64,000 bases of DNA from Magnetospirillum sp. GTDB lineage: Bacteria; Pseudomonadota; Alphaproteobacteria; CACIAM-22H2. The notes below the pieces were generated by a model. The model had not been told where the DNA came from. It did no database searches and saw only the letters and a list, made by a program, of their open reading frames with translations. Each line of letters begins with the position of its first letter. Position 1 is the stretch's first letter. The DNA is taken from contig JAPZUA010000001.1 of the NCBI GenBank assembly GCA_027532905.1, positions 599,950 through 663,949 on the forward strand. The letters run 5' to 3'. This document shows, piece by piece, positions 1 to 64,000 of this stretch. The position numbers and the translations under genes were made by a program.

Positions 1-69
1 CGCAAGCTTGCGTCCCTACTGGCCGAGGTGGCACGCTTCCCGCTTGACCGCATCAAGGACTACGCGTAA
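1..69 (+). CDS. 3' end of an unidentified gene (partial)
   Basis: An open frame runs in from the left edge and ends at a TAA at 67-69, leaving 22 residues that finish with DRIKDYA. The fragment is too short to assign to a family. It lies 11 bp before the PadR-type regulator on the same strand, so the two are probably co-transcribed. The codons are GC-rich like the neighbours. Confidence 0.5.
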   Translation, partial: RKLASLLAEVARFPLDRIKDYA

Positions 70-80
70 CGGGTCTTCCC

Positions 81-635
81 ATGCCGCGCTTTCGCGACCA
101 ATCGCTGATCCCGACCGAAGCCGTGCGTTTGACGGCCTTGGGCGAATTGGCGCGCGCGGAAATGAGCTTGGGTGCTTTGTCGGCGGCCGTGCGCGGCTTC
201 GTCTCCAGGCTCATGGGCCCATCGCTCGACGTTTTGGGCCTGTCGATCGAACAGCTGCGGTACGAAGACCTCGTCGAGCCGCGCGGCAAGCGGGCCGGGC
301 CGGGGCAGAGCCTGTCGGCCGACACGGTGCTGGCCCTCACCGACAAGGGCCGCGAAAAACTGTGCGACATGCTACGCAGCCCCGTGCGGGCACCCATGAC
401 CGATCTTTCCAAGATGGTCGTCGCCCTCAAAATGCGCTTTCTCGATCTTCTGCCCGAAGAAGATCGGGGTCCCCAAGTCGAGCAGCTCGTCGAAATGGCC
501 GAGATGGAAATCGCCAGGCTGCAGGACCTTGCCGCACGAAACGCCGACGGTCTCTTGGGCGAATGGCTCGCGCACGACATCGGCGAAGCCATGCGTTGGC
601 GCGACTGGTATCGCGACCATCTGGCGAAGCTCTAA
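81..635 (+). CDS. PadR-family transcriptional regulator
   Basis: This 184-residue protein is predicted to be a cytoplasmic DNA-binding regulator. The first ~100 residues form a winged-helix region (EAVRLTALGELA opening helix, LALTDKGREKL in the wing/third helix). The C-terminal ~80 residues are helical and match the PadR/virulence-activator alpha C-terminal dimerisation region (EMEIARLQDL). PadR proteins usually respond to small ligands and control nearby genes, but the target here is unknown. Its TAA overlaps the TAG of the opposite-strand permease gene, so the two transcripts collide tail to tail. A more distant wHTH family is possible. Confidence 0.7.
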   Translation: MPRFRDQSLIPTEAVRLTALGELARAEMSLGALSAAVRGFVSRLMGPSLDVLGLSIEQLRYEDLVEPRGKRAGPGQSLSADTVLALTDKGREKLCDMLRSPVRAPMTDLSKMVVALKMRFLDLLPEEDRGPQVEQLVEMAEMEIARLQDLAARNADGLLGEWLAHDIGEAMRWRDWYRDHLAKL

Positions 636-1447
636 GGCGACGAAACGCGCGCCGGCGCATCCTTGTCCCAACCGATCGCTTCGCGCAGCGCCACGCACAG
701 CAGCACGATCGCCAGTCCCGGCCACAGCATCAAAGTCGGTTGGTCGAACATCATCAGCCGATATTCGAACAGCATCGCCCCCCAGTCGGGCCGGCTCGAA
801 TCCGCCCCCAACCCCAGAAACGCAAGCGCCGAATACGCGATCACGATGCGCCCTATCTTGGCGCCGAGATAGGCGAGTTGGGTGTCGAGAATGGCCGGCA
901 GCACGTGGCGGCGCAGCAGATGCGCCGAGCCCGCCCCGAGTGCGGTCGCAGCCCGAACATAGGTTTCGCCGCGCGCCCGTTCGGCAAGGCCGAAAGCCAG
1001 CAGCGCATGCGGCCCCCAAGCCCCCGCCGCCAGGGCCAATCCCACGACAAGCGTACCGTTGCCGAACATGGCGACGATCGCGATCGCCGCGACAAGGTTC
1101 GGCACCACGCTCGCGAATTCGGCCGTCCGCAGCAGGACAGCACGCGCAAATCCCTGCAGCGACGACGCCAGAATGCCCACCGCCATGCCGACGCCGATGC
1201 ACACGCTCGCGACGATCGCAACCGCCCCGAGCGTGTTTGCGAACCCGACCAAGATGCGCGACAGCACGTCGCGGCCCAAATGGTCGGTGCCCATCGGATG
1301 GGTCCACGACATGCCGACATTGCGCAGCGTCAGATCGACTGCATCCGGCGCGTAAGGCTGCCAGAGCGCAGCAACGGCGGCGAGTGCCGCGAGGCTCGCC
1401 AGCAGGGCCGGCGAACGGCGCACGCCCGACGGCCTATGGTGCGACAT
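632..1447 (-). CDS. Dpp/Nik-type ABC transporter permease (DppC/NikC-like)
   Basis: This 271-residue inner-membrane permease belongs to the peptide/nickel/opine importer family. It has about six hydrophobic segments and the family's N-terminal HPMGTDHLGRDVLSR motif. A cytoplasmic loop containing ALGAGSAHLLRRHVLP corresponds to the EAA coupling region. The ATG at 1447 is chosen because it overlaps the upstream permease gene by 14 bp and places the family motif at the usual distance. It is the last gene of the riboswitch-headed operon and meets the PadR gene convergently. No ATP-binding subunit follows, although DppD/F or NikD/E genes normally sit here. Confidence 0.88.
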   Translation of the reverse strand: MSHHRPSGVRRSPALLASLAALAAVAALWQPYAPDAVDLTLRNVGMSWTHPMGTDHLGRDVLSRILVGFANTLGAVAIVASVCIGVGMAVGILASSLQGFARAVLLRTAEFASVVPNLVAAIAIVAMFGNGTLVVGLALAAGAWGPHALLAFGLAERARGETYVRAATALGAGSAHLLRRHVLPAILDTQLAYLGAKIGRIVIAYSALAFLGLGADSSRPDWGAMLFEYRLMMFDQPTLMLWPGLAIVLLCVALREAIGWDKDAPARVSSP

Positions 1448-2366
1448 CGCAAAACCCGCCTGGTGCGACGAGGCGACGCGCCAAACGCGCCGCGAGCGAG
1501 GCCAGCAGCATCCAGGCGACCGCGACCATAAAAAACGCCTGCAGCACGAAAAAATCGCGCACCGCAATACTGTCGACGACGAACTGGCCAATGCCGGGCA
1601 GGCCGAAAACGGTTTCGACGACGGCCGTGCCCCCGACGACGGTGCCCGCCTCGGCAGCCGCCGTCGAAAGCAACCCAAGCGCTGCATAGCGTCGCCCTTG
1701 CTGGGCGACGACGCGCGCGCGCGGCGCACCGCGTGCAAGGGCGGCGCGCACATAGTCGCTGCGCGCCACCTCGCGCAGGCCCGCGCGATAGACCTGGGCG
1801 AGCGGACCCAGCACGGCCAGCGCCACTACGGCGATCGGCAGCACATAGCGCTGCGGTCCCGCCTCGAACAGCGCGATCGCGCGCAGCTCGACCGCAAATA
1901 CCCAGATCAGCAGGCAGCCGAGCCAGAATCCGGGTACTGCCTGCGCGCCGAGCGTGGCCGCGTCGAGCACGCGGTCCTGCCAGCCGTGCGGGCGCGCGGC
2001 CGCCGCCTCGGCGAGCGGTCCTGCGACGCCAAGCGCCAGCGCAAACGCGCCGAACCCCACCGTCAGCGTGACCGGCAGACGTGCGGCGAATTCCTCGAAG
2101 ATCGGGCGGCCGGTGCGGAAGCTTGTGCGCCAGTCGCCCGCCAAAAAATCGCCGAGCCACGCCGCATATTGTCCCGGCAAACTGCGGTCGAGGCCCCATT
2201 GCGCATGCAGGGCCGCCACGGTCGCAGGATCGGCCGCCTGGCCCTGCGCCAGCAGCAGCAGCACGGCCGGATCGCCGGGCATTGCGCGCACGATGAAAAA
2301 AGCGAGTGCCGAGGCGGCCAGCAGATGAATTGCCGCGCGCCCAACCTCGCCCAAAATGCGGCCCAA
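1434..2366 (-). CDS. Dpp/Nik-type ABC transporter permease (DppB/NikB-like)
   Basis: This 310-residue permease is the partner of the next gene. The N-terminal membrane segment is followed by RAMPGDPA, the conserved (P)GDP motif of DppB-type subunits. About six membrane helices follow, with a loop reading SDYVRAALARGAPRARVV that corresponds to the EAA motif. It lies 6 bp downstream of the solute-binding protein gene. With DppC it would form the pore of an importer. The riboswitch upstream suggests a cobalt- or corrinoid-related substrate rather than peptides, but that is inference. Confidence 0.88.
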   Translation of the reverse strand: MGRILGEVGRAAIHLLAASALAFFIVRAMPGDPAVLLLLAQGQAADPATVAALHAQWGLDRSLPGQYAAWLGDFLAGDWRTSFRTGRPIFEEFAARLPVTLTVGFGAFALALGVAGPLAEAAAARPHGWQDRVLDAATLGAQAVPGFWLGCLLIWVFAVELRAIALFEAGPQRYVLPIAVVALAVLGPLAQVYRAGLREVARSDYVRAALARGAPRARVVAQQGRRYAALGLLSTAAAEAGTVVGGTAVVETVFGLPGIGQFVVDSIAVRDFFVLQAFFMVAVAWMLLASLAARLARRLVAPGGFCDVAP

Positions 2367-2372
2367 CGCCGT

Positions 2373-3842
2373 TCAGTCGCGCGCGCGCAGATCGGCGCGC
2401 ACGATGTAGTAGTCCGACGGATAGGGCACGTAGTCGGCCACGCGCGCCGACAGCCCGACATGCCAGACCGGCGTCATCAGATAGACGACGGGCGCTTGCG
2501 CGAAGACCAGCGCTTCGGTCGCGCGCACGGCTGCGATGCGCGCGGCCGGCGCGTCGGTCGTGCGCAGCCGGTCGAGGGCTGCGTCGATGCTTGCGTCGGC
2601 GATGCCGGTGAAATTGGTCGGCCCTTGGCTGCGCAGATACTGCTCGAGCACGTAGGCGCCGTCGCCGCCGGGGGCCGCATGCATCGCCCAAAAAGCCATT
2701 TCGAAGCGCTTGGCCTGCAACTGCGGCGTGATCGCCTCGCTCGTTTCGAGGCGCACGCGAAAGCCGAGCCGCTCGAGTTGGGCGCGCAAGACCGGGGCAA
2801 GTGTGACGAAATCTGGGCGTTGCGGATAGGCGGTCAGTACGAATTCGAGTGGGCGGCCGTCTTTGAAGCGCTGGCCGTTCGCTCCCGCGATCCAGCCTGC
2901 CGCGTCGAGCAGACGTGCTGCCTCAACCGGATCGGTCAGGCGCCTTTCGGGCGTCGCGAACGGGAAGAAGCGCGGATACATGCCGGTCGCGACTTCGCCG
3001 CCGCGCACCGCTTCGACCAGCTGCGCGCGGTCGACGCCAAGATCGACAGCACGGCGCACGCGTACATCGTCGAAGGGTGCGCGCGCCGTGTTGAGAAACG
3101 CCATGTACTGGTAGGCGACCGGCGTCGATTTGACGCTGAGGCCGGCACGGCGCGCGAGCCGCGGCAGCGTTTCGACCGCAAGATTGAACGCGATGTCGAT
3201 CTCCCCGCTTTCAAGGCCCAGCGCCAAGGTCTGCGTGTCGGCAACGCGCCGCACGACAACGGGCGGCCGCGCGGCCGGCACGCGATAGTGCGGATTTGGC
3301 TCGAGGCGCAGCAATTCGCCGCGCCGATACTCGACCGCGCGATAGGGACCGGTGAAATGGAACCGTTCGCCCGCGACGCGGTAGACGACAAGCGGAAATT
3401 CGGCCAGCACGCTGTCGGCCGCAGCCAGCGGCAATTCGGTGCGCAGACGCACGGCATGCGCGCCCAGAATATCTATTTCGACGTGCCCGGTCTGCGCGCG
3501 CGCGCGCGGATTTTCGCGCGTCGAGCGCACGAACGCGTCGCGCAAGGCAGCCGCATCGAACGGGCTGCCGTCGCCGAAGCGCACGTCGTCGCGCAGCTCG
3601 ATGCGCCAGGCCTCGCCGTCGCGTACCACGCTGCGCGCGAGGTTCGGCACGATGCGGCCCTCGCGGTCGACCGTGAACAAAGTTTCGGCCAGCCCGTGCG
3701 ACTGCAAGGCCCAGCCCGCACTGCCCTGCGCTGGATCGAGCGATTCGGCGATGAATGTCTGCCCGACGACGACGGGCCGTTGCGCCAGGGCCGGCGCTGC
3801 GGCGACGAACGAAAGAAAAGCGAGAAAGAGCAGACGGATCAT
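2373..3842 (-). CDS. Family-5 extracellular solute-binding protein of ABC importer
   Basis: This 489-residue periplasmic protein has a clean signal peptide (MIRLLFLAFLSFVAAAPALA, cleavage after ALA near residue 20). It matches the SBP_bac_5 family (DppA/NikA/OppA) with the typical ESLDPA opening, LRDDVRFGDGSPF and the C-terminal TPVWHVGLSARV. Length is slightly below the usual 500-540. Its ATG overlaps the stop of the upstream DUF1636 gene (ATGA), so translation is coupled. Family-5 proteins bind peptides, nickel chelates or heme. The cobalamin riboswitch argues for cobalt or a corrinoid precursor, but no specificity residue can be read with certainty. Confidence 0.85.
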   Translation of the reverse strand: MIRLLFLAFLSFVAAAPALAQRPVVVGQTFIAESLDPAQGSAGWALQSHGLAETLFTVDREGRIVPNLARSVVRDGEAWRIELRDDVRFGDGSPFDAAALRDAFVRSTRENPRARAQTGHVEIDILGAHAVRLRTELPLAAADSVLAEFPLVVYRVAGERFHFTGPYRAVEYRRGELLRLEPNPHYRVPAARPPVVVRRVADTQTLALGLESGEIDIAFNLAVETLPRLARRAGLSVKSTPVAYQYMAFLNTARAPFDDVRVRRAVDLGVDRAQLVEAVRGGEVATGMYPRFFPFATPERRLTDPVEAARLLDAAGWIAGANGQRFKDGRPLEFVLTAYPQRPDFVTLAPVLRAQLERLGFRVRLETSEAITPQLQAKRFEMAFWAMHAAPGGDGAYVLEQYLRSQGPTNFTGIADASIDAALDRLRTTDAPAARIAAVRATEALVFAQAPVVYLMTPVWHVGLSARVADYVPYPSDYYIVRADLRARD

Positions 3843-4306
3843 TTTGCGTCTCCGAATTGGGCTTCGATATGCACGGACGTATCGACCAAAGGTCCGCACC
3901 AGCCGGGCGGCGGCACGCGCGCAAGGATGCCCGCACGCAAGGCCGCAGGACGCTCGAAGCGTTCCATGAGGCCGTCGGGACGGGCGAGGTAAAGCGCGAA
4001 TGCGTCGGCGACGGCTTCTGCGTCGCGCAGTGCCACAAGGTCGCCGAACAGATAGGTGAAGCGCCCCGGTGCGCTGAACGCGACCGCACAAGGGCGTTTG
4101 CACTGGCTGATGCAGCGCACGTTACGGCGCACCGCATGCGGCGTCGCGCGCACAGCCAACGCGCGATCGACCGCTTGCGCCAGAATGGCGCCGGGCCGCG
4201 CACCCTCCGACTGGCTCCAGTCGGGCGGACGGCACAGCACACAAATGTCGAGAATCGGCGCGTCGAAAACACGCCTCGGCACAATGCCGTCGGAACAGTC
4301 GCTCAT
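3839..4306 (-). CDS. DUF1636 family protein, ferredoxin-like Cys motif
   Basis: This 155-residue cytoplasmic protein has a CVLC motif near residue 22 and a CISQCKRPC cluster near residue 67. That arrangement resembles thioredoxin-fold [2Fe-2S] ferredoxins and is typical of DUF1636. Members commonly sit beside cobalamin or cobalt genes, and no reaction has been established for them to my knowledge. It is the first gene after the cobalamin riboswitch and is translationally coupled to the solute-binding protein. The start at 4306 gives the MSDCSDG N-terminus. A role in metal or redox handling for B12 metabolism is inference from context. Confidence 0.7.
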   Translation of the reverse strand: MSDCSDGIVPRRVFDAPILDICVLCRPPDWSQSEGARPGAILAQAVDRALAVRATPHAVRRNVRCISQCKRPCAVAFSAPGRFTYLFGDLVALRDAEAVADAFALYLARPDGLMERFERPAALRAGILARVPPPGWCGPLVDTSVHIEAQFGDAK

Positions 4307-4431
4307 TGGTCGGCCTCGCGGCAACGCAGCACGTCGTCCGCGAACCAAAGCCGCTTGGCGTCCGGTTTCCCGAACGGCCTTTTGGCTCCATCGGGGCACC
4401 CCGCCCGACGTGTACGCGACGCGACTACACT

Positions 4432-4603
4432 CGCCGGCAGGTCTCCTGGCTTGCGGGTCTGGGCGGACGCGCCGCCTTCCCGGTTGCCCAGTGGCGAGAT
4501 GACGCGCCGCTCGCCGCTTACAGTTGCGGGGGCAGCCGCAGAATCGGCGCGCAAACCGCGCCTCACTGCATTCCCTATCAATTCCCGAAGGAAACCGACG
4601 GAT
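4432..4603 (-). promoter_or_regulatory. Cobalamin (adenosylcobalamin) riboswitch
   Basis: Read on the minus strand, the conserved cobalamin-riboswitch blocks appear in order. GGGAATGCAGTGAG lies around 4564-4577, the B12 box CCCGCAACTGTAAGCGG lies near 4515-4535, and the closing GCCAGGAGACCTGCCGGC lies at 4433-4450. The start codon of the DUF1636 gene is about 125 nt further on. Such elements normally repress downstream transport or synthesis genes when B12 is plentiful. It should therefore control the DUF1636 gene, solute-binding protein and two permeases. The expression platform was not resolved. Confidence 0.93.
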
Positions 4604-4618
4604 CGACGTTCGCAGACG

Positions 4619-5242
4619 TCAGGCATCGGCGTCAAGCGCGCGATCGACGACAAACACGAGGCGCGGTGCGCGCGGGCTCGCGGGCGGCGAGCGGTGCACA
4701 TGGCCTGCCCCCGCGCGCGCAGGATCGGCTTCGCCACGAAAAAAACCGACGGCGTAGAGCGGCAAGCGCTTCACCTTCGTCGGATCGGGTACGATGCGCC
4801 GGTTGTCGCCGCAGCCCAAGGCCGCCCTGTCGACGTCGCCGTCCTCGACATATTCCGTGCCCCCGCCGGCATAGGTCGTGATCGCCCGCAGATCGACGAC
4901 GTCGATATGGAAAAACTTGCAGCCCGGACCGACGATGCGCGCAAAGCGGAGTTTGAGGCGTGCAGCATCCGTGCGCGCGACATATGCGCGCGCAATATCG
5001 GCCATATCCGTTGCTAGCGCTGCGTCCGCGACGTGACGGGCAAGTGCGGCCGCGACGTCGTCGCGATCCGCCGGAAATTCGAACGACGGATCGGGACCGA
5101 AGCGAAGGGCCGCAACGGCGCGACGCACAGCCTCCGCCGGGCGGCGCAGATCGACGATCGGACCGCAGGCCTGAGAGTCGCCGCGCGAAATCCCGCCGAT
5201 CGCACGCATGTTCGGCGCGCATGCGCCCATCGCACCATCCAT
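4619..5242 (-). CDS. DUF1826 family protein, zinc-regulon associated
   Basis: This 207-residue protein matches DUF1826, with the hallmark GPGCKFFHIDVVDLRAITTYAG region (residues ~103-124) and a distal GHVHRSPPASP motif. Conserved His and Cys residues suggest metal binding. DUF1826 genes are repeatedly found beside COG0523 GTPases in Zur-controlled loci, and here the divergent neighbour is such a GTPase. The start at 5242 lies 41 bp from the Zur-like palindrome. The gene ends just before the riboswitch of the next operon. The biochemical function is unknown; a role in coping with zinc limitation is inference. Confidence 0.72.
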   Translation of the reverse strand: MDGAMGACAPNMRAIGGISRGDSQACGPIVDLRRPAEAVRRAVAALRFGPDPSFEFPADRDDVAAALARHVADAALATDMADIARAYVARTDAARLKLRFARIVGPGCKFFHIDVVDLRAITTYAGGGTEYVEDGDVDRAALGCGDNRRIVPDPTKVKRLPLYAVGFFRGEADPARAGAGHVHRSPPASPRAPRLVFVVDRALDADA

Positions 5243-5275
5243 CGAAACGCTCCTCGGCGCCGGGCGCCTTGAAAT

Positions 5276-5302
5276 TTGTTATGTTATACTATAACTATCG
5301 TG
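5276..5302. promoter_or_regulatory. Zur-like operator in a divergent promoter
   Basis: A 13-bp palindrome, GTTATACTATAAC, lies at 5283-5295 inside an AT-rich stretch of an otherwise GC-rich region. Its arms are perfect GTTATA/TATAAC around a central C. It resembles the AT-rich inverted repeats bound by alphaproteobacterial Zur proteins. It is 41 bp from the DUF1826 start and 63 bp from the COG0523 start, so it could repress both when zinc is sufficient. Family assignment rests on motif likeness and neighbours. Confidence 0.7.
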
Positions 5303-5358
5303 GCCGCGAACAATGGTCAAGCTGCCGCGCCGCCGTCCGCGCGAAAAGGAGCGCTGAA

Positions 5359-6318
5359 ATGTCCGAAATTCCCGTCACAGTCCTGACCGGCTATCTGGGA
5401 GCCGGCAAAACCACGCTGCTCAACCGCATCCTCGGCGAAGACCACGGCAAGAAATACGCCGTCATCATCAATGAATTCGGCGAAGTCGGCATCGACAACG
5501 AAATCGTGGTCGGCGCCGACGAAGAGATATTCGAGATGAACAATGGCTGCATCTGCTGCACGGTGCGCGGCGATCTGGTGCGCATCATCGGCGGTCTAAT
5601 GAAACGCGCGGGCAAGCTCGACGGCATCATCGTCGAGACGACCGGTCTTGCCGATCCGGCACCGGTCGCGCAGACGTTTTTCGTCGACGACGAGGTGCGC
5701 GCCAAGACCCGGCTCGACGCGATCGTCGCGGTTGCCGATGCGCGTTTCCTGATCGACCGGCTGGCCGACAGCCACGAAGCGGAGGAGCAGATCGGGTTTG
5801 CCGACGTGGTGCTGCTGAACAAGATCGACCTTGTCTCCCCCGCCGAACTGGCGCAAGTCGAAGCGCGGATCCGCGCGGTCAACCCCTACGCAAAGCTGCA
5901 CCGAACGCAGCGAAGCGAGATTGCGCTGTCCGATATCCTCGATCGCGGGGCCTTCGACCTCGGCCGCATTCTGGCGCTCGAACCGGATTTTCTCGAAAGC
6001 GACCACGCGCACGAACACGATGCGGCGATCGGTTCGGTCAGCGCCGTCGTGGACGGCCCCGTGGACGTCGAAAGATTCCAGAAATGGATCGGCGGCGTGC
6101 TTGCGGCACAGGGCCAGGCAATCCTTCGGTCGAAAGGGATCCTTGCAGTCGCGGGCGCCGACCAGCGTTTCGTCTTCCAAGGCGTGCACATGCTTGCCGA
6201 CAGCGCATGGGGCAAGACTTGGCAGCGCAACGAGGCCCGCGTCTCGCGCCTGGTCTTTATCGGCCGCGATCTCGACGCGGCAGCGCTCAAAAGCGGCTTT
6301 GCGGCCTGTGCCGCCTAA
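5359..6318 (+). CDS. COG0523 (CobW/ZigA/YeiR-type) metal-chaperone GTPase
   Basis: This 319-residue cytoplasmic G3E GTPase has P-loop GYLGAGKTTLLNRI (residues ~9-22), the CxCC metal motif in NNGCICCTVRGDL (~63-75), Walker B-like ETTGLADP and the guanine-specificity motif NKIDLV. A short His-rich stretch, SDHAHEHD, near residue 215 is typical of zinc-responsive members. These proteins insert or redistribute metals, usually zinc or cobalt. The Zur-like palindrome and DUF1826 neighbour favour zinc over CobW-type cobalt work, although a B12 riboswitch operon is nearby. The start is supported by AAAGGAGC 11 bp upstream. Confidence 0.9.
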   Translation: MSEIPVTVLTGYLGAGKTTLLNRILGEDHGKKYAVIINEFGEVGIDNEIVVGADEEIFEMNNGCICCTVRGDLVRIIGGLMKRAGKLDGIIVETTGLADPAPVAQTFFVDDEVRAKTRLDAIVAVADARFLIDRLADSHEAEEQIGFADVVLLNKIDLVSPAELAQVEARIRAVNPYAKLHRTQRSEIALSDILDRGAFDLGRILALEPDFLESDHAHEHDAAIGSVSAVVDGPVDVERFQKWIGGVLAAQGQAILRSKGILAVAGADQRFVFQGVHMLADSAWGKTWQRNEARVSRLVFIGRDLDAAALKSGFAACAA

Positions 6319-6407
6319 AGCAGCTGCCTTCTGACGGTCGCGTCGCCGATATCGGCGTCGCATAGCTGGCAGCTGCCACCCGCGGCCTCGAGGCGCACGG
6401 CGTTCCA
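6315..6407 (-). pseudogene. Decayed 3' end of an SDR dehydrogenase gene
   Basis: The minus strand after the COG0523 stop translates to LEAAGGSCQLCDADIGDA followed by TVRRQLL and a TAG. It matches the C-terminus of the SDR encoded at 9543-10280 (EVAGVIYRLCDADFGY, then QLL and TAG). At the DNA level, 6313-6327 is identical to 9541-9555 and 6340-6390 matches 9589-9639 at 39 of 51 positions, with a 21-bp deletion between the blocks. No start codon or upstream SDR sequence remains, so it is a non-functional remnant. Confidence 0.7.
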
Positions 6408-6502
6408 CAAAACGTCACAATTCCGAAACCCGGCGAGAACACGCGCGTGGCAAATCCGTTGGATGCGCGCCCGGACTGGACGCGCCGAAACGGAGAAAAA
6501 TT

Positions 6503-7741
6503 ATGCGCAAACCCATCGCAGCACTTGCTGTTGCCGCGGCATTGGCCGTCGGCGCCGTCGACGCCCAAGCCCAGGATCGTCTGGTCATTGCCGGGCGCGA
6601 CGCCGCTTTCGGCACCGCCCTCGCCCGGATGGTCGAGGCCTACCAGCAGCGCAACCCTTCGGTTCGCATCGAACGGCTCGAATTGCCCGGCGGCCCGCTC
6701 TACGAGCGCATCGCCCTCAATGCCCGCGAACGCGCGCGCGCCCTCGACGTGGTGATGCTCGACGACATCTGGGCGCCCGAGTTCATGGCCAACAACTGGC
6801 TCGCCGACCTCGACCGCCTGGGCGGCGTTCCGGGCACTTTCGTGAAGTCGGCCGACGCCGTGTCGCGCAATCCGGTCGGCACCGGCCCGCGATTTGCAGC
6901 CCCGATGGTCGGCAATGTCGCGATGTTCGCCTATCGCGCCGATCTGCTCGCCAAACACGGGCTGCAGGCGCCGCGCAGCTGGACCGAAGTCGCCGCCGTC
7001 GCGCGCACGATCCAAGAGCGCGAACCGGGTGTGGCGGGTGTGGCGTTCCGCGGCATTCGCGGCAACCCGATCGTCACGGGCTTCCTACCGATTCTGGGCG
7101 CTTTCGGCGGCGAAATCATCGACTCGCAAGGCCGCGCTGCCCTCGATTCGCCCGCAGCTCTTGCGGCACTCGAACAGTTTCTGGCCTTGCGCCCGCTCGC
7201 ACCGCGCGGCGTGGAAACCTGGAACGCGACCGAGGTGCGCGAAGCGATGGAACAGGGCCGCATCGCGATGTCGGCCGAGTTCTGGCCCGGCTGGGCCGGC
7301 ACGCTCGACGACGCGTCGCGTTCGCGCGTGGTCGGAAACGTCAACCTCGTTTCGCCGCCGGGTCAGACGCGGGGGCCTGCCCCCATGCTCGGCGCCTGGA
7401 TGCTCGGCGTCGCCGCCGACAGCCCGAACGCCGCACGCGCGCTCGACTTCATCCGCTTCGTCGTGTCGGCGGAAAACCAGAAACGCATTGCGATCGAGAC
7501 CGGCAACCCGCCGACCTTGGCCGCACTCTATGCCGACGCCGATTTGGTGCGCCAGTTCCGCTGGTATCCCGCACAGCTTCAAGCACTCGAGAACGCGGTC
7601 GCACGCCCGCGCATCGCGCAGTGGAACCGCGTCGAAGCGATCTTGGGCGAGCATCTGCAGATGGCGCTCGTCGGCCAGGCGCAGCCACGCGAAGCGCTCG
7701 CCGAAGCCAACCGCGAAATCCAGCGCGCGATCGCGCGCTGA
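6503..7741 (+). CDS. Sugar ABC transporter solute-binding protein (SBP_bac_1)
   Basis: This 412-residue periplasmic protein has a signal peptide ending DAQAQ near residue 24. The body is a family-1 solute-binding protein of the CUT1 (maltose/trehalose/glycerol-3-phosphate) class, with GGPLYERIALNARERA and LDVVMLDDIWAPEF early and the C-terminal helical RIAQWNRVEAILGEHLQMAL pattern. A GGAGA ribosome site lies 6 bp before the ATG. It is followed by two CUT1 permeases. The substrate is likely a sugar, polyol or sugar phosphate, but cannot be narrowed from sequence alone. Confidence 0.88.
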   Translation: MRKPIAALAVAAALAVGAVDAQAQDRLVIAGRDAAFGTALARMVEAYQQRNPSVRIERLELPGGPLYERIALNARERARALDVVMLDDIWAPEFMANNWLADLDRLGGVPGTFVKSADAVSRNPVGTGPRFAAPMVGNVAMFAYRADLLAKHGLQAPRSWTEVAAVARTIQEREPGVAGVAFRGIRGNPIVTGFLPILGAFGGEIIDSQGRAALDSPAALAALEQFLALRPLAPRGVETWNATEVREAMEQGRIAMSAEFWPGWAGTLDDASRSRVVGNVNLVSPPGQTRGPAPMLGAWMLGVAADSPNAARALDFIRFVVSAENQKRIAIETGNPPTLAALYADADLVRQFRWYPAQLQALENAVARPRIAQWNRVEAILGEHLQMALVGQAQPREALAEANREIQRAIAR

Positions 7742-7816
7742 GACGGAACGGGAAGCGGACCGGGCTGCGGCAGACGTCGCCGCCCGGCCTCGCATCGCTT
7801 CGCTCGATTTAGTCGG

Positions 7817-8689
7817 ATGCGCGCGCTAAACCGCCCCTGGCTGCTGCTCGTACTGCTTGCACCGGCGGCTGCACTTTTTTTGCTGCTGACCGTTTACCCG
7901 TTGGCGCGCGTGTTTTTGCTGTCGTTTGCGGCAAGCGACCACGGCTTCGAAGGTGCCCGGTTCGTCGGCCTGGAAAACTACGCCGAACTTCTGCAAGGGC
8001 GATCGTTCCGCCGGGCGGCCTGGAACACGGCTTTTTTCGCCCTCGTCGCGACGGTCGCCGAAGTGTTGGTCGGTCTGGGCCTCGCCCTGCTGCTCGACCG
8101 CGCTTTTGCGTTTCGGCGCGCGCTGACCCTGGTGGTCCTGGCGCCCTATGTGCTCTCGACGATCGTCGTCGCGGCGATCTGGCGCGCCTGGTTCCACTAC
8201 GATGTCGGGTTTCTGAACAACACGCTACGTGCCCTTGGACTCGACGGCGTGCCGTGGCTTTTCGACCCGAATATCGCCTTGCTGTCGATTGCCCTGGCCG
8301 ATGTCTGGCAGAACGCGCCCTTCTGCTTTCTTATCCTCTATGCGGGCTTGCGCTCGGTCCCGCCCGAGCTCTACGAAGCGGCGCGCATAGACGGTGCGGG
8401 CGCATGGCTGCGCTTTCGCGACATAACCCTGCCGCTGCTGCTCCCCTATCTGTTCGTGGCAGCCCTGATGCGCACGCTCGACGCCTTCAAGCTGTTCGAC
8501 AAAGTCTACGCCATGACCGGCGGGGGTCCCGGCAACGCGACCGAAACCCTGTCGATGCACGTGCATCGCCTGGCCTTCCGCTTCTTCGACATCGGGCTCG
8601 CGAGTGCGGCGGCCGTCGCGATGATCCTCGTGGCGGGCACGCTCGGCGCTGCATACGCCGTACAGCTGCTGCGGTCGGAGGCTCGGTGA
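7817..8689 (+). CDS. CUT1 sugar ABC transporter permease (MalF/UgpA-like)
   Basis: This 290-residue inner-membrane permease has six predicted helices, the conserved YPLARVFLLSF opening and the coupling loop EAARIDGAGAWLRFRDITLP, a textbook EAA motif (EAA-x3-G-x9-I-x-LP). It ends with the family-typical GGGPGNATETLSMHVHRLAF region. It begins 75 bp after the solute-binding protein gene and its stop overlaps the next permease start (TGATG). It should pair with that protein to form the membrane channel. Confidence 0.92.
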   Translation: MRALNRPWLLLVLLAPAAALFLLLTVYPLARVFLLSFAASDHGFEGARFVGLENYAELLQGRSFRRAAWNTAFFALVATVAEVLVGLGLALLLDRAFAFRRALTLVVLAPYVLSTIVVAAIWRAWFHYDVGFLNNTLRALGLDGVPWLFDPNIALLSIALADVWQNAPFCFLILYAGLRSVPPELYEAARIDGAGAWLRFRDITLPLLLPYLFVAALMRTLDAFKLFDKVYAMTGGGPGNATETLSMHVHRLAFRFFDIGLASAAAVAMILVAGTLGAAYAVQLLRSEAR

Positions 8690-9516
8690 TGGACAATGAC
8701 CGGCCTGCGGGGCTTGTTCGCGTAGTCTCGGCGTTTGCCGTCGCAGCCCTGTTCGCCCTGCCGCTCGTCTGGGCATTGGCGACGTCGCTCAAACCGTCGG
8801 GCGAGTATGTTTCGGCGTCGGCGGCATTGCTGCCGCGCGAATTCACGCTGATGCACTACGAGGCGCTTGCGGACTCGCGCGTCTGGCGCTTGGCGCTGAA
8901 CAGTCTCGCCGTCACGCTCGGCACCACGGCGCTGGCGCTGGCTGCCGCCCTGCCGGCCGCTTACGCGCTCGCGCGCTTCGACTTTCCGCACCGCCTCGAC
9001 GCGCTCTTCCTTGCCTTCGTGCTGCTCGTGAAGCTCACGCCGCCGATCGTGCTCGCGGTTCCGCTCTACCAGGTGCTGCGCACGCTCGGCCTGCTCGACA
9101 CGCTGGCCGGGCTCGTTCTCGTCAACCAGATCTACGCGATGCCATTCGCACTCTGGATGCTGCTGGGCTTCGTTCGCGACGTACCGTTCGTCTACGAAGA
9201 AGCGGCCGCCATCGACGGTGCCGGTCTCGCACGGCGGATCGTCCAGATCGTGATCCCGATCCTGGGGCCGGGGCTCGCCGCAACCGGCGTGCTGGTGGCG
9301 ATCGCGGCCTGGAACGAGTTTCTCTTCGCGTTCCTGTTCCTGCAGTCGCCCGCGAATTTCACGCTGCCGACCTATGTCGCCACGCGCATCAACGAGGACG
9401 AAACGCTGTGGGGCCAGCTGTCGGCGATCGGCGTTCTAGCGTCGCTGCCGATCCTGGCGCTGATCGGCTTTGTGCATCGCGCGCTGTCGCGCGGCTTTGC
9501 GGGCGGACTGAACTGA
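8689..9516 (+). CDS. CUT1 sugar ABC transporter permease (MalG/UgpE-like)
   Basis: This 275-residue permease is the second channel subunit. The ATG at 8689 overlaps the preceding TGA by one base. Features are the ALPLVWALATSLKP opening, YALARFDFP, and the coupling loop EEAAAIDGAGLARRIVQIVIP, followed by AAWNEFLFAFLF, all characteristic of MalG-type proteins. The operon ends here, 26 bp from the convergent SDR gene. No MalK/UgpC-type ATPase is encoded in the operon, so the transporter presumably borrows one from elsewhere. Confidence 0.92.
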   Translation: MDNDRPAGLVRVVSAFAVAALFALPLVWALATSLKPSGEYVSASAALLPREFTLMHYEALADSRVWRLALNSLAVTLGTTALALAAALPAAYALARFDFPHRLDALFLAFVLLVKLTPPIVLAVPLYQVLRTLGLLDTLAGLVLVNQIYAMPFALWMLLGFVRDVPFVYEEAAAIDGAGLARRIVQIVIPILGPGLAATGVLVAIAAWNEFLFAFLFLQSPANFTLPTYVATRINEDETLWGQLSAIGVLASLPILALIGFVHRALSRGFAGGLN

Positions 9517-9542
9517 ACTGAAAGCCGCTTCGGCCAAACTGC

Positions 9543-10280
9543 CTAAAGCAGCTGCTGGCCACCGGTCACAAAAATTTCGCTGCCCGTCACGTAGCCGAAA
9601 TCGGCGTCGCACAGCCGGTAGATGACGCCCGCCACCTCGGCCGACGTGCCCATGCGATGCATCGGGATGCGCGTGATCAAGGGTTCGTAGTCGGCCGAGA
9701 TCATTTCGGTTTCGATCTCGCCGGGGGCGACGGCGTTCACGCGTACGCCCAGCTGCGCGAACTCGACCGCCATCTCGCGCGTGAGGCCGGAGAGGGCGGC
9801 CTTCGACGTCGAATAGGCCGAGCCCGCAAACGGATGCGCGCGATGGCCCGCGATCGAGGTGATGTTGACCACGGCCCCCTTGGCGCGCGCCAAAGCGCCC
9901 GCAAAGCCGCGCGCGAGTTCCAGAGGCGCGAAAAAATTGAGCTCGAACACCCCGTACCAGCCCGCGATTTCGCCGTGCAGCACGCCGAGGCGCTCTTTGT
10001 AGGTCGTCTTGGGGCTGATGCCGGCATTGTTGACGAGCGCATGCAGCGGTCCGTCGCCGAGGATCTCGGCGACCTCGGCCACGAAGCGACGGCGCTCCTC
10101 GGGCTTCGACAGGTCGCACGGGATGTGGTCGGTCCAATTCGGATCGAACCGGCAATTGGCCGGCACATCCTCGCGCGAACAGGTGATGAGCCGCCAACCC
10201 TCGGCGGCAAAACGTTTGACGGTGGCATGGCCGATGCCCTTGGAGGCTCCGGTCAGAACGATCGTGCGCGATTCTGTCAT
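9543..10280 (-). CDS. Short-chain dehydrogenase/reductase
   Basis: This 245-residue classical SDR has the NAD(P)-binding TGASKGIG motif (residues ~10-17), NNAGIS near 88 and a catalytic Ser/Tyr/Lys set in ITSIAG and YSTSKAAL (~140-165). The C-terminus is CDADFGYVTGSEIFVTGG, the usual SDR end. It is convergent with the sugar transporter, and a sugar or polyol substrate is plausible. It is the last gene of a minus-strand run from the two small unknown genes. A degraded copy of its 3' end lies at 6315-6407. Confidence 0.9.
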   Translation of the reverse strand: MTESRTIVLTGASKGIGHATVKRFAAEGWRLITCSREDVPANCRFDPNWTDHIPCDLSKPEERRRFVAEVAEILGDGPLHALVNNAGISPKTTYKERLGVLHGEIAGWYGVFELNFFAPLELARGFAGALARAKGAVVNITSIAGHRAHPFAGSAYSTSKAALSGLTREMAVEFAQLGVRVNAVAPGEIETEMISADYEPLITRIPMHRMGTSAEVAGVIYRLCDADFGYVTGSEIFVTGGQQLL

Positions 10281-10313
10281 GGCAGACAGGTTAGCGGCTG
10301 CCGCCGCAGATGG

Positions 10314-10670
10314 CTAGCGCACGGAAACGATGCGGAACGGCCGTGCGACGCCGTCATGCTCGGTGATCGTCACGTACTCGCCCGGCACAAACGCATGCCG
10401 GTCGAACTTGAAGATGGGTTCGTCGTCCGCGTCCCCGCGCGCATAGGAGAAGGACCAACGCCCGTTTGCGTGCACAAGCAAGCCGTGCTCGTCGGCCGCA
10501 CCGCGCCAGTAGCGGCGCACGGTGCAAAGCTGGCGCAATTCGGCCCAGCGGGCGGCATCGAAGTTTCCGTGCGCGTCGAGCGGGGCGGCGAATTCGTAGC
10601 CGCACGCGGCGTCGCCTGCGGGCGACTCTTTCGTGCGCGCAAGTTCGAGCTGGATATGTTTGAGCGGCAT
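10314..10670 (-). CDS. Small protein of unknown function (118 aa)
   Basis: I do not recognise this protein. It is soluble, probably cytoplasmic, rich in aromatic and charged residues, and looks mostly beta-stranded in its second half (NGRWSFSYARG, EYVTITEHDG, RPFRIVSVR). It starts 8 bp after the stop of the 92-residue gene and ends 33 bp before the SDR start, so the three are probably one transcript. Codon use matches neighbours, which argues that it is real. Confidence 0.6.
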   Translation of the reverse strand: MPLKHIQLELARTKESPAGDAACGYEFAAPLDAHGNFDAARWAELRQLCTVRRYWRGAADEHGLLVHANGRWSFSYARGDADDEPIFKFDRHAFVPGEYVTITEHDGVARPFRIVSVR

Positions 10671-10677
10671 GGGGCGT

Positions 10678-10956
10678 TTATCCTGTCTTGGCGGCGTTGT
10701 TTTCGGGGTGGGTGTCGCAGAAATGGCGAATCGTCGCGCGCAATTCGGCCGCGCGCGCAAAATCGCCGCGCGCACTCGCGGCTTCGAGCTCGTCCAAGAT
10801 GAGCCGCTTCAGGCGCTGCGAGCCGTCGGGCAAATGGACCAGCCAATTGCCGAGCTCGAGAGCCGCAATCTGGGACAGACGCTCATGATCCGCGATCGCG
10901 CGGATCTCGTCGGCCGTCAGGTCGGATAACGCAAGACAATCAATCCAAGCGAGCAT
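10678..10956 (-). CDS. Small helical protein with UVR-like motif (92 aa)
   Basis: This 92-residue, mostly helical protein is preceded by a good GGAGG ribosome site. Residues ~55-78 (DELEAASARGDFARAAELRA) resemble the UVR motif of UvrB, UvrC and McsA-type proteins, which mediates protein-protein contact. No other domain is visible. It lies between the universal stress protein gene and the 118-residue unknown gene on the same strand. A partner-binding or regulatory role is possible, but no function is assigned. Confidence 0.6.
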   Translation of the reverse strand: MLAWIDCLALSDLTADEIRAIADHERLSQIAALELGNWLVHLPDGSQRLKRLILDELEAASARGDFARAAELRATIRHFCDTHPENNAAKTG

Positions 10957-11008
10957 TGTACGCCTCCATCGTTCGATGTGGCTGTCCGGTGTCGCTTCTT
11001 GCTAAGGG

Positions 11009-11836
11009 CTAGTGCGCCATCAGCACCGGCAGATCGGCATGCTGCAGAATGTGACGCGTGACCCCGCCGAACACGAGCTGGCGCAGGCGACTGTGCGTGT
11101 AGGCCCCCATCACGAGCAGGCCGCAGCCGTGTCGGCGCGCTTCGGCCAGCACATGCGGGCCTGCCTGGATGGTCGGCACGTCGGCACGCGCGATTTCGAT
11201 CTTGAGGCCCTGGCGCGCCATATAGGCTTCGAGCGGCTTGGCGTCGTTTTCGGCGACGTTTTTGCCCGCGACGATCGCGACGATCTTGGCGGCCCCCGCC
11301 ATGAAAGGCAGGCCTGCCCCCAACGCGCGTGCGGCCTCGCGGCTGCCGTTCCAGGCAAACGCAATCGGCTTGCTCAAATCCGTCGGGCCGGCAGGCGGTG
11401 CGATCAACACCGGGCGGCCGGTTTCGAGCAAAGCCGTTTCGAACGCGACGGTTGAGGCGATGGCTTCGTCCTCGATCGGGCGCGGCAGCACGATGAGGTC
11501 GCTGAAGCGCCCATTGTGCATGATCGAATCTTCCTCGGAGCCGGACGGCTCGACCAAAGCGCTCGACACGCCCGCCTCTTTCGACCAGCTCTCGAAATGC
11601 GCGCGGGAAGCGGCACTGCGGCGTGCCAGATCCTTTTCTGCCGCGACGACGATCTGCTCGACGAGCGCGCCCGAAGCGCCCTCGCCCACGAACGGGATTG
11701 CGTCGCGCGGGTCGCCCGCCGCGTGCAGCGCGTCGACATGGCCCGCGAATTTGCGCGCAACAGCCGCCGCACATTCAAGTGCGCGCAGGTCCGACGCGGT
11801 TCCGGCCAAAGGCACCAAGAGATGTTTGTAGGGCAT
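11009..11836 (-). CDS. Tandem universal stress protein (UspA family)
   Basis: This 275-residue protein contains two Usp folds. The first begins MPYKHLLVPLAGT. The second (~residue 150 onward) carries PIAFAWNGSREAARAL and ends with VMGAYTHSRLRQLVFGG then THHIL-like TRHILQHADLPVLM, where the G-2x-G-9x-G(S/T) type nucleotide-binding segment lies. Such proteins accumulate under starvation or respiratory stress. A GGAGAAC ribosome site precedes the start. The upstream kinase gene ends 58 bp away, so co-transcription is possible but not proven. Confidence 0.9.
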   Translation of the reverse strand: MPYKHLLVPLAGTASDLRALECAAAVARKFAGHVDALHAAGDPRDAIPFVGEGASGALVEQIVVAAEKDLARRSAASRAHFESWSKEAGVSSALVEPSGSEEDSIMHNGRFSDLIVLPRPIEDEAIASTVAFETALLETGRPVLIAPPAGPTDLSKPIAFAWNGSREAARALGAGLPFMAGAAKIVAIVAGKNVAENDAKPLEAYMARQGLKIEIARADVPTIQAGPHVLAEARRHGCGLLVMGAYTHSRLRQLVFGGVTRHILQHADLPVLMAH

Positions 11837-11894
11837 GTGCGTTCTCCCTCTTCTTTCGAACTACTCTACTACGTTACGCCTTTCGCACGGTTTT

Positions 11895-13373
11895 TCATTT
11901 GACCTGGCGCAAAAGTGCCGCGGCCAAGGTGCGTTCGGGCGGTCCACCGGCATCGATCGTTTCCCAGTCGCCCGCATCGGCACCCAAGCCAGACTGGAAG
12001 CGCACAACCGCTTCGTCGGCGTCCGAAGCGTCGCCCGCCCGCGCACCCACGCGCGCCAAGCGGATCGGCTCGGGACAGTCAAGCCACAGGCCGATGAACC
12101 TGCCCGGCGGGGCAAGGGCGGCCACGGCCGCGCGCCCGGCCGCATCGGCATAGACCGCATCGACGATGACCGAATGCCCGGCGCCAAGTGCGGCCTGCGC
12201 GCGCTTATGCAGGCTCGCATAGACCGCCGCACTTGCCTCTTTTGTGTAAGCCGATGGTGGCAGCTTCATTTCGGGTGCGAGCCCTGCAAGGCGCTTGCGC
12301 TCGACGTCGCTGCGCAGCACGAGTGCGCCCGGTGCGGCGCCGACCGACGGGGCCAGGGCGGCGGCAAGCGCACTCTTGCCCGTGCCCGACAAACCTCCCA
12401 CGGCAATGAGGCGGGCGGGCGGCGGCGATAGAAAGCGGGCGGCCATGTCGAAGCAGCTTTGCGCTTCCTCCATCGCGCCTGCCATCGCACGCGTCTTGGC
12501 CTTGACGGCGGCGCGCAAGCTCAAGAACAGCGGCAGCAAGGCGAGCCCCGCCTCGTCCGGTCGGCGCTGCAAATAGCGGGACAAAGTCTGGCTCGCAAAA
12601 TCGCTGCGGCCGACTCGCAGCCAATCGACGAGCAGGAACGCCACGTCGTAGAGCGTGTCGATGCACGATATGCGGTCGTCGAACTCGATCGCATCGAAGG
12701 GCACGGGCTTGCCGCCGAGCGTAGTGATGTTGCGCAAATGCAGATCGCCATGGCAGCGCCGCACATGGAAGTCGGCGGCGCGTGCGGCGATCAGCTGCGC
12801 GTGTGCGGCGATCTGTGCGGCCGTCTTCACGTCGAGCGCGACACAGGCAGTGCCGTCGAAAAAGCGCACGAGATCGACCGCGTTGCCGGCCCGCGTCCAG
12901 TCGAGATCGGCAACGCTGCCATGCGCTGGCGTCGTCTCGGCGGCCGCATGAAACGCCGCAATCGCGTCGGCAAGATCGCGCACGTCGTCGGCTGCGATGC
13001 TGCCTGCGGCAGCACGCGCATCCCACAACGCATCGTCTGGGAAGCGGCGCATCACGACGACCCAGTCGACGATCTCGCCGTCGCCGTCGAACGTCAGCCG
13101 GTCGCCGACTCGGCGGACGGCGCGGATGTCGAGATAGAGCGCGGCCGCCGTGCGCCGGTTCACGGCAAGCTCGGCCGCGCACGCGGCATGGCGCTGTTCG
13201 AGCGTCGAGAAATCCACGAATGGCAGCGTGACCGCGCGTTTGAGCTTGTAGGCGAATTCGCCCGCCAGAAACACGGCCGACAGATGCGTGTCGATGCGTT
13301 CGACCGCAAGGGAAGGCTGGCCGTAGCTGGCGGGATCGGCAAGAAAGGCCAGCGTGGCGGCCTGGTCGTCCAT
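11895..13373 (-). CDS. Fused aminoglycoside-phosphotransferase-like kinase and AAA P-loop kinase
   Basis: This 492-residue cytoplasmic protein joins two domains. Residues ~1-310 are a COG2187-type APH-like kinase, with VRRCHGDLHLRNI as the catalytic Brenner-type loop and FDAIEFDDRIS as the metal-binding region. Residues ~320-492 are a COG0645-type P-loop kinase, with GGLSGTGKSALAAAL as Walker A. The fusion is known in Proteobacteria but its substrate is not. The ATG at 13373 overlaps the stop of the CDF transporter gene by one base (TGATG), coupling it to pdxH and the transporter. Small-molecule phosphorylation is inferred. Confidence 0.85.
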   Translation of the reverse strand: MDDQAATLAFLADPASYGQPSLAVERIDTHLSAVFLAGEFAYKLKRAVTLPFVDFSTLEQRHAACAAELAVNRRTAAALYLDIRAVRRVGDRLTFDGDGEIVDWVVVMRRFPDDALWDARAAAGSIAADDVRDLADAIAAFHAAAETTPAHGSVADLDWTRAGNAVDLVRFFDGTACVALDVKTAAQIAAHAQLIAARAADFHVRRCHGDLHLRNITTLGGKPVPFDAIEFDDRISCIDTLYDVAFLLVDWLRVGRSDFASQTLSRYLQRRPDEAGLALLPLFLSLRAAVKAKTRAMAGAMEEAQSCFDMAARFLSPPPARLIAVGGLSGTGKSALAAALAPSVGAAPGALVLRSDVERKRLAGLAPEMKLPPSAYTKEASAAVYASLHKRAQAALGAGHSVIVDAVYADAAGRAAVAALAPPGRFIGLWLDCPEPIRLARVGARAGDASDADEAVVRFQSGLGADAGDWETIDAGGPPERTLAAALLRQVK

Positions 13374-14296
13374 CACGCGGCCGTCGGGCGATGCCGTTCG
13401 ACGATGTTGTCGGGATCCATGTGCGCGATCACGTCGGCCCCCGGAAAGGCCGCTTCGATCGCCGCTTCGACCGTATCAGCGGCTGCGTGCGCGCGCAGCA
13501 GGCTGAGGCTGCCGTCCATCTCGAGATGGATCTGCACATGGATGCTCGAACCGTTGGCGCGCGTGCGCAGCTCGTGCGCGTCTTTGACGTCCGGGACCGC
13601 GCGCGCGATGGCGAGGATGCGATCGCGCGTGGCCTCGGGCAGTTCGCGGTCCATGAGATGATCGAGCGACTGCGCCCCGATCGTCCACGCCCCGCGCAGG
13701 ATGAAAGCGCCGATGGCAAGGCCGCACAAAGGATCGATGAGGTCGATGCCGAACCACATCGACGCGAGCAGCGACAGGCCCACGCCCCCGTTCAGCAGAA
13801 AATCCGACATGTAGTGCATGCGATCGGCCCCGATGGCGACCGAGCCCGTGCGCGCCACCACGTGGCGCTGGTACTGCACGAGCGCGAAGGTCAACGCCAT
13901 CGAGAGGGCCGTCACGGCAAGGCCGATCTCGCCCTGTTCGATCGCGACCGGCGCCCATAGCCGATGCAGCGCTTCGGAAAACAGCAGCAAAGCCGAGCCC
14001 GCAATGAAGGCCGACTGCACGAGGCCTGCGACGGCCTCGGCCTTGCCGTGGCCGAAGCGATGTTCTTCGTCGGCCGGCACGAGCGCCTGGCGCACGGCCA
14101 CGAGATTGACGAGCGAGGCCGCGGCATCGAGCAGCGAATCGAGCAGGCTCGACAGGATCGACACCGAATCGGTCACGATCCAGGCCGCAAGCTTGCCGCC
14201 GATCAGCACGCACGCCACCGCGACCGACGCGTAGGTCGCATGGCGCATCAAGCGACCGCGCGCCTCCGGGGATAGCGGGGCGGCGCTTTCGCTCAC
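13373..14296 (-). CDS. Cation diffusion facilitator (FieF/YiiP-like)
   Basis: This 307-residue inner-membrane exporter has six helices and a cytoplasmic C-terminal domain with [10 protein letters not shown] and DVIAHMDPD. The transport-site residues match YiiP, with SLLDSLLDA in helix 2 (DxxxD) and [13 protein letters not shown] in helix 5 (HxxxD). Zinc or ferrous iron export by proton antiport is expected. The GTG start at 14296 overlaps the pdxH stop by 4 bp (GTGA), and a later ATG at residue 17 is the alternative. It sits between pdxH and the fused kinase in one minus-strand run. Confidence 0.9.
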
Positions 14297-14919
14297 GGGA
14301 ACAGCCGCTCGGTTGCCCAAGCGCCGTCGGAAGCCGGGCGGTAGACGATACGCTCGTGCAGGCGGAAGGCGCGGTCGGCCCAGAATTCGATGGTCTGCGG
14401 CGAAATACGGAAGCCCGACCAATGCGGCGGGCGCGGCACTTTGCCGAGCCCGAATTTGACGCCGAATTCGGCGACACGCCGCTCGAGCTCGAAGCGGCCG
14501 GCCAGCGGGCGCGACTGGGTGGAGGCCCAGGCGCCGATCTGGCTGCCGCGCGCGCGGCTGGCGAAATATTCGTCCGCCTCGGCGTCGGACACGGGCGCCA
14601 CCGTGCCCTGCACGCGCACTTGGCGGCGCAGGCTCTTCCAATGGAACAGCAGCGCCGCCTTGGGATGGGCGGCAAGCTCGGTGCCCTTGCGGCTCTCGAG
14701 ATTGGTGTAGAACACGAAGCCGCTGCGGTCGTAGCCCTTCATCAGCACCATGCGCAGCGACGGCATGCCGTCCGGCCCCACGCTCGCCAGCGCCATGGCA
14801 TTGGGATCATTGGGCTCGCTCTTTTCGGCTTCGGCGAACCATTCGGCAAAGCGGCGATAGGGATCGACGCTGGCGTCGAGTTCGGGGGCGGGGGCATCGG
14901 GGCTGGAATTTTCGAGCAT
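14293..14919 (-). CDS. pdxH: Pyridoxamine 5'-phosphate oxidase
   Basis: This 208-residue FMN enzyme oxidises pyridoxine or pyridoxamine phosphate to pyridoxal 5'-phosphate, the last step of B6 synthesis and salvage. Diagnostic stretches are [24 protein letters not shown] split over residues ~40-65, YTNLESRKG, and the C-terminal PQTIEFW with RLHER, the classic PdxH signature. Length matches the family. The start at 14919 gives MLENSSPD. pdxA and pdxJ of the same pathway lie 20 kb away at 34.2-35.9 kb, unlinked to this operon. Confidence 0.96.
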
Positions 14920-15030
14920 AGCTCCTAAATAGTCCGAGATGCGCAGCCGGTCTATGGGCGGAATAGCCGCCATGAGCCGTGCGTTTAGCTGTGGACCGGC
15001 TTTGCCGGCAAAGACCCAAAGGGGATAAAC

Positions 15031-15498
15031 ATGCGCGCTCTCAAGATTTTCACGGTTGCAGCCTTGGCTTTGGCGTTGGCGGCCTGCCAGGACGGCGGCA
15101 ACAAACAGACGATCGGTACGGTTTTGGGCGGTGTGGGCGGTGCGGTCGCGGGTTCGCAGTTCGGCGGCGGGCGCGGCCAGCTCGTCGGTACGGCCATCGG
15201 CACGCTGGTTGGTGCCTTTTTGGGCAACGAAATCGGCAAATCGCTCGACAAAGCCGACCAAACAGCCGCCCAGCGCGCAACCCAAACGGCGTCCAGCGCC
15301 CCGATCGGCCAGAAAATCACTTGGTCGAACCCCGATTCAGGCAATTCCGGCGCGGTTACGCCGACGCGCGAAGGCCGCGATGCCTCGGGTGCGCAGTGCC
15401 GCGAGTACCACACCACCGTAAATGTCGGCGGCAAGCAGGAAGAAGCCTACGGCACGGCCTGCCGCCAGGCCGACGGAACCTGGAAATTCGTCAACTAA
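15031..15498 (+). CDS. 17-kDa surface-antigen-like glycine-zipper lipoprotein
   Basis: This 155-residue outer-membrane lipoprotein has a signal peptide with lipobox LAAC (Cys ~19). A glycine-zipper 2TM region follows ([19 protein letters not shown] to [13 protein letters not shown]). The C-terminal domain, with CREYHTTV and [15 protein letters not shown], matches the Rickettsia 17-kDa antigen family. Alphaproteobacterial members are envelope structural proteins. An AGGGG ribosome site lies 7 bp before the ATG. It is monocistronic and followed by a hairpin at 15514-15550. Confidence 0.9.
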
Positions 15499-15513
15499 AG
15501 CAGGCAATTGCGG

Positions 15514-15550
15514 CGAATCCCCGAGCCGATCCGCAATCGGCGGGGGTTCG
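15514..15550 (+). terminator. Hairpin after the lipoprotein gene, probable terminator
   Basis: CGAATCCCCG at 15514-15523 pairs with CGGGGGTTCG at 15541-15550 (one G-U), enclosing a second perfect stem GCCGAT/ATCGGC. The structure starts 16 bp after the lipoprotein stop. There is no clear T-run after it, so termination is inferred from position and stability. Confidence 0.55.
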
Positions 15551-15621
15551 TCGTTGAACAAGCACCCGGTTCGTGTAGGATGCGCGCTTCTTTCGCGCGT
15601 GCACATAACGGACTTGGTGAA

Positions 15622-16464
15622 ATGAATCAATCGCATGGCCTCATGGCCGGCAAACGCGGCCTGATCATGGGGGTTGCCAACGATCGTTCGATCGCGTGGG
15701 GAATCGCCAAGGCCGTTGCGTCACACGGCGCCCAACTCGCTTTCACGTACCAGGGCGAAGCGCTCGAAAAGCGCGTTCGCCCGCTTGCCGAACAGCTCGG
15801 GGCCGCGCGCCTGCTCGAAGCGGACGTCACAAACGCGGCCTCGCTCGACGCGGCATTCGCAAGCCTCGCGGCCGATTGGGGCACGCTCGATTTCGTCGTG
15901 CACGCGATCGCCTATTCGGACAAAGAGCAGCTCAAAGGCCATTACGTCGATACGACGCGCGAGAATTTCCTCAATTCGATGGACATCTCGTGCTTCTCCT
16001 TCACGGATGTGGCGCGGCGCGCTCTGCCCTTGATGCCGAACGGCGGCTCGCTGCTGACGCTCACCTATATCGGTGCCGAGCGCGTGACGCCGCACTACAA
16101 CGTGATGGGTGTCGCCAAGGCGGCCCTTGAAGCGTCGGTGCGCTATTTGGCAGCCGATCTCGGCCCCCGCAATGTGCGCGTCAACGCGATTTCCGCCGGC
16201 CCCATCAAGACGCTGGCGGCCTCCGGGATTGGCGATTTCCGCTACATTCTCAAATGGAACGAGCTCAACGCGCCGATGCGCCGCACCGTCACGATCGACG
16301 AGGTCGGCAATTCGGGCGTGTATCTGCTCTCCGACCTCGGTGCCGGTGTGACGGGCGAAACGCTGCACGTCGACAACGGCTACCATGTGGTCGGCATGAT
16401 GGCGACGGAGTCGGCCGGCGAAATCGCCGAGCTCCTGTCCAGCTTCAAGAACAAGGGCGGATGA
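15622..16464 (+). CDS. fabI: Enoyl-[acyl-carrier-protein] reductase (NADH), FabI
   Basis: This 280-residue SDR-superfamily enzyme performs the last reduction in each cycle of fatty-acid elongation. It shows the FabI nucleotide motif [13 protein letters not shown] (residues ~17-29), [11 protein letters not shown] and the Y-x6-K catalytic pair in YNVMGVAK, with [13 protein letters not shown] in the substrate loop. The ATG at 15622 is chosen from homology of [15 protein letters not shown]. The TGA overlaps the aroC start (ATGA), so fatty-acid and shikimate genes are translationally coupled. Confidence 0.95.
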
Positions 16465-17534
16465 GCGCCAACGCGTTCGGAACGCTCTTCCGCTTCTCCA
16501 CTTGGGGGGAGAGCCACGGACCGGCCATCGGCGCTGTCGTGGACGGCGTGCCGCCGCGTCTGCCGCTCAGCGCGGCCGACATCCAAAGCTATCTCGATCT
16601 GCGCAAGCCCGGCACGTCGCGCTTCGTGACCCAACGCCGCGAGCCCGACCAGGTCGAAATCCTGTCGGGCGTGTTCGAGGGGCTCACGACCGGCACGCCG
16701 ATTTCGCTGCTGATCCGCAACGAGGACCAGCGCTCCAAAGACTATTCCGAGATCGCCGAGACCTTCCGCCCCGGCCATGCCGACTACACTTACTGGGCCA
16801 AATACGGCATTCGCGACTATCGCGGCGGCGGGCGTTCGTCGGCGCGCGAAACCGCAAGCCGTGTCGCCGCAGGGGCCATCGCGCGGCTGATCTTGGGCAA
16901 GCAGATCGTGCTGCGCGGTGCGGTCGTGCAGATCGGCTCGCACAAGATCGACCGCCGCAATTGGGACTGGGCGCAGACCACACAGAACCCGTTCTGGTGC
17001 CCCGATGCCGCCGCCGCCCAAGCCTGGGAAGGTGTGCTCGACGCCACGCGCAAATCGGGCTCGTCGATCGGCGCCGTAATCGAGATCGTGGCCGAAGGGG
17101 TGCCGCCGGGCTGGGGAGCACCCCTCTACGGCAAGCTCGACAGCGATCTTGCTGCAGCCCTCATGGGCATCAACGCGGTGAAGGGTGTCGAGATCGGCGA
17201 CGGGTTTGCCGCCGCCGAATTGTCGGGCGAGGAAAACGCCGACGAAATGCGCGCGGGCAACGACGGCCCGATCTTCCTGTCGAACCATGCCGGCGGCATT
17301 TTGGGCGGCATTTCCACGGGCCAGGCGATCGTGGCTCGTTTTGCCGTGAAGCCCACAAGCTCGATCCTGTCGGCCCGCCGCACGATCACGACCAAGGGCC
17401 TCGACACGGAAATCTCGACCAAAGGCCGCCACGATCCGTGCGTGGGCTTGCGCGCCGTTCCCGTGGGCGAGGCGATGGTTGCGTGCGTGCTTGCCGACCA
17501 CAAGCTGCGCCATCGCGGCCAAGTCGGGCCGTGA
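16461..17534 (+). CDS. aroC: Chorismate synthase
   Basis: This 357-residue FMN-dependent enzyme converts 5-enolpyruvylshikimate 3-phosphate to chorismate. All three family signatures are present: [17 protein letters not shown] (residues ~11-27), [17 protein letters not shown] (~125-141) and the C-terminal [16 protein letters not shown]. Full family length. The ATG overlaps the fabI TGA and the aroC TGA overlaps the GTG of the next gene (GTGA), giving a tightly coupled four-gene run. Confidence 0.97.
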
Positions 17535-18109
17535 CTTCGAGCGACGAAAGGCGTGCCGCCGCCGCCGCATTGACCAACGCGGCGCTGGGCAAAACCAAAT
17601 TGCCGCTGCTGGTCGTGCGCCGCTCGCGCCGCCATGCCGGCTTCGGCCTGCTTATGGGCTCGCTGATTTTCGGCTTCGCGGTCGCCGTCGTGTGGTCGGC
17701 GGTCGAAAGCGGCGACGCGATCGGCGGGCCGCTGCTGCTGCTCGCCGTCGCAGCCTGGTACGGCGTGCAGACCGGCAAGATCTTCCGCGACGACAGCCCC
17801 AAACTCGTGATCGAGCGCGCGGGCCTTGCCATGCCGGGCGTCGCCCCCCATCCGATCCCATGGGCGCACATCGGCGAAATCCGCATCGCGACCGGCTTTC
17901 GCGCGCTCGGCGGCGGGCGCATCGATATCGGGCTCGACGTCGAAGCATTCGCGAGCCTCACGCTCGGCCAGCGCTGGATGGGCGATCCCATCGTCAAGCG
18001 CGCGGGCCTGTCGCCCGTCGTGTCGGTGCTGGCCGCAAGCCTCGACACGGACGCACGCAAGATCCTCGACGCCATGCGCCATTACTGGCCGCCCGAGGAC
18101 AGCAACTGA
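17531..18109 (+). CDS. Membrane protein of unknown function with two hydrophobic segments (192 aa)
   Basis: I do not recognise a named family. Residues ~38-58 and ~63-80 form a helical hairpin ([30 protein letters not shown]). The remaining ~110 cytoplasmic residues look like a PH-type beta domain ([27 protein letters not shown]). The GTG start overlaps the aroC stop, and its TGA overlaps the ATG of the nucleoside transporter (TGATG). Co-translation with both suggests a real protein, but its role is unknown. Confidence 0.7.
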
Positions 18110-19359
18110 TGGAACGGCTGCAGGCCGCCTTCGGGCTGTTTGCCCTGCTCGCAATCGCGGCCGCTTTGTCCGAAAATCGCCGCGCCATCGATTGGCGCCG
18201 CGCGGGCCTTGCCTTCGCCGCGAGCATCGCCGCCGCCTTGCTGTTTTTGAAGGTGCCGTTTGCGGCCCAAGCGTTGGGCCTGCTCAATGTGCCGGTGCAA
18301 GCCGTGGCCGACGCCACTCGCGCGGGCACTTCTTTTGTGTTCGGCTATTTGGGCGGCGGGCCGTTGCCGTTCGCCGAAGCTTCGCCGGGCGGGGCGTTTG
18401 TGCTCGCCCTGCAGGCCTTGCCGCTCGTGCTTGTCGTCTCGGCACTCACCACGCTTTTGTTCCATTGGGGCGTCTTGCCGAAGATCGTGCGCGCTCTTTC
18501 GTTCGTGCTCGAGCGCAGCCTCGGCGTGGGCGGAGCCGTAGGCCTTTCGACCGCCGCCAACGTGTTCGTCGGCATGGTCGAAGCGCCCTTGTTCATCCGC
18601 CCGTATCTCGCCCGCCTCACGCGCGGCGAATTGTTCGTCGTGATGGTGGGCGGCATGGCCTCGATCGCGGGCACGGTGATGGTGCTCTACGCAACCATCG
18701 TCGGCCGCGTGGTGCCCGACGCGTTCGGTCATATTCTGGTGGCTTCGCTGCTCTCCGCACCCGTCACGATTCTGATTGGCCGCATCATGGTGCCCGATGC
18801 CGCCGCCACGCGCACGGCGGCAACGCTCGACGCAGGCGAGCCGATCGCCGTCAGCGCGATGGACGCGATCGCCAAGGGCACGTCCGCCGGTCTCGAATTG
18901 CTGCTGAACATCGTTGCGATGCTGATCGTGCTGATCGCGCTCGTGGCACTCGCCAATTCCGCCCTCGGGCTGCTGCCCGAGATCTTCGGCGCCAAGCTCA
19001 CGCTCGAGCGCGCGTTGGGCTGGGTCATGGCGCCGATCTGCTGGCTCATGGGCATTTCCTGGGCCGAAGCCGCAACGGCCGGCGCGCTCATGGGCGTGAA
19101 AACCGTGCTCAACGAGTTCGTGGCCTATGTGCAGCTTGCCAACACGCCCGCCGAAGCGTTATCGGACCGCGCGCGCCTGATCCTCGTCTACGCGCTGTGC
19201 GGCTTCGCCAATTTCGGCTCGCTCGGCATCATGATCGGCGGCCTTACGACGATCGCCCCGCAGCGTCGCGCCGAGATCGTGGCCCTCGGCATGAAATCGC
19301 TGGTCGCGGGCACGCTCGCAACCTGCTTCATGGGTGCGCTCGTGGGCGCGCTTTACTGA
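18109..19359 (+). CDS. Concentrative nucleoside transporter (NupC/CNT family)
   Basis: This 416-residue inner-membrane symporter has about ten hydrophobic segments. CNT hallmarks are present: the GGVG-like GVGGAVGLSTAANVFVGMVEAPLFIRPYL split across residues ~137-165 and, in the C-terminal half, VMAPICWLMGISWAEA, GVKTVLNEFVAY and CGFANFGSLGIMIGG. The NEFVAY and GFANF motifs lie in the nucleoside- and cation-binding core. Nucleoside uptake by proton or sodium symport is expected. It is the last gene of the fabI run and its stop overlaps that of the opposite-strand tlyA. Confidence 0.9.
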   Translation: MERLQAAFGLFALLAIAAALSENRRAIDWRRAGLAFAASIAAALLFLKVPFAAQALGLLNVPVQAVADATRAGTSFVFGYLGGGPLPFAEASPGGAFVLALQALPLVLVVSALTTLLFHWGVLPKIVRALSFVLERSLGVGGAVGLSTAANVFVGMVEAPLFIRPYLARLTRGELFVVMVGGMASIAGTVMVLYATIVGRVVPDAFGHILVASLLSAPVTILIGRIMVPDAAATRTAATLDAGEPIAVSAMDAIAKGTSAGLELLLNIVAMLIVLIALVALANSALGLLPEIFGAKLTLERALGWVMAPICWLMGISWAEAATAGALMGVKTVLNEFVAYVQLANTPAEALSDRARLILVYALCGFANFGSLGIMIGGLTTIAPQRRAEIVALGMKSLVAGTLATCFMGALVGALY

Positions 19360-20090
19360 ATCTTCCGCGCCGCCACCAGAAACTCGCGATTGCCTTCGGG
19401 GCCGAGGATCGGGCTCGGCTCAATGCCCAGCACCGCGAAGCCGAGTGTGGGCAGCCACGCGGCGATGCGCGCGCACACTTCGTCGTGCAACGCCGCATCG
19501 CGCACGACGCCGCCCTTGCCCACGCGCGCGGGACCCACTTCGAATTGCGGCTTTATCAATGCGACGACGCTGCCGCCGATCTTGAGCAATGCCAACGCGG
19601 CAGGCAGCACGGTTTCAAGCCCGATGAAACTTGCGTCGCACACAACCATGTCGACTTGCTCGGGGATTTCGGCCGCACTCAAGCGCCGCGCATTGGTCTT
19701 CTCGAGCACCACGACGCGCGGGTCCGTGCGCAGCTTCCACGCCAACTGCCCCTGCCCGACATCGACCGCATAGACGCGCAACGCCCCGTTCGTGAGCAGC
19801 ACGTCGGTGAAGCCGCCGGTCGACGCCCCCACGTCGATCGCGACGGTGCCCTTGGGATCGAGCGCAAAGTGGGCAAGCGCATGCGCAAGCTTGACGCCGC
19901 CGCGACTGACCCACGGATGCGGCTGCCCGCGTACTTCGATGGCGAGGTCTTCAGCCGTCGGCGTGCCGGGTTTGTCGAGCCGCTTTTCTCCGGAGAAGAC
20001 GAGGCCTGCTAGCACCAGCGCTTGCGCCTTCGCCCGGCTCTCGGCAAGGCCGCGATCGACGAGGATTTGGTCGAGCCGCTTTTTGCTCAC
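19353..20090 (-). CDS. tlyA: TlyA-family rRNA 2'-O-methyltransferase
   Basis: This 245-residue protein has an N-terminal S4 RNA-binding domain ([19 protein letters not shown]) and a C-terminal FtsJ/RrmJ-type methyltransferase with SAM loop [14 protein letters not shown] (~residues 91-104). The K-D-K-E catalytic set is visible in [22 protein letters not shown] and GPEGNREF. Family members methylate 16S and/or 23S rRNA and were once called hemolysin A. The GTG start overlaps the dxs stop (GTGA), the usual alphaproteobacterial xseB-ispA-dxs-tlyA order. Confidence 0.93.
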
Positions 20091-22087
20091 GCGCGGGCGG
20101 CGCTGCTCGTACCGGCACCGAGCGCTTCAATCGCGGCCTTGGCGATCGCGGCGGCGTCGAGCCCGGCTTCGGCGTATTGGCGATCCTGCGTGTCGTGGTC
20201 GATCAGGCGGTCGGGCAGCACCAGTGTGCGGATTTTGAGGCCGCGATCGAGAATGCCGGCCGACGCAAAGCCGTGCAGGATCGCCGCACCGAAGCCGCCC
20301 ATCGAACCTTCTTCGACCGTGAGCAGCACCTCGTGTTCGCGCGCAAGGCGCAAAGCGAGATCGAGATCGAGCGGCTTCAGGAAACGCATGTCGGCAAGCG
20401 TGGCGCCGAGGCCGCGCGCGGCCAGAATGTCGGCGGCCTTGGCGCATTCGGCGAGACGTGCACCGAGATTGAGAATGGCGATCTTTCCGCCTTCGCGCAC
20501 GATGCGGCCCTTGCCGATCGCGAGCACGCGGCCGCGTTCGGGCACGGCAACGCCCGTGCCCTCGCCGCGCGGGAAGCGGAAGGCCGACGGGCCGGCATCG
20601 TAGGCCGCCGACGTCGCCACCATGTCGGCGAGTTCGGCTTCGTCGGACGGCGCCATCACCACCATGTCGGGCAGGCAGCCGAGATAGGCAAGATCGTAGG
20701 CCCCGGCATGCGTGGCCCCGTCCGCACCCACAAGGCCCGCACGGTCGATCGCGAAGCGCACGGGGAGTTTCTGCAGCATCACATCGTGCACGAGCTGGTC
20801 GTAGGCGCGCTGCAGGAAGGTGGAATAGATCGCCACGAACGGCTTCAGCCCGTCCGCCGCCATGCCGGCCGCGAACGTGACCGCATGCTGCTCGGCGATG
20901 CCGACGTCGAAGCAGCGTTTGGGAAAGCGCTTGGCGAACAGGTCGAGCCCCGTGCCGGTCGGCATCGCGGCCGTGACGGCGACGATGCGCGGATCGGCAG
21001 CGGCTTCCGCGATCAATGCTTCGGCGAATACTTTGGTGTAGCTGGGAGCCGCCGGCTTCGACGCCTTCGGGCTCGCCTTAAGCGCGCCTGCGTCGCCCAC
21101 CACGAGGTCGAAACTGCCGACGGCGTGATAGCGGTCGGCCGCATCGGCCGGGAACGGATGGCCGCGGCCCTTCTGCGTGACCACGTGAATGAGCACGGGC
21201 CGTTCGTCAGCCGCGTCGCGCACATTGCGCAACACCGGCAGCAGATGTTCGAGATTGTGGCCGTCGATGGGGCCCACATAATAGAAGCCGAGCTGCTCGA
21301 ACAACGTGCCGCCGCCCGCCCCGAAACCGCCCGAGACGAGGCCGCGCGCCAGCTCGTCCGCGCGCTCGACCGCATGGTAGAGCGGGCGCGGCAGATGGCT
21401 TGCCATCTCGCGCGCGAGGCTGCGCAGATTGAGGAACGGCTTCGACGAGATCAGTTTCGAGAGATAGGCACTCATCGCCCCCGTGGGCGGGGCGATCGAC
21501 ATGTCGTTGTCGTTGAGGATCACGATCAGGCGCTGGCGCATCGCACCGGCGTTGTTCATCGCCTCGTAGGCCATGCCGGCCGACATCGCCCCGTCGCCGA
21601 TCACAGCGATCGCGTGGCGACGCGGCGCATCCGCCCCCGCATTCGTTTCAGGGGCCAACATGTCGCGCGCCACGGCCATGCCGAGCGCTGCCGAAATCGA
21701 CGTCGACGAGTGTGCCGCACCGAAAGGATCGAATTCGCTTTCGCTGCGTTTGGTGAAGCCCGACAAGCCGCCGCCCTGGCGCAGCGTGCGAATGCGGTCG
21801 CGTCGGCCCGTGAGGATCTTGTGCGGATAGGCTTGGTGGCCCACATCCCAGATCAGCCGGTCGTGCGGCGTTTCGAACACATGGTGCAAGGCAACGGTGA
21901 GTTCGACCACGCCTAGGCCCGCGCCCAGATGCCCGCCCGTACCCGACACGGCCGCGATCGTCTCGCGGCGCAGCTCGTCGGCAACATGGCGCAGATCGTC
22001 GGCCGACATGCGGCGCAATTCGGCCAGATCGCCCGCGCGGTCGAGGAAAGGGGTCGCCCCCGAATTATGGCCGACGGAAGAGGTCAT
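20087..22087 (-). CDS. dxs: 1-deoxy-D-xylulose-5-phosphate synthase
   Basis: This 666-residue thiamine-diphosphate enzyme condenses pyruvate and glyceraldehyde 3-phosphate in the first MEP-pathway step. Key motifs are [19 protein letters not shown] (residues ~51-69), the ThDP/Mg motif [27 protein letters not shown], the catalytic glutamate in [15 protein letters not shown] and [15 protein letters not shown]. Length is slightly above the typical 620-640, from an N-terminal tail and an Ala/Lys linker near 330. The ATG at 22087 is the natural start; the open frame continues upstream only as a shadow of ispA. Confidence 0.97.
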
Positions 22088-22095
22088 CGCGCCGC

Positions 22096-23004
22096 TCAGT
22101 TCTGCCGCCGCACGACCCAGCGTGCGAGGGCGCGCAACGCATCGGCCTTGGCGTCGAACATGTCGAGATGGCTTGCGGCTTGGTCGGCCAGCAGCAGCGC
22201 TTGCGCGCGCGCGCGCTCGATGCCGAGGATCGACACGAACGTGGCCTTGCCGAGCGCTTGGTCCTTGCCGGTGGCTTTGCCGGCCGCATCGGCCGAGCCT
22301 TCGGCGTCGATGAGATCGTCCGCGATCTGGAAGGCGAGCCCGAGATCGTGCGCGTAGGCCACCAACGTGTGGCGCATATGGGCGGGCGCTTTGCCGAGGA
22401 TCGCCCCCGACTGGGCGGCAAAGCCGATCAAAGCACCGGTCTTCAGGCGTTGCAGGCGCGTGATCGCACCGATGTCGAGCGTCTGGCCTTCGGCCGACAG
22501 ATCCATCTGCTGGCCGCCGCACATGCCCTCGGCACCCGCCGCGAGCGCCAAGGCGAGCACGAGGTCGGACCGCACGCCCGCATCGCCGTGCGTGAGCGGA
22601 TGGGCCAGCACTTCGAAGGCGCGCGTGAGCAACGCGTCGCCCGCAAGGATCGCGGTCGCCTCGTCGTAGGCTTTGTGCACGGTCGGTCGGCCGCGGCGCA
22701 GATCGTCGTCGTCCATGGCCGGCAAATCGTCGTGCACGAGGCTGTAGCAATGCACGAACTCGATGGCGCAGGCCACGCGCAGCGCGCACGCTTCGTCGAC
22801 GCCGAAGAGCTTGGCGGTTTCCATCACCAGGAACGGCCGCACGCGCTTGCCCCCGCCCAGGCACGCATAGCGCATGGCCTCGTGCAGATCGGCCTCGAAG
22901 CCTTCGCCCTTGGGCAGCAGGGCCTCGAGGGCGCGTTCGATGCGCTGGGCGGTGTCGGCCAGAAGCTGTTCGACGGCAAGCGAAGTGGGCATGGGTGCTG
23001 GCAT
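22096..23004 (-). CDS. ispA: Polyprenyl synthetase, farnesyl-diphosphate synthase type
   Basis: This 302-residue trans-prenyltransferase has the first aspartate-rich motif [17 protein letters not shown] (residues ~95-111) and the second in [16 protein letters not shown] (~225-240). The two-residue insertion in the first motif is characteristic of bacterial type-II farnesyl-diphosphate synthases. [11 protein letters not shown] near residue 50 binds isopentenyl diphosphate. It lies 8 bp before dxs and 18 bp after xseB, so it makes farnesyl diphosphate from the pathway that dxs starts. Geranylgeranyl-diphosphate synthase activity cannot be excluded. Confidence 0.93.
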
Positions 23005-23022
23005 GAGGCTGCGGGCCGACCG

Positions 23023-23289
23023 TCAGGCGGCGTCGAACGGTGCGGCCGTCGCCCGGCCCGCCGCGATCTGGATGCTTTCGATGCGCGCACTCGCCTGGGC
23101 GAGTTTGGCTTCGCAATGGCTCTTGAGGGCGGCCCCACGCGCGTAGGCGGCGACCGATTCGTCGAGCTTGCCCTTGCCCTGCTCGAGCGCCCGCACGATG
23201 TCTTCGAGCTCTTTCAAAGCCTCTTCGAACGACATTTTGGCGATGTCGGCGGGGACCGGTTCGGGCGCTTGGCTGGCGGCATTTTTCAT
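23023..23289 (-). CDS. xseB: Exodeoxyribonuclease VII small subunit
   Basis: This 88-residue helical protein carries the family core [20 protein letters not shown] then [13 protein letters not shown]. It binds the large subunit XseA to form exonuclease VII, which degrades single-stranded DNA. Length is typical. The ATG at 23289 gives [15 protein letters not shown]; a longer frame upstream is unlikely. It is the first gene of the isoprenoid block, a conserved linkage in Proteobacteria. Confidence 0.93.
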
Positions 23290-23430
23290 GGCGCCGTTTA
23301 TAGGCGGGAGGCCGCCCGGAGGCAAGGCGGGGGGTGGGGGCGGAGGCCATGGCCGGTCGCGAGCGCTCGAACCGTCGCTCGACCTTCGCGACTACAGGCG
23401 TATGAATTTCTGAAAAACACGCCTTTCCCG

Positions 23431-23436
23431 TATAAT
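23431..23436 (+). promoter_or_regulatory. Possible -10 element for the low-GC lipoprotein gene
   Basis: A perfect TATAAT sits 79 bp before the lipoprotein ATG, in the first AT-rich stretch after the GC-rich xseB leader. No convincing -35 hexamer is seen at 16-18 bp spacing, so this is only a candidate. Confidence 0.35.
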
Positions 23437-23514
23437 TTTTATTGCGTCGATTGCATCGTCCAAAAGAAGCTCGTGCAAACGTCCGTAAAAAAACCACAAA
23501 AACAGGAGCCCCGC

Positions 23515-24759
23515 ATGCCGACCCGTTTTCTTAAGTTCGCGCCGTGTCTCCTGATTCCGGTTGCGCTGTCAACGGCGGGGTGCGTTACGACGGACAAGAT
23601 CTATTACACCCAAAAACCGCCAGCGAAGAGACTTCAGTCAACAGTTGAGGTCGAGAGCATTAGAGAATACGCCAAGGGGCTAAAGGGCCACTATAGCGAA
23701 CAGATCAATTCCGCGATGACAGAGCAGCGTTGGATCGATATCCCGCTGATCGGGTTGGCCGCTGGGACGCTGGCGTCGGTCGTCTACAAGGGATCGACAG
23801 ATCTGACGATCGGGCTTGGACTCGCGACCGGGGCGGTTGGTGCATATCGGGTCTATGTTTCGCCGCAGACGCGGATTCAAGCTAACCTGAAAGGGTTAAC
23901 TTCAACTGAGTGTGCAATCCAAAATTTTGAGAAACTTGTCGAACTGCTTCCTACAAAAGAAGAAGCTATCCGAGACAAAGTATCAACTCCAGGTAACGCA
24001 GTTGGCAATACTGGCGCCGCGACTGCAGTCACTGGCGCGACAACTGCAAATATCGGAGCCGCACCGGCTACCGGCGGTGCACCGGCAAGCCCTGTTGCCG
24101 CCCCTCCAAATCAAGATAACGCGAATGCCACGAAAAAAATCGTAGCTGGTATCGCAGCAGACGTCCTTAAAGACGACAAGCAACAAGTGTCTAACATTGT
24201 CGATATATCCGAAAACAAAGAGCTAGTCGCTATGTCAATACCTACCGGCATCACGCCCAGTGTTGCAGCGGCTTTCTCTGTTGCGCAGACCGCTTTGCAA
24301 GAAGCCTTCGCTTCCGCCAAAAATGCCCAGCGTATAGCATCAGACGCGTCCGACGCCGTGATTCGCGCACCCGATACTGCTGATAGCGTTTTCTCTGCGA
24401 TCCAAAGCAAAATCCTCCAAATCATAGTAACAGGCACCCAAGATTTAGCTGCCGCTCGTGCAGAGTTGCTAGCGGGCGCCGTCGCGGCGGCACAATTGTC
24501 CTCAAATCGAGACGCGATTCGCAGCGGTACGTTAAATCTGCCTCAAGCGTCACCAGATACGGGACAGTCAAGGACAATCGCGGCGCAGAGGAGCGGAGAC
24601 TCTGCACCTGACCAAGCGACACTAGACGCAAACGCACTTCAAGTGGCGCAAAAAATGGCGCGTTTATCAAATCAACTCTCGGACGCTTCGCGTAATCTCG
24701 CAGATCGTTCCACTCGCGCTCTCACAATTAACGAAACCTTCAAGGCGTGTCCGGTCTAA
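23515..24759 (+). CDS. Putative outer-membrane lipoprotein of unknown family (414 aa, low-GC island)
   Basis: The signal peptide ends in a lipobox STAGC (Cys 23) followed by Val, so outer-membrane sorting is likely. Residues ~82-120 contain two Gly/Ala-rich hydrophobic stretches ([30 protein letters not shown]). Residues ~165-210 are a low-complexity Ala/Thr/Gly/Pro linker, and the C-terminal ~190 residues are helical and Ala-rich. I recognise no domain. A CAGGAG ribosome site lies 8 bp before the ATG. GC content and codon use are clearly lower than both flanks. The next gene, a secreted protease, follows after 48 bp, so the two probably form one operon and may act together at the cell surface. 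Confidence 0.75.
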
Positions 24760-24807
24760 GAGTAACGTCGGAGAATAGACAATTTTAAAGACGATGAGAG
24801 GATTTCC

Positions 24808-25965
24808 ATGAATAAAAAATTGAAAAAATTTCTGCACTTAGGACTCTTCGTTGGGACGCTGCTAATGAGTTCGATAATTGATCCCTTCGCATCACCCACT
24901 TTTGGCCAGGAGGTAGTAGGGTCGCCAACGTATGTCGTCGAGCGTGTAAACAACTTTCAAATCATTTTTCGGCAACTTGGGAATTTGGAGAATTCACAAT
25001 ATGCAACACCGCTAAACCAGGATTTAGTAAATTATCTCAATCGTATTGGCCGACGATTTTCAAACGGAAGTATTGTTGTCTCCGGTTCATTCAATGAAAT
25101 CTTAAATCTCTGGACGATTTCCAACAGGAATGCCGGTGCAGCACGAGTTGTTGGACCCGGGTCCATAGCCGCTCCAGAGGAGCACATCCCTTGGCAAGTT
25201 GCGCTAATTGACAAGAAGAACTTCAGATCCAATCTGGATTCTCAAAGATGTGGAGGATCTATCCTTGCTCCCACCTGGGTTGTCACCGCTGCACATTGCT
25301 TCAATGGCATTAGAAGAGCCGATTTCGAGGAATCGACATTTGTCGGCTACGGGACAGCAGATTTAGAGAAAGGCAACGTTCAAAAAGTCGAGATCGAGAA
25401 GGTATTTCTTTCGGAAAGATTCGAACACGCCCCCCCGGGAGCGACAGGATCGAGTCAATCTTACCGAAATGACATTGCGCTACTTAAACTTAAAAAACCA
25501 ATCATGCTGAACCAAACTGCAAAGCCAATAAGATACTTACCTGCAAGCGAAGCTGTCCGTCTTGTTCGCGACGGAATGCAGCTTCAAGTATCAGGCTGGG
25601 GACATGTCGTACCCGCCAAGCCCGGCCAAGAACCAAGAATTAGAGCACAAATTGTACGCAGTCCAAATTTACTTTTTACATCTGTCGATGCGATCACGAC
25701 CGAAAGGTGTAGATCGATGCCTTTCGTTGGAGCTCACGCAAGCGATCACTTTGTTTGCGCGCTCGGCTCCGACGGCGGTGATGCATGCACAAACGATTCG
25801 GGGGGTCCGCTCGTTTCTTTTCAACATCCGAGTCGTGAACCGGCACTTGTCGGAATTGTGAGTTTTGGGTTCGGATGTGGGCAACGAGGCATTCCAGGAA
25901 TGTACACCAACGTTGCGCTGCATTTCGATTGGATCAGCCGCATAATTAGCCAAGCTGGCCAATGA
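24808..25965 (+). CDS. Secreted trypsin-like serine protease (S1A) with propeptide
   Basis: This 385-residue protein has a signal peptide (~1-34), a ~80-residue pro-region and a chymotrypsin-fold domain from residue 114. The triad is His163 (VVTAAHC), Asp222 (RNDIALLKL) and Ser331 (NDSGGPL). Arg113 followed by VVGP is the expected zymogen cleavage site (IVGG in trypsin). Asp325 sits at the trypsin 189 position, predicting Arg/Lys specificity. The oxyanion residue before Asp330 is Asn329 instead of the near-universal Gly193. A GAGAGGA ribosome site precedes the ATG. Base composition is low-GC like the lipoprotein gene. Target and activator are unknown. Confidence 0.9.
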   Translation: MNKKLKKFLHLGLFVGTLLMSSIIDPFASPTFGQEVVGSPTYVVERVNNFQIIFRQLGNLENSQYATPLNQDLVNYLNRIGRRFSNGSIVVSGSFNEILNLWTISNRNAGAARVVGPGSIAAPEEHIPWQVALIDKKNFRSNLDSQRCGGSILAPTWVVTAAHCFNGIRRADFEESTFVGYGTADLEKGNVQKVEIEKVFLSERFEHAPPGATGSSQSYRNDIALLKLKKPIMLNQTAKPIRYLPASEAVRLVRDGMQLQVSGWGHVVPAKPGQEPRIRAQIVRSPNLLFTSVDAITTERCRSMPFVGAHASDHFVCALGSDGGDACTNDSGGPLVSFQHPSREPALVGIVSFGFGCGQRGIPGMYTNVALHFDWISRIISQAGQ

Positions 25966-25978
25966 ATCCCGAGCTTCC

Positions 25979-27400
25979 CTACCCCAACCGATTGATCCCG
26001 TCGAAGGCCGCCGTTTTGTAGCATTCGGCGAGCGTCGGATAGTTGAAGACGGTGCGCACGAAATAGTCGACCGTGCCGTCGAAGGCCATCACGGCTTGGC
26101 CGATATGGATGAGTTCGGAAGCACCCTCGCCAATGATGTGCACGCCCAAGAGCTTGCGCGTGTCGACGTGGAACAGGAGCTTCAGCATGCCGATCTTGTC
26201 GCCGATAATGGCGCCGCGCGCGATTTCCTGGTAGCGCGCTTTGCCGATCTCGTAGGGCACGCCCTCTTGCGTGAGCTCTTCTTCGGTTTTGCCGCAGGTC
26301 GAGATTTCCGGGATCGTGTAGATGCCGTAGGGGAACAGCTCGGGCACCGATTTGGTCGCGACACCAAACGCGTGGCACGCGGCAAGACGGCCCTGCTCCA
26401 TCGAGGTCGAGGCAAGGGCCGGAAAGCCGATCACGTCGCCGGCCGCGAAAATGTTCGGCACGGACGTGCGGTAGTGTTCGTCCACCGTCACGCGGCCGCG
26501 ACTGTCGGCTGCGAGGCCGGCGGCCGGCAGGTCGAGCGCGTGCGTGGCCCCCGTGCGGCCGATCGAATAGAGCGCTTTTTCGGTGAGGATGGTTTTGCCC
26601 GAGCGCAGCTTCACGCGCACGCGCAGGCCGTGCTCTTCGTCCTCGACCGTGTCGATGCCTTCGACCTCTTCGCCCAAGCGCAAGGTCACGCGGTTCTTGC
26701 GCATCTGGTACACGAGGATGTCGGTGATTTCGTGGTCCACGAAATCGAGCAGGCGCTCGCGCTTGTCCACGACCGTCACGCGCACGCCGAGCGTTGAAAA
26801 CATCGTCGCGTATTCGAGGCCGATGACGCCCGCCCCGATCACGCACAGCGATTTGGGCAGCTTCGCGAGGCCCAGAATGTCGTCGCTGATGATGATGTTC
26901 TGGCCGTCGAACGGGATCGAATTCGAGCGCGTGGCAGCCGTGCCCGTCGCGATCACGACGTAGCGCGCGCGCACTTCGCGCCGCCCCCGCCCGTCGAGCC
27001 CGGTCAGCACGATCGTTTCGGGGCCCGCGAACTTGGCGTCCGCGACGATGAGCTCGACGCCATTGCGCTGCATCTGGTGGCGCACCACGTCGAGCTCGGC
27101 CTGGATCACGGCCGACGCACGGTAGAGCAGATCCTCCATCGTGATGTTCTGTTTGACCTGGTAGGAAGCGCCGTAGACGTTGCGCTCGCGGTAGCCAGAC
27201 AGATGCATCACCGCTTCGCGCAAGGTCTTGGACGGGATCGTGCCGGTATTGATGCACGCCCCCCCGACCACGGCCTTGTGCTCGATCACAGCCACGCGCT
27301 TGCCGAGTTTGGCCCCCTGGATGGCGGCTCTTTGGCCTGCGGGCCCCGAGCCCATCACCAGCAGGTCGTAGTCGTAATTGCCGTTTTCCGTCGTACCCAT
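25979..27400 (-). CDS. sthA: Soluble pyridine nucleotide transhydrogenase (SthA-like)
   Basis: This 473-residue FAD flavoprotein is in the dihydrolipoamide dehydrogenase superfamily. It has MGSGPAGQRAAIQGAKLG for FAD, GACINTGTIPSKTLREA where only one redox Cys remains (Cys then Thr, the SthA pattern rather than CxxxxC), GAGVIGLEYATMFSTLG for NAD(P) and NIFAAGDVIG. It transfers hydride between NADPH and NAD. Lack of the second cysteine separates it from lipoamide dehydrogenase and mercuric reductase. It heads a minus-strand run with the CBS and patatin genes upstream and faces the low-GC island with its 3' end. Confidence 0.9.
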   Translation of the reverse strand: MGTTENGNYDYDLLVMGSGPAGQRAAIQGAKLGKRVAVIEHKAVVGGACINTGTIPSKTLREAVMHLSGYRERNVYGASYQVKQNITMEDLLYRASAVIQAELDVVRHQMQRNGVELIVADAKFAGPETIVLTGLDGRGRREVRARYVVIATGTAATRSNSIPFDGQNIIISDDILGLAKLPKSLCVIGAGVIGLEYATMFSTLGVRVTVVDKRERLLDFVDHEITDILVYQMRKNRVTLRLGEEVEGIDTVEDEEHGLRVRVKLRSGKTILTEKALYSIGRTGATHALDLPAAGLAADSRGRVTVDEHYRTSVPNIFAAGDVIGFPALASTSMEQGRLAACHAFGVATKSVPELFPYGIYTIPEISTCGKTEEELTQEGVPYEIGKARYQEIARGAIIGDKIGMLKLLFHVDTRKLLGVHIIGEGASELIHIGQAVMAFDGTVDYFVRTVFNYPTLAECYKTAAFDGINRLG

Positions 27401-27416
27401 CTTCGCCTCGTATCGG

Positions 27417-27857
27417 TTAGCCCTGCAGCAGCGTTTCGGCCAGCAGCAGAATGTCGGATTCCATCTGGTCTTTGACCGAGCGGTAGAGATCGCGGATCGA
27501 CACGATCGCCACGATGCGCGTGTCCTCGATCACCGGCAGATGGCGGAAGCCTTTGGCCGCCATGATGTCGAGCGCTTGCTGCACGGTCGCGTCGGGCGCA
27601 ATCGTGATCGGATCGGGCGTCATCACGTCGGCGAGCGTTGTCGTCGCGGGATCGAGCTCTTTGGCGAGCACGCGCGTGAGGGCATCGCGCTCGCTGAAAA
27701 TACCCACGAGCTTTTCGCCCTCGACCACCATCAAAGCGCCGATGCGCAAATACGCCATCATGCGCGCGGCCTCGACGATCGTGGCGCCGGGTTCGAGTGT
27801 GGCCAGGCTCTGTTCGGAGACGGCGTGCGGGACGACGGTGCGTTCGGTCTGGATCAT
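27417..27857 (-). CDS. CBS-domain-pair protein
   Basis: This 146-residue cytoplasmic protein is essentially two CBS motifs. The first has LRIGALMVVEGEKLVGIFSE then RDALTRVL. The second has DVMTPDPITIAPDATVQQAL then FRHLPVIEDTRIVAIVSIRD. Such stand-alone pairs bind adenosine nucleotides and regulate partners. Its ATG overlaps the stop of the patatin gene by one base, and sthA begins 17 bp downstream, suggesting co-transcription of patatin, CBS protein and SthA. The partner is not evident. Confidence 0.9.
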   Translation of the reverse strand: MIQTERTVVPHAVSEQSLATLEPGATIVEAARMMAYLRIGALMVVEGEKLVGIFSERDALTRVLAKELDPATTTLADVMTPDPITIAPDATVQQALDIMAAKGFRHLPVIEDTRIVAIVSIRDLYRSVKDQMESDILLLAETLLQG

Positions 27858-28882
27858 CAGAAAAATAGCTTCTCGAGATCGACCGACGAGTCCGTGCCGA
27901 TCACGTCGAAGTTGGCGGCAAGCCACTGGTCGGCGCGTTCGCGGCCGAGCTTGCGCAAGGTGCACAGGAAATCCCAGTCGAGATTGTATTTGGACGACAC
28001 GCCGAACGCGGCCATTTCTTCCTCGGCCTGGACCATGTGGAAGAAGATGCGCCGGAGCCCCGACCGCCCGGTGAGGCGATGGCGCTCGAGCAGGCGCGTG
28101 ACGAAGGCGATCGTGCGCATCTCGCGCATCATCGTGGCGTTGAAGCTGATCGAGTTCATGCGGTCGGCGATGCCGCGCGCGGTCGTCGGCAGCTCTTCGA
28201 TGCGGATCGGATTGATCTCGACGAGCAACACATCGGTCGCGCGGCAATTGTAGATCAGCGGAAACATCGCCGGATTGCCCATGAAGCCGCCGTCCCAGTA
28301 GTGCTCGCCCTCGACCTCGACCGCCTGGAAGAGATGCGGCAGGCACGCCGAGGCGAGCAGCACGTCGGCCGAAAGCTCGTGGTTGCGGAACACGCGGATT
28401 TTGCCGGTGCGCACGTTGGTCGTCGAGATGAACAGCTTGACGCCGTCGGCCCCGCGCACCTTTTCGAAATCGATGAGCTTGGTCAGCGCCTCGCGCAGCG
28501 GGTTGGTGCCCTGCGGATTGAGCTGGTAGGGCGACATGGTGCGCGTGAGCAGATCGAAGCCCTGGTAGAAGGGCGAAAAATCGAGATTGGCCGGGTTGCC
28601 GAACATGCGGTCGAACAGCGAGGGCTGGAAGATCGAATAGCGCCCGCTCTCGGCGACCTGTTCCCAGAAACGCTCGAGCAAAGCTTGGGCGGCCGGTGCG
28701 CCGCCTTCGGCCATACCGGCCACCACGACGGCCGCATTCATGGCCCCCGCCGACGTGCCGGAAATGCCCTCGATCACGATCCGGTCGTCTTCCAGCAGAC
28801 GGTCGAGCACGCCCCAGGTAAACGCCCCGTGCGAGCCCCCGCCTTGCAGCGCCAACGTCAGATTTTTCCGCCCCTCGGACAT
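27857..28882 (-). CDS. Patatin-like phospholipase
   Basis: This 341-residue serine acyl-hydrolase has the glycine-rich oxyanion loop LQGGGSHGAFTWGVLD (residues ~12-27), nucleophile elbow GISGTSAGAMNA (GxSxG, Ser ~45) and catalytic-dyad aspartate in YWDGGFMGNP (DGG). No signal peptide is seen, so it is probably cytoplasmic or exported by another route, as for RssA-type proteins. The C-terminal ~100 residues are helical. It is co-directional and coupled with the CBS-domain protein, which may sense nucleotide state for it (inference). Confidence 0.9.
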   Translation of the reverse strand: MSEGRKNLTLALQGGGSHGAFTWGVLDRLLEDDRIVIEGISGTSAGAMNAAVVVAGMAEGGAPAAQALLERFWEQVAESGRYSIFQPSLFDRMFGNPANLDFSPFYQGFDLLTRTMSPYQLNPQGTNPLREALTKLIDFEKVRGADGVKLFISTTNVRTGKIRVFRNHELSADVLLASACLPHLFQAVEVEGEHYWDGGFMGNPAMFPLIYNCRATDVLLVEINPIRIEELPTTARGIADRMNSISFNATMMREMRTIAFVTRLLERHRLTGRSGLRRIFFHMVQAEEEMAAFGVSSKYNLDWDFLCTLRKLGRERADQWLAANFDVIGTDSSVDLEKLFF

Positions 28883-28955
28883 CGTCCCTACCTTCCCTGC
28901 CGGTACTCTAGCAGAGAACGCGCCCAGGGCTAGATAAGGAGTTGAAATGTAACGA

Positions 28956-29732
28956 TTACGTCGCCAAGACCGGAGCCGGAACGCCGTCCAGAGCGGCATG
29001 GATGGCGGCCACGAGGGCGGATTGGGCCGCTGCCTCGCGGCTGCGCGGGGCTGGCAGGTCGATGCGATGCACGCCCGCAATGCGCGCGGGCGAACCGGCC
29101 AGCACCACCACGCGGTCGGCGAGATAGACCGCCTCTTCCACATCGTGCGTCACGAAAATTACGGTCTTGCCGGTCGCGGTTGCGACGTCGCGCAGTTCGT
29201 CTTGCAACGTGCGACGCGTGAGTGCGTCGAGGGCGCCGAACGGCTCGTCCATCAGCAGCAAGGCTGGTTCGACCGCCAAAGCGCGCGCCAACGCCACACG
29301 CTGGCGCTGGCCGCCCGAAAGCTGGTGCGGCCATTTCTCGGCATGGGCCGCGAGCCCGACGCGTTCGAGAGCGGCCAAAGCGCGGCGATGGCGCTCATGC
29401 TTCGCAAGGCCCAAACCTTCGAGCCCGAGTGCCACGTTGGCCGCAATGCGCCGCCAGGGCAGCAAGCGGCTGTCCTGGAACACGAGGCCGGGGGGGCGCA
29501 ACGCCGCACGACTATCGACGTCGATTTCGAAGCGACCGGCACTGGGGGCCGCAAGTCCGGCCAAGATGCGCAGCAACGTCGACTTGCCGACGCCCGAGCG
29601 GCCGACGATCGCCACGAACTCGCCGCGCGCGACCTCGATATCGAAATTCTCGAAGATCACGCTGGGCGTTGAATTCGCGCGCGCCGGAAACGCGAGCCCG
29701 AGATTTTCGACGACGATGGCAGGATTGCTCAT
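28956..29732 (-). CDS. ABC transporter ATPase (SsuB/TauB/NrtD-like)
   Basis: This 258-residue ATP-binding subunit has Walker A GRSGVGKSTLLRILAG (~residues 43-58), Q-loop LVFQDSRLLPWRRI, signature LSGGQRQRVALARAL, Walker B ALLLMDEPFGALD and the switch His in VTHDVEEA. The LLPW sequence after the Q-loop is typical of nitrate/sulfonate/taurine importers. Its ATG overlaps the permease stop by 4 bp. With the permease and binding protein upstream it forms a complete importer, unlike the two transporters near the left end. Confidence 0.94.
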   Translation of the reverse strand: MSNPAIVVENLGLAFPARANSTPSVIFENFDIEVARGEFVAIVGRSGVGKSTLLRILAGLAAPSAGRFEIDVDSRAALRPPGLVFQDSRLLPWRRIAANVALGLEGLGLAKHERHRRALAALERVGLAAHAEKWPHQLSGGQRQRVALARALAVEPALLLMDEPFGALDALTRRTLQDELRDVATATGKTVIFVTHDVEEAVYLADRVVVLAGSPARIAGVHRIDLPAPRSREAAAQSALVAAIHAALDGVPAPVLAT

Positions 29733-30550
29733 GGTTTCCACCGCAGCAAACGGTCGCGCAATTTGACGAAGCCCCAATCGATGGCGCCGTAGAGAGCCGC
29801 CATCGTCAGCATGTAGACGACGACGAGTTCGATCGCGAGCAGGCTCGAAGCCTGCATCATACGCTGGCCCAGGCCGGGCACCCCGAACAATTCGGCCGCC
29901 ACCACGGCCATCCAGGCCTGGCCCAAGCCGGTGCGCAAGCCGCCGAGAATGGCAGGCGACGCGGCCGGCAAGATCACCTTGGTCAGGCGCCCGAAGAAAC
30001 TGCCATGGCCGAACGCGTCGGCGACTTCGACCAAATCGCGGTCGACCGCTTGCACCGCACTCAGCGCCGCGAAGAAATTGATCCAAAACACGCCGACCGC
30101 GACGATGAATGTGGCGGCACCCGTGCTCACGCCGAACCAGATGATCGCAAACGGGACCCAAGCGAGCCCCGGGATCGGCCGCAGGATGCGCACGACATAG
30201 GCGAGTGCGGCATCCGCGCGCGCCGACGCACCTGCCGCCACGCCCAACACGATGCCGCCGATCGAGCCGATCGCCAGACCCATCGTGTAGTGGCCGAGGC
30301 TCGCGAATATCGCGCGCTGCCATTCCCCGCTCGTGAGCTCGCGCCAGAACGCCGATGGGATTGCGCTGGGTGGGGGCAGCAGCATGATCGGCACGAGGCC
30401 CAAGCGCGGCACGGCTTCCCAGACCCCAAGCAATAGCGCAAGGCCGAGAAGGCCCCACACAGGTGCCGGGAACGGCCACAGCCGATCGCGCACGCGCGCG
30501 GTTTGCACGGTCGGAGCCGGTGCTGCGAAATGGCCAGAAGCGTCGGGCAT
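29729..30550 (-). CDS. ABC transporter permease (SsuC/TauC-like)
   Basis: This 273-residue permease has six predicted helices. LLPPPSAIPSAFWREL near residue 60 is the family's LPxP motif. The coupling loop VEVADAFGHGSFFGRLTKVILP (~residues 178-199) has the degenerate EAA motif of nitrate/taurine-type permeases, and TGLGQAWMAVVAAELFG follows. It sits 2 bp after the solute-binding protein gene. The substrate may be an alkanesulfonate, taurine, nitrate analogue or pyrimidine precursor; sequence alone cannot decide. Confidence 0.92.
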   Translation of the reverse strand: MPDASGHFAAPAPTVQTARVRDRLWPFPAPVWGLLGLALLLGVWEAVPRLGLVPIMLLPPPSAIPSAFWRELTSGEWQRAIFASLGHYTMGLAIGSIGGIVLGVAAGASARADAALAYVVRILRPIPGLAWVPFAIIWFGVSTGAATFIVAVGVFWINFFAALSAVQAVDRDLVEVADAFGHGSFFGRLTKVILPAASPAILGGLRTGLGQAWMAVVAAELFGVPGLGQRMMQASSLLAIELVVVYMLTMAALYGAIDWGFVKLRDRLLRWKP

Positions 30551-30552
30551 CG

Positions 30553-31599
30553 TCAACCTTGGGCGGCGATCGCGCGGCGGTAGAAGCTCGCATCGAACAG
30601 CCCGTCGAGCGAGGCAGCACGCTGCAAGGCGCCGATCTTGACCTGGAAATCCTGCAGCTTGGACGTGGCCGCGACGATCGTCTCGGGATTGTCGGCGAAT
30701 TTGGCACCTGGCGAGCGCAAAGCGCGCTTCATCGTGTCGAGATCGACAATGCCCTTGCCGAGCGCGTTCAGCACATGCGGCGCTGCCCGGTCGGGATCCT
30801 CGCGCAGCAGCTTGGTGGCGCGCACCGTGAGGTCCACGAGCTTCTGGCTCGCATCGGGTGCACGCTTGATGAACCCGCCCGTCAGCGCAAACACGCCGCC
30901 CGGCTGGTCGGGGAACATCTGGCCGCCGGACGCCACGAGGCGCGCATCGCGCGCGCGGTCGAGGATGATTGTAAGGGCAGGCTCGCGCACCGTGGCCCCG
31001 TCGACCGCTTGGGCCAGCACGGCCTGCTGCGTGGCGTCGATGCCCATGGCGACGATCTCGACATGCGCCTTGTCGACTTTGCCCACTTCCCACAGCCAGT
31101 ATTGCAGGATGCTGTTGGGCACCGAGCCTGCGGGCTGCGTTGCCAGGCGTGCCGGCCGCTTGTTGGCCTCGAAGAAGCGCTTGAATGCGTCGGCGGGCGC
31201 GGCATTGGAAGCGAAGAACGGCTGCAACTTTCCGCCGGCCACGAAAGCGAGCTCTTCGGTCGCGGTTGCGATGACGACGCGAATGTCGAGCCCGCGTTCG
31301 CGCGCCACGCCGAGCGGGCCCACGCCCGCCCAATAGGCGTCGAGCGTGCCCGAGGCGAGGGCTTGGATCATGTTGGGGCCGGAATCGAACTGCGACAGTT
31401 TGAGATCGATGCCGGCCGCGTTGGCCCAACCTTCCTGGTCGATCACGAAGAGCTGGGCCGAACCGACGACCGGGATGAATCCTGCGCGCAGCAGCGGGCG
31501 CGCGCTTTGCGCACGCGCCGCCTGCACACGCAAGGCCGGGGCTGCAAGGGCAGCGGCGGCGACACCGCCCAGAAATACGCGACGCGAAGAAACGCTCAT
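30553..31599 (-). CDS. Tat-exported solute-binding protein, NMT1/SsuA-like
   Basis: This 348-residue periplasmic binding protein begins SSRRVFLGGVAAAALAAPAL, a twin-arginine motif (SRRVFLG) followed by a hydrophobic stretch. Export in folded form is therefore likely. The mature part resembles SsuA/TauA/NMT1 proteins: GFIPVVGSAQLFVIDQEGW, ALASGTLDAYWAGVGPLGVA and QPAGSVPNSILQYWLWEVG. It is the first gene of the three-gene importer. The substrate is unknown; sulfonates and thiamine precursors are both possible for this fold. Confidence 0.9.
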   Translation of the reverse strand: MSVSSRRVFLGGVAAAALAAPALRVQAARAQSARPLLRAGFIPVVGSAQLFVIDQEGWANAAGIDLKLSQFDSGPNMIQALASGTLDAYWAGVGPLGVARERGLDIRVVIATATEELAFVAGGKLQPFFASNAAPADAFKRFFEANKRPARLATQPAGSVPNSILQYWLWEVGKVDKAHVEIVAMGIDATQQAVLAQAVDGATVREPALTIILDRARDARLVASGGQMFPDQPGGVFALTGGFIKRAPDASQKLVDLTVRATKLLREDPDRAAPHVLNALGKGIVDLDTMKRALRSPGAKFADNPETIVAATSKLQDFQVKIGALQRAASLDGLFDASFYRRAIAAQG

Positions 31600-31702
31600 G
31601 GCAACCCTCGAAAATCCGATTGGGGGGCCACACGCGTACAGGCGGGCTCGTACTGCCGACAGACAGTTCTTCTAAAGCGGTCGCGTACTTATTCTAACCA
31701 CC

Positions 31703-32632
31703 TCAAGCGGCCATCAGCGCTTCGACATGCGCGGCCGCCGAGCGGCCAAGCGCATCGAGGTCGTAGCCACCTTCGAGCGCGGAGACCACGCGGCCCTTGG
31801 CGTGGCGGTTGGCCACGTCCATCAGGGCGCGCGTGACCCAGGCGAAGTCGCTTTCGTGCAGGCGCAGGCTCGCAAGCGGGTCTTCCTCGTGCGCGTCGAA
31901 CCCGGCCGAGATCATCACCAACTCGGGTGCGAACGCATCGAGGGCAGGCAGTATCTTGGTCTCGAACGCGCGGCGGAAGGCGAGCCCCTCCGAGCCGCTC
32001 GGCAAGGGCGCGTTCACGATGTTGCCGAAGCGTCCGGTTTCGTCGCTCGCACCCGTGCCTGGATAGAGTGGCCATTCGTGGCTCGACGCGTAGAAAAGAT
32101 CGGCATCGTTTTCGAACATATGCTGCGTACCATTGCCGTGATGCACGTCGAAATCGATCACGGCCACGCGCCGCAGCCCGTGTTTGACGCGCGCATGCAG
32201 CGCCCCCACGGCGACGTTGTTGAAGATGCAAAAGCCCATCGCCTGCGCCGCCTCCGCATGGTGGCCGGGCGGGCGCACGGCGGCAAAGGCGTTGCGCGCG
32301 GACCCGCCGCACACGGCATCCACGCCTGCGATCACGGCCCCAGCTGCACGCAAAGCCGCATCCTCGGAGCCGGGCGAGACGATCGTATCGCCGTCGATCT
32401 GGTGGCGGCCCATCGGCGGAATGGCGCCGAGCACGGCTTCGACAAAAGCGCGCGGATGCACGAGGCACAACGCGTCGTCGCTGGCGCGCGGGGCCGCGAC
32501 GCGCTCAAGCCCGCCGAAGCGCGCATCGTCGAGAGCGGCCAAGACGGCCGCAAGCCGGCGCGGATTCTCCGGATGGTGGTTGCCCGGATCGTGGTCCAGA
32601 CACGCCGGATGCGTGATGAGCTGAGTTGCCAT
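31703..32632 (-). CDS. Histone-deacetylase-family amidohydrolase
   Basis: This 309-residue zinc hydrolase belongs to the class II HDAC/acetylpolyamine amidohydrolase superfamily. Catalytic landmarks are VRPPGHHAE (tandem His), IDFDVHHGNGTQ (Asp and His zinc ligands), SAGFDAHEEDP (second Asp ligand) and the C-terminal EGGYD. Length is typical. Bacterial members deacetylate polyamines, acetoin-related targets or unknown amides. The ATG follows a G-rich ribosome site that can be buried in a hairpin (32638-32688). Confidence 0.93.
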   Translation of the reverse strand: MATQLITHPACLDHDPGNHHPENPRRLAAVLAALDDARFGGLERVAAPRASDDALCLVHPRAFVEAVLGAIPPMGRHQIDGDTIVSPGSEDAALRAAGAVIAGVDAVCGGSARNAFAAVRPPGHHAEAAQAMGFCIFNNVAVGALHARVKHGLRRVAVIDFDVHHGNGTQHMFENDADLFYASSHEWPLYPGTGASDETGRFGNIVNAPLPSGSEGLAFRRAFETKILPALDAFAPELVMISAGFDAHEEDPLASLRLHESDFAWVTRALMDVANRHAKGRVVSALEGGYDLDALGRSAAAHVEALMAA

Positions 32633-32637
32633 GTTTC

Positions 32638-32688
32638 CCCCCGATTTGCGCCAGTGTGGCGCATCGGCGGGCAAATGCCAATCGGGGG
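32638..32688 (-). promoter_or_regulatory. Intergenic RNA structure covering the ribosome site of the HDAC-family gene
   Basis: CCCCCGATT at 32638-32646 is a perfect complement of AATCGGGGG at 32680-32688. Inside it TGCGCCA/TGGCGCA at 32647-32663 forms a second perfect hairpin. It fills the whole gap between the methyltransferase stop and the HDAC-family start. In the minus-strand RNA the 3' arm is the G-tract 4-10 nt before the ATG, so folding would hide the ribosome site. Termination of the upstream gene is the other reading. Confidence 0.45.
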
Positions 32689-34194
32689 CTACCGGCGGTC
32701 GGCGACCGCAACCCGCCACAAATCGCGATTGCGGAAGGTTTCATCCGTGCCGTCGAACAAAGGCGACGCGACGGGGCCGGTCTGTCGCCCCAGGACCATC
32801 GCGCACAGCTGTCGGCGCCGTTCGCTTGCCGCCGACGCGTAGCCGAGCTCGGCGATCTCCGCAGCCAGCTGCAGCGTCGCGTCGGGCATGAATTTGGTCG
32901 TGTAGTCGTACTGCTCGAGGCAGAAGGTGAACGCCACAGCTTTGAGCCACGCCGCCGCATCGCCGCCGCGACAAAGGCTTTCGAACCGCGCGAACGGCAC
33001 AACGAGCGGCTCGTCGGGCGTGAAATCGGCAGGACCGGTCGCGGCGTCGAGCAGCGACTGCCCCATCGAGCGCACCGCCGCTTGGTTGCCAAGCGCCAGC
33101 ATGCAGCTGAGCAGGCTCGTGGCGCGCGCGGCGGACGGCCGCGCACGAGCGGCCGCCACGAGGTTCTTCTGCGCGCGTTCGAGCAAACCCGCGCGCACGC
33201 AAGGGGCAAGGGCTTGGTTGCGCGCGGCGACCAGGTCGGCGCAGCCCGCAAGATAATCGCGCGCGGCTGGGCTTGCGAAAGCCGCACGCCATCGCCGCGC
33301 AAGAGCCGCGTTCTGGCGGAAGGGTGCGAGCGCTTCGACATAGGCAAGGAAGGCCGCATCGATTTCGGCCTGCGGCACCGCTTGCGCATCCGCCGCATCG
33401 GGCACGCGGGTCGCAAGAAACCCCCGCGCCTCAAGTTCGGCCGCGCGCGTCGGCTTCACCGCAAACGCGTTCAACGACACGAGGTCCTTCGATTGCGGCA
33501 TCGGCGCCAGCATGTCGAGCCCCGGCACCAGCCGGTAGGGCACATAGCCGTGCGCGGCGAGTGTGGCCAGCGGCGCGAAATCGAAGATGCCGCAATTGTT
33601 GACCTCCAGCATCACCACCGGATCAGCATCAGCGAGCGTACGCGCCGCCCCGGCAAGTGCCGCCTCTTCGGCGCCTTCGACGTCGATTTTCAGAAAATCG
33701 AGCCGCGGCCAACCGAGATCGCCGATCAACGCGTCGAGTGCCACGGTTTCGACCTCGATATCGCCGCCGCCATCCACCAAGCCCGACAATTCGCTGCTGG
33801 TGCCGAAACGAAACGACTGGCGCCCGGCACCTGCCGCAACCGCCCGCCGCTCGGCATGGATCGGCGCTTGGCATGCCGCAGCGGCGTTGCGCGCCAACAA
33901 GGCGCCCGCCACCGGATGCGGCTCGACCGCGACCACGCGGCCGTGCGGGCCCGCCGCATGCGCAAGGGCTGCCGAATAGACGCCGACATTGGCCCCGACA
34001 TCGGCGATGTAGGCACCCTTCGGCAAGGCGCGCTGCAGAAACGCGACCTCGTCCTCGAACCAGGCCTCGCGCTCGAGCAGCGCAAAACTCATGATCGAAC
34101 GCAGGTCGTCTTCGACGGCAATGTCGACGCCGTAATTGGTGCGCACGTCGAGCGGGGCGTTGCGGCCGAGAAACGGGATCGGCACTTCAGCCAT
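32689..34194 (-). CDS. FkbM-family methyltransferase with long helical C-terminal extension
   Basis: This 501-residue protein has an FkbM SAM-methyltransferase domain at ~residues 45-225: YIADVGANVGVYSAALA (motif I), VVAVEPHPVAGALL, LDFLKIDVEGAEEAAL and VMLEVNN. Residues ~255-501 are an Ala/Arg-rich helical region with repeat-like spacing that I cannot assign. FkbM enzymes methylate hydroxyls of sugars or polyketides. The ATG at 34194 overlaps the pdxJ stop by 8 bp, coupling an apparently unrelated enzyme to B6 synthesis. The glycan-modifying role is inference. Confidence 0.83.
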   Translation of the reverse strand: MAEVPIPFLGRNAPLDVRTNYGVDIAVEDDLRSIMSFALLEREAWFEDEVAFLQRALPKGAYIADVGANVGVYSAALAHAAGPHGRVVAVEPHPVAGALLARNAAAACQAPIHAERRAVAAGAGRQSFRFGTSSELSGLVDGGGDIEVETVALDALIGDLGWPRLDFLKIDVEGAEEAALAGAARTLADADPVVMLEVNNCGIFDFAPLATLAAHGYVPYRLVPGLDMLAPMPQSKDLVSLNAFAVKPTRAAELEARGFLATRVPDAADAQAVPQAEIDAAFLAYVEALAPFRQNAALARRWRAAFASPAARDYLAGCADLVAARNQALAPCVRAGLLERAQKNLVAAARARPSAARATSLLSCMLALGNQAAVRSMGQSLLDAATGPADFTPDEPLVVPFARFESLCRGGDAAAWLKAVAFTFCLEQYDYTTKFMPDATLQLAAEIAELGYASAASERRRQLCAMVLGRQTGPVASPLFDGTDETFRNRDLWRVAVADRR

Positions 34195-34936
34195 CGGTGC
34201 GCCTCGGCGTGCGCGCCGCAGCCATGAGCCCGCGCATTCTGCCGATCGCAGCGTCGAGGCCTTCGAACACGGCAGCACCGACGAGAAAATGGCCGATATT
34301 GAGCTCGACCAGTTCCGGGATTGCGGCGACGGGGCCGACATTATCGAAGGTGAGGCCATGGCCGGCATGGCATTCGAGACCGATTTTGGCGGCGTACGCG
34401 GCAGCCGTTTGCAGGCGCGCGAGTTCGCGTGCCACCGCCGCTTCGCTGTGCGCGTGCGCGTAGGCACCTGTGTGCAGTTCCACAACCGGTGCGCCCACAG
34501 CTACGGAAGCGTCGAGCTGGGCTTGGTCGGGGTCGATGAACATCGACACGCGAATGCCCGCGGCTTTGAGCTTGGCAACGTAGGGCCCGAGTTCGCTTAA
34601 GTGCCCCGCCACGTCGAGCCCGCCTTCGGTCGTGACCTCGGTGCGCTTCTCCGGCACGAGGCAGCTTGCGTGCGGCTTGAGTTCGCACGCGAGCGACAGC
34701 ATCTCGGCCGTCGCCGCCATTTCGAAATTGAGCGGGGCGGCAATCTCGGCGCGCAAGCGGCGCATGTCGGCGTCGCGAATGTGGCGCCGGTCTTCGCGCA
34801 AATGTGCGGTGATGCCGTCGGCGCCCGCCGCGATCGCCTGTTTGGCGGCCGCAACCGGATCGGGATAGAGGCCGCCGCGCGCGTTGCGCAACGTCGCCAC
34901 ATGGTCGCAATTGAAGCCCAAGCGCAGCTTGTTCAT
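34187..34936 (-). CDS. pdxJ: Pyridoxine 5'-phosphate synthase
   Basis: This 249-residue TIM-barrel enzyme condenses 1-deoxyxylulose 5-phosphate with the PdxA product to form pyridoxine 5'-phosphate. Diagnostic stretches are [57 protein letters not shown] and [13 protein letters not shown]. Length is standard. The ATG at 34936 overlaps the pdxA stop by 4 bp. Deoxyxylulose phosphate is also made by the dxs product encoded at 20.1-22.1 kb. Confidence 0.97.
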
Positions 34937-35940
34937 GGGGTCCGTGCTCCTGTCGCCCGTTTTGTCGCCAACTCGTCCGCCAGCCGCAACGCCGCCAGCA
35001 GACTGCCCGGATGGGCAAGCCCCTTGCCCGCAATGTCGAGCGCCGTTCCGTGGTCGGGCGACGTGCGCACGAAGGGCAGACCCATCGTGACGTTCACGCC
35101 GCCGTCGACGTCGAGCGTCTTCAGCGGGATCAAAGCCTGGTCGTGGTACATACAGATTGCGACGTCGTAGCCTTCGCGCGCGCGGGGGCTGAACATCGTA
35201 TCCGGCGGCAGGGGGCCGACCGCGTCGATCCCGCGTTCGCGCAACTGCGCCACGGCCGGGGCCACGATGGCGGCGTCTTCCGCCCCCATACTGCCCGCCT
35301 CGCCCGCATGCGGGTTGAGGCCGGCGAGCGCCAAACGCGGCCGCGCGATGCCGAAATCGCGCTGCAGGCCTTTGGCGACGAGCAGTGCCGTCGCCACGAT
35401 CGCGTCCGTCGAAAGCGTTGCGATGGCGGTACGCAGCGCCAAATGAATCGTCACGGGTACGACGCGCAATTGCGGGCACGCGAGCAGCATCGCCACGGGC
35501 ACGTCGCCCGCTTTGGCCGCGAGATATTCGGTGTGGCCCGGATAGGCGAAGCCCGCATCGTAGAGATTGGATTTCTGGATCGGGTTCGTGACGATGCCGC
35601 CAGCCTCGCCCGCCAGCGCCAACGCGACCGCCCGATCTATCGACGCGATCGTGGCGACGGCATTCGCCGGATCCGGATGGCCTGCGCGCGCAGGAATGGC
35701 AAGCGCCACCGGCAGCACCGGCAAAGCGCGCGCGAACACGGCGGCGGCATCTGCGGCCGACGCGACAATTTCAATCGAAACGTCGAGGCCAAGCAACTTT
35801 GCGAGTTCCGCAAGCCGTGCGGGATCATCGAGGGCCACGAAGACAGGTCCTATGCCGCGCAACGCAAGCCATGCGCGCAAGGTAAGCTCGCCGCCGATCC
35901 CGGCAGGCTCGCCCATCGTGAGGGCAAGTGGCAATGTCAC
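34933..35940 (-). CDS. pdxA: 4-hydroxythreonine-4-phosphate dehydrogenase
   Basis: This 335-residue NAD-dependent enzyme supplies the amine substrate for PdxJ. Metal-binding histidines sit in [21 protein letters not shown] and [14 protein letters not shown]. The C-terminal [19 protein letters not shown] is nearly invariant in Pdx[15 protein letters not shown] provides the phosphate-binding Lys. The GTG at 35940 is the start because [10 protein letters not shown] must lie about nine residues in. The gene begins just after the PhyH-type dioxygenase stop. Confidence 0.95.
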
Positions 35941-35953
35941 TGGAGACTCTCGG

Positions 35954-36739
35954 TCACAGGAAAATCTCGGGGCTGGCGGCCGAACGCGTGCCCGCGAGCG
36001 GCGCATTGTCGGCCGCCCGATAGGTGAAGACGAGCGAGAATTTGACGGCACTCGAGGCGTTTCGCCCCGCCGCATGGAAGAGGCGGCTGTGGAAGAACAG
36101 CGCGTCGCCCGCGTCGAGTTCGACCGCACGCTTGGTCGCGATGAGCGCCTGGTTGGCGGCAAGATCGGGGCGCAGAAACTTCGCGGCGTCGTAGCGTTCG
36201 GGTTCGATCTCGAGCACATGCGTGCCCGGCAGCACGAACAGCCCGCCGTTTTCAGGCCGCTCGGAGCCCAAGGCGAGCCACAGCGACACAAGCTCGGGCC
36301 GTGCGAACGACCAGTAGCGAATGTCGCGATGCCAATTGGTCTGGCTGCCGAAATCCGGATGTTTGGTCATCAGGCAATTGTGGTGGGCACGCGACATCAC
36401 GGGCGGGCCGCCAAGCAATTGCGCCATGCGCGCGACGGCATCGGCCCCGCATGCCCAGTCGCGCATCGCATCGTCGCGGTCGACTGCCCCCAAGAGGCGC
36501 CGCACCGTGCGCCCGCCGGCCGCGTCGAGCGATTGCGGTGCGCCTGGATAGCCGACGCTTGCTTCGTATTCGAGCGGCGCTTTTGCCGCCGCAAGGTCGC
36601 GCGCGCCCGCATCGCGAATGCGCGCGCACAGATCGCTCGACGCAAGCCCGCGCACGATCGCGTAGCCATCGGTCGCGAATTGCCGAAGTTCGGCGGGCGT
36701 GAACAAAGACGTTTGGGCGCGGGCGGCGTTTTCGACCAT
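35954..36739 (-). CDS. Phytanoyl-CoA dioxygenase (PhyH) family protein
   Basis: This 261-residue Fe(II)/2-oxoglutarate oxygenase shows the HxD pair in [11 protein letters not shown] (~residue 135) and the distal His in [14 protein letters not shown], with Arg ~12 residues later for 2-oxoglutarate. LPGTHVLEI is typical of PhyH proteins. The ATG at 36739 ([18 protein letters not shown]) is preferred over one 26 codons upstream. It lies 13 bp before pdxA. Members hydroxylate lipids, amino acids or secondary metabolites; the substrate is unknown. Confidence 0.87.
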
Positions 36740-36838
36740 GTGAAAAGAGATAGTCGAACTGCGCCCCAAACAAAAGAACCCCTTGGAACTCAATTGTTTC
36801 GCGACAATTCCGCGCACGCCTTCAATTTTGCAGCGCCC

Positions 36839-38014
36839 TCAGCTGCGGTCGAACACGGCGGCACAGGCTTCGTTGGCGGGCAGCGGGCGGCCGTAGAGAT
36901 AGCCTTGGCCGTAGAGGCAGCCCATTTCGCGAAGCAGGGCGGCTTGCGCTTCGTCTTCAATACCTTCGGCGATCGCGTCGATTTGGAGCTGGGCGCCGAG
37001 TGCAAGCATCGCGCGCAGAATGTCGGCGGATTTGCGTTCGTCGAGGGCGGCGGCCACGAAACTGCCGTCGATCTTCAGATAGTCGATCGGGAATTTTGAC
37101 AGATACGACAGGCCCGAATAGCCGGTGCCGAAATCGTCGAGGCTGATCGACATGCCGCGATTGCGCAGCTGCGCCAACGCCTCGCCCGCTTTGGGATTGG
37201 AGATCAGCGTGGATTCGGTGATCTCGATCTTGAGCCGCTCAGCGGGTAGCTGCGCTTCTTCGAGGATTTCGGCAAGCCGTGCGGCAAGGCGCAGATCGGC
37301 GAAATGTGCGGCACCGAAATTGGCGGCGACGAACACCGGCCTGCGCCCGGCGAGCGTGAGGCGCCGGTTGAGCGCCCCCACCATGGTCGCCGCCTCGCGT
37401 ACCACCAGCAGGTCGAGCGCTTCCACGAGCCCTGCGCGCGCCACGGCCGGCAGTAGCGCCTCCGGCCCCAGCACGCCCAAGCGCGGATGGTGCCAGCGCG
37501 CCAATGCTTCGAAGCCGATCGGCACGCCGTCGTCGAGCCGCACGATCGGCTGCAGATAGGCTGCGATCTCGCCGCCTTTGAGCGCTTGGCGCACCTCGTG
37601 TTCGATCTTGATGTGCGCCATCGCCTGGGCCGTCACGTCGGGGATCACGGCATTCGCCCAGATTTGCGCGCCTGTGTTCGCCGCGCGCAGACGCAAGATC
37701 AGCGTGCGCAAAAGCAGCTGCATCAAAGGCGTCGCGCGGTCGATCTCGCGCAAGATTTGTGCACGCTCGACAATCACGCAATCGGCGTCTTCGAGTACGC
37801 GGGCGCCCGCCGAGCGCGGCGTATCGTCGACGAGAGCCATCTCGCCGAAAATTTCGCCGGGCCCCAACAGCGACAGGCGCTGCACATCGCCCGCATTGCG
37901 GACGAAAATCTCGACCCAGCCTTTTTCAACGATGTAAGCGGCATCCGCTGCATCGCCGGCTTCGAACAAAACATGACCGGCGGCAAAGTGCCGATGGGCA
38001 AGCGACTCTGTCAT
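36839..38014 (-). CDS. Cyclic-nucleotide-binding/EAL-domain phosphodiesterase
   Basis: This 391-residue protein has a Crp-type cNMP-binding domain (residues ~8-115, with GEIFGEMALVDDTPRSAGARV as the phosphate-binding cassette) and an EAL domain (~145-385). EAL catalytic motifs are largely intact: FEALARWHHP, an Asn in ANFGAAHF where N(L/V)S is usual, IEITEST, DDFGTGYSGLSYL, DYLKID, AEGIED and GQGYLYGRP. It should hydrolyse c-di-GMP under control of a nucleotide or similar ligand. No GGDEF, transmembrane or HAMP region is present. It is divergent from the RND efflux operon. Confidence 0.9.
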   Translation of the reverse strand: MTESLAHRHFAAGHVLFEAGDAADAAYIVEKGWVEIFVRNAGDVQRLSLLGPGEIFGEMALVDDTPRSAGARVLEDADCVIVERAQILREIDRATPLMQLLLRTLILRLRAANTGAQIWANAVIPDVTAQAMAHIKIEHEVRQALKGGEIAAYLQPIVRLDDGVPIGFEALARWHHPRLGVLGPEALLPAVARAGLVEALDLLVVREAATMVGALNRRLTLAGRRPVFVAANFGAAHFADLRLAARLAEILEEAQLPAERLKIEITESTLISNPKAGEALAQLRNRGMSISLDDFGTGYSGLSYLSKFPIDYLKIDGSFVAAALDERKSADILRAMLALGAQLQIDAIAEGIEDEAQAALLREMGCLYGQGYLYGRPLPANEACAAVFDRS

Positions 38015-38099
38015 TGCGCGATTTACCTTATCTATTACGTCCTGTTACCGAAGCAGCCCTTTTCTTTCGCCGTTCGACACATTACATGATTTCCGCATG

Positions 38100-38114
38100 G
38101 CATAGGTGGTATGC
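38100..38114. promoter_or_regulatory. Inverted repeat between the EAL gene and the RND operon
   Basis: GCATA at 38100-38104 and TATGC at 38110-38114 form a 5-bp inverted repeat with a 5-bp spacer, in the 215-bp divergent region, 86 bp from the EAL start and 116 bp from the RND start. It could be a regulator site, but it is short and may be chance. Confidence 0.25.
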
Positions 38115-38229
38115 AAACTCTGCCACGCTTGGCGCGGGGATTGCTAGCATTGGCCTGAATTCAACACACTACGACGGTAGTCAGGTCCGCTCATCTCTTG
38201 AGCACGTTCGCAGATAAGGCAGCCAGACC

Positions 38230-39354
38230 ATGCGCGTGATCACCCAACTCGCCATCATCGCGGTTCTCGGCGCTGCCGGCGGCGGCGGTTGGTATTATTA
38301 CCAGAATATGGGCGGCCAGGCCGTTGCCGCCGCACCGGCCGCACGGCCGCAAGCGCCCGCGGTCGGGGTCGAATACATCAAACCAAAGCGCCAGTCGGTG
38401 GTCGAAAAGGTCGAGGCCGTGGGTACGGCGCGCGCCAACGAATCGGTCGTCGTCGCCGCCAAGCAGACCGGCAACATCGCGCGCATCAATTTCCAGGAAG
38501 GCCAGACGGTGCGGGCCGGGGCCGTGCTGATCGAACTCGAAAGCCGCGAGCGCGCCGCCGACACCGAGGCCGTGCGCGCCGAAATCGCGCAGTCGCGCGC
38601 CCTCGCCGACGAAATCCGCCAGCAGCTCGATCGCGCGCGTGCGCTGCGCCAGAGCGGCAACGCGCCCGAAGCGCGCGTTGACCAGCTCGAAAGCCAATTG
38701 CGCGCCGCCGAAGGCCGCGTGCGCCAGAACGAATCGCGCCTGCGTGCGGCCGATGCGCGCTTCGAGGATTTCCGCATCACGGCCCCCTTCGAGGGCCGCG
38801 TGGGCCTGCGCCAGGTCAGCCTCGGCGCATTGCTGCAGGCGGGCACGCCGATCACCACGCTCGACGACGTGCGCGTGATCAAGATCGAATTCTCGGTGCC
38901 CGAACAGTTCCTGGGGCAGCTGCGCGTCGGCCTGCCGGTGGCGGGCATCACGCCGGCCTTCGCGGGCCGCGACTTCAAGGGCGAGGTCAGCGCCATCGAC
39001 ACGCGCATCGATCCCGCCACGCGCGCGGTGCGCCTCAACGCCTCGTTCGACAATACTGAAGGGCTCTTGAAGCCCGGCATGTTCCTGACGATCTCGCTGT
39101 CGGTCGCCACGCGCGAAAACGCGCTCGTGGTGCCCGAAGACGCGCTTGTGGCCGAGGGCGTGCGCCAGTTCCTGTTCATCGTCGTCGACGGCCGCGCGCA
39201 GCGCCGCGAAATCAAGCTCGGCATGCGCATGCAGGGCGAAGTCGAGATTCTGAGCGGCATCGGTGCGGACGATTCCGTGATCGTGCGCGGCCTGCAGCGC
39301 GTGCGCCCGAACCTGCCCGTCGCCGCCCGCCCCTTCACCCCGCCTGCTTCCTGA
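38230..39354 (+). CDS. RND efflux periplasmic adaptor (membrane fusion protein)
   Basis: This 374-residue adaptor has an N-terminal membrane anchor (residues ~4-22, AIIAVLGAAGGGGWYY). It then has a lipoyl half-motif RINFQEGQTVRAG, an alpha-helical hairpin from ~105 to 170 rich in Ala/Arg/Glu, the second lipoyl half FRITAPFEGRVGLRQ and beta-barrel segments. It links the inner-membrane pump to an outer-membrane channel. It lies 50 bp before the pump gene. No TolC-like gene and no local regulator is present, so the outer channel is presumably shared. Confidence 0.94.
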   Translation: MRVITQLAIIAVLGAAGGGGWYYYQNMGGQAVAAAPAARPQAPAVGVEYIKPKRQSVVEKVEAVGTARANESVVVAAKQTGNIARINFQEGQTVRAGAVLIELESRERAADTEAVRAEIAQSRALADEIRQQLDRARALRQSGNAPEARVDQLESQLRAAEGRVRQNESRLRAADARFEDFRITAPFEGRVGLRQVSLGALLQAGTPITTLDDVRVIKIEFSVPEQFLGQLRVGLPVAGITPAFAGRDFKGEVSAIDTRIDPATRAVRLNASFDNTEGLLKPGMFLTISLSVATRENALVVPEDALVAEGVRQFLFIVVDGRAQRREIKLGMRMQGEVEILSGIGADDSVIVRGLQRVRPNLPVAARPFTPPAS

Positions 39355-39404
39355 GCTCTCGCGCGTCGTCTTTCCCGCCTCCCACAGCACAAAGCGGAAA
39401 AAAC

Positions 39405-42400
39405 ATGCTTCTGTCCGACGTTTCGATCAAACGCCCCGTCTTCGCGACGGTGATCAGCCTGCTCATCGTGGTGCTCGGCGTGGCGGCCTTCTTCCGCCTG
39501 CCGGTGCGCGAATATCCGGCGATCGATCCGCCGATCGTGTCGGTCACCACGGTCTACAAGGGCGCTGCCAACCAGGTCGTCGAAACGCGCGTGACCGAGA
39601 TCATCGAAGCGGCGGTCGCCGGCATCGAGGGCGTGAAGTCGATCAACTCGCAGAGCCGCGAAGAGCGCTCGTCGGTCACGATCGAATTCCGCCTCGGGCG
39701 CGACATCGACGCGGCCTCGGCCGACGTGCGCGACCGCGTGGCGCGCGTGCGCGCGCGCCTGCCCGACGGCGTGGACGATCCGATCATCGCGAAGGTCGAC
39801 GGCGACCAGCGCGCCATCGTGTGGTTCACGCTCTATTCGGAACGCTACAACCAGCTCGAACTCACCGATTTCGCGCGCCGCAATCTCGTCGATCGTCTGT
39901 CGATCGTGCCGGGCGTGGCCCAGGTCAACATCTCGGGCGAGCGGCGCTTCTCGATGCGCGTGTGGCTCGATCGCCAAGCGCTCGCCGCACGCGGCCTCAC
40001 GGTCGACGACGTCGAAGCCGCGATCCGGCGCCAGAACGTGGAGCTGCCGTCGGGCCGCATCGAATCCACGCAGCGCGAACTCACCGTCAAAACCGACTCG
40101 CGCCTGTCGAATGTCGAGCAGTTCAACAACGTCATCGTCGCCACGCGCCAGGGCTACCAGATCCGCTTGGGCGAGGTCGCGCGCGTCGAAGTGGGGGCCG
40201 AAGACGAACGCTCGGGCCTGCGCGCCAACGGCAACACGGCCGTCGGCCTCGGCATTCTGCGCCAGTCGACCGGCAATACGCTGTCGGTCGCCAAAGGCGT
40301 CAAAGCGGAGATGGACCGCCTGCGCGAGACCTTCCCCGACGGCATCAATTTTCTGATCGGCTACGACGAATCCGTGTTCATCGAACAGTCGATCTACGAG
40401 GTCTACCATGCGTTCGGCATCGGCATTCTTCTTGTCGTGGCCGTCATCTTTGTGTTCCTGCGCTCGTGGCGCGCTACGATCATTCCGGCGGTCGCGATTC
40501 CGGTGTCGATCATCGGCTCGTTCATCGTGCTGGGTGCCCTCGGATTCTCGCTGAACGTGCTCACACTCCTCGCCTTTGTGCTCGCGATCGGCATCGTCGT
40601 GGACGACGCGATCGTCGTGCTCGAGAACATCCATGCGCGCATTGAAAAAGGCGAGCCCGTACTGCTGGCCGCCGTGCGCGGTGCGCGCCAGATTTCGTTC
40701 GCCGTCATCGCGACCACGCTCACGCTCGTGGCCGTGTTCCTGCCGCTGTCGTTCATGGAAGGCAACACGGGCCGGCTGTTCACGGAGTTCGGCATTTCGC
40801 TTGCCGCCGCCGTGCTGTTCTCTGGCCTCGTGGCGCTGACCTTGTCGCCGATGATGTGCTCGAAGCTGCTCGTGGCGCATGCGGGCGAAAGCAAGTTCTA
40901 CACGATGACCGAGAAGGTCTTCGTCGGCATGAACAACGTCTATCGCTGGATGCTGGAGCGCTCGCTGCGGGCACCCGTGCTGGTGCTCGCGATCGGCTTT
41001 GCGCTGTGCGCTGCCGCCTACGGCTTCTGGGCCGTGCTGCCCAAGGAGTTCACGCCGACCGAAGATCGCGGCAACGTCGTGATCCCGGTGACCGCGCCCG
41101 AGGGCGCTTCCTTCTCCTACACGTCCGATGCCGTGCGCCAGATCGAAAGCATCCTGCAGCCCTATATCGACAAGGGCCAGGCTGCCGTCATCATGGGCAA
41201 CATCGCACCCGGCTTCCAGCGCCCGGCGCCCGTCAATTCGGGGCTGCTGTTCTTGCGCCTGAAGCCGTGGGGCCAGCGCTATCCGGGCTCCGAGACGGGT
41301 GCGCCGCCGCCCGAGGGCAAGGAAATCACGCAGCAGCAGATCGTGCGCGAGATTTTCCCGCGCATCGCCAACCTGCCGGGCGTGCGCGCGTTTGCGATCA
41401 ACCCGCCGTCGCTGGGCCAGCGCGGCTTCCAGCCGCCGATCCAGTTCGTGCTCGGCGGCTCGGACTACGAAACGCTGCGCGGCTGGCGCGATCTCCTGAT
41501 GCAGCGCACGGCGCAGGATCCACGCTTCCTCAACGTCGATTCCAACTACCGCGAGACCAAGCCCGAACTGCGCGTGCGCATCGACCGGGCGCGCGCCGCC
41601 GACATCGGCGTGTCGATCGAGACGATCGGCCGCACGCTGGAGACGATGTTCGGCGCGCGCAACGTGTCGACCTACGTCGATCGCGGCGAAGAGTACAACG
41701 TGATCCTGCAGGCACGGCTCGCGGACCGCGCCACGCCGAGCGACCTTGCGAACGTATTCGTGCGATCGAGCACCACGCAGCAGTTGATCCCGCTATCGAC
41801 GCTCGTGACGCTCACGGAAGCCGCCGGCCCCGCCGAACTCAACCGCCTCGACCGTCTGCGCGCGATCACGATCTCGGCCTCGCTTGCACCGGGCTTCACG
41901 CTCGGCGAAGCGCTGACGCTCATGGAGAGCTTCGCGCGCGAAGTGCTGCCGCCGGAAGTGCGCATCGGCTATCTCGGCCAGAGCCGCGAGTTCAAGGAAT
42001 CGGCCTCGTCGATGTACTTCACCTTCGGCTTGGCCCTCCTCGTCGTGTTCCTGGTGCTTGCGGCCCAGTTCGAAAGCTGGATCCATCCGCTGATCATCAT
42101 GCTGGCCGTACCGCTCGCGTTGACGGGCGGCCTGGGTGCGCTGTACCTCACCGGCATCTCGCTCAACGTCTACAGCCAGATCGGCATGATCCTGCTGATC
42201 GGACTCATGGCCAAGAACGGGATTCTGATCGTCGAGTTCGCCAACCAGCTGCGCGACGAAGGGGCCGACGTGCGCTCGGCCGTGCTCGAAGCGTCGGTCG
42301 CACGCTTGCGCCCCATCCTGATGACCTCAATCGCGACGGTGTGCGGTGCGATCCCGCTCGCCGACGCGCGCGGCGCCGGTGCCGAGAGCCGCGAGGCGAT

Positions 42401-42578
42401 CGGCTGGGTCATCATCGGCGGCGTGTCGTTCGCGACCGTGCTGACAAGCTTCGTGATCCCGTGCCTCTATCTGCTGCTCGCCCGCTTCACCAAGCCCGCA
42501 GGCGCCATCGCCCAGCGTCTGGCGCAGCAGGAGCGGTCGCACAAGGGTGCCCACCCCACGCCGCACGCGGCCGAGTAA
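39405..42578 (+). CDS. RND-family multidrug efflux pump (AcrB/MexB-like)
   Basis: This 1057-residue inner-membrane antiporter has the full HAE1 architecture: helix 1, first periplasmic loop, helices 2-7, second loop and helices 8-12. Proton-relay residues are present in GIVVDDAIVVLENIHARIE (two Asp, helix 4) and LIGLMAKNGILIVEFANQ (Lys, helix 10). GIERLKS-type docking sequence is replaced by variants. It should export hydrophobic compounds with the upstream adaptor. It ends shortly before the FAD oxidoreductase, which starts 24 bp later. Confidence 0.96.
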   Translation: MLLSDVSIKRPVFATVISLLIVVLGVAAFFRLPVREYPAIDPPIVSVTTVYKGAANQVVETRVTEIIEAAVAGIEGVKSINSQSREERSSVTIEFRLGRDIDAASADVRDRVARVRARLPDGVDDPIIAKVDGDQRAIVWFTLYSERYNQLELTDFARRNLVDRLSIVPGVAQVNISGERRFSMRVWLDRQALAARGLTVDDVEAAIRRQNVELPSGRIESTQRELTVKTDSRLSNVEQFNNVIVATRQGYQIRLGEVARVEVGAEDERSGLRANGNTAVGLGILRQSTGNTLSVAKGVKAEMDRLRETFPDGINFLIGYDESVFIEQSIYEVYHAFGIGILLVVAVIFVFLRSWRATIIPAVAIPVSIIGSFIVLGALGFSLNVLTLLAFVLAIGIVVDDAIVVLENIHARIEKGEPVLLAAVRGARQISFAVIATTLTLVAVFLPLSFMEGNTGRLFTEFGISLAAAVLFSGLVALTLSPMMCSKLLVAHAGESKFYTMTEKVFVGMNNVYRWMLERSLRAPVLVLAIGFALCAAAYGFWAVLPKEFTPTEDRGNVVIPVTAPEGASFSYTSDAVRQIESILQPYIDKGQAAVIMGNIAPGFQRPAPVNSGLLFLRLKPWGQRYPGSETGAPPPEGKEITQQQIVREIFPRIANLPGVRAFAINPPSLGQRGFQPPIQFVLGGSDYETLRGWRDLLMQRTAQDPRFLNVDSNYRETKPELRVRIDRARAADIGVSIETIGRTLETMFGARNVSTYVDRGEEYNVILQARLADRATPSDLANVFVRSSTTQQLIPLSTLVTLTEAAGPAELNRLDRLRAITISASLAPGFTLGEALTLMESFAREVLPPEVRIGYLGQSREFKESASSMYFTFGLALLVVFLVLAAQFESWIHPLIIMLAVPLALTGGLGALYLTGISLNVYSQIGMILLIGLMAKNGILIVEFANQLRDEGADVRSAVLEASVARLRPILMTSIATVCGAIPLADARGAGAESREAIGWVIIGGVSFATVLTSFVIPCLYLLLARFTKPAGAIAQRLAQQERSHKGAHPTPHAAE

Positions 42579-42601
42579 AGCGGCTGCGCACGGGCACGCG
42601 C

Positions 42602-43729
42602 GTGGCGCAAAGCTTCGACGTTGCGGTCGTGGGTGCGGGCATCGTCGGCGCTTCGGCCGCGATGGCGCTCGGCGCCACGCATCGCGTGCTGCTGCTCGAA
42701 GGCGAAAGCCAGCCCGGCTACCACACGACCGGGCGCTCGGCCGCCGTGTTCGAGGAAGCCTATGGGCCCGCCGCAATCCGCAAGCTTGCCAATGCCAGCC
42801 GCGCCTTCCTCGCCGATCCGCCGCCGGGTTTTTCGGAGCATCCGTTGCTCAAGCCCCGCGGCGTCGTGTTTGCCGCCGCCGCCGCCGCCAGTGCCTCGAT
42901 CGACAAGGCGCTGATCGACGCCCTGCCCGGCACGGTCGTCGAAATCGAGCGCCGCGAAGCCGTCGCCTTGTGCCCGGCGCTGGATGCCGATTGGCTCGAC
43001 CGCGCCCTCTACGAAAAGGGTGCCATGGACATGGACGTCGCCGCGATCCATCGCGGCTACTTGCGCAAATTTGCGGCGGCGGGCGGCACGATCGTATGCA
43101 ACGCCGCCGTGAGCGGCCTCAAACGCGCCGGATCGAGCTGGCGCATCGCGACGGAAGCAGGCGATTTCGAAGCCGCGCACATCGTCAATGCGGCCGGTGC
43201 CTGGGCCGACGTAATCGCAGCGCTTGCGGGTGCGGCATCCATCGACATCGAGCCGCGCCGGCGCACGGCCCTCGTGTTCGCGGCCCCCGCCGACGCTGGC
43301 CCCACGCACGCCTGGCCGATGGTCTGCGAGATCGACGAGGCCTTCTATTTCAAGCCCGATGCGGGCCTGCTGCTCGCCTCGCCCGCCGACGAAACGCCGT
43401 CCCCGCCGTGCGACGCGCAAGCCGAAGAGATCGATGTTGCGACGTGCATCGACCGGCTCGAAACGGCGACGCGGCTGCGCGTTGCCGCCGTCAAACGCAA
43501 ATGGGCGGGCTTGCGCTGCTTTGTTGCCGACCGCCGCCCGGTGCTGGGGCCCGATCCGGCAATCCCCGGCTTCCATTGGGCGGCCGCCTTGGGCGGCTAC
43601 GGGATTATGACCAGCCCCGCCACGGGCCGCATCGTCGCGGCCGGCGTGCGCGGCGAAGATCTGCCCGCCGACTTGATCGCGGCCGGCTTCGCGTGGGCCG
43701 ATTTTTCGCCCGCACGCCTGAGCCGTTGA
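42602..43729 (+). CDS. FAD-dependent oxidoreductase (DAO family)
   Basis: This 375-residue D-amino-acid-oxidase-type flavoenzyme has dinucleotide motif VAVVGAGIVGASAAMALG (residues ~7-24), LLEGESQPGYHTTGRSAA and a C-terminal FAD segment RPVLGPDPAIPGFHWAAALG followed by GIMTSPATGR. Related proteins oxidise glycine, D-amino acids or 2-hydroxyacids. No membrane anchor is present. The GTG at 42602 is the only suitable start, 24 bp after the pump gene stop. The substrate is not assignable. Confidence 0.87.
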   Translation: MAQSFDVAVVGAGIVGASAAMALGATHRVLLLEGESQPGYHTTGRSAAVFEEAYGPAAIRKLANASRAFLADPPPGFSEHPLLKPRGVVFAAAAAASASIDKALIDALPGTVVEIERREAVALCPALDADWLDRALYEKGAMDMDVAAIHRGYLRKFAAAGGTIVCNAAVSGLKRAGSSWRIATEAGDFEAAHIVNAAGAWADVIAALAGAASIDIEPRRRTALVFAAPADAGPTHAWPMVCEIDEAFYFKPDAGLLLASPADETPSPPCDAQAEEIDVATCIDRLETATRLRVAAVKRKWAGLRCFVADRRPVLGPDPAIPGFHWAAALGGYGIMTSPATGRIVAAGVRGEDLPADLIAAGFAWADFSPARLSR

Positions 43730-43734
43730 TCGTC

Positions 43735-43758
43735 TGCGCGCGAAAAACCCCGCGCGCA
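43735..43758 (+). terminator. GC-rich hairpin after the FAD oxidoreductase gene
   Basis: TGCGCGCG at 43735-43742 pairs perfectly with CGCGCGCA at 43751-43758 around an 8-nt loop, 6 bp after the stop. There is no T-run, so factor-independent termination is uncertain; the position favours a transcript end for the RND operon. Confidence 0.4.
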
Positions 43759-43820
43759 CGTACCCCGATAAGCGCTAGATTGGGAAAGTTGGATTCGAAA
43801 AGCCTGCCCGGATATTGCCG

Positions 43821-44453
43821 ATGCGCCCGATGCTCTCTGTTTTTGCTGTTTTTCTTGCTGTTGCCGGTGCGGCCCCCGCTTCGGCCCAAACGACGCCCGC
43901 CGCCCCTTCGCCCACGCCGGGCGAAACCGTCGATCTGCGCGCACCCGGCCGGCTCAACGCGCAAGCCTATCGCGACGTGCCCGCGACCGGCTCGGTACGC
44001 GTGCGCCCCTACGACGACACGCGCGAAAACCGGCGCCTGCAGACGCAGATCGAGCGCGCGGTGGAGCGCAAAGGTCGGCGCATCGAAGACAAGGCAGCCG
44101 ACCTCTCGCTGAGCTTCGAGATCGAAGTGCGCCAGGTCGGGCGCGCAGGGCCGCCGCAGGGCATCGGCAGTTTCACAGCCGACCGCAACGACGCACGCCT
44201 GCGCCTCAATCTCTATTCCAATTCCGAGGACAGCCTCGTCAATCCGCGCCGTGCCGAACTCGGCAGCTCGGGCTCGGTGCAGTACACGATGGTGATCTCG
44301 CTCGACGATGCGCGCGGCACAAGGCTGTGGCAGGGCACGGCCACCTTGCTGGGCGCCCCCGGCGACGAGACCAGCGCCTACGGCTCGATGGCGCGCGCCC
44401 TCATCGACGAATTCGGCCAGACCGCGCGCCAAAAACCCTTCCGCGTCGAGTAG
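43821..44453 (+). CDS. Periplasmic protein of unknown function (210 aa)
   Basis: The N-terminus is a signal peptide (MLSVFAVFLAVAGAAPASAQ) cleaved near residue 23, followed by a Pro/Thr-rich linker. The domain from ~60 to 200 has alternating beta-like stretches (DLSLSFEIEVRQVG, VQYTMVISLDDARGTRLWQG) and a final helix. I recognise no family. It lies 5 bp before the zinc exporter gene and is probably co-transcribed with it. A link to metal stress is only contextual. Confidence 0.7.
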   Translation: MRPMLSVFAVFLAVAGAAPASAQTTPAAPSPTPGETVDLRAPGRLNAQAYRDVPATGSVRVRPYDDTRENRRLQTQIERAVERKGRRIEDKAADLSLSFEIEVRQVGRAGPPQGIGSFTADRNDARLRLNLYSNSEDSLVNPRRAELGSSGSVQYTMVISLDDARGTRLWQGTATLLGAPGDETSAYGSMARALIDEFGQTARQKPFRVE

Positions 44454-44458
44454 CAACA

Positions 44459-45427
44459 ATGGCCGCGAAGGATCATGGCCACGACGACGACCATCACGGC
44501 CACGATCATCACAGCCATGACCACCACGGCCACGGTCATGCGCATCTGCCTGCCAGTTTCGGCCGCGCGTTCGCGATCGGCATTGCGCTCAATCTCGGCT
44601 TTGTGATCGTCGAAGCGGGCTACGGCATTGTCGCCAACTCGATGGCGCTGCTGGCCGATGCGGGCCACAATCTTTCGGACGTGCTAGGCCTATGCGTGGC
44701 GTGGCTTGCGACCGTGCTTGCACGGCGCAGGCCTTCGGCGCGCTACACCTACGGCCTGCGCGCAAGTTCGATCCTTGCGGCCTTGTTCAACGCGGCGTTT
44801 TTGCTCATCGCCGTCGGCGCAATCGCGTGGGAGGCGGCCCAGCGCCTTTTCGATCCTTCAGGCGTGGAAGTGGCGGCCCCCACCGTGATGGCGGTTGCGG
44901 CAATCGGCATTGCGATCAACGGGGCGACCGCGTGGCTGTTCGCGCGCGGGCGCAAAGGCGATCTCAATATCAGGGGTGCTTACCTACACATGCTGGCCGA
45001 CGCCGCGATCTCGGCCGGTGTGGTGGTCGGCGGGCTTGCCGTACTGCTGACAGGCTGGGCCTGGATCGACGGTGCGGTCGGCCTTGCGATCTGTGCGGCG
45101 ATCGTGTGGGGCACCATGGGCTTGCTGCGCGAAAGCGTGGCGTTGTCGCTGGCGGCCGTGCCCGCAAACGTGGACGCGGGCGACGTGCGCGCATTCCTCG
45201 CAAGCCAGCCCGGCGTCGCGGGCCTGCACGATCTGCACATCTGGGCGCTCGGCACCGACCAAACGGCGTTGTCGGCCCATCTCGTGATGCCCGCAGGCCC
45301 GCCCGGCGACGCGTTTTTGGGGGCACTCTGCGCGCAATTGCGCACGCGTTTTTCGATTGCCCACGCGACCATTCAAATCGAGACGGATGCAAGTGCGTGC
45401 GCACTCGCCGCCTGCGGTGCGGCGTAA
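44459..45427 (+). CDS. Cation diffusion facilitator with His-rich N-terminus (CzcD/ZitB-like)
   Basis: This 322-residue inner-membrane exporter starts with a cytoplasmic His/Asp tract of ~28 residues (DHGHDDDHHGHDHHSHDHHG), a metal-binding feature of CzcD/ZitB proteins. Six helices follow with transport-site residues in LLADAGHNLSDVLGL (HxxxD, helix 2) and YLHMLADAAISAG (HxxxD, helix 5). This H-D/H-D set favours zinc, unlike the D-D/H-D set of the other CDF protein at 13.4-14.3 kb. The C-terminal domain contains LHDLHIWALG. Confidence 0.93.
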   Translation: MAAKDHGHDDDHHGHDHHSHDHHGHGHAHLPASFGRAFAIGIALNLGFVIVEAGYGIVANSMALLADAGHNLSDVLGLCVAWLATVLARRRPSARYTYGLRASSILAALFNAAFLLIAVGAIAWEAAQRLFDPSGVEVAAPTVMAVAAIGIAINGATAWLFARGRKGDLNIRGAYLHMLADAAISAGVVVGGLAVLLTGWAWIDGAVGLAICAAIVWGTMGLLRESVALSLAAVPANVDAGDVRAFLASQPGVAGLHDLHIWALGTDQTALSAHLVMPAGPPGDAFLGALCAQLRTRFSIAHATIQIETDASACALAACGAA

Positions 45428-45813
45428 AGCGGCACGCAGGCGCCCGACGCAAAATTTTTTGATCGCGACCTCGGCTCCATCTGGGTCGAGTGGAAGGCGA
45501 TTGGAGGATATGGTAATTTATCCTTTAACAGTATGTTTGCTTAGTTCTTGAAATAAACATTTTCCCGTGCTTTGATCAAGCATCGCTGCTGGGTTTATCC
45601 CCGGCCGCGTCTGCTGTTTGACATGTGAAGAAAGACGAAGCGGATCCCGCTCAAACGCGGGTCTTGCAACATGTAACCTTCAATCGTCGTCGTGGTTACA
45701 TCTATGGAATATCAATGGTTTGATTAGGCGACGGTCGCTGTTTGTCGCGTTTGGTCACCTATTTCGGGCGGTTGGGCCTTGCCCTGGGGCCTGGGCTGGG
45801 GTACCCCCGGGGC
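45428..45813. other. 386-bp non-coding region with hairpins and low GC
   Basis: I see no supported gene here. The segment 45500-45580 is AT-rich compared with both flanks. A TGCTGTTTGACA (45612-45623) resembles the BoxA elements of rRNA leaders. It is followed by a hairpin CCCGC-TCAAAC-GCGGG (45646-45661) and a second hairpin with arms ATGTAACC (45671-45678) and GGTTACAT (45694-45701). A G-tract cluster (45766-45801) precedes the next gene. No rRNA or tRNA sequence was found. Confidence 0.5.
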
Positions 45814-46617
45814 ATGCTTGAAGCTGCTGCCATTGATCAGGTTTCGGCGCGGATTGCCGAGATTGCGGCAACCGCGATCGTGCCGCGTTATCAGGCGTTG
45901 GCGGCGCACGAAATCGCGCTCAAAGGCCCTAGCGACTACGTGACGGCCGCCGATCTCGAGGCCGAAGCGCTGCTCGAGCGCGCGTTGGCCGACATTCTGC
46001 CCGGCAGCGTCGTGGTCGGCGAGGAAGCCGTTGCCAAAAACGCAAACGTGCTCGACCGCCTTGCCGAGGTGGGACCGGTGTGGATCGTCGATCCGCTCGA
46101 CGGTACGGGCAATTTCGCGCAAGGCCGGCGGCCCTTCTGCACGATCGTTGCGTTGGCGATCGCCGGCAAACCCGTGGCGGGCTGGATCTACGAACCGCTC
46201 TCGGGCGATCTTCTGGTTGCGGTGCGCGGGAGCGGTGCGCAGTTTCGGGGCACACCTGCAAAGCTTGCCGGCGGCACGGTCGGGGCGGTCTACGGCAACA
46301 AGCTGCGCAAGCGCGCGGTTGAGAGCGAGCGGTTCGCCGGATTCGTGGACGAGCGCTGTGCGGGTGCGGTCTATCTCGACCTTGCGCGCGGGCGCATCGG
46401 CTTCGGCGTGTTCACGCGCGCATTGCCGTGGGACCATGCGGCCGGCTGCCTTGCCGTTGCCGAGATGGGCGGCGTGTCCGCCTTCATGGACGACCGCAGC
46501 GCCTACGACGTGCGCCGCCATGTGGGGCCTCTGCTGCAGGCGGCAACGCAAGAAGCGTGGGACGATATCGCTTCCGTGCTGGCCGATCAGGAAAACGCCG
46601 CGAGCAACGCACCGTAG
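45814..46617 (+). CDS. Inositol-monophosphatase-family phosphatase
   Basis: This 267-residue Mg-dependent sugar-phosphate phosphatase has VVGEEAV (metal Glu, residues ~69-75), WIVDPLDGTGNFAQG (~91-105, the DPxDGT metal motif) and LPWDHAAGCLAVAEMGG (~210-226, the WDxAAG motif). The ATG at 45814 is chosen; a TTG 24 codons upstream would add an atypical Gly/Leu-rich leader. Substrates in the family include inositol phosphate, histidinol phosphate and fructose bisphosphate. Its last 31 bp overlap the 3' end of the opposite-strand transporter. Confidence 0.88.
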   Translation: MLEAAAIDQVSARIAEIAATAIVPRYQALAAHEIALKGPSDYVTAADLEAEALLERALADILPGSVVVGEEAVAKNANVLDRLAEVGPVWIVDPLDGTGNFAQGRRPFCTIVALAIAGKPVAGWIYEPLSGDLLVAVRGSGAQFRGTPAKLAGGTVGAVYGNKLRKRAVESERFAGFVDERCAGAVYLDLARGRIGFGVFTRALPWDHAAGCLAVAEMGGVSAFMDDRSAYDVRRHVGPLLQAATQEAWDDIASVLADQENAASNAP

Positions 46618-48056
46618 GCGGCCAAGCATACGACCGCCCACGGCAGATTCCAGCGCGCGAAGATGGTCGGGTTACGGCCCAGAATGCGGCCCAGAATCAT
46701 CGAGCCGCCCGAATAGGGCGACAGGGTTGCCGACAAAGCCCAGCCGACCTGGATCGCAAGTACGAGCCCGAGGGCGGACAGCGGCGAGGCCTGCATGCCG
46801 AGCACAGCACCGCCCGCGATCGCACTCGTGATCAGCGCCACAATGCCGAATTGCGAGCCCACGATGATGAAGAGAGCGATCGCAAGGGCCAGCACCGGGC
46901 CCGGCAAGGCGAGCGCATCGAGCAAGGCCGACACGCCGAGGCTTTTGAGCAGGACCGCAAGTGTGACGCCCAAAGCGCTCGAGGCCCCCAGCACCACCTG
47001 TTCGCCGCGCATGTCCGGTACGTAAGCCGCAACATGGCGGCGCAGGCGCAAGCCCCAGATGCTGGTGGCACGCACGAAACCTAGATTCGCATACTGCAAC
47101 CAGAGCCAGCAGAGGGCGAACAAGGCGGCGACCCAGGCAATCGCCTCGACCATGCCCATGCCGCTGACCGCTTTAAGCGTGAGCACGCTCGCCACCAGGC
47201 CCGCGATGATGAACAGCATCGGGGCTGCCTGGCGTGCGGGCGGGATAGGTTCGGTTCGCGGCGGGGCGCGGCGTTTGGACGGCGGCCAACGGACGCGGTC
47301 GACCGCCCAGCCGATCGCGATGAAGAGCGCCGCCATCGCTGCTGCGGGCGGGCCCATGTCGAACCAACTCACGCCCGGCACCATCGCCAGCGAAAACGCC
47401 ACCGAGATCGCCATCGGCGACCATACGAGCATGCTGAAAAAGCCCTGCAGCAGCGCTACGTTCATGCGCTCCTCGCGAATCGCCACAATGCCGGCGTCGC
47501 CGCCCGCCGCCTGCAGCGTGTTGGCTCGGTTCACGAGCGTGCCGAGCAGCGTGACCGCCCCCATATTGAGGGCGATGCCGAAACCGTGGCCGCCGAGGGC
47601 GAGCGCCAAAAAGCGCCGGCTCGGCGATTGGGCGATGAGCCAAGCGCCGCAGCGCCGCACGGCCGCCGAGGTGCGCGCGGCATCGCGCAGCAGGCCAAGC
47701 GCCGTGAGCAAAGCCACGAACACCGTGGCGCGGTCCAAGGCGGTGCCCAGAGTCTGCGGCCAATGCGGATCGAGCCACACGACCGGCACGCAACTGCCCA
47801 ACGCCGCTGCCGCGAAGATCCGTTCGGTCGCACGCATGCGGGCAGCAATCGCCACCAGCCATAGCGCCAAAAGCGGCAAGGTGAGCGGGCGCAAAACGGC
47901 AAAACCGACCGCCGTCTGCAGCAGGGTTGCGAATGTAAGCGCCACCGGCAGCCAAACGGCCAAGCGGTCGGCCAAACCATGTGGAGGAATAGGACGCGGC
48001 ACGAGAAAGCCAGTGTCGCGCGGCAAACCGCAGGCTGGCAAGAGGGGTGCCTCCAC
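46587..48056 (-). CDS. Polytopic membrane transporter, family not certain (ion-transporter-like)
   Basis: This ~489-residue protein has about twelve hydrophobic segments, symmetrically grouped around a basic loop (VDRVRWPPSKRRAPPRTEP) near the middle. Repeated features such as NMGAVTLLGTLVNR and ALSATLSPYSGGSMILGR resemble the re-entrant regions of the ion-transporter superfamily (citrate, gluconate and C4-dicarboxylate carriers), but I cannot place it. The start is ambiguous between GTG 48056, GTG 48002 and an ATG at 48095 that would overlap the divergent rlmM start. The substrate is unknown. Confidence 0.65.
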   Translation of the reverse strand: MEAPLLPACGLPRDTGFLVPRPIPPHGLADRLAVWLPVALTFATLLQTAVGFAVLRPLTLPLLALWLVAIAARMRATERIFAAAALGSCVPVVWLDPHWPQTLGTALDRATVFVALLTALGLLRDAARTSAAVRRCGAWLIAQSPSRRFLALALGGHGFGIALNMGAVTLLGTLVNRANTLQAAGGDAGIVAIREERMNVALLQGFFSMLVWSPMAISVAFSLAMVPGVSWFDMGPPAAAMAALFIAIGWAVDRVRWPPSKRRAPPRTEPIPPARQAAPMLFIIAGLVASVLTLKAVSGMGMVEAIAWVAALFALCWLWLQYANLGFVRATSIWGLRLRRHVAAYVPDMRGEQVVLGASSALGVTLAVLLKSLGVSALLDALALPGPVLALAIALFIIVGSQFGIVALITSAIAGGAVLGMQASPLSALGLVLAIQVGWALSATLSPYSGGSMILGRILGRNPTIFARWNLPWAVVCLAAYGALLAAFS

Positions 48057-48076
48057 GCCTATAGTCCGGCCCGCAA

Positions 48077-48973
48077 ATGACGCAGATCGCCGCATATCTC
48101 GCCGCCGAAGGCTTCGTGGAACCGCTGCGCGAAGAGCTCGGCACCGTCGTCGCCGAATATGGGCGCCTGCTGATGGCGGAAGGGCCGCCGCGGGCCGCCG
48201 CCTGGGCACAAAATGTGTGGCGCAATCCGCGCGAAATTCCGATCGTGTCGATCGGCGACGGGGTCAAGGCCTTGCGCGCGCTGCAGCGCAACTGGGCATA
48301 CCTGCCGCATCTCGCCCACCGCCGCGGGGCGTTGATCCAGGAGGGCTTGCCGAAAGTATCGGGCAAGCCGCTCGAATTCGGCACCTTCCCGCCGGCAGCC
48401 CCCATGGGGTCCTGGATGCTGCTCGCCCCCGATCGGCTTCTTGCAAGCCCCGATTGCAGCAGCGCCTTCGCGCACGGCGAATGCCGCTTCGTCGAGGATC
48501 GCAGCGGCCCGCCGAGCCGGGCCTATCTGAAGCTCTGGGAAGCGCTGACGCTCGCGGGCGAAATGCCGCAGCCGGGCCAGCGTTGCGTCGATCTGGGTGC
48601 ATCGCCCGGCGGCTGGAGCTGGGTGCTCGCCAAGCTCGGCGCTTCCGTGCTCGCGGTCGACAAGGCGCCGCTCGATGAGAATGTGATGGCCCTGCCCGGC
48701 ATCGAATGGCGCCAGGCAAGCGCCTTCGCCCTCGAGCCCGCCGAGATCGGCCCGGTCGATTGGCTGTTCAGCGATGTGATCTGCTATCCGGCGCGGCTCT
48801 ACGAACTCGTGCAGCGCTGGCGCGAATCAGGTCTCGCCCGCCGTATCGTGTGCACGCTCAAATTCCAGGGCGCCACCGACCACGAAACCGCGCAGCGTTT
48901 CGCGGCGATCCCGGGCAGCCGCCTGCGGCATCTGTTCCACAACAAACACGAGCTGTGCTGGTCGTCGTTTTAG
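48077..48973 (+). CDS. rlmM: RlmM-like 23S rRNA 2'-O-ribose methyltransferase (FtsJ/RrmJ fold)
   Basis: This 298-residue protein has an N-terminal THUMP-like region and a C-terminal Rossmann methyltransferase. The SAM motif is VDLGASPGGWSWVLAKLG (~residues 172-189). The K-D-K-E tetrad of 2'-O-methyltransferases is visible in SRAYLKLWEA, WLFSDVICYP, CTLKFQG and NKHELCW. E. coli RlmM modifies C2498 of 23S rRNA; this one is shorter than the ~360 residues of enteric versions. Its stop overlaps that of the convergent epimerase gene. Confidence 0.85.
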   Translation: MTQIAAYLAAEGFVEPLREELGTVVAEYGRLLMAEGPPRAAAWAQNVWRNPREIPIVSIGDGVKALRALQRNWAYLPHLAHRRGALIQEGLPKVSGKPLEFGTFPPAAPMGSWMLLAPDRLLASPDCSSAFAHGECRFVEDRSGPPSRAYLKLWEALTLAGEMPQPGQRCVDLGASPGGWSWVLAKLGASVLAVDKAPLDENVMALPGIEWRQASAFALEPAEIGPVDWLFSDVICYPARLYELVQRWRESGLARRIVCTLKFQGATDHETAQRFAAIPGSRLRHLFHNKHELCWSSF

Positions 48974-49899
48974 GTCGCAGTACGGCGCAGCCAGTCCAAC
49001 GTCGCCTCGAGCCCCGCTTCGAGGCTCGTGTGCGGCGCCCAGCCCAAGGACCGCAGCCGCGTGCAGTCGCTGAGCGAGAGCCGGATGTCGCCCGCGCGCG
49101 GAGGGGCGAACGCCGGATCTGCGTTCGAGCGCGCCAAGCGCTGCAGCAGCCGCGCCAAATCGAGCACGCTGGTGGCATGGCCCGTGCCCACGTTGAACAC
49201 CGGCGCCGAAACGGAAGCTGCGTCGAGCCCCTTGCGCAAGGCGGCCACCACGTCGGCCACGTACACAAAGTCGCGCGCTTGGCCGCCGTCGCCCTGGATC
49301 GTGCAGGCCTGGCCCTTCTGCACGCGGGCCGCAAAGATCGAGATCACGCCCGAATAGGGGCTGGCCGGATCCTGGCGCGGGCCGAACACGTTGAAGAAAC
49401 GGAAGCCCGCACTCGGCACGCCGTGCACGAGCCCCGCCACGTGCGCATGCAGCTCGCAGCCCAATTTGTCTGCCCCGTAGGCCGACAGAGGCTTGGTCGC
49501 ACTATCTTCGGCCAGCGGCAACTTCGGATTGTTGCCGTAGACCGCCGCCGACGACGCGTAGACGACCGGAATGCCGCCATCCGCACGGCGCGCCGCATCG
49601 AACACATGGATGGTGCCGGTCAAGTTCGTGCGATGCGTGCCCGGCCAATCTTCGGTGCTGCGCTGCACCGACGCTATCGCCGCCAGATGCACGATGCCGT
49701 CCATGCCTTCGGCGGCAGCAGCGACTGCCGCAGCGTCGCCGACATCGCCCACGACGAGTTCGGCGCGCGCATCGAGATTGGCGCGCTTGCCGGTCGAAAG
49801 ATCGTCGAGCACGCGCACGCGATGGCCAGCGCCAAGCAAAGCGTCGCACAGATGCGAGCCGATGAAGCCGGCACCGCCGGTCACGAGATATTTCGCCAT
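48970..49899 (-). CDS. pelX: NAD-dependent sugar-nucleotide C4-epimerase (PelX/GalE-like)
   Basis: This 309-residue extended SDR has VTGGAGFIGSHLCDALL (NAD-binding, residues ~5-21), SSAAVYGN and catalytic YGADK (Tyr-x3-Lys). FNVFGPRQDPASPYSGVI and RDFVYVADVVAAL are hallmarks of UDP-hexose and UDP-HexNAc 4-epimerases. It starts 3 bp after pelG in the same direction and is the last gene of the Pel operon. In Pseudomonas protegens, PelX is a UDP-GlcNAc 4-epimerase feeding Pel polymer synthesis. The same role, supplying UDP-GalNAc, is inferred here from position. Confidence 0.8.
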   Translation of the reverse strand: MAKYLVTGGAGFIGSHLCDALLGAGHRVRVLDDLSTGKRANLDARAELVVGDVGDAAAVAAAAEGMDGIVHLAAIASVQRSTEDWPGTHRTNLTGTIHVFDAARRADGGIPVVYASSAAVYGNNPKLPLAEDSATKPLSAYGADKLGCELHAHVAGLVHGVPSAGFRFFNVFGPRQDPASPYSGVISIFAARVQKGQACTIQGDGGQARDFVYVADVVAALRKGLDAASVSAPVFNVGTGHATSVLDLARLLQRLARSNADPAFAPPRAGDIRLSLSDCTRLRSLGWAPHTSLEAGLEATLDWLRRTAT

Positions 49900-49902
49900 G
49901 GA

Positions 49903-51294
49903 TCAGTCTGCCTTGTGCGCGCGGATCGAGGGGTTGGATTCGACGAAGGAGAGATAGGGAAGGTTCGCGAGCTTGCGCAGCATGATCGTGTAGGCAAGCA
50001 TGAAGCTCGCAAGTGCCGACGCGAAATAGCCGTAGCCGTACCAGGTGAAGCCCGCATAAAGAGAGAGCGCGGTGCACAATGCGTTGGAGGCGAGGAAGAA
50101 CAGCGTGATCTTGAGGGCGAGCATGCGCAGATCGAAATAGGCGAACACGATCAGCACGAACAGCAACAGCGAATGAAACAAAGCGCCCAGCACGCCGAGG
50201 CGGAACATGCCCATCTCGGCAAAGCTCACGCCGAGGGCGGTGAAGATCGTGGGGGCCAGCAGGATCGCGAGATAGGTGATGGCGCCTTGCAGCACCACGA
50301 GGATACGGAAGCCCTCGCCCACCGTGTCGATAAGGTCAAGCTGGGCCGCCCGGATCCGCGCCCATGTACCGTGGCCGCGGATCTGCGCGAAGAAGGCCAT
50401 GTAGCGTTCGAAGAACGCGGTTTCGACGATCAGCACGAACAGCGCCATCGCGGGCAGGATCGTCATGTAGGCGAGGAACATCGCACTGTCGTAGAGCGGA
50501 TACGACACGAGTGCCCCCGCCTCGACCGTGCGGTCGGGCTCGAGCCACATGATCCATTTGTCGACCCAGATCGCCATATTGTAGGCAAGGGCCGTCAGCG
50601 CCAGATCCCAATAGCGCTTGAAATACGGCGCAAAGCCGAGCGGGTTCAGCACGGGATACGGATATTCGGCGAAGATGCGCGCCACGAGCGCGTAGAGCAC
50701 GATGCAAAGCCCGATCGTGAAACCCGACAGGAGCCCGGCAGCCCCGAACTTGCCGAGCACGATGCCCGCCGCGAGCCCCGAGCCCATACCGACCAGGAAC
50801 GCAGTCGTGATGGTGCGGAAATCCTTGAGCGTGGAAAGAAACACGCCAGCGATCCACAAGGCACCCGTCACGAGATAGCTTGCGATCGCGGCCAAGCGCA
50901 CTTCGAGCGGGGCGTCGATCGCAAAGCCGTAGAGCCCGACCACGAACGGCAGTTGGATCGCCGCCATCATGCCGAGTGCGCCCAGCAGCATGCCGGGGCC
51001 TTCGCTCACATTGCGCACGTAGATCTGGTCGGCGAGATAGCGCGTCACCACGATCGCGACGGGGCCGGTCAAGGTCAGCGAGAAGCCGAAATTGTAGATC
51101 ACGACGATGCGGAAGATCGCCACGTCCTGGTCGGCAGCAAGATCGGTCGCAACGATCGACAAAGTGCCGAGGCACAGGATCGTCACAAGCCACGGGCCTG
51201 CGGCCACCAACGTCGCGTGCATGAAGGCGCGCAGCGTACCGAGCACGTCGTCGCGCCTGGCGAGGTCCCGCAGCGAGAAGCCGATCCCTGCCAT
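49903..51294 (-). CDS. pelG: Pel exopolysaccharide Wzx-like inner-membrane protein
   Basis: This 463-residue polytopic protein has about twelve helices. It begins MAGIGFSLRDLARRDDVLGT, the signature start of PelG, and has YNFGFSLTLTGPVAIVVTRYLAD and VETAFFERYMAFF, both family-conserved. PelG works with PelD, PelE and PelF in the inner-membrane complex that polymerises and exports the sugar chain. The length matches PelG of Pseudomonas (~456). Its start overlaps the pelF stop by one base. Confidence 0.94.
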   Translation of the reverse strand: MAGIGFSLRDLARRDDVLGTLRAFMHATLVAAGPWLVTILCLGTLSIVATDLAADQDVAIFRIVVIYNFGFSLTLTGPVAIVVTRYLADQIYVRNVSEGPGMLLGALGMMAAIQLPFVVGLYGFAIDAPLEVRLAAIASYLVTGALWIAGVFLSTLKDFRTITTAFLVGMGSGLAAGIVLGKFGAAGLLSGFTIGLCIVLYALVARIFAEYPYPVLNPLGFAPYFKRYWDLALTALAYNMAIWVDKWIMWLEPDRTVEAGALVSYPLYDSAMFLAYMTILPAMALFVLIVETAFFERYMAFFAQIRGHGTWARIRAAQLDLIDTVGEGFRILVVLQGAITYLAILLAPTIFTALGVSFAEMGMFRLGVLGALFHSLLLFVLIVFAYFDLRMLALKITLFFLASNALCTALSLYAGFTWYGYGYFASALASFMLAYTIMLRKLANLPYLSFVESNPSIRAHKAD

Positions 51295-52841
51295 CAGGCC
51301 GCCTCGCTGCCAGTACGCGAAACCGCTTTGGTCGGCGCATCGCGGTAGCTTTCGTAGAGCGTGCGGTAGATGCCGTCGATGGTCTTTTTGTTGTAGTAGA
51401 GCTCGACGCGCCGCTTGATGGCGGCGGCGCAGCGCGCATGCCAGGCTTTGTCGCGCAGCAGGCGCGCAAGCGCACGGCCCGTCGCGGCCGGATCGGCAAG
51501 CCCGGTGATCTCGCCGCCGGGTCCAAGTGTTTCGGCTTCGTCGCTGCGCCCTTCGAGCATCTCGCGGCACGCACCCACATCGGTCGCCACGGTGGGCACG
51601 CCGGCCGCCCCGCCTTCGAGGATCACGAGCGGCTGGGCTTCGGACACCGAGGTGAGAGCAAGCGCATCGATGCGGCCGAGCCAGTCGGTGAGCTTCTGCC
51701 TTCCCATGAAGCGCAGCGTGCTTTCGAGGCCGAGAATGCGCACGAGATCGCGGCACTCGGCCGCGTAAGCGGGATCTTCGTCCTCGGGCCCGAGTACCAG
51801 GGCTTCGACGTCGGGCACCTCGCGCTTCACGGCGGCCACGGCACGGATGAAGGTTTTGACGTCTTTGATGGGTACGACGCGGCCGATCAGCGCAACAGTG
51901 GGCTTCCGCCCTTCGTCGGCGCGCGGCACGGCCGCATAGGCGTCGTAGTCGATGCCGTTGGGGATCACGCGCAAGCGCTCAAGCGGCGCGCCGTCGCGCC
52001 GCTGCATGGCTTGGTTGCCTTCGTAGAGGGTCACGATGGCGCTTGCGGTCGAATAGATCGCGCGCGAATAGGCCACGAACGTGTCGATCCACAGATCCTT
52101 GAGATCGCGCCGCGAGCGGTCGACCGCCAGCATGCGCGGCCGGTTCGCCGACAGCCAATCGGCCATCGTGATCTCGATGCGCCGCTCGTTGGTGTAGATG
52201 CCGTGCTCGGTCACGAAACATGGCCGCCCGGTTTCGAGGTGCGCACGTGCGGCCATCAAACCCGCATAGCCGGTCGATATCGTATGGTACACGCGCGCCT
52301 GCGGCAGCGGTGCGAGCAAGGCCGCAAACAGCCCGCCGAGCTGCGCGCGCCACGTCCAGAAATAGTCGAGAAACGAGCAGTCTGGCACGCTTGCATGGTA
52401 CATGCGCACAAGCGCGTTCCACGCGGTCTGCGAATTGAGCAGCGTCTCGGCCCCGAGCCGCGTGCGATAGGGTGCCACAAGCTCGACGATGCGCGCGAGA
52501 TCGGAAATGCCGCCGCGCGCCTGGATCGCGAGCAGCGAAGGCTCGAGTGCATCGAACAGCTTCTTCAAACCGCGCACATGCTTAGGCCCCGCCGCAGGTT
52601 GCTGCAGATACACATGCGTGAGGCCGACCACGTTGTCGGCGATCGGATATTTGAACGCGCGCGCGCGCCGGTCGGCCAGCAGCGCCACGCAATGGAAGGT
52701 CAGATGGGGCTGCGCGCGAATGAGGTCGTTCACCCACGTGGACACGCCGCCCGACACGTACGGGTACGTACCTTCGAGCAGCAGACACACATCCGCGCTC
52801 GGGAAGTTCGCAAAATCGACTCCGGGCTCCGCGATGCTCAT
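51294..52841 (-). CDS. pelF: Pel exopolysaccharide glycosyltransferase (GT4)
   Basis: This 515-residue cytoplasmic GT-B enzyme has PelF-specific N-terminal sequence DVCLLLEGTYPYVSGGVSTW (residues ~18-37), then VYHTISTGYAGLMAAR, TEHGIYTNERRIEI, VIPNGIDYD and the retaining-GT motif SVSEAQPLVILEG (E-x7-E). It polymerises a UDP-linked HexNAc precursor, GalNAc/GalN-rich in P. aeruginosa. It overlaps pelE by 4 bp and pelG by 1 bp. Confidence 0.95.
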   Translation of the reverse strand: MSIAEPGVDFANFPSADVCLLLEGTYPYVSGGVSTWVNDLIRAQPHLTFHCVALLADRRARAFKYPIADNVVGLTHVYLQQPAAGPKHVRGLKKLFDALEPSLLAIQARGGISDLARIVELVAPYRTRLGAETLLNSQTAWNALVRMYHASVPDCSFLDYFWTWRAQLGGLFAALLAPLPQARVYHTISTGYAGLMAARAHLETGRPCFVTEHGIYTNERRIEITMADWLSANRPRMLAVDRSRRDLKDLWIDTFVAYSRAIYSTASAIVTLYEGNQAMQRRDGAPLERLRVIPNGIDYDAYAAVPRADEGRKPTVALIGRVVPIKDVKTFIRAVAAVKREVPDVEALVLGPEDEDPAYAAECRDLVRILGLESTLRFMGRQKLTDWLGRIDALALTSVSEAQPLVILEGGAAGVPTVATDVGACREMLEGRSDEAETLGPGGEITGLADPAATGRALARLLRDKAWHARCAAAIKRRVELYYNKKTIDGIYRTLYESYRDAPTKAVSRTGSEAA

Positions 52842-53968
52842 GCGATCTGGCGCCCGCCCCACAGATTGGCGGCATCGCGCAGCAGCGGATCGGCAGCGGG
52901 ATCCTTGTCGAGCAGCGGTGCAATGCGTGCCGCCACATTGCGCAGCCTTGCATAGGCGCGCTGGCGGAACAGGCATTCGAGATACCAGATCGTGCCGACC
53001 GGCGGCAGGCGTCCGGCCTCGGCCGAGCGGGCGAGCAGTTGGCTTGCCTCTTCGAAAGCTTCGAGCCGCACGAGCAGACGGCCCTTGGCAAGCTCGAGGG
53101 TACCGTTCTCGGGCGTCTTTTCAAGTGCCGCCGAATAGAGCGCCAAAGCGCGCTTGCGGTTTTCGTCCTGGCGTTCGGAATCGAGCAAGCCCGTGAACGC
53201 GTATTCGTCGTAGTGCCGGGCGGCGGCGGCGATCAGCGGCACGTCGCCGGGGCGGCGCGCAAGCTCGCCCTCGAGATCGACCGAGCGGCGCATGAAGCGC
53301 TGTTCGATCTGGGCCACGGCGGTCGCAGCCTGCACGCGGATCGCAGGTTCCTCGTGCGCGAGCGCCGCTTTCAGGGCCGGCGCAAAGGCCGGTTTAAAAT
53401 AGGTGGCGATCAGTGCGAGCAGACCTTGCTTCTGTTCGAACGTGCCGAAGGCCAGTATGTCCGTGAAGCTCGCAACCGAACGGGCGGCCGCGCGATCGTC
53501 GGTGCCATCGCCGACGATCTCCTGGAAGAGGGCACGCGCACTTGCTGTCTTCTGTGCCGGAAACAGGGCCGCATACCATTCCTCGAAACTCGACGTATGG
53601 CGGCGGAACAGCGCGTAAAGAAGTGCGCACAAAACCGTCCCTGCCGCACCGAACGGCCCGGTAAGAGCGGCCGATCCGACCAGCAGATACGGCAAACGCA
53701 GATCGCGTTTGCGATTGGCAACGCTCCAACTCCACGCGCCCAAAACGCCGACCGCACCCGCATGGATCGCCAAGGCCTCAACCACGCCGATTTGGCCCAC
53801 GATCGCCGCAAACCAGCCGAGCGATATTGCAGCACAAGCGGCAAGGCCGAGCAGACAGGTTTCGACGATCGGCACTTCGGCCGCCAGCGACGACAATTGC
53901 GCCAGCATCGCCGTATGTTCGCGGTCGCGCCGCGCCTGCCGCCGCTCGTTGCCTTGTGTCTGGCTCAT
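52838..53968 (-). CDS. pelE: PelE-like membrane/TPR protein
   Basis: This 376-residue protein has several hydrophobic helices between residues ~30 and 120 (VETCLLGLAACAAISLGWFA, LAIHAGAVGVLGAWSW, AAGTVLCALLYALF) and then a helical TPR-type C-terminal half (KALAHEEPAIRVQAATAVAQ, LYSAALEKTPENGTLELAKG). This is the PelE layout, where the protein scaffolds PelD and PelG. The start at 53968 overlaps the pelD stop by 4 bp. Sequence likeness is moderate, so position supports the call. Confidence 0.82.
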   Translation of the reverse strand: MSQTQGNERRQARRDREHTAMLAQLSSLAAEVPIVETCLLGLAACAAISLGWFAAIVGQIGVVEALAIHAGAVGVLGAWSWSVANRKRDLRLPYLLVGSAALTGPFGAAGTVLCALLYALFRRHTSSFEEWYAALFPAQKTASARALFQEIVGDGTDDRAAARSVASFTDILAFGTFEQKQGLLALIATYFKPAFAPALKAALAHEEPAIRVQAATAVAQIEQRFMRRSVDLEGELARRPGDVPLIAAAARHYDEYAFTGLLDSERQDENRKRALALYSAALEKTPENGTLELAKGRLLVRLEAFEEASQLLARSAEAGRLPPVGTIWYLECLFRQRAYARLRNVAARIAPLLDKDPAADPLLRDAANLWGGRQIA

Positions 53969-54954
53969 GGATCCGCCTTCAAACGCGCCGTGCGGCTGGC
54001 ATTGGCGTAGGCGGTACCGATCCATTCGCACAGCAGGCGAAAATTTTCGATCGTCGTGGCCGTGAGATCGAGAAAGCCCATCTCTTCGATCTTGAGCATG
54101 CCGACGACTTCGCCCGTATCGACATTGAGCAGCGGGGCCGCAAGCAGGCCTTCGCCGCGCATCGCCAGGTCATCGGCCTCTACCGCCGCCACGAGCGTGC
54201 GGCGCGAGCCGACGACGGCCTGGAACAAGGGCGAACTGCCGTCGAAGCTGCGCGCGTTTTCGCCTGCTTGCGACGGCCAGCCTTCGTTCATCGCGAGCTC
54301 GAGCACGTCGCCGCGCAGCAGGAACAGCGAATAGCGGCGCGGCCCCATGACCGTGCGCACAAGCTCGCCCACGCCCGCCTCGACCTGCTGGGCCGACATG
54401 CGCTCAATGCCTTTGGCGGCGTTGTAGATCGCGAACACGGTGCGCAGCTGGCCCGCCACGCGCGCTTCAAGGCTTTCGCGCCGTATATCGAGCCTGCGAT
54501 AGGCGGCTGCGATAACCTCTTCGCGCCGGCGCGACTGTTCGAGTTCGGTGCGCAGACCGTCGCGTTCGCGCCGCACGCGGCCCTGCAGCTCGCCGAACAG
54601 CACGGCCGCCACCGCCCACATCAGCGGATCGAGCGTGGCGCGCAAGAGCCAGCCATAGAGATCTTCGTCGAAACTTTGGGCCGGCATATTGCCGACGAGC
54701 AAAGCCGCCGTCGCAGCGACCGCCGCCAGCAGCGCTTCGCCCGTGCCGTACTGCACCGCGCACAGCAGCACGATGAGCCAGAACGGATGCGGCTGCAGGC
54801 TGGCATAGCGGCTGAAGTCGAGGAACAGGAAATCGATCGCCAAGGCCACGATGAAAAAGACCGCAATCTCGACCAACGCCGATTGGCGCACGCCCAGCAG
54901 ACGCGGTGCGGCGTCCTTGGCTTCCGGCACTTGAGGTTGGACTACATCCGCCAT
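53965..54954 (-). CDS. pelD: PelD-like membrane/GAF protein lacking the GGDEF domain
   Basis: This 329-residue protein has four hydrophobic helices (~25-125), a coiled linker (RVRRERDGLRTELEQSRRRE) and a GAF domain at ~155-310 (VFAIYNAAKGIERM, YSLFLLRGDVLELAM, GLLAAPLLNVDTGEVVGMLK). It ends about 20 residues after the GAF domain. P. aeruginosa PelD (455 residues) continues into a degenerate GGDEF domain whose RxxD site binds c-di-GMP. That entire domain is absent, with no downstream frame encoding it. The identity call rests on layout and position between pelB and pelE. Confidence 0.85.
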   Translation of the reverse strand: MADVVQPQVPEAKDAAPRLLGVRQSALVEIAVFFIVALAIDFLFLDFSRYASLQPHPFWLIVLLCAVQYGTGEALLAAVAATAALLVGNMPAQSFDEDLYGWLLRATLDPLMWAVAAVLFGELQGRVRRERDGLRTELEQSRRREEVIAAAYRRLDIRRESLEARVAGQLRTVFAIYNAAKGIERMSAQQVEAGVGELVRTVMGPRRYSLFLLRGDVLELAMNEGWPSQAGENARSFDGSSPLFQAVVGSRRTLVAAVEADDLAMRGEGLLAAPLLNVDTGEVVGMLKIEEMGFLDLTATTIENFRLLCEWIGTAYANASRTARLKADP

Positions 54955-56537
54955 GTCAGATATCCGCCGATCGTCGTTGCCGCCGAAGAATCGCGCCCCA
55001 CGCCGCGCCCATAGCCGGTGCGCAAACCGCCATGCAACGCGCCGTCGCCCAGCCAAGCGGCACTTGCCCCCAGCAAGGGGCCGCCGCGATGGCCGTAGCG
55101 GTCGTAAGCGGGGCCCGCCGAAAAATCCGCCACGATCGGCCACACCGCGTCGAAGGCGCGCTTGAAATCGAGCGTGTAGCCCGCGAGCACGGCATGCACT
55201 TCGCGATAGCGCACCGGAATGGGCCGGTATTCGGCCCCTGCCAACGTGGGGTCGGCGGCGCGCGTGATGCGCCACGGATATTCGCCGTCGAACGCGTAGG
55301 CAAGCGATGCGCCCTGCACAATGCCGTCGAGCGGCAAGCGCAGCTCGCCGTCGAGCGTTGCCAAGCGCGCACCGTCGATCAAGCCCGGCAGGCCGTAGCG
55401 GCTGAGGCCTGCGCGCACGCGCAGATCGAGCCCGAGGAACGCGCGCTCGCCGTATTCAGCGAAGACGCGATCGCGCGTACCGCCGGCCACGAGGCTCTCC
55501 GAAAAATCCCAGTAGGGACGCGCAAGCTCGACGCCGAGGCCGTAGCGCGCAAGATCGCTGACAAGGTCGGTGCTGAGCCCGACACCCAGACGTTCGGCAT
55601 TCGCGAATATCTGGCCGTGCACGCGCGTACCCTCGTCGCCGCGCCAGGCGAGCCCGACGGCGCCGCGCTGGCGCCCGCCTTTGAAGGCGCCGGTCTGTCC
55701 GTTCGCGCGGCGCACGCCGGGGCTGTCGAGCTGCACCGTGTCGAAGGCGGCCGTTGCGCGCCAGGCAAGATTGATCGGCGCTTCGGCCGTCGTTCCGACG
55801 AGATATCGCTTCTCCTGCGAACTTGTGCGCCGATATTCAGGCTCGACGCGCGTGAAAGCGGCGTCGCCGCGCGCAAGTTCGGCGCGTGCCGCGGCGATGT
55901 CCGGATTGCCGGGATCAAGGGCTGCCGCACGCGCTAGCAGATTGGCCGCGCGCAACGGGCGGCCGATCTGACGCTCCACGCTTGCAAGCTGCGCCAGCGC
56001 TTCGGCGTCGCTCGGATCTTCCTGCGTGAGGCGCGCCAGCCTGCCGCGCGCAATGTCGGTCTGGCCGCTCTGCGCTTCGAGGACGGCGCGCAAACGCTGC
56101 AGGCGCCGCTCGGCACGTTCGACCGCTATACCATCGGGGGCCGTTTCGTCGGCCACTTGGCGTTCCGGCAAACGCAGCACGAGCAGCACGCCGCCGTCTT
56201 CGCGGCGCAGCGTGGGGCTCGCATCCTGCGTGCCGACAAACACAAGCGTATCGAAGCCGCTGGTCACGGTCTCGACGAAACGTGCGAGGTCGCGCTGCAG
56301 CCCGCCCGCCTCGAAGGCCGCAACGGGGCGCGCAAATCGCAGCACGGCTTCGCGGCCTTTGGTTTCGAGGCGCATTTCGACCGGCGGCACCGCCACGATG
56401 CGCACATTGGCAAGCGGCCCTTCGCTCGACCACGTCATGTCCAGGCGCGGCGGGGCCGTTTGTGCGGCAAGCGGCACCGCGACGCCAAGCAACGCCGCGA
56501 AAGCCGCAACAAGGAAGAGGCGGATCCGCGCGCTCAT
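54942..56537 (-). CDS. PelB C-terminal part: outer-membrane beta-barrel with short TPR region
   Basis: This 531-residue protein has a cleavable signal peptide (to AAQTAPP, ~25), a beta-rich N-terminal domain (~30-125), a TPR-like stretch (~145-225) and then alternating short amphipathic strands ending in GGYLTWRM. A final aromatic before a terminal residue is the usual end of a barrel. In Pseudomonas this barrel is the C-terminal portion of a single 1193-residue PelB through which polymer leaves. Here it is a separate gene overlapping the TPR gene by 4 bp and pelD by 13 bp. Confidence 0.8.
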   Translation of the reverse strand: MSARIRLFLVAAFAALLGVAVPLAAQTAPPRLDMTWSSEGPLANVRIVAVPPVEMRLETKGREAVLRFARPVAAFEAGGLQRDLARFVETVTSGFDTLVFVGTQDASPTLRREDGGVLLVLRLPERQVADETAPDGIAVERAERRLQRLRAVLEAQSGQTDIARGRLARLTQEDPSDAEALAQLASVERQIGRPLRAANLLARAAALDPGNPDIAAARAELARGDAAFTRVEPEYRRTSSQEKRYLVGTTAEAPINLAWRATAAFDTVQLDSPGVRRANGQTGAFKGGRQRGAVGLAWRGDEGTRVHGQIFANAERLGVGLSTDLVSDLARYGLGVELARPYWDFSESLVAGGTRDRVFAEYGERAFLGLDLRVRAGLSRYGLPGLIDGARLATLDGELRLPLDGIVQGASLAYAFDGEYPWRITRAADPTLAGAEYRPIPVRYREVHAVLAGYTLDFKRAFDAVWPIVADFSAGPAYDRYGHRGGPLLGASAAWLGDGALHGGLRTGYGRGVGRDSSAATTIGGYLTWRM

Positions 56538-59500
56538 GAGCGGTCCTCCAGAACGACGCGCGCTTCGGCATTGCGGCCAAGCTCGATCAGCACGCCCGCA
56601 TAGTCGGCGCGCAGATCGCGATTGCCGGGCTGGGCGCGCAGCAGACGCTCGAACAGTTCGACCGACTGGTCGGCAAGGCCGACGCGGAACAGCGCATAGG
56701 CCTTAGCCGCCTGCACATAGGCGGGCGGGGCTTGCAGCTTGTCGATGGCGGCGATTGCGGCTGCGTGCTGAACGCGTGCGGCGGCACGGTCGCGTAGCCG
56801 CACCGCGATCTCGCCAAGCGCGTAGTGCGCCTCCCAATCGCTGGCTGTTTGGCCAACGGGCCCGGCGAGATAGCGCTGCAGCAGATCGCGCGCACGCGCA
56901 ATGTCGCCGGCCGCATAGGCTGCAAGCCCAGCAAGGCGCTGGGCGGCCGGGCGCGAGGGATCGAGCAGGAAGAGTCGGTCGAACGCCTGGCGTGCGAGAT
57001 CGTTGCGGCCCAGCGCTTGCGCAAGTTCGCCCGCACGCTGTGCGAAGTCCGGCACCGTTTCGTTTGCGATGCGCGCTTCGATGAGCCGCAAGGCTTCGGC
57101 ACGCCCACCTGCGGCCAGATAGATTTCAGCCGCAAGCAACGCCGCCGCTCCGCCGGCACGGCTGGGCTGGGCTGCGTCTTGCGCCAGCAATTCGGCCGCA
57201 CGCGGCGCGGCACCCACATTGCGCAGCACGTTGATCCAGCCCATGCGCGCGTTGCCCGACGAAGCCTTCGCCTGCGCTTCGATCCAGGCAAGCTGTGCGG
57301 GCTCGGGTCGCGGACCCATCACGTAGAGCGCTTGCTGCGCGGCCGTGCTGTCGGCCGGTTGGCCCTCGGCGATCTGTTGGTAGAGTGCAAGGGCCGTGGC
57401 CTTGTCGCCAAGATCGAGAACGCGATAGGCCAAAGCGCTGCGCTGGCTTTCGTCGAGGCCGGGCTTCTGCGCGCGCGCCACAAGGCTTGCCAGCAACTCG
57501 CCCTGCAGACCCGCGCGCTCGAGCGCCAGATCGAGCGCGTCTTGCCATTCGCCGCCAATGTCGGCCGCCATGCGGCGCAAGACGCCGAGCGCTTGGGCGG
57601 GCGCAAGCTCGAGCAGCGCATAGGCCGCGTTTGCGCGTGCTTGCGGCGGCAAAGCACCGTCGCCCGCCACCGCCTGCAGCAAGTCGACGACAGCCGATGC
57701 ACGCCCGGCCGAGCGCGCCACGCTCACGTAAGCGCCGAGCCATTCGCCGGGATCGCGGCGGGCCCGGCGAGCAAGCTCGGGCAACGCGTCGTCCCATGCG
57801 CGCTGGTCGATCAGCGCATAAAGCGCTTCGTCGCGTGCGGCTTGGCGCAAGTTTGCGTCGGCAAGGCGGCTGCGCCAATACGTGCGCAATTCGGCGCGCG
57901 CACCGGCATCGTTGCGCGCCGCCTGGCTCAAGCTTTCGCGATAGAGATATTCGGCCTCGTCGCCGCCCGGATCTGCGCGCAAGGCACGCGCCTCGGGCAG
58001 AGCTTCGAGTGCGCGACCTGCGGCTAGTGCGGCCTGCGCCACGCGCAGGCGCGATTGCGGCGTGGGGCCTTCGAGCGCGCGGAGGCGGCGTGCGGCGGCA
58101 AGCTGCAGCGAAGGCGCCTTTGCGTCGGCACCCACAAAAAACAGATCGGTCAATGTCTGCGACGACAGCGCGGAACCGTCGGCATCGAGCCACGCGGCCA
58201 CCGCATTGGCTCTGCCCGACAACGCACTCGTAAGCGCCCAGCCCGTGACGGCCGCCAACGACTGCGGCCGCTCGCGGCGCAAGCGCTCGAACACGACGGC
58301 CCCGTCTAGCGTGCGCTTGAGGGCGATATAGAGCTGCGCCATGTCGCCGATCGCCGTTTCGGGCAGATCGGCATCGCGCGCCGCTGCTTCGAGCAGGCGC
58401 AAAGCGCGCTCGGGCATCTCGAGGCTCGCGAATATCTGCACGAGGTCGAGCGTGTCGCCAAGCGTGCGGCCAGGCACTTCGGCGGCGCGCATGGCAGCAG
58501 CAACGGCGAGATCGCGCTGGCCGACCGCCAGATGCATGCGCGCCGCCAGCATCGGCGCTGCCGCGAGGCGGGCGGGATCGATGCGGCGCGCAATCGTTTG
58601 CAGCAACGCCGTTTGGCGCAAAGCCAAGGTCTGCTCGATCAACTGCACAAGCTGCGCGTCGCCGAGCGCGCTTGGATCGAGCCGCTCGGCCAGTGCAAGC
58701 GCTTGCGTCTCGCGGCCGGCGGCAAAGCCGAACTCGACGAGATCGCCGAGATAGCGCGGTGCAAAATCGGCGACCCCGCGCGCCATCTGCAAATCGAACA
58801 GGCGTGCGAGCAGCGGGAAGGCTTGCGCATCGGATGCAGCACGCATCAGCGCCATGTTGACGGCCGGGTCGTTGCCCAAACGGCCTTCGACGGGTGCAAG
58901 GGCACCCAGCGCCTCGGCCGCCCGCCCGCGCCCCAAAAAGGCGGACGCGACGACGCCGACAATTTCGCTCGGCGCGTTGGGCGGCAAGCGCGCTTGTGCG
59001 ATCGCGAGTGCTTGCGACACCGCCCCGCTCTCAAGCGCCATGCCGATCCACAATTCGAGCACGCTTGGTGCGATTGCGGTGGGAAAGCGTGCGGCCAATG
59101 CGGCGAGCGTTGCCGCCGCGTCGGCGAATTCGCGCCGGGCCGCGCGCAGCTCGGCCAGATCGACGAAATCCTCGGGCTCGGCGTCGGGCAAGGTGGCGAG
59201 CTGGGCGAGCGCCGCAATCTGCTGGTCGGTGTCGTTGGCAAAACTCGCGAGGGCCACGAGTTCGCGGATCGCAGCACGTGCGGGCTCGAGGCGCACGAGT
59301 TCGACGAGATTCTCGCGCCGTGCCGGCTCGCGGTTGGCCCAGCGAAGATAGATCTGCAGAAGCTTGCGCGTGTCGATAAGTTCAGCGCGTTCGAGCGAAC
59401 CCGTCGCGACGAGGCTGTCGAGCATCGCGATGGCGCGCGAAACGTCGCCTTGCTGGGCGTAGAGACGCGCAAGCGGTGCCACCGTCGCGACCTGCGGGCC

Positions 59501-59680
59501 ATTGCGCGCGAGGCGCGCTTCGAAAAGTTCGAGCGCCTCGCCGAATTCGCGGTCGCGCAGATGCATGGCTGCCCGCTCGGCTTCGCCGGGCAGCACCAGC
59601 AGGCTTGCGGCCACACTCGCCCCGGCAAGCGCTGCCACCATCGCGTACTGGCCGGCCATGCGCCGATAGAGGCCGCTCAC
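56534..59680 (-). CDS. PelB N-terminal part: large periplasmic TPR protein
   Basis: This 1048-residue protein starts with a single membrane anchor (~15-32, AALAGASVAASLLVL) and consists of helix-turn-helix repeats for its remaining length. Clear TPR units occur, e.g. EFGEALELFEARLARNGPQ and LLAQQ-type spacing, up to DQSVELFERLLRAQPGNRD near the end. It matches the scaffold part of PelB, which binds PelA and channels polymer to the barrel. The GTG start at 59680 overlaps the upstream stop (GTGA). The barrel normally fused to it is the next gene. Confidence 0.82.
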   Translation of the reverse strand: MSGLYRRMAGQYAMVAALAGASVAASLLVLPGEAERAAMHLRDREFGEALELFEARLARNGPQVATVAPLARLYAQQGDVSRAIAMLDSLVATGSLERAELIDTRKLLQIYLRWANREPARRENLVELVRLEPARAAIRELVALASFANDTDQQIAALAQLATLPDAEPEDFVDLAELRAARREFADAAATLAALAARFPTAIAPSVLELWIGMALESGAVSQALAIAQARLPPNAPSEIVGVVASAFLGRGRAAEALGALAPVEGRLGNDPAVNMALMRAASDAQAFPLLARLFDLQMARGVADFAPRYLGDLVEFGFAAGRETQALALAERLDPSALGDAQLVQLIEQTLALRQTALLQTIARRIDPARLAAAPMLAARMHLAVGQRDLAVAAAMRAAEVPGRTLGDTLDLVQIFASLEMPERALRLLEAAARDADLPETAIGDMAQLYIALKRTLDGAVVFERLRRERPQSLAAVTGWALTSALSGRANAVAAWLDADGSALSSQTLTDLFFVGADAKAPSLQLAAARRLRALEGPTPQSRLRVAQAALAAGRALEALPEARALRADPGGDEAEYLYRESLSQAARNDAGARAELRTYWRSRLADANLRQAARDEALYALIDQRAWDDALPELARRARRDPGEWLGAYVSVARSAGRASAVVDLLQAVAGDGALPPQARANAAYALLELAPAQALGVLRRMAADIGGEWQDALDLALERAGLQGELLASLVARAQKPGLDESQRSALAYRVLDLGDKATALALYQQIAEGQPADSTAAQQALYVMGPRPEPAQLAWIEAQAKASSGNARMGWINVLRNVGAAPRAAELLAQDAAQPSRAGGAAALLAAEIYLAAGGRAEALRLIEARIANETVPDFAQRAGELAQALGRNDLARQAFDRLFLLDPSRPAAQRLAGLAAYAAGDIARARDLLQRYLAGPVGQTASDWEAHYALGEIAVRLRDRAAARVQHAAAIAAIDKLQAPPAYVQAAKAYALFRVGLADQSVELFERLLRAQPGNRDLRADYAGVLIELGRNAEARVVLEDRS

Positions 59681-61935
59681 GATTGCACCCGCCGCAAACG
59701 CACCGCGACGCGCCGCCCGTCGGCGCGCGGCAAGGACAATGCGAGCGTGCCGTGCGCGTCGGCGCGCACCTCGCCCATCTCCGTGCCGTCGACCGCGAGC
59801 GCGTATTGCGCATCGGGTGCGACGCGCCAATGCATGGTGCCCGCGCCAAAGCCTTCGGCAGCGAATTCGAAGGTCCCCTGCCCCCGCTTGAGATCGGCGA
59901 TGGGCCAGCGCGAATCGATCAGATAGACGGTGTTGGCGGGCCCCGCACGCCCGAGGGCCACGACCGGTGCGGCCTCAGCCGGATCGAGGGCCACGTAGAG
60001 CGCGCCCGCCTCGCGCCGGAAGCCGAGCACGCCGCGGGCGCGCGCGAAGTCTACGGCCGCGTCGTCGAACGGCGGATCAAAACGCACCGTCTGTAAAGCG
60101 CCGCGATCTTCGATGCGCCACGCGCGGTCACCCAAGGCGATGATGCGCGCATGGTAGAAACCCTCGGCGATCGCGGCGTAGTGGCTTGCAAAGATCGGCG
60201 CGATCTCGAGCCCGCGCGCATAGGCAAGATTGCCGAGCAACGCTTGCAGGGCGGCATCCTTTTCGCCCGAATAGACATGGTAGTACACATTGACGGGCGT
60301 GAGACGGCGCGGGGCACCTGTGTTGGCGATCGTCTCGGCGAGATCGCGAAAACCGAAATAGCGGTCGCTCCACAGATCGGTGTAGGTGTTTTCGTTCGAC
60401 GCGGCCGCGTAGATCTGCCAGTGCGCGCCGACGCGCCTTCCGATCGGGGCGACGTAGGACAAAGAATTGAACTCGGCGTCGAAGCGCGTGTCGCCGCCGT
60501 TGATGTTACGCAAGCCCGCCTGCGTCGCCAGCGCAAGCGCCGCCTCGCCCGGGGCCGTGTTGCCCGACCATTGCACGAGGCCGAGCGTTTTGCCCGGCGG
60601 CAGCAGCGTTTGGATGTAAGCGGCAGCCCCGCCGATTTCGTCGGTGAGCGCATAGGGTTTGCCTGCATATGCGCGCGGCGTGTTGTAGGCACCGGCAGCC
60701 CCGTACTGGCCGTCGAATTCGGCGGCGCGTTTTTTAGCTTCCGTATTGCCCGACACGCGATTGCGAACGCGCGCGACCATTTTCGCAATCCAGCCTGCAT
60801 TTTCCTGGCAACCCGGATAGCGCGACGCGACCGCGCGCTCGAGCGCTTCGGCGTCGGGCCGCTCGAAAAACGGCCAGTCGAACGGATGCGTCCAGGTGTG
60901 GCTGCCGGCCTCGACCTGCGGCAGTGCGAAGATGCGCCGTGCGATCGCGCGCCCTTCTTGGGTGCCGCACCATTCGGAGTGCAGATCCGCCACAATGGGC
61001 GCCATCGTCACCGGCAGGTCGGGAAACGGTGCGATCGCTTCATCGAGCACGATTTCTGCCGAAAGTTTGCGCAAGCGGCGGCCAGGCTGGATTTCGGTCA
61101 CGTTGCGCCAACCGTCGCCGTCGATATGACTGAAATAAATGCGCCGCCCGACGAGGGTCGTCACGTCCGGGATCGGCGCGTCGTTTGCCCCCAGCGTGCG
61201 CGCAAGGAAGACGATCGGATCGATGCGCCATTGGCGCCGCCGCAATTCGGGCTCGTAGAAATGCGAATAGCCCAAGGCCGCAAGCCCGCCCTGTTTTCCA
61301 ACCATCACGACATGGCTCTCGGTCTCGGGCCGGTCGCGCTTTCGCAAAACAAGGGCCGAGATCGTGCCCGTATCGCTCGGCCGCCACACCGCGAACGGGG
61401 CGAGCGGCGGCTCGAGGGCGCGTTCGTATTCGACCAAGGCCGGCACGCGCGGATCGGCCTCGACGTCGAAAGTGAGGCGCACATATTCGTCGAGTAGGCG
61501 GAAGCCCGCACGCTCGAAGACGGCATTGGCAGCGGCAAGCGATACGCCTTCGCCGCCGCTGCGCGCGCGCAGGAAGCCGGGCTCGCCGATCAGCACGAAG
61601 CGCAAGCCAGCGCGCGTGGCGCGTTCGAGAAAGGCGAGCATGTCGGCGGGATCCGGCACGCTGTCGGTATCGATCCAGGCGACGACTGCGTGCGCATCGG
61701 CAAAGCCTGCGGGATCGGGCAGCTTCTTGGCGACGTCGAGCGGCTCGGCGATGTAGCCGAGCCGATTGAGCGGCATCTCGAGCATCGAATGCGCGAAGCT
61801 GTTGCGCCAATCCTTCGCGACCGACGTCGAATCCCACAGCACCAGCACGCGGCGCGGCACCGGCTGGGCCTGCGCTTGCGCGAACGCGGACCCGAGCAGC
61901 GCCAGCAAGAGGGCGAATACAAGAGCGCGGATCAT
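59677..61935 (-). CDS. pelA: PelA deacetylase part (periplasmic polysaccharide deacetylase)
   Basis: This 752-residue secreted protein has a signal peptide (to AQAQAQP, ~24). Residues ~30-230 form an alpha/beta region (RRVLVLWDSTSVAKDWRNSF). The deacetylase core follows with metal-ligand Asp in YFSHIDGDGW (~residue 265) and the HxxxH pair in EAGSHTWTHPFDW (~345). The C-terminal ~200 residues are beta-rich. In Pseudomonas PelA this deacetylase follows a hydrolase domain in one chain and partially deacetylates the polymer. Here the hydrolase is the preceding gene, overlapping by 4 bp (ATGA). Confidence 0.9.
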   Translation of the reverse strand: MIRALVFALLLALLGSAFAQAQAQPVPRRVLVLWDSTSVAKDWRNSFAHSMLEMPLNRLGYIAEPLDVAKKLPDPAGFADAHAVVAWIDTDSVPDPADMLAFLERATRAGLRFVLIGEPGFLRARSGGEGVSLAAANAVFERAGFRLLDEYVRLTFDVEADPRVPALVEYERALEPPLAPFAVWRPSDTGTISALVLRKRDRPETESHVVMVGKQGGLAALGYSHFYEPELRRRQWRIDPIVFLARTLGANDAPIPDVTTLVGRRIYFSHIDGDGWRNVTEIQPGRRLRKLSAEIVLDEAIAPFPDLPVTMAPIVADLHSEWCGTQEGRAIARRIFALPQVEAGSHTWTHPFDWPFFERPDAEALERAVASRYPGCQENAGWIAKMVARVRNRVSGNTEAKKRAAEFDGQYGAAGAYNTPRAYAGKPYALTDEIGGAAAYIQTLLPPGKTLGLVQWSGNTAPGEAALALATQAGLRNINGGDTRFDAEFNSLSYVAPIGRRVGAHWQIYAAASNENTYTDLWSDRYFGFRDLAETIANTGAPRRLTPVNVYYHVYSGEKDAALQALLGNLAYARGLEIAPIFASHYAAIAEGFYHARIIALGDRAWRIEDRGALQTVRFDPPFDDAAVDFARARGVLGFRREAGALYVALDPAEAAPVVALGRAGPANTVYLIDSRWPIADLKRGQGTFEFAAEGFGAGTMHWRVAPDAQYALAVDGTEMGEVRADAHGTLALSLPRADGRRVAVRLRRVQS

Positions 61936-62798
61936 CGCGGTTCGGGCACCACGCGGTCGAGGGCGACGGTCGCGACATAGGGCGCGAAGCCGAGTGCCCG
62001 GACTTTGGCATAGATCTCCTTCAGCATGGCGCCGTCTTCGGGCGGCCAGTACTCAAGCGCCAGCAGCTTCAATTTGGGATTGCGGCGGGCCGCTTCCCGC
62101 AGCATGGCGCTCTCGGCCTCGTGCTGGGGTGCCGGTGCGAGGCGCGCGCGGTTGTTCTGGAAATCCCAGGCCGTCACCAGCGATTCGGCAAGCACCATGT
62201 CGACCGAGTTTTCGACGGCCGGCAGAATGTCGTAGCCGCGATTGAGCACGACGATGGCCGACGGGTGGCGACGCTTGATCGCACGCACGAGTTCGATCGT
62301 GGCGAGCGTCGCCCCGGCAAAGCGCGCGCGGTCGCGCCGTTCGAGATCGGTGCCGGTGTCGACCGTGTCGAGAAACACGCCGTCGAAACCGCGCGCGAGG
62401 ATGGCGGGTACGAGTTCGTCGAGGATGCGCGCGTGCCAGCGCTTGTCGCGGATGTCGACCGCGAACGCACCTTGCCAAGTCGGATTTTCGTCGAGCAGCA
62501 GCCCTTGCTGCCGCACCTCGTCGAAATAGCTGCGCGTGCGGTGCACCTCGCCCACACTCAGATAGCCAATGGCGAGCGTTTTGCGCGCGCGCAAAGGTCC
62601 GAGATCGGGATGCCGGTCGCTGTCGAAAACCACCATGTCGAAGGGAGCAAATGCCTCGGGCGGTGCCGCATCGGCGTAGTACACGGCCCATCGGAACGAT
62701 GGCGGCTGTGCGCGCACCAATCCCAGCAGCGTCGATAACACGAATAGAACCCCACAAAATGTAGCAATCGCGCGAAGCCCCAAAGCCGTTGCAAGCAT
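61932..62798 (-). CDS. PelA hydrolase part (GH114/GH166-like endo-glycosidase)
   Basis: This 288-residue secreted TIM-barrel protein has a signal peptide (IATFCGVLFVLSTLLGLVRAQ), then FRWAVYYADAAPPEAF, GYLSVGEVHRTRSYFD, GVFLDTVDTG, VLNRGYDILP and VDMVLAESLV, where the Glu is a candidate catalytic residue. These motifs match the N-terminal hydrolase domain of PelA, which trims alpha-1,4-GalNAc polymer. The ATG at 62798 is preferred because it gives a proper signal peptide; one 24 codons upstream is the alternative. It is the first gene of the Pel operon. Confidence 0.87.
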   Translation of the reverse strand: MLATALGLRAIATFCGVLFVLSTLLGLVRAQPPSFRWAVYYADAAPPEAFAPFDMVVFDSDRHPDLGPLRARKTLAIGYLSVGEVHRTRSYFDEVRQQGLLLDENPTWQGAFAVDIRDKRWHARILDELVPAILARGFDGVFLDTVDTGTDLERRDRARFAGATLATIELVRAIKRRHPSAIVVLNRGYDILPAVENSVDMVLAESLVTAWDFQNNRARLAPAPQHEAESAMLREAARRNPKLKLLALEYWPPEDGAMLKEIYAKVRALGFAPYVATVALDRVVPEPR

Positions 62799-62904
62799 CT
62801 GCGCATAAGCCCCAAACGATGGCCAAATCGGCCTGCGAATCGATTTCCGAATCGAGGAAGATTCTACCATTTTTCACTCTGTCAAATGCGGCGAAGATAG
62901 GTTC

Positions 62905-62954
62905 CGCAACGTCGTTCGCAGCGGCATTCGCAACGTCATTTGCAAAATGCAAAT
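62905..62954. promoter_or_regulatory. Candidate operator cluster upstream of the Pel operon
   Basis: A perfect palindrome ATTTGCA-AAA-TGCAAAT occupies 62938-62954. It overlaps the second of two direct repeats, CGCAACGTCGTTCGCA (62905-62920) and CGCAACGTCATTTGCA (62929-62944), which differ at two bases and are 24 bp apart. The cluster lies 107-156 bp from the first pel start and 89-138 bp from the divergent small gene. Spacing near two helical turns fits cooperative binding of a regulator of unknown identity. Confidence 0.5.
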
Positions 62955-63042
62955 ACGCTAAATATTGCGGGCACTGCGCAACGCTTTACGCGGCCGCGCC
63001 AAGCGACTAATGTTCGCTTCCAGCAGTCAGGCGATTTGAAAA

Positions 63043-63276
63043 ATGTCGATGTTTCGGAACAAGAGCGACGGGTTCAAAGTAGGCGATCGCTTCATCACGA
63101 TCGGCCGCGAAACCCACAACTGGGAAATCGAACTGGTTTTCCAGGACCCGAACAAGATTCCGCATGCGCGCCTGCGGCGGCTCGACAATACGTCGATCCA
63201 GCGCACCTTCTCGTTTGCCGCACTCATGAACCCGGAAATGTTCCGCCGGGCGGCAGTGCCCGAAACGGCGAACTGA
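63043..63276 (+). CDS. Small conserved-looking protein of unknown function (77 aa)
   Basis: This short soluble protein (MSMFRNKSDGFKVGDRFIT) has strand-like stretches (FITIGRETHNWEIELVF, ARLRRLDNTSIQRTF) that suggest a small beta-barrel, possibly SH3-like. I recognise no family. It is divergent from the Pel operon across the operator cluster, and the second-codon ATG at 63049 is an alternative start. A role in Pel control is not supported by anything except position. Confidence 0.55.
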   Translation: MSMFRNKSDGFKVGDRFITIGRETHNWEIELVFQDPNKIPHARLRRLDNTSIQRTFSFAALMNPEMFRRAAVPETAN

Positions 63277-63298
63277 GTTTCAGTACGAACCTACCGGC

Positions 63299-63907
63299 TC
63301 AGCCTTCCGGACGAATCACGCGGCAGCCTGCGTTCATGTCGCGCAGCTTGGCGCAGATGTCGCGCGCGCGCTCTTCGCTGACAGGGCCTGCCTGCACGCG
63401 CACCACTTGGCCGCCGTCCGGCAGCGTGAAAAGCGGCGCCACAAGATCGGTACCCGCAAGAATCTCGCCATATTGGCGCGCCAAACGGCGGAATTCGCGC
63501 TGAGCGGATTCAGGCGTGGGCACGGTTGCGATCTGCACGCGCCAATGCTCGAGCCCGCCGACAGGATTGCCAGACGAGAGCGCCGCCGTTGCGGGCGTTG
63601 CGTCGGTTGCGCGCAGAAACGCCAATTGCTCGCGCGCGCGCGCGTGGCCCTTCTGGGCAGCCTGGCGCCAGAGCTGCTCGGCACGCGCCATGTTGGCAGC
63701 GACGCCGTCGCCGTTGGCATAGAGCGTTCCGAGCGCATATTGCGCATCGGCGTTTTCCGCTTCGGCTAACGGTGCGAGAATTTGCCGCGCCAGTTCCCAA
63801 TGCCCGCGTTTCAGCGCGTCGCTCGCACTGCGCATATCCTGTGCGGACGCCGGAAGCGCCCAGAGCCCAAGCAAAACCGCCACGAGAATCCGCCCCAGAC
63901 CGGCCAT
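63299..63907 (-). CDS. Secreted Sel1-repeat/SPOR-domain protein
   Basis: This 202-residue periplasmic protein has a signal peptide (to ASAQ, ~23), one or two Sel1-like repeats at ~30-95 (DAQYALGTLYANGDGVAANM, AEQLWRQAAQKGHARAREQL) and a SPOR domain at ~120-202 (EHWRVQIATVPTPESAQREF, VVRVQAGPVSEERARDICAK). SPOR domains bind denuded peptidoglycan at division sites. A link with cell-wall remodelling or polymer export at the envelope is plausible but unproven. It begins upstream of 63907 with no partner visible before the window ends. Confidence 0.88.
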   Translation of the reverse strand: MAGLGRILVAVLLGLWALPASAQDMRSASDALKRGHWELARQILAPLAEAENADAQYALGTLYANGDGVAANMARAEQLWRQAAQKGHARAREQLAFLRATDATPATAALSSGNPVGGLEHWRVQIATVPTPESAQREFRRLARQYGEILAGTDLVAPLFTLPDGGQVVRVQAGPVSEERARDICAKLRDMNAGCRVIRPEG

Positions 63908-64000
63908 CGACCCTGCACTCCGTTTTTGCGCGAATGAAATGCGACTCGGCGATTCTACGCGATTCGCATCGAGTCGCGCAGCTCTCGAATGGCGATGACG

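Follow-up and report, generated by a model that had tools for sequence, protein, structure and literature searches.

The window, a stretch of 64 kb of DNA, contains a pel cluster whose PelD ends directly after the GAF domain. The protein consists of a membrane (TM) region, a coiled coil and the GAF domain, and it lacks the C-terminal GGDEF domain. We estimate at about 0.6 the probability that this PelD acts as a c-di-GMP-blind scaffold for PelE, PelF and PelG, with Pel production set by expression of the operon.

The short PelD and its gene cluster

As shown in Table 1, the pel cluster encodes PelA in two genes, PelB in two genes, PelDEFG and an epimerase, all on the minus strand. The assignments of PelB (TPR, barrel) and PelE rest on TPR matches and position. 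Homologues of pelE were matched in L001-L007, L009, L071 and L072, and the epimerase gene also in L001-L007 and L009. The P. aeruginosa pelABCDEFG operon has one pelA, one pelB, and a pelC before pelD; in the window, by contrast, pelA and pelB are split, and no pelC lies between pelB and pelD, since these two genes overlap by 13 bases. PelB-TPR and PelB-barrel are separate matches in L006, L007, L009, L071 and L072 too, and pelB fission is mentioned for aquatic thermophiles in a passage of PMC7112194. The PelA deacetylase gene of the window had no match in the examined stretches of L006, L009, L071 and L072; GH114 is present in three of these four, and L071 begins at a contig end.

Table 1. 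Genes of the pel cluster and two further features of the window
Feature	Position	Strand	Length	Remarks
pelA, hydrolase part (GH114), separate gene	61932..62870	minus	312 aa	Pfam GH114; PDB PelA 5tcb, E 1e-22
pelA, deacetylase part, separate gene	59677..61935	minus	752 aa	phmmer to PDB 9cgy PelA residues 571-819, E 7e-57
pelB, N-terminal TPR part	56534..59680	minus		start GTG 59680 chosen from comparison with L003 ORF
pelB, C-terminal part, TPR and presumed outer-membrane barrel	54942..56537	minus	531 aa	barrel inferred
pelD	53965..54954	minus	329 aa	ATG at 54954, TGA ending at 53965
pelE, TPR	52838..53968	minus	376 aa	start overlaps pelD stop; named by position and homologue matches
pelF, GT4 glycosyltransferase	51294..52841	minus	515 aa	NCBIfam NF038011 PelF, E 3e-146
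pelG	49903..51294	minus	463 aa	Pfam PelG, E 1e-118
NDP-sugar epimerase, end of pel cluster	48970..49899	minus	309 aa	Pfam Epimerase
Cyclic-nucleotide-binding domain fused to EAL phosphodiesterase domain	36839-38014	minus	391 aa
Cobalamin riboswitch	4419-4614	minus		Rfam, 114.8 bits

The earlier note gave the correct coordinates of pelD without its strand. Its description of membrane helices and a GAF domain followed by a clean stop at residue 329 is borne out by the translation, the alignment and the structure model, and the overlap with the pelE start is real, the TGA of pelD sharing ATGA with it. The translated ORF ends in KADP followed by the stop. The protein comprises the membrane region, the coiled coil to about residue 186, the GAF domain at about 187-316, and an end helix at 299-327. 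In the predicted structure, the membrane region contains helices 24-44, 58-68 and 71-86 and the start of helix 99-184, and the chain terminates after the GAF helix. The stop lies 13 residues past the conserved CEWIGTAY, at the helix that leads into GGDEF in long relatives. GAF_3 is the sole domain identified by Pfam. The window PelD is 42-54% identical to long PelDs in an alignment that spans TM, coil and GAF and contains a single insertion, of one residue; the RxxD column is missing in the window PelD. Judged from sequence, the homology over the membrane region and GAF, together with the adjacent pelE, pelF and pelG, indicates that the protein is PelD by descent. P. aeruginosa PelD (PDB 4DN0, 4ETX) has a TM-GAF-degenerate GGDEF organization, whereas the window PelD has no GGDEF and hence no RxxD; the C-terminal degenerate GGDEF and the RxxD of a P. 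aeruginosa-type c-di-GMP receptor are thus both absent.

A profile was built from the C-terminal tails of 125 long PelDs. It recovered the GGDEF-like domain in all seven long-PelD control loci (E 2e-44 to 2e-22). The best match in the window had an E-value of 0.15 at 17389-18081, 36 kb away from pelD, and the sole match touching pelD (E 4.1, 52724-54007) was on the opposite strand. No GGDEF remnant was found by this profile in any frame of the 64-kb window, in agreement with the claim of the earlier note that no frame in the remainder encodes a GGDEF-like sequence. Being members of the wider family, GGDEF proteins of the same genome are, unsurprisingly, matched by the tail profile too, L052 best (E 6e-7). 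No weight was given to the absence of a Pfam GGDEF match, since the long relatives P0025, P0031, P0062, P0067 and P0082 have the domain and Pfam overlooks it there too. A search with PF16963 (PelD_GGDEF) gave no match in the window's own genome, but it carries no information, as the control genomes gave none either. The loss of GGDEF is therefore confirmed by length, alignment and tail profile rather than by Pfam absence.

PelD forms in other genomes and origins of the short form

The long PelDs of Azospirillum, Caenispirillum and P0025 share 48-54% identity with the window PelD over TM-coil-GAF, and continue into a GGDEF-like domain that is about 127-144 residues long and carries RxxD. With 4-5 candidates scored per genome, so that some pelD may be missed, a PelD match was found in 20 of 385 genomes evenly sampled from the class, in 15 of 398 evenly sampled from the phylum, and in 7 of 299 from the family of the Neoroseomonas genome (L006). 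The class sample includes two PelD genomes of the window's genus, both short; the other 18 PelDs are long, and RxxD is present in 12 of them and missing from 6. The phylum sample gave 17 matches besides the window, all long and all with RxxD; the PelD genomes G000 and G324 are common to the class and phylum samples. In the Neoroseomonas family, three PelDs carry RxxD, two are long without RxxD, and two are short. The two short-PelD genomes of this family have 14 and 33 GGDEF matches, and carry pelB, pelD, pelE, pelF and pelG in order, with GH114 in one; no deacetylase or epimerase match was found in their examined stretches. P0157 (Paracraurococcus lichenis) is identical to the PelD of one of them. 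Altogether, 231 PelD rows were collected: 118 with RxxD, 65 short, 47 long without RxxD, and one TM-GAF-GAF; these counts are not frequencies, as short forms served as queries in the second protein search and fragments occur among the short rows.

RxxD is thus retained in most long PelDs elsewhere and lost in some. The PelDs of L006, L009, L021, L026, L030-L033 and L065 keep a GGDEF-like domain, with RxxD replaced by GPTE, GASA, GSSS, SPMV, DEKA or GAEE. The Roseomonas-type PelDs of L006 and L009 (GPTE) miss the c-di-GMP site as the window PelD does, yet keep the GGDEF domain; their genomes have 16 and 13 GGDEF matches. In the PelD-like L023 and P0178, about 280-300 residues follow the GAF domain; L023 gives two matches to the tail part of the profile, and it may carry two GGDEF-like domains.

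Phylogenetic trees were built on the TM-coil-GAF columns only. P0071, P0084, P0095 and P0131 (partial or fragment-like) and P0100 (frameshifted-looking) were excluded, and sequences of the same state were then thinned at 80% identity. A quick tree of 131 rows requires 8 or more changes in the short state, 7 of them forced by strongly supported branches, and a careful tree of 50 rows requires 6, all 6 forced; part of the counted changes relies on single metagenome proteins. The 50 rows were chosen after viewing the 131-row tree, and the longest branches of that tree were omitted. A single origin of the short state occurred in 0 of 200 bootstrap trees of the 50-row set. In the same tree, one clade of all short rows was rejected (p 5e-119), as was one clade of the window clade and the Acetobacteraceae-type short clade (p 7e-5), and the union of the window clade with P0027/P0045 was not (p 0.19); these p-values are optimistic, because the rows and tested groups were named after viewing the 131-row tree. 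The window clade and P0027/P0045 may share one loss.

The change counts carry no direction. Loss is the sensible one, because an alignable RxxD domain occurs far outside the short clades, and the window clade and the Acetobacteraceae-type clade look like separate losses in these sequence trees. Two short lineages are backed by whole genomes, namely the genus and the Acetobacteraceae-type clade. Single short metagenome rows such as P0080, P0081, P0149 and P0155, known as proteins only, may be contig artefacts. One clade (SH-aLRT 99) comprises 20 short rows, 19 long rows without RxxD, 2 RxxD rows and the GAF-GAF row; site loss and domain loss therefore go together in that clade. No such intermediate is seen in the clade of the window, where the nearest long relative, P0026, keeps RxxD.

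Scaffold, GAF gating or control in trans

According to the cited sections of PMC8461298, PelD, PelE and PelG of P. aeruginosa form a membrane complex recruiting PelF; c-di-GMP on PelD activates Pel production and leaves assembly unaffected, by a mechanism described there as unclear. GGDEF-less PelD as such is already known from streptococci, as reported in parts of PMC7112168 and PMC12345266, and the former explains it by a lack of c-di-GMP signalling. The PelD of S. thermophilus JIM8232 is TM-GAF only, and the strain forms a pel-dependent biofilm (cited part of PMC7112168); Pel of S. intermedius requires its GGDEF-less pelD (cited part of PMC12345266, from which the definition of class IV PelD is also taken). 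The class IV PelD of S. intermedius and the window PelD both have a TM-GAF core without GGDEF. However, class IV PelD has an N-terminal degenerate SDR domain, whereas the first membrane helix of the window PelD is preceded by about 20 residues, and there is no SDR. A further mark of class IV is a host without diguanylate cyclases, whereas the window's genome has six GGDEF matches. JIM8232 PelD shares the TM-GAF-only build with the window PelD, and its form is regarded, in the source passage, as the result of a transposon-associated SDR truncation.

The conclusion drawn in the earlier note, that Pel would be constitutive, transcriptionally controlled, or gated by a GAF ligand or by another c-di-GMP receptor, is a reasonable one. 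Since a TM-GAF PelD can suffice in streptococci, the window PelD is inferred to be a c-di-GMP-blind scaffold. The TM-GAF protein would hold PelE, PelF and PelG together without c-di-GMP, and would be active without any ligand. No other part of it would bind c-di-GMP, and Pel output would be fixed mainly by operon expression, i.e. by transcriptional control.

The main rival, less likely than expression control and on balance unlikely, is that the GAF domain has become the switch, binding another ligand (e.g. a cyclic mononucleotide) or a partner protein. The GAF domain is conserved and under purifying selection. A PDB sequence search with the short protein, A1 and P0062 did not find PelD, unlike the fold comparison: a structure model was built, as the earlier note had envisaged, and it matches solved PelD. 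Among solved structures this model matches a cAMP-bound GAF best, which would fit GAF gating, but that structure is also matched by the model of a long RxxD-bearing relative. Foldseek ranked the GAF-GGDEF cyclase Dcsbis (4zmu) first and PelD third for this long model. Also in favour of GAF gating, the PelD-like P0024 (a metagenome protein of 499 aa) carries two GAF domains in a row, the second of them where GGDEF would be; its nearest relative is the short P0097. A scan for parallel changes turned up nine positions at which both main short clades share a residue change seldom seen in RxxD forms. Each of these changes, however, occurs at 35-85% in long relatives without RxxD, which speaks against GAF gating, and the scan gives no ground for claiming a re-tuning of GAF in the short clades.

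An improbable alternative to the scaffold reading is that c-di-GMP controls Pel in trans, through another receptor, such as a degenerate GGDEF or a PilZ protein, or through a responsive transcription factor, acting on the complex or the promoter. The genome is not c-di-GMP-free, as it encodes predicted c-di-GMP-making enzymes. It has 6 GGDEF matches over the cut-off, 7 EAL matches (6 over the cut-off) and 5 PilZ matches. Four of the six GGDEF proteins have intact GGDEF or GGEEF with RxxD; L054 is a GGDRF-EAL protein with RASD, and the sixth is a GGDEF-EAL protein without RxxD. GGDEF matches occur in all 11 genomes of the genus, 4-10 each. The enzymes, including L054, would be compatible with control in trans, as would the 391-aa protein of the window (Table 1), located about 11 kb from the pel cluster and possibly linking a cAMP-type signal to c-di-GMP. 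The earlier note had proposed a search for stand-alone receptors. This search yielded PilZ matches and no stand-alone degenerate PelD-like GGDEF among the six GGDEF proteins. Four of the five PilZ matches (L057-L060) are chemotaxis-receptor-like proteins with C-terminal PilZ, as read from sequence and checked for one by Pfam, which counts against them as Pel receptors; the fifth, L061, remains a candidate. None of the GGDEF or PilZ candidates lies inside the pel cluster. No c-di-GMP riboswitch was found by Rfam in the window or in the 9 kb that adjoin it on the upstream side of the cluster. The option of another receptor is weakened, because both a stand-alone degenerate GGDEF and a c-di-GMP riboswitch are missing from these searches. 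The sole Rfam match in the window and about 9 kb beyond is the cobalamin riboswitch.

It might also be argued that the pel cluster is in decay, with a PelD that has lost its function, as a pelD match was found in just 6 of 11 genomes of the genus (some of the 11 incomplete) and in none of 12 other genomes of the family; the order-level search took in the same 23 genomes. This explanation is very improbable. All six PelDs are short, and the ORFs of L001-L005 are identical to those of five of these six genomes. In pairwise comparisons of the window with L001-L005, dN/dS was 0.09-0.22 for PelD, 0.06-0.30 for its membrane region, coil and GAF separately, and 0.04-0.33 for the other cluster genes, with synonymous sites near saturation for the three more distant pairs. 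The last 5-13 residues of PelD gave 0 to 1.2, a stretch too short to use. The compared cluster genes have no internal stops; they number nine in four loci and seven in L002, where the contig breaks off within pelB and the start of the cluster is missing. The low dN/dS of PelD indicates that the gene is maintained, and the short pelD is a stable, lineage-wide state and no broken gene. Its patchy occurrence suggests either that it was acquired by transfer or that the cluster as a whole was lost repeatedly. The pelD/pelE overlap in L001-L005 is ATGA, GTGA or TTGA, and their PelDs end 13-20 residues past CEWIGTAY. The PelDs sampled from other genera of the class and the phylum are uniformly long, which might suggest that a long pelD was frameshifted, prematurely stopped or misassembled here. 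This has a negligible probability, as six genomes of the genus agree, the pelE overlap is conserved and no remnant lies downstream; the sequencing error before pelE that the earlier note had considered is thereby excluded.

Implications for PelD and c-di-GMP control

No report of a GGDEF-less PelD in Proteobacteria was found in the literature search (PMC7890745, PMC3390633 and PMC7099134 were outside its reach). The cited part of the review PMC10333796 presents all PelD homologues in its tree as predicted c-di-GMP receptors, and picked distant homologues at >90% query coverage, which would exclude short forms. A GGDEF-less PelD in Proteobacteria rich in c-di-GMP enzymes, without SDR and arisen by repeated loss, is apparently new, as far as this search in print extends. 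PMC7890745 is the review defining the PelD classes, and PMC3390633 and PMC7099134 deal with the structure of PelD and the PelDEFG complex.

Pel is a standard case of an exopolysaccharide whose production starts when c-di-GMP binds a synthase subunit. A broader reading, on balance unlikely, is that PelD is not an obligatory c-di-GMP receptor: the switch would have been removed repeatedly in c-di-GMP-rich Alphaproteobacteria, either by loss of the I-site or by deletion of the whole domain, and the TM-GAF core would activate Pel via another signal, read by GAF. Natural receptor-less PelDs in cells with c-di-GMP enzymes offer a comparison from which to learn how the TM-GAF core works by itself and what has taken the place of the gate. 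The presence of pelD should therefore not be read as Pel being under c-di-GMP control.
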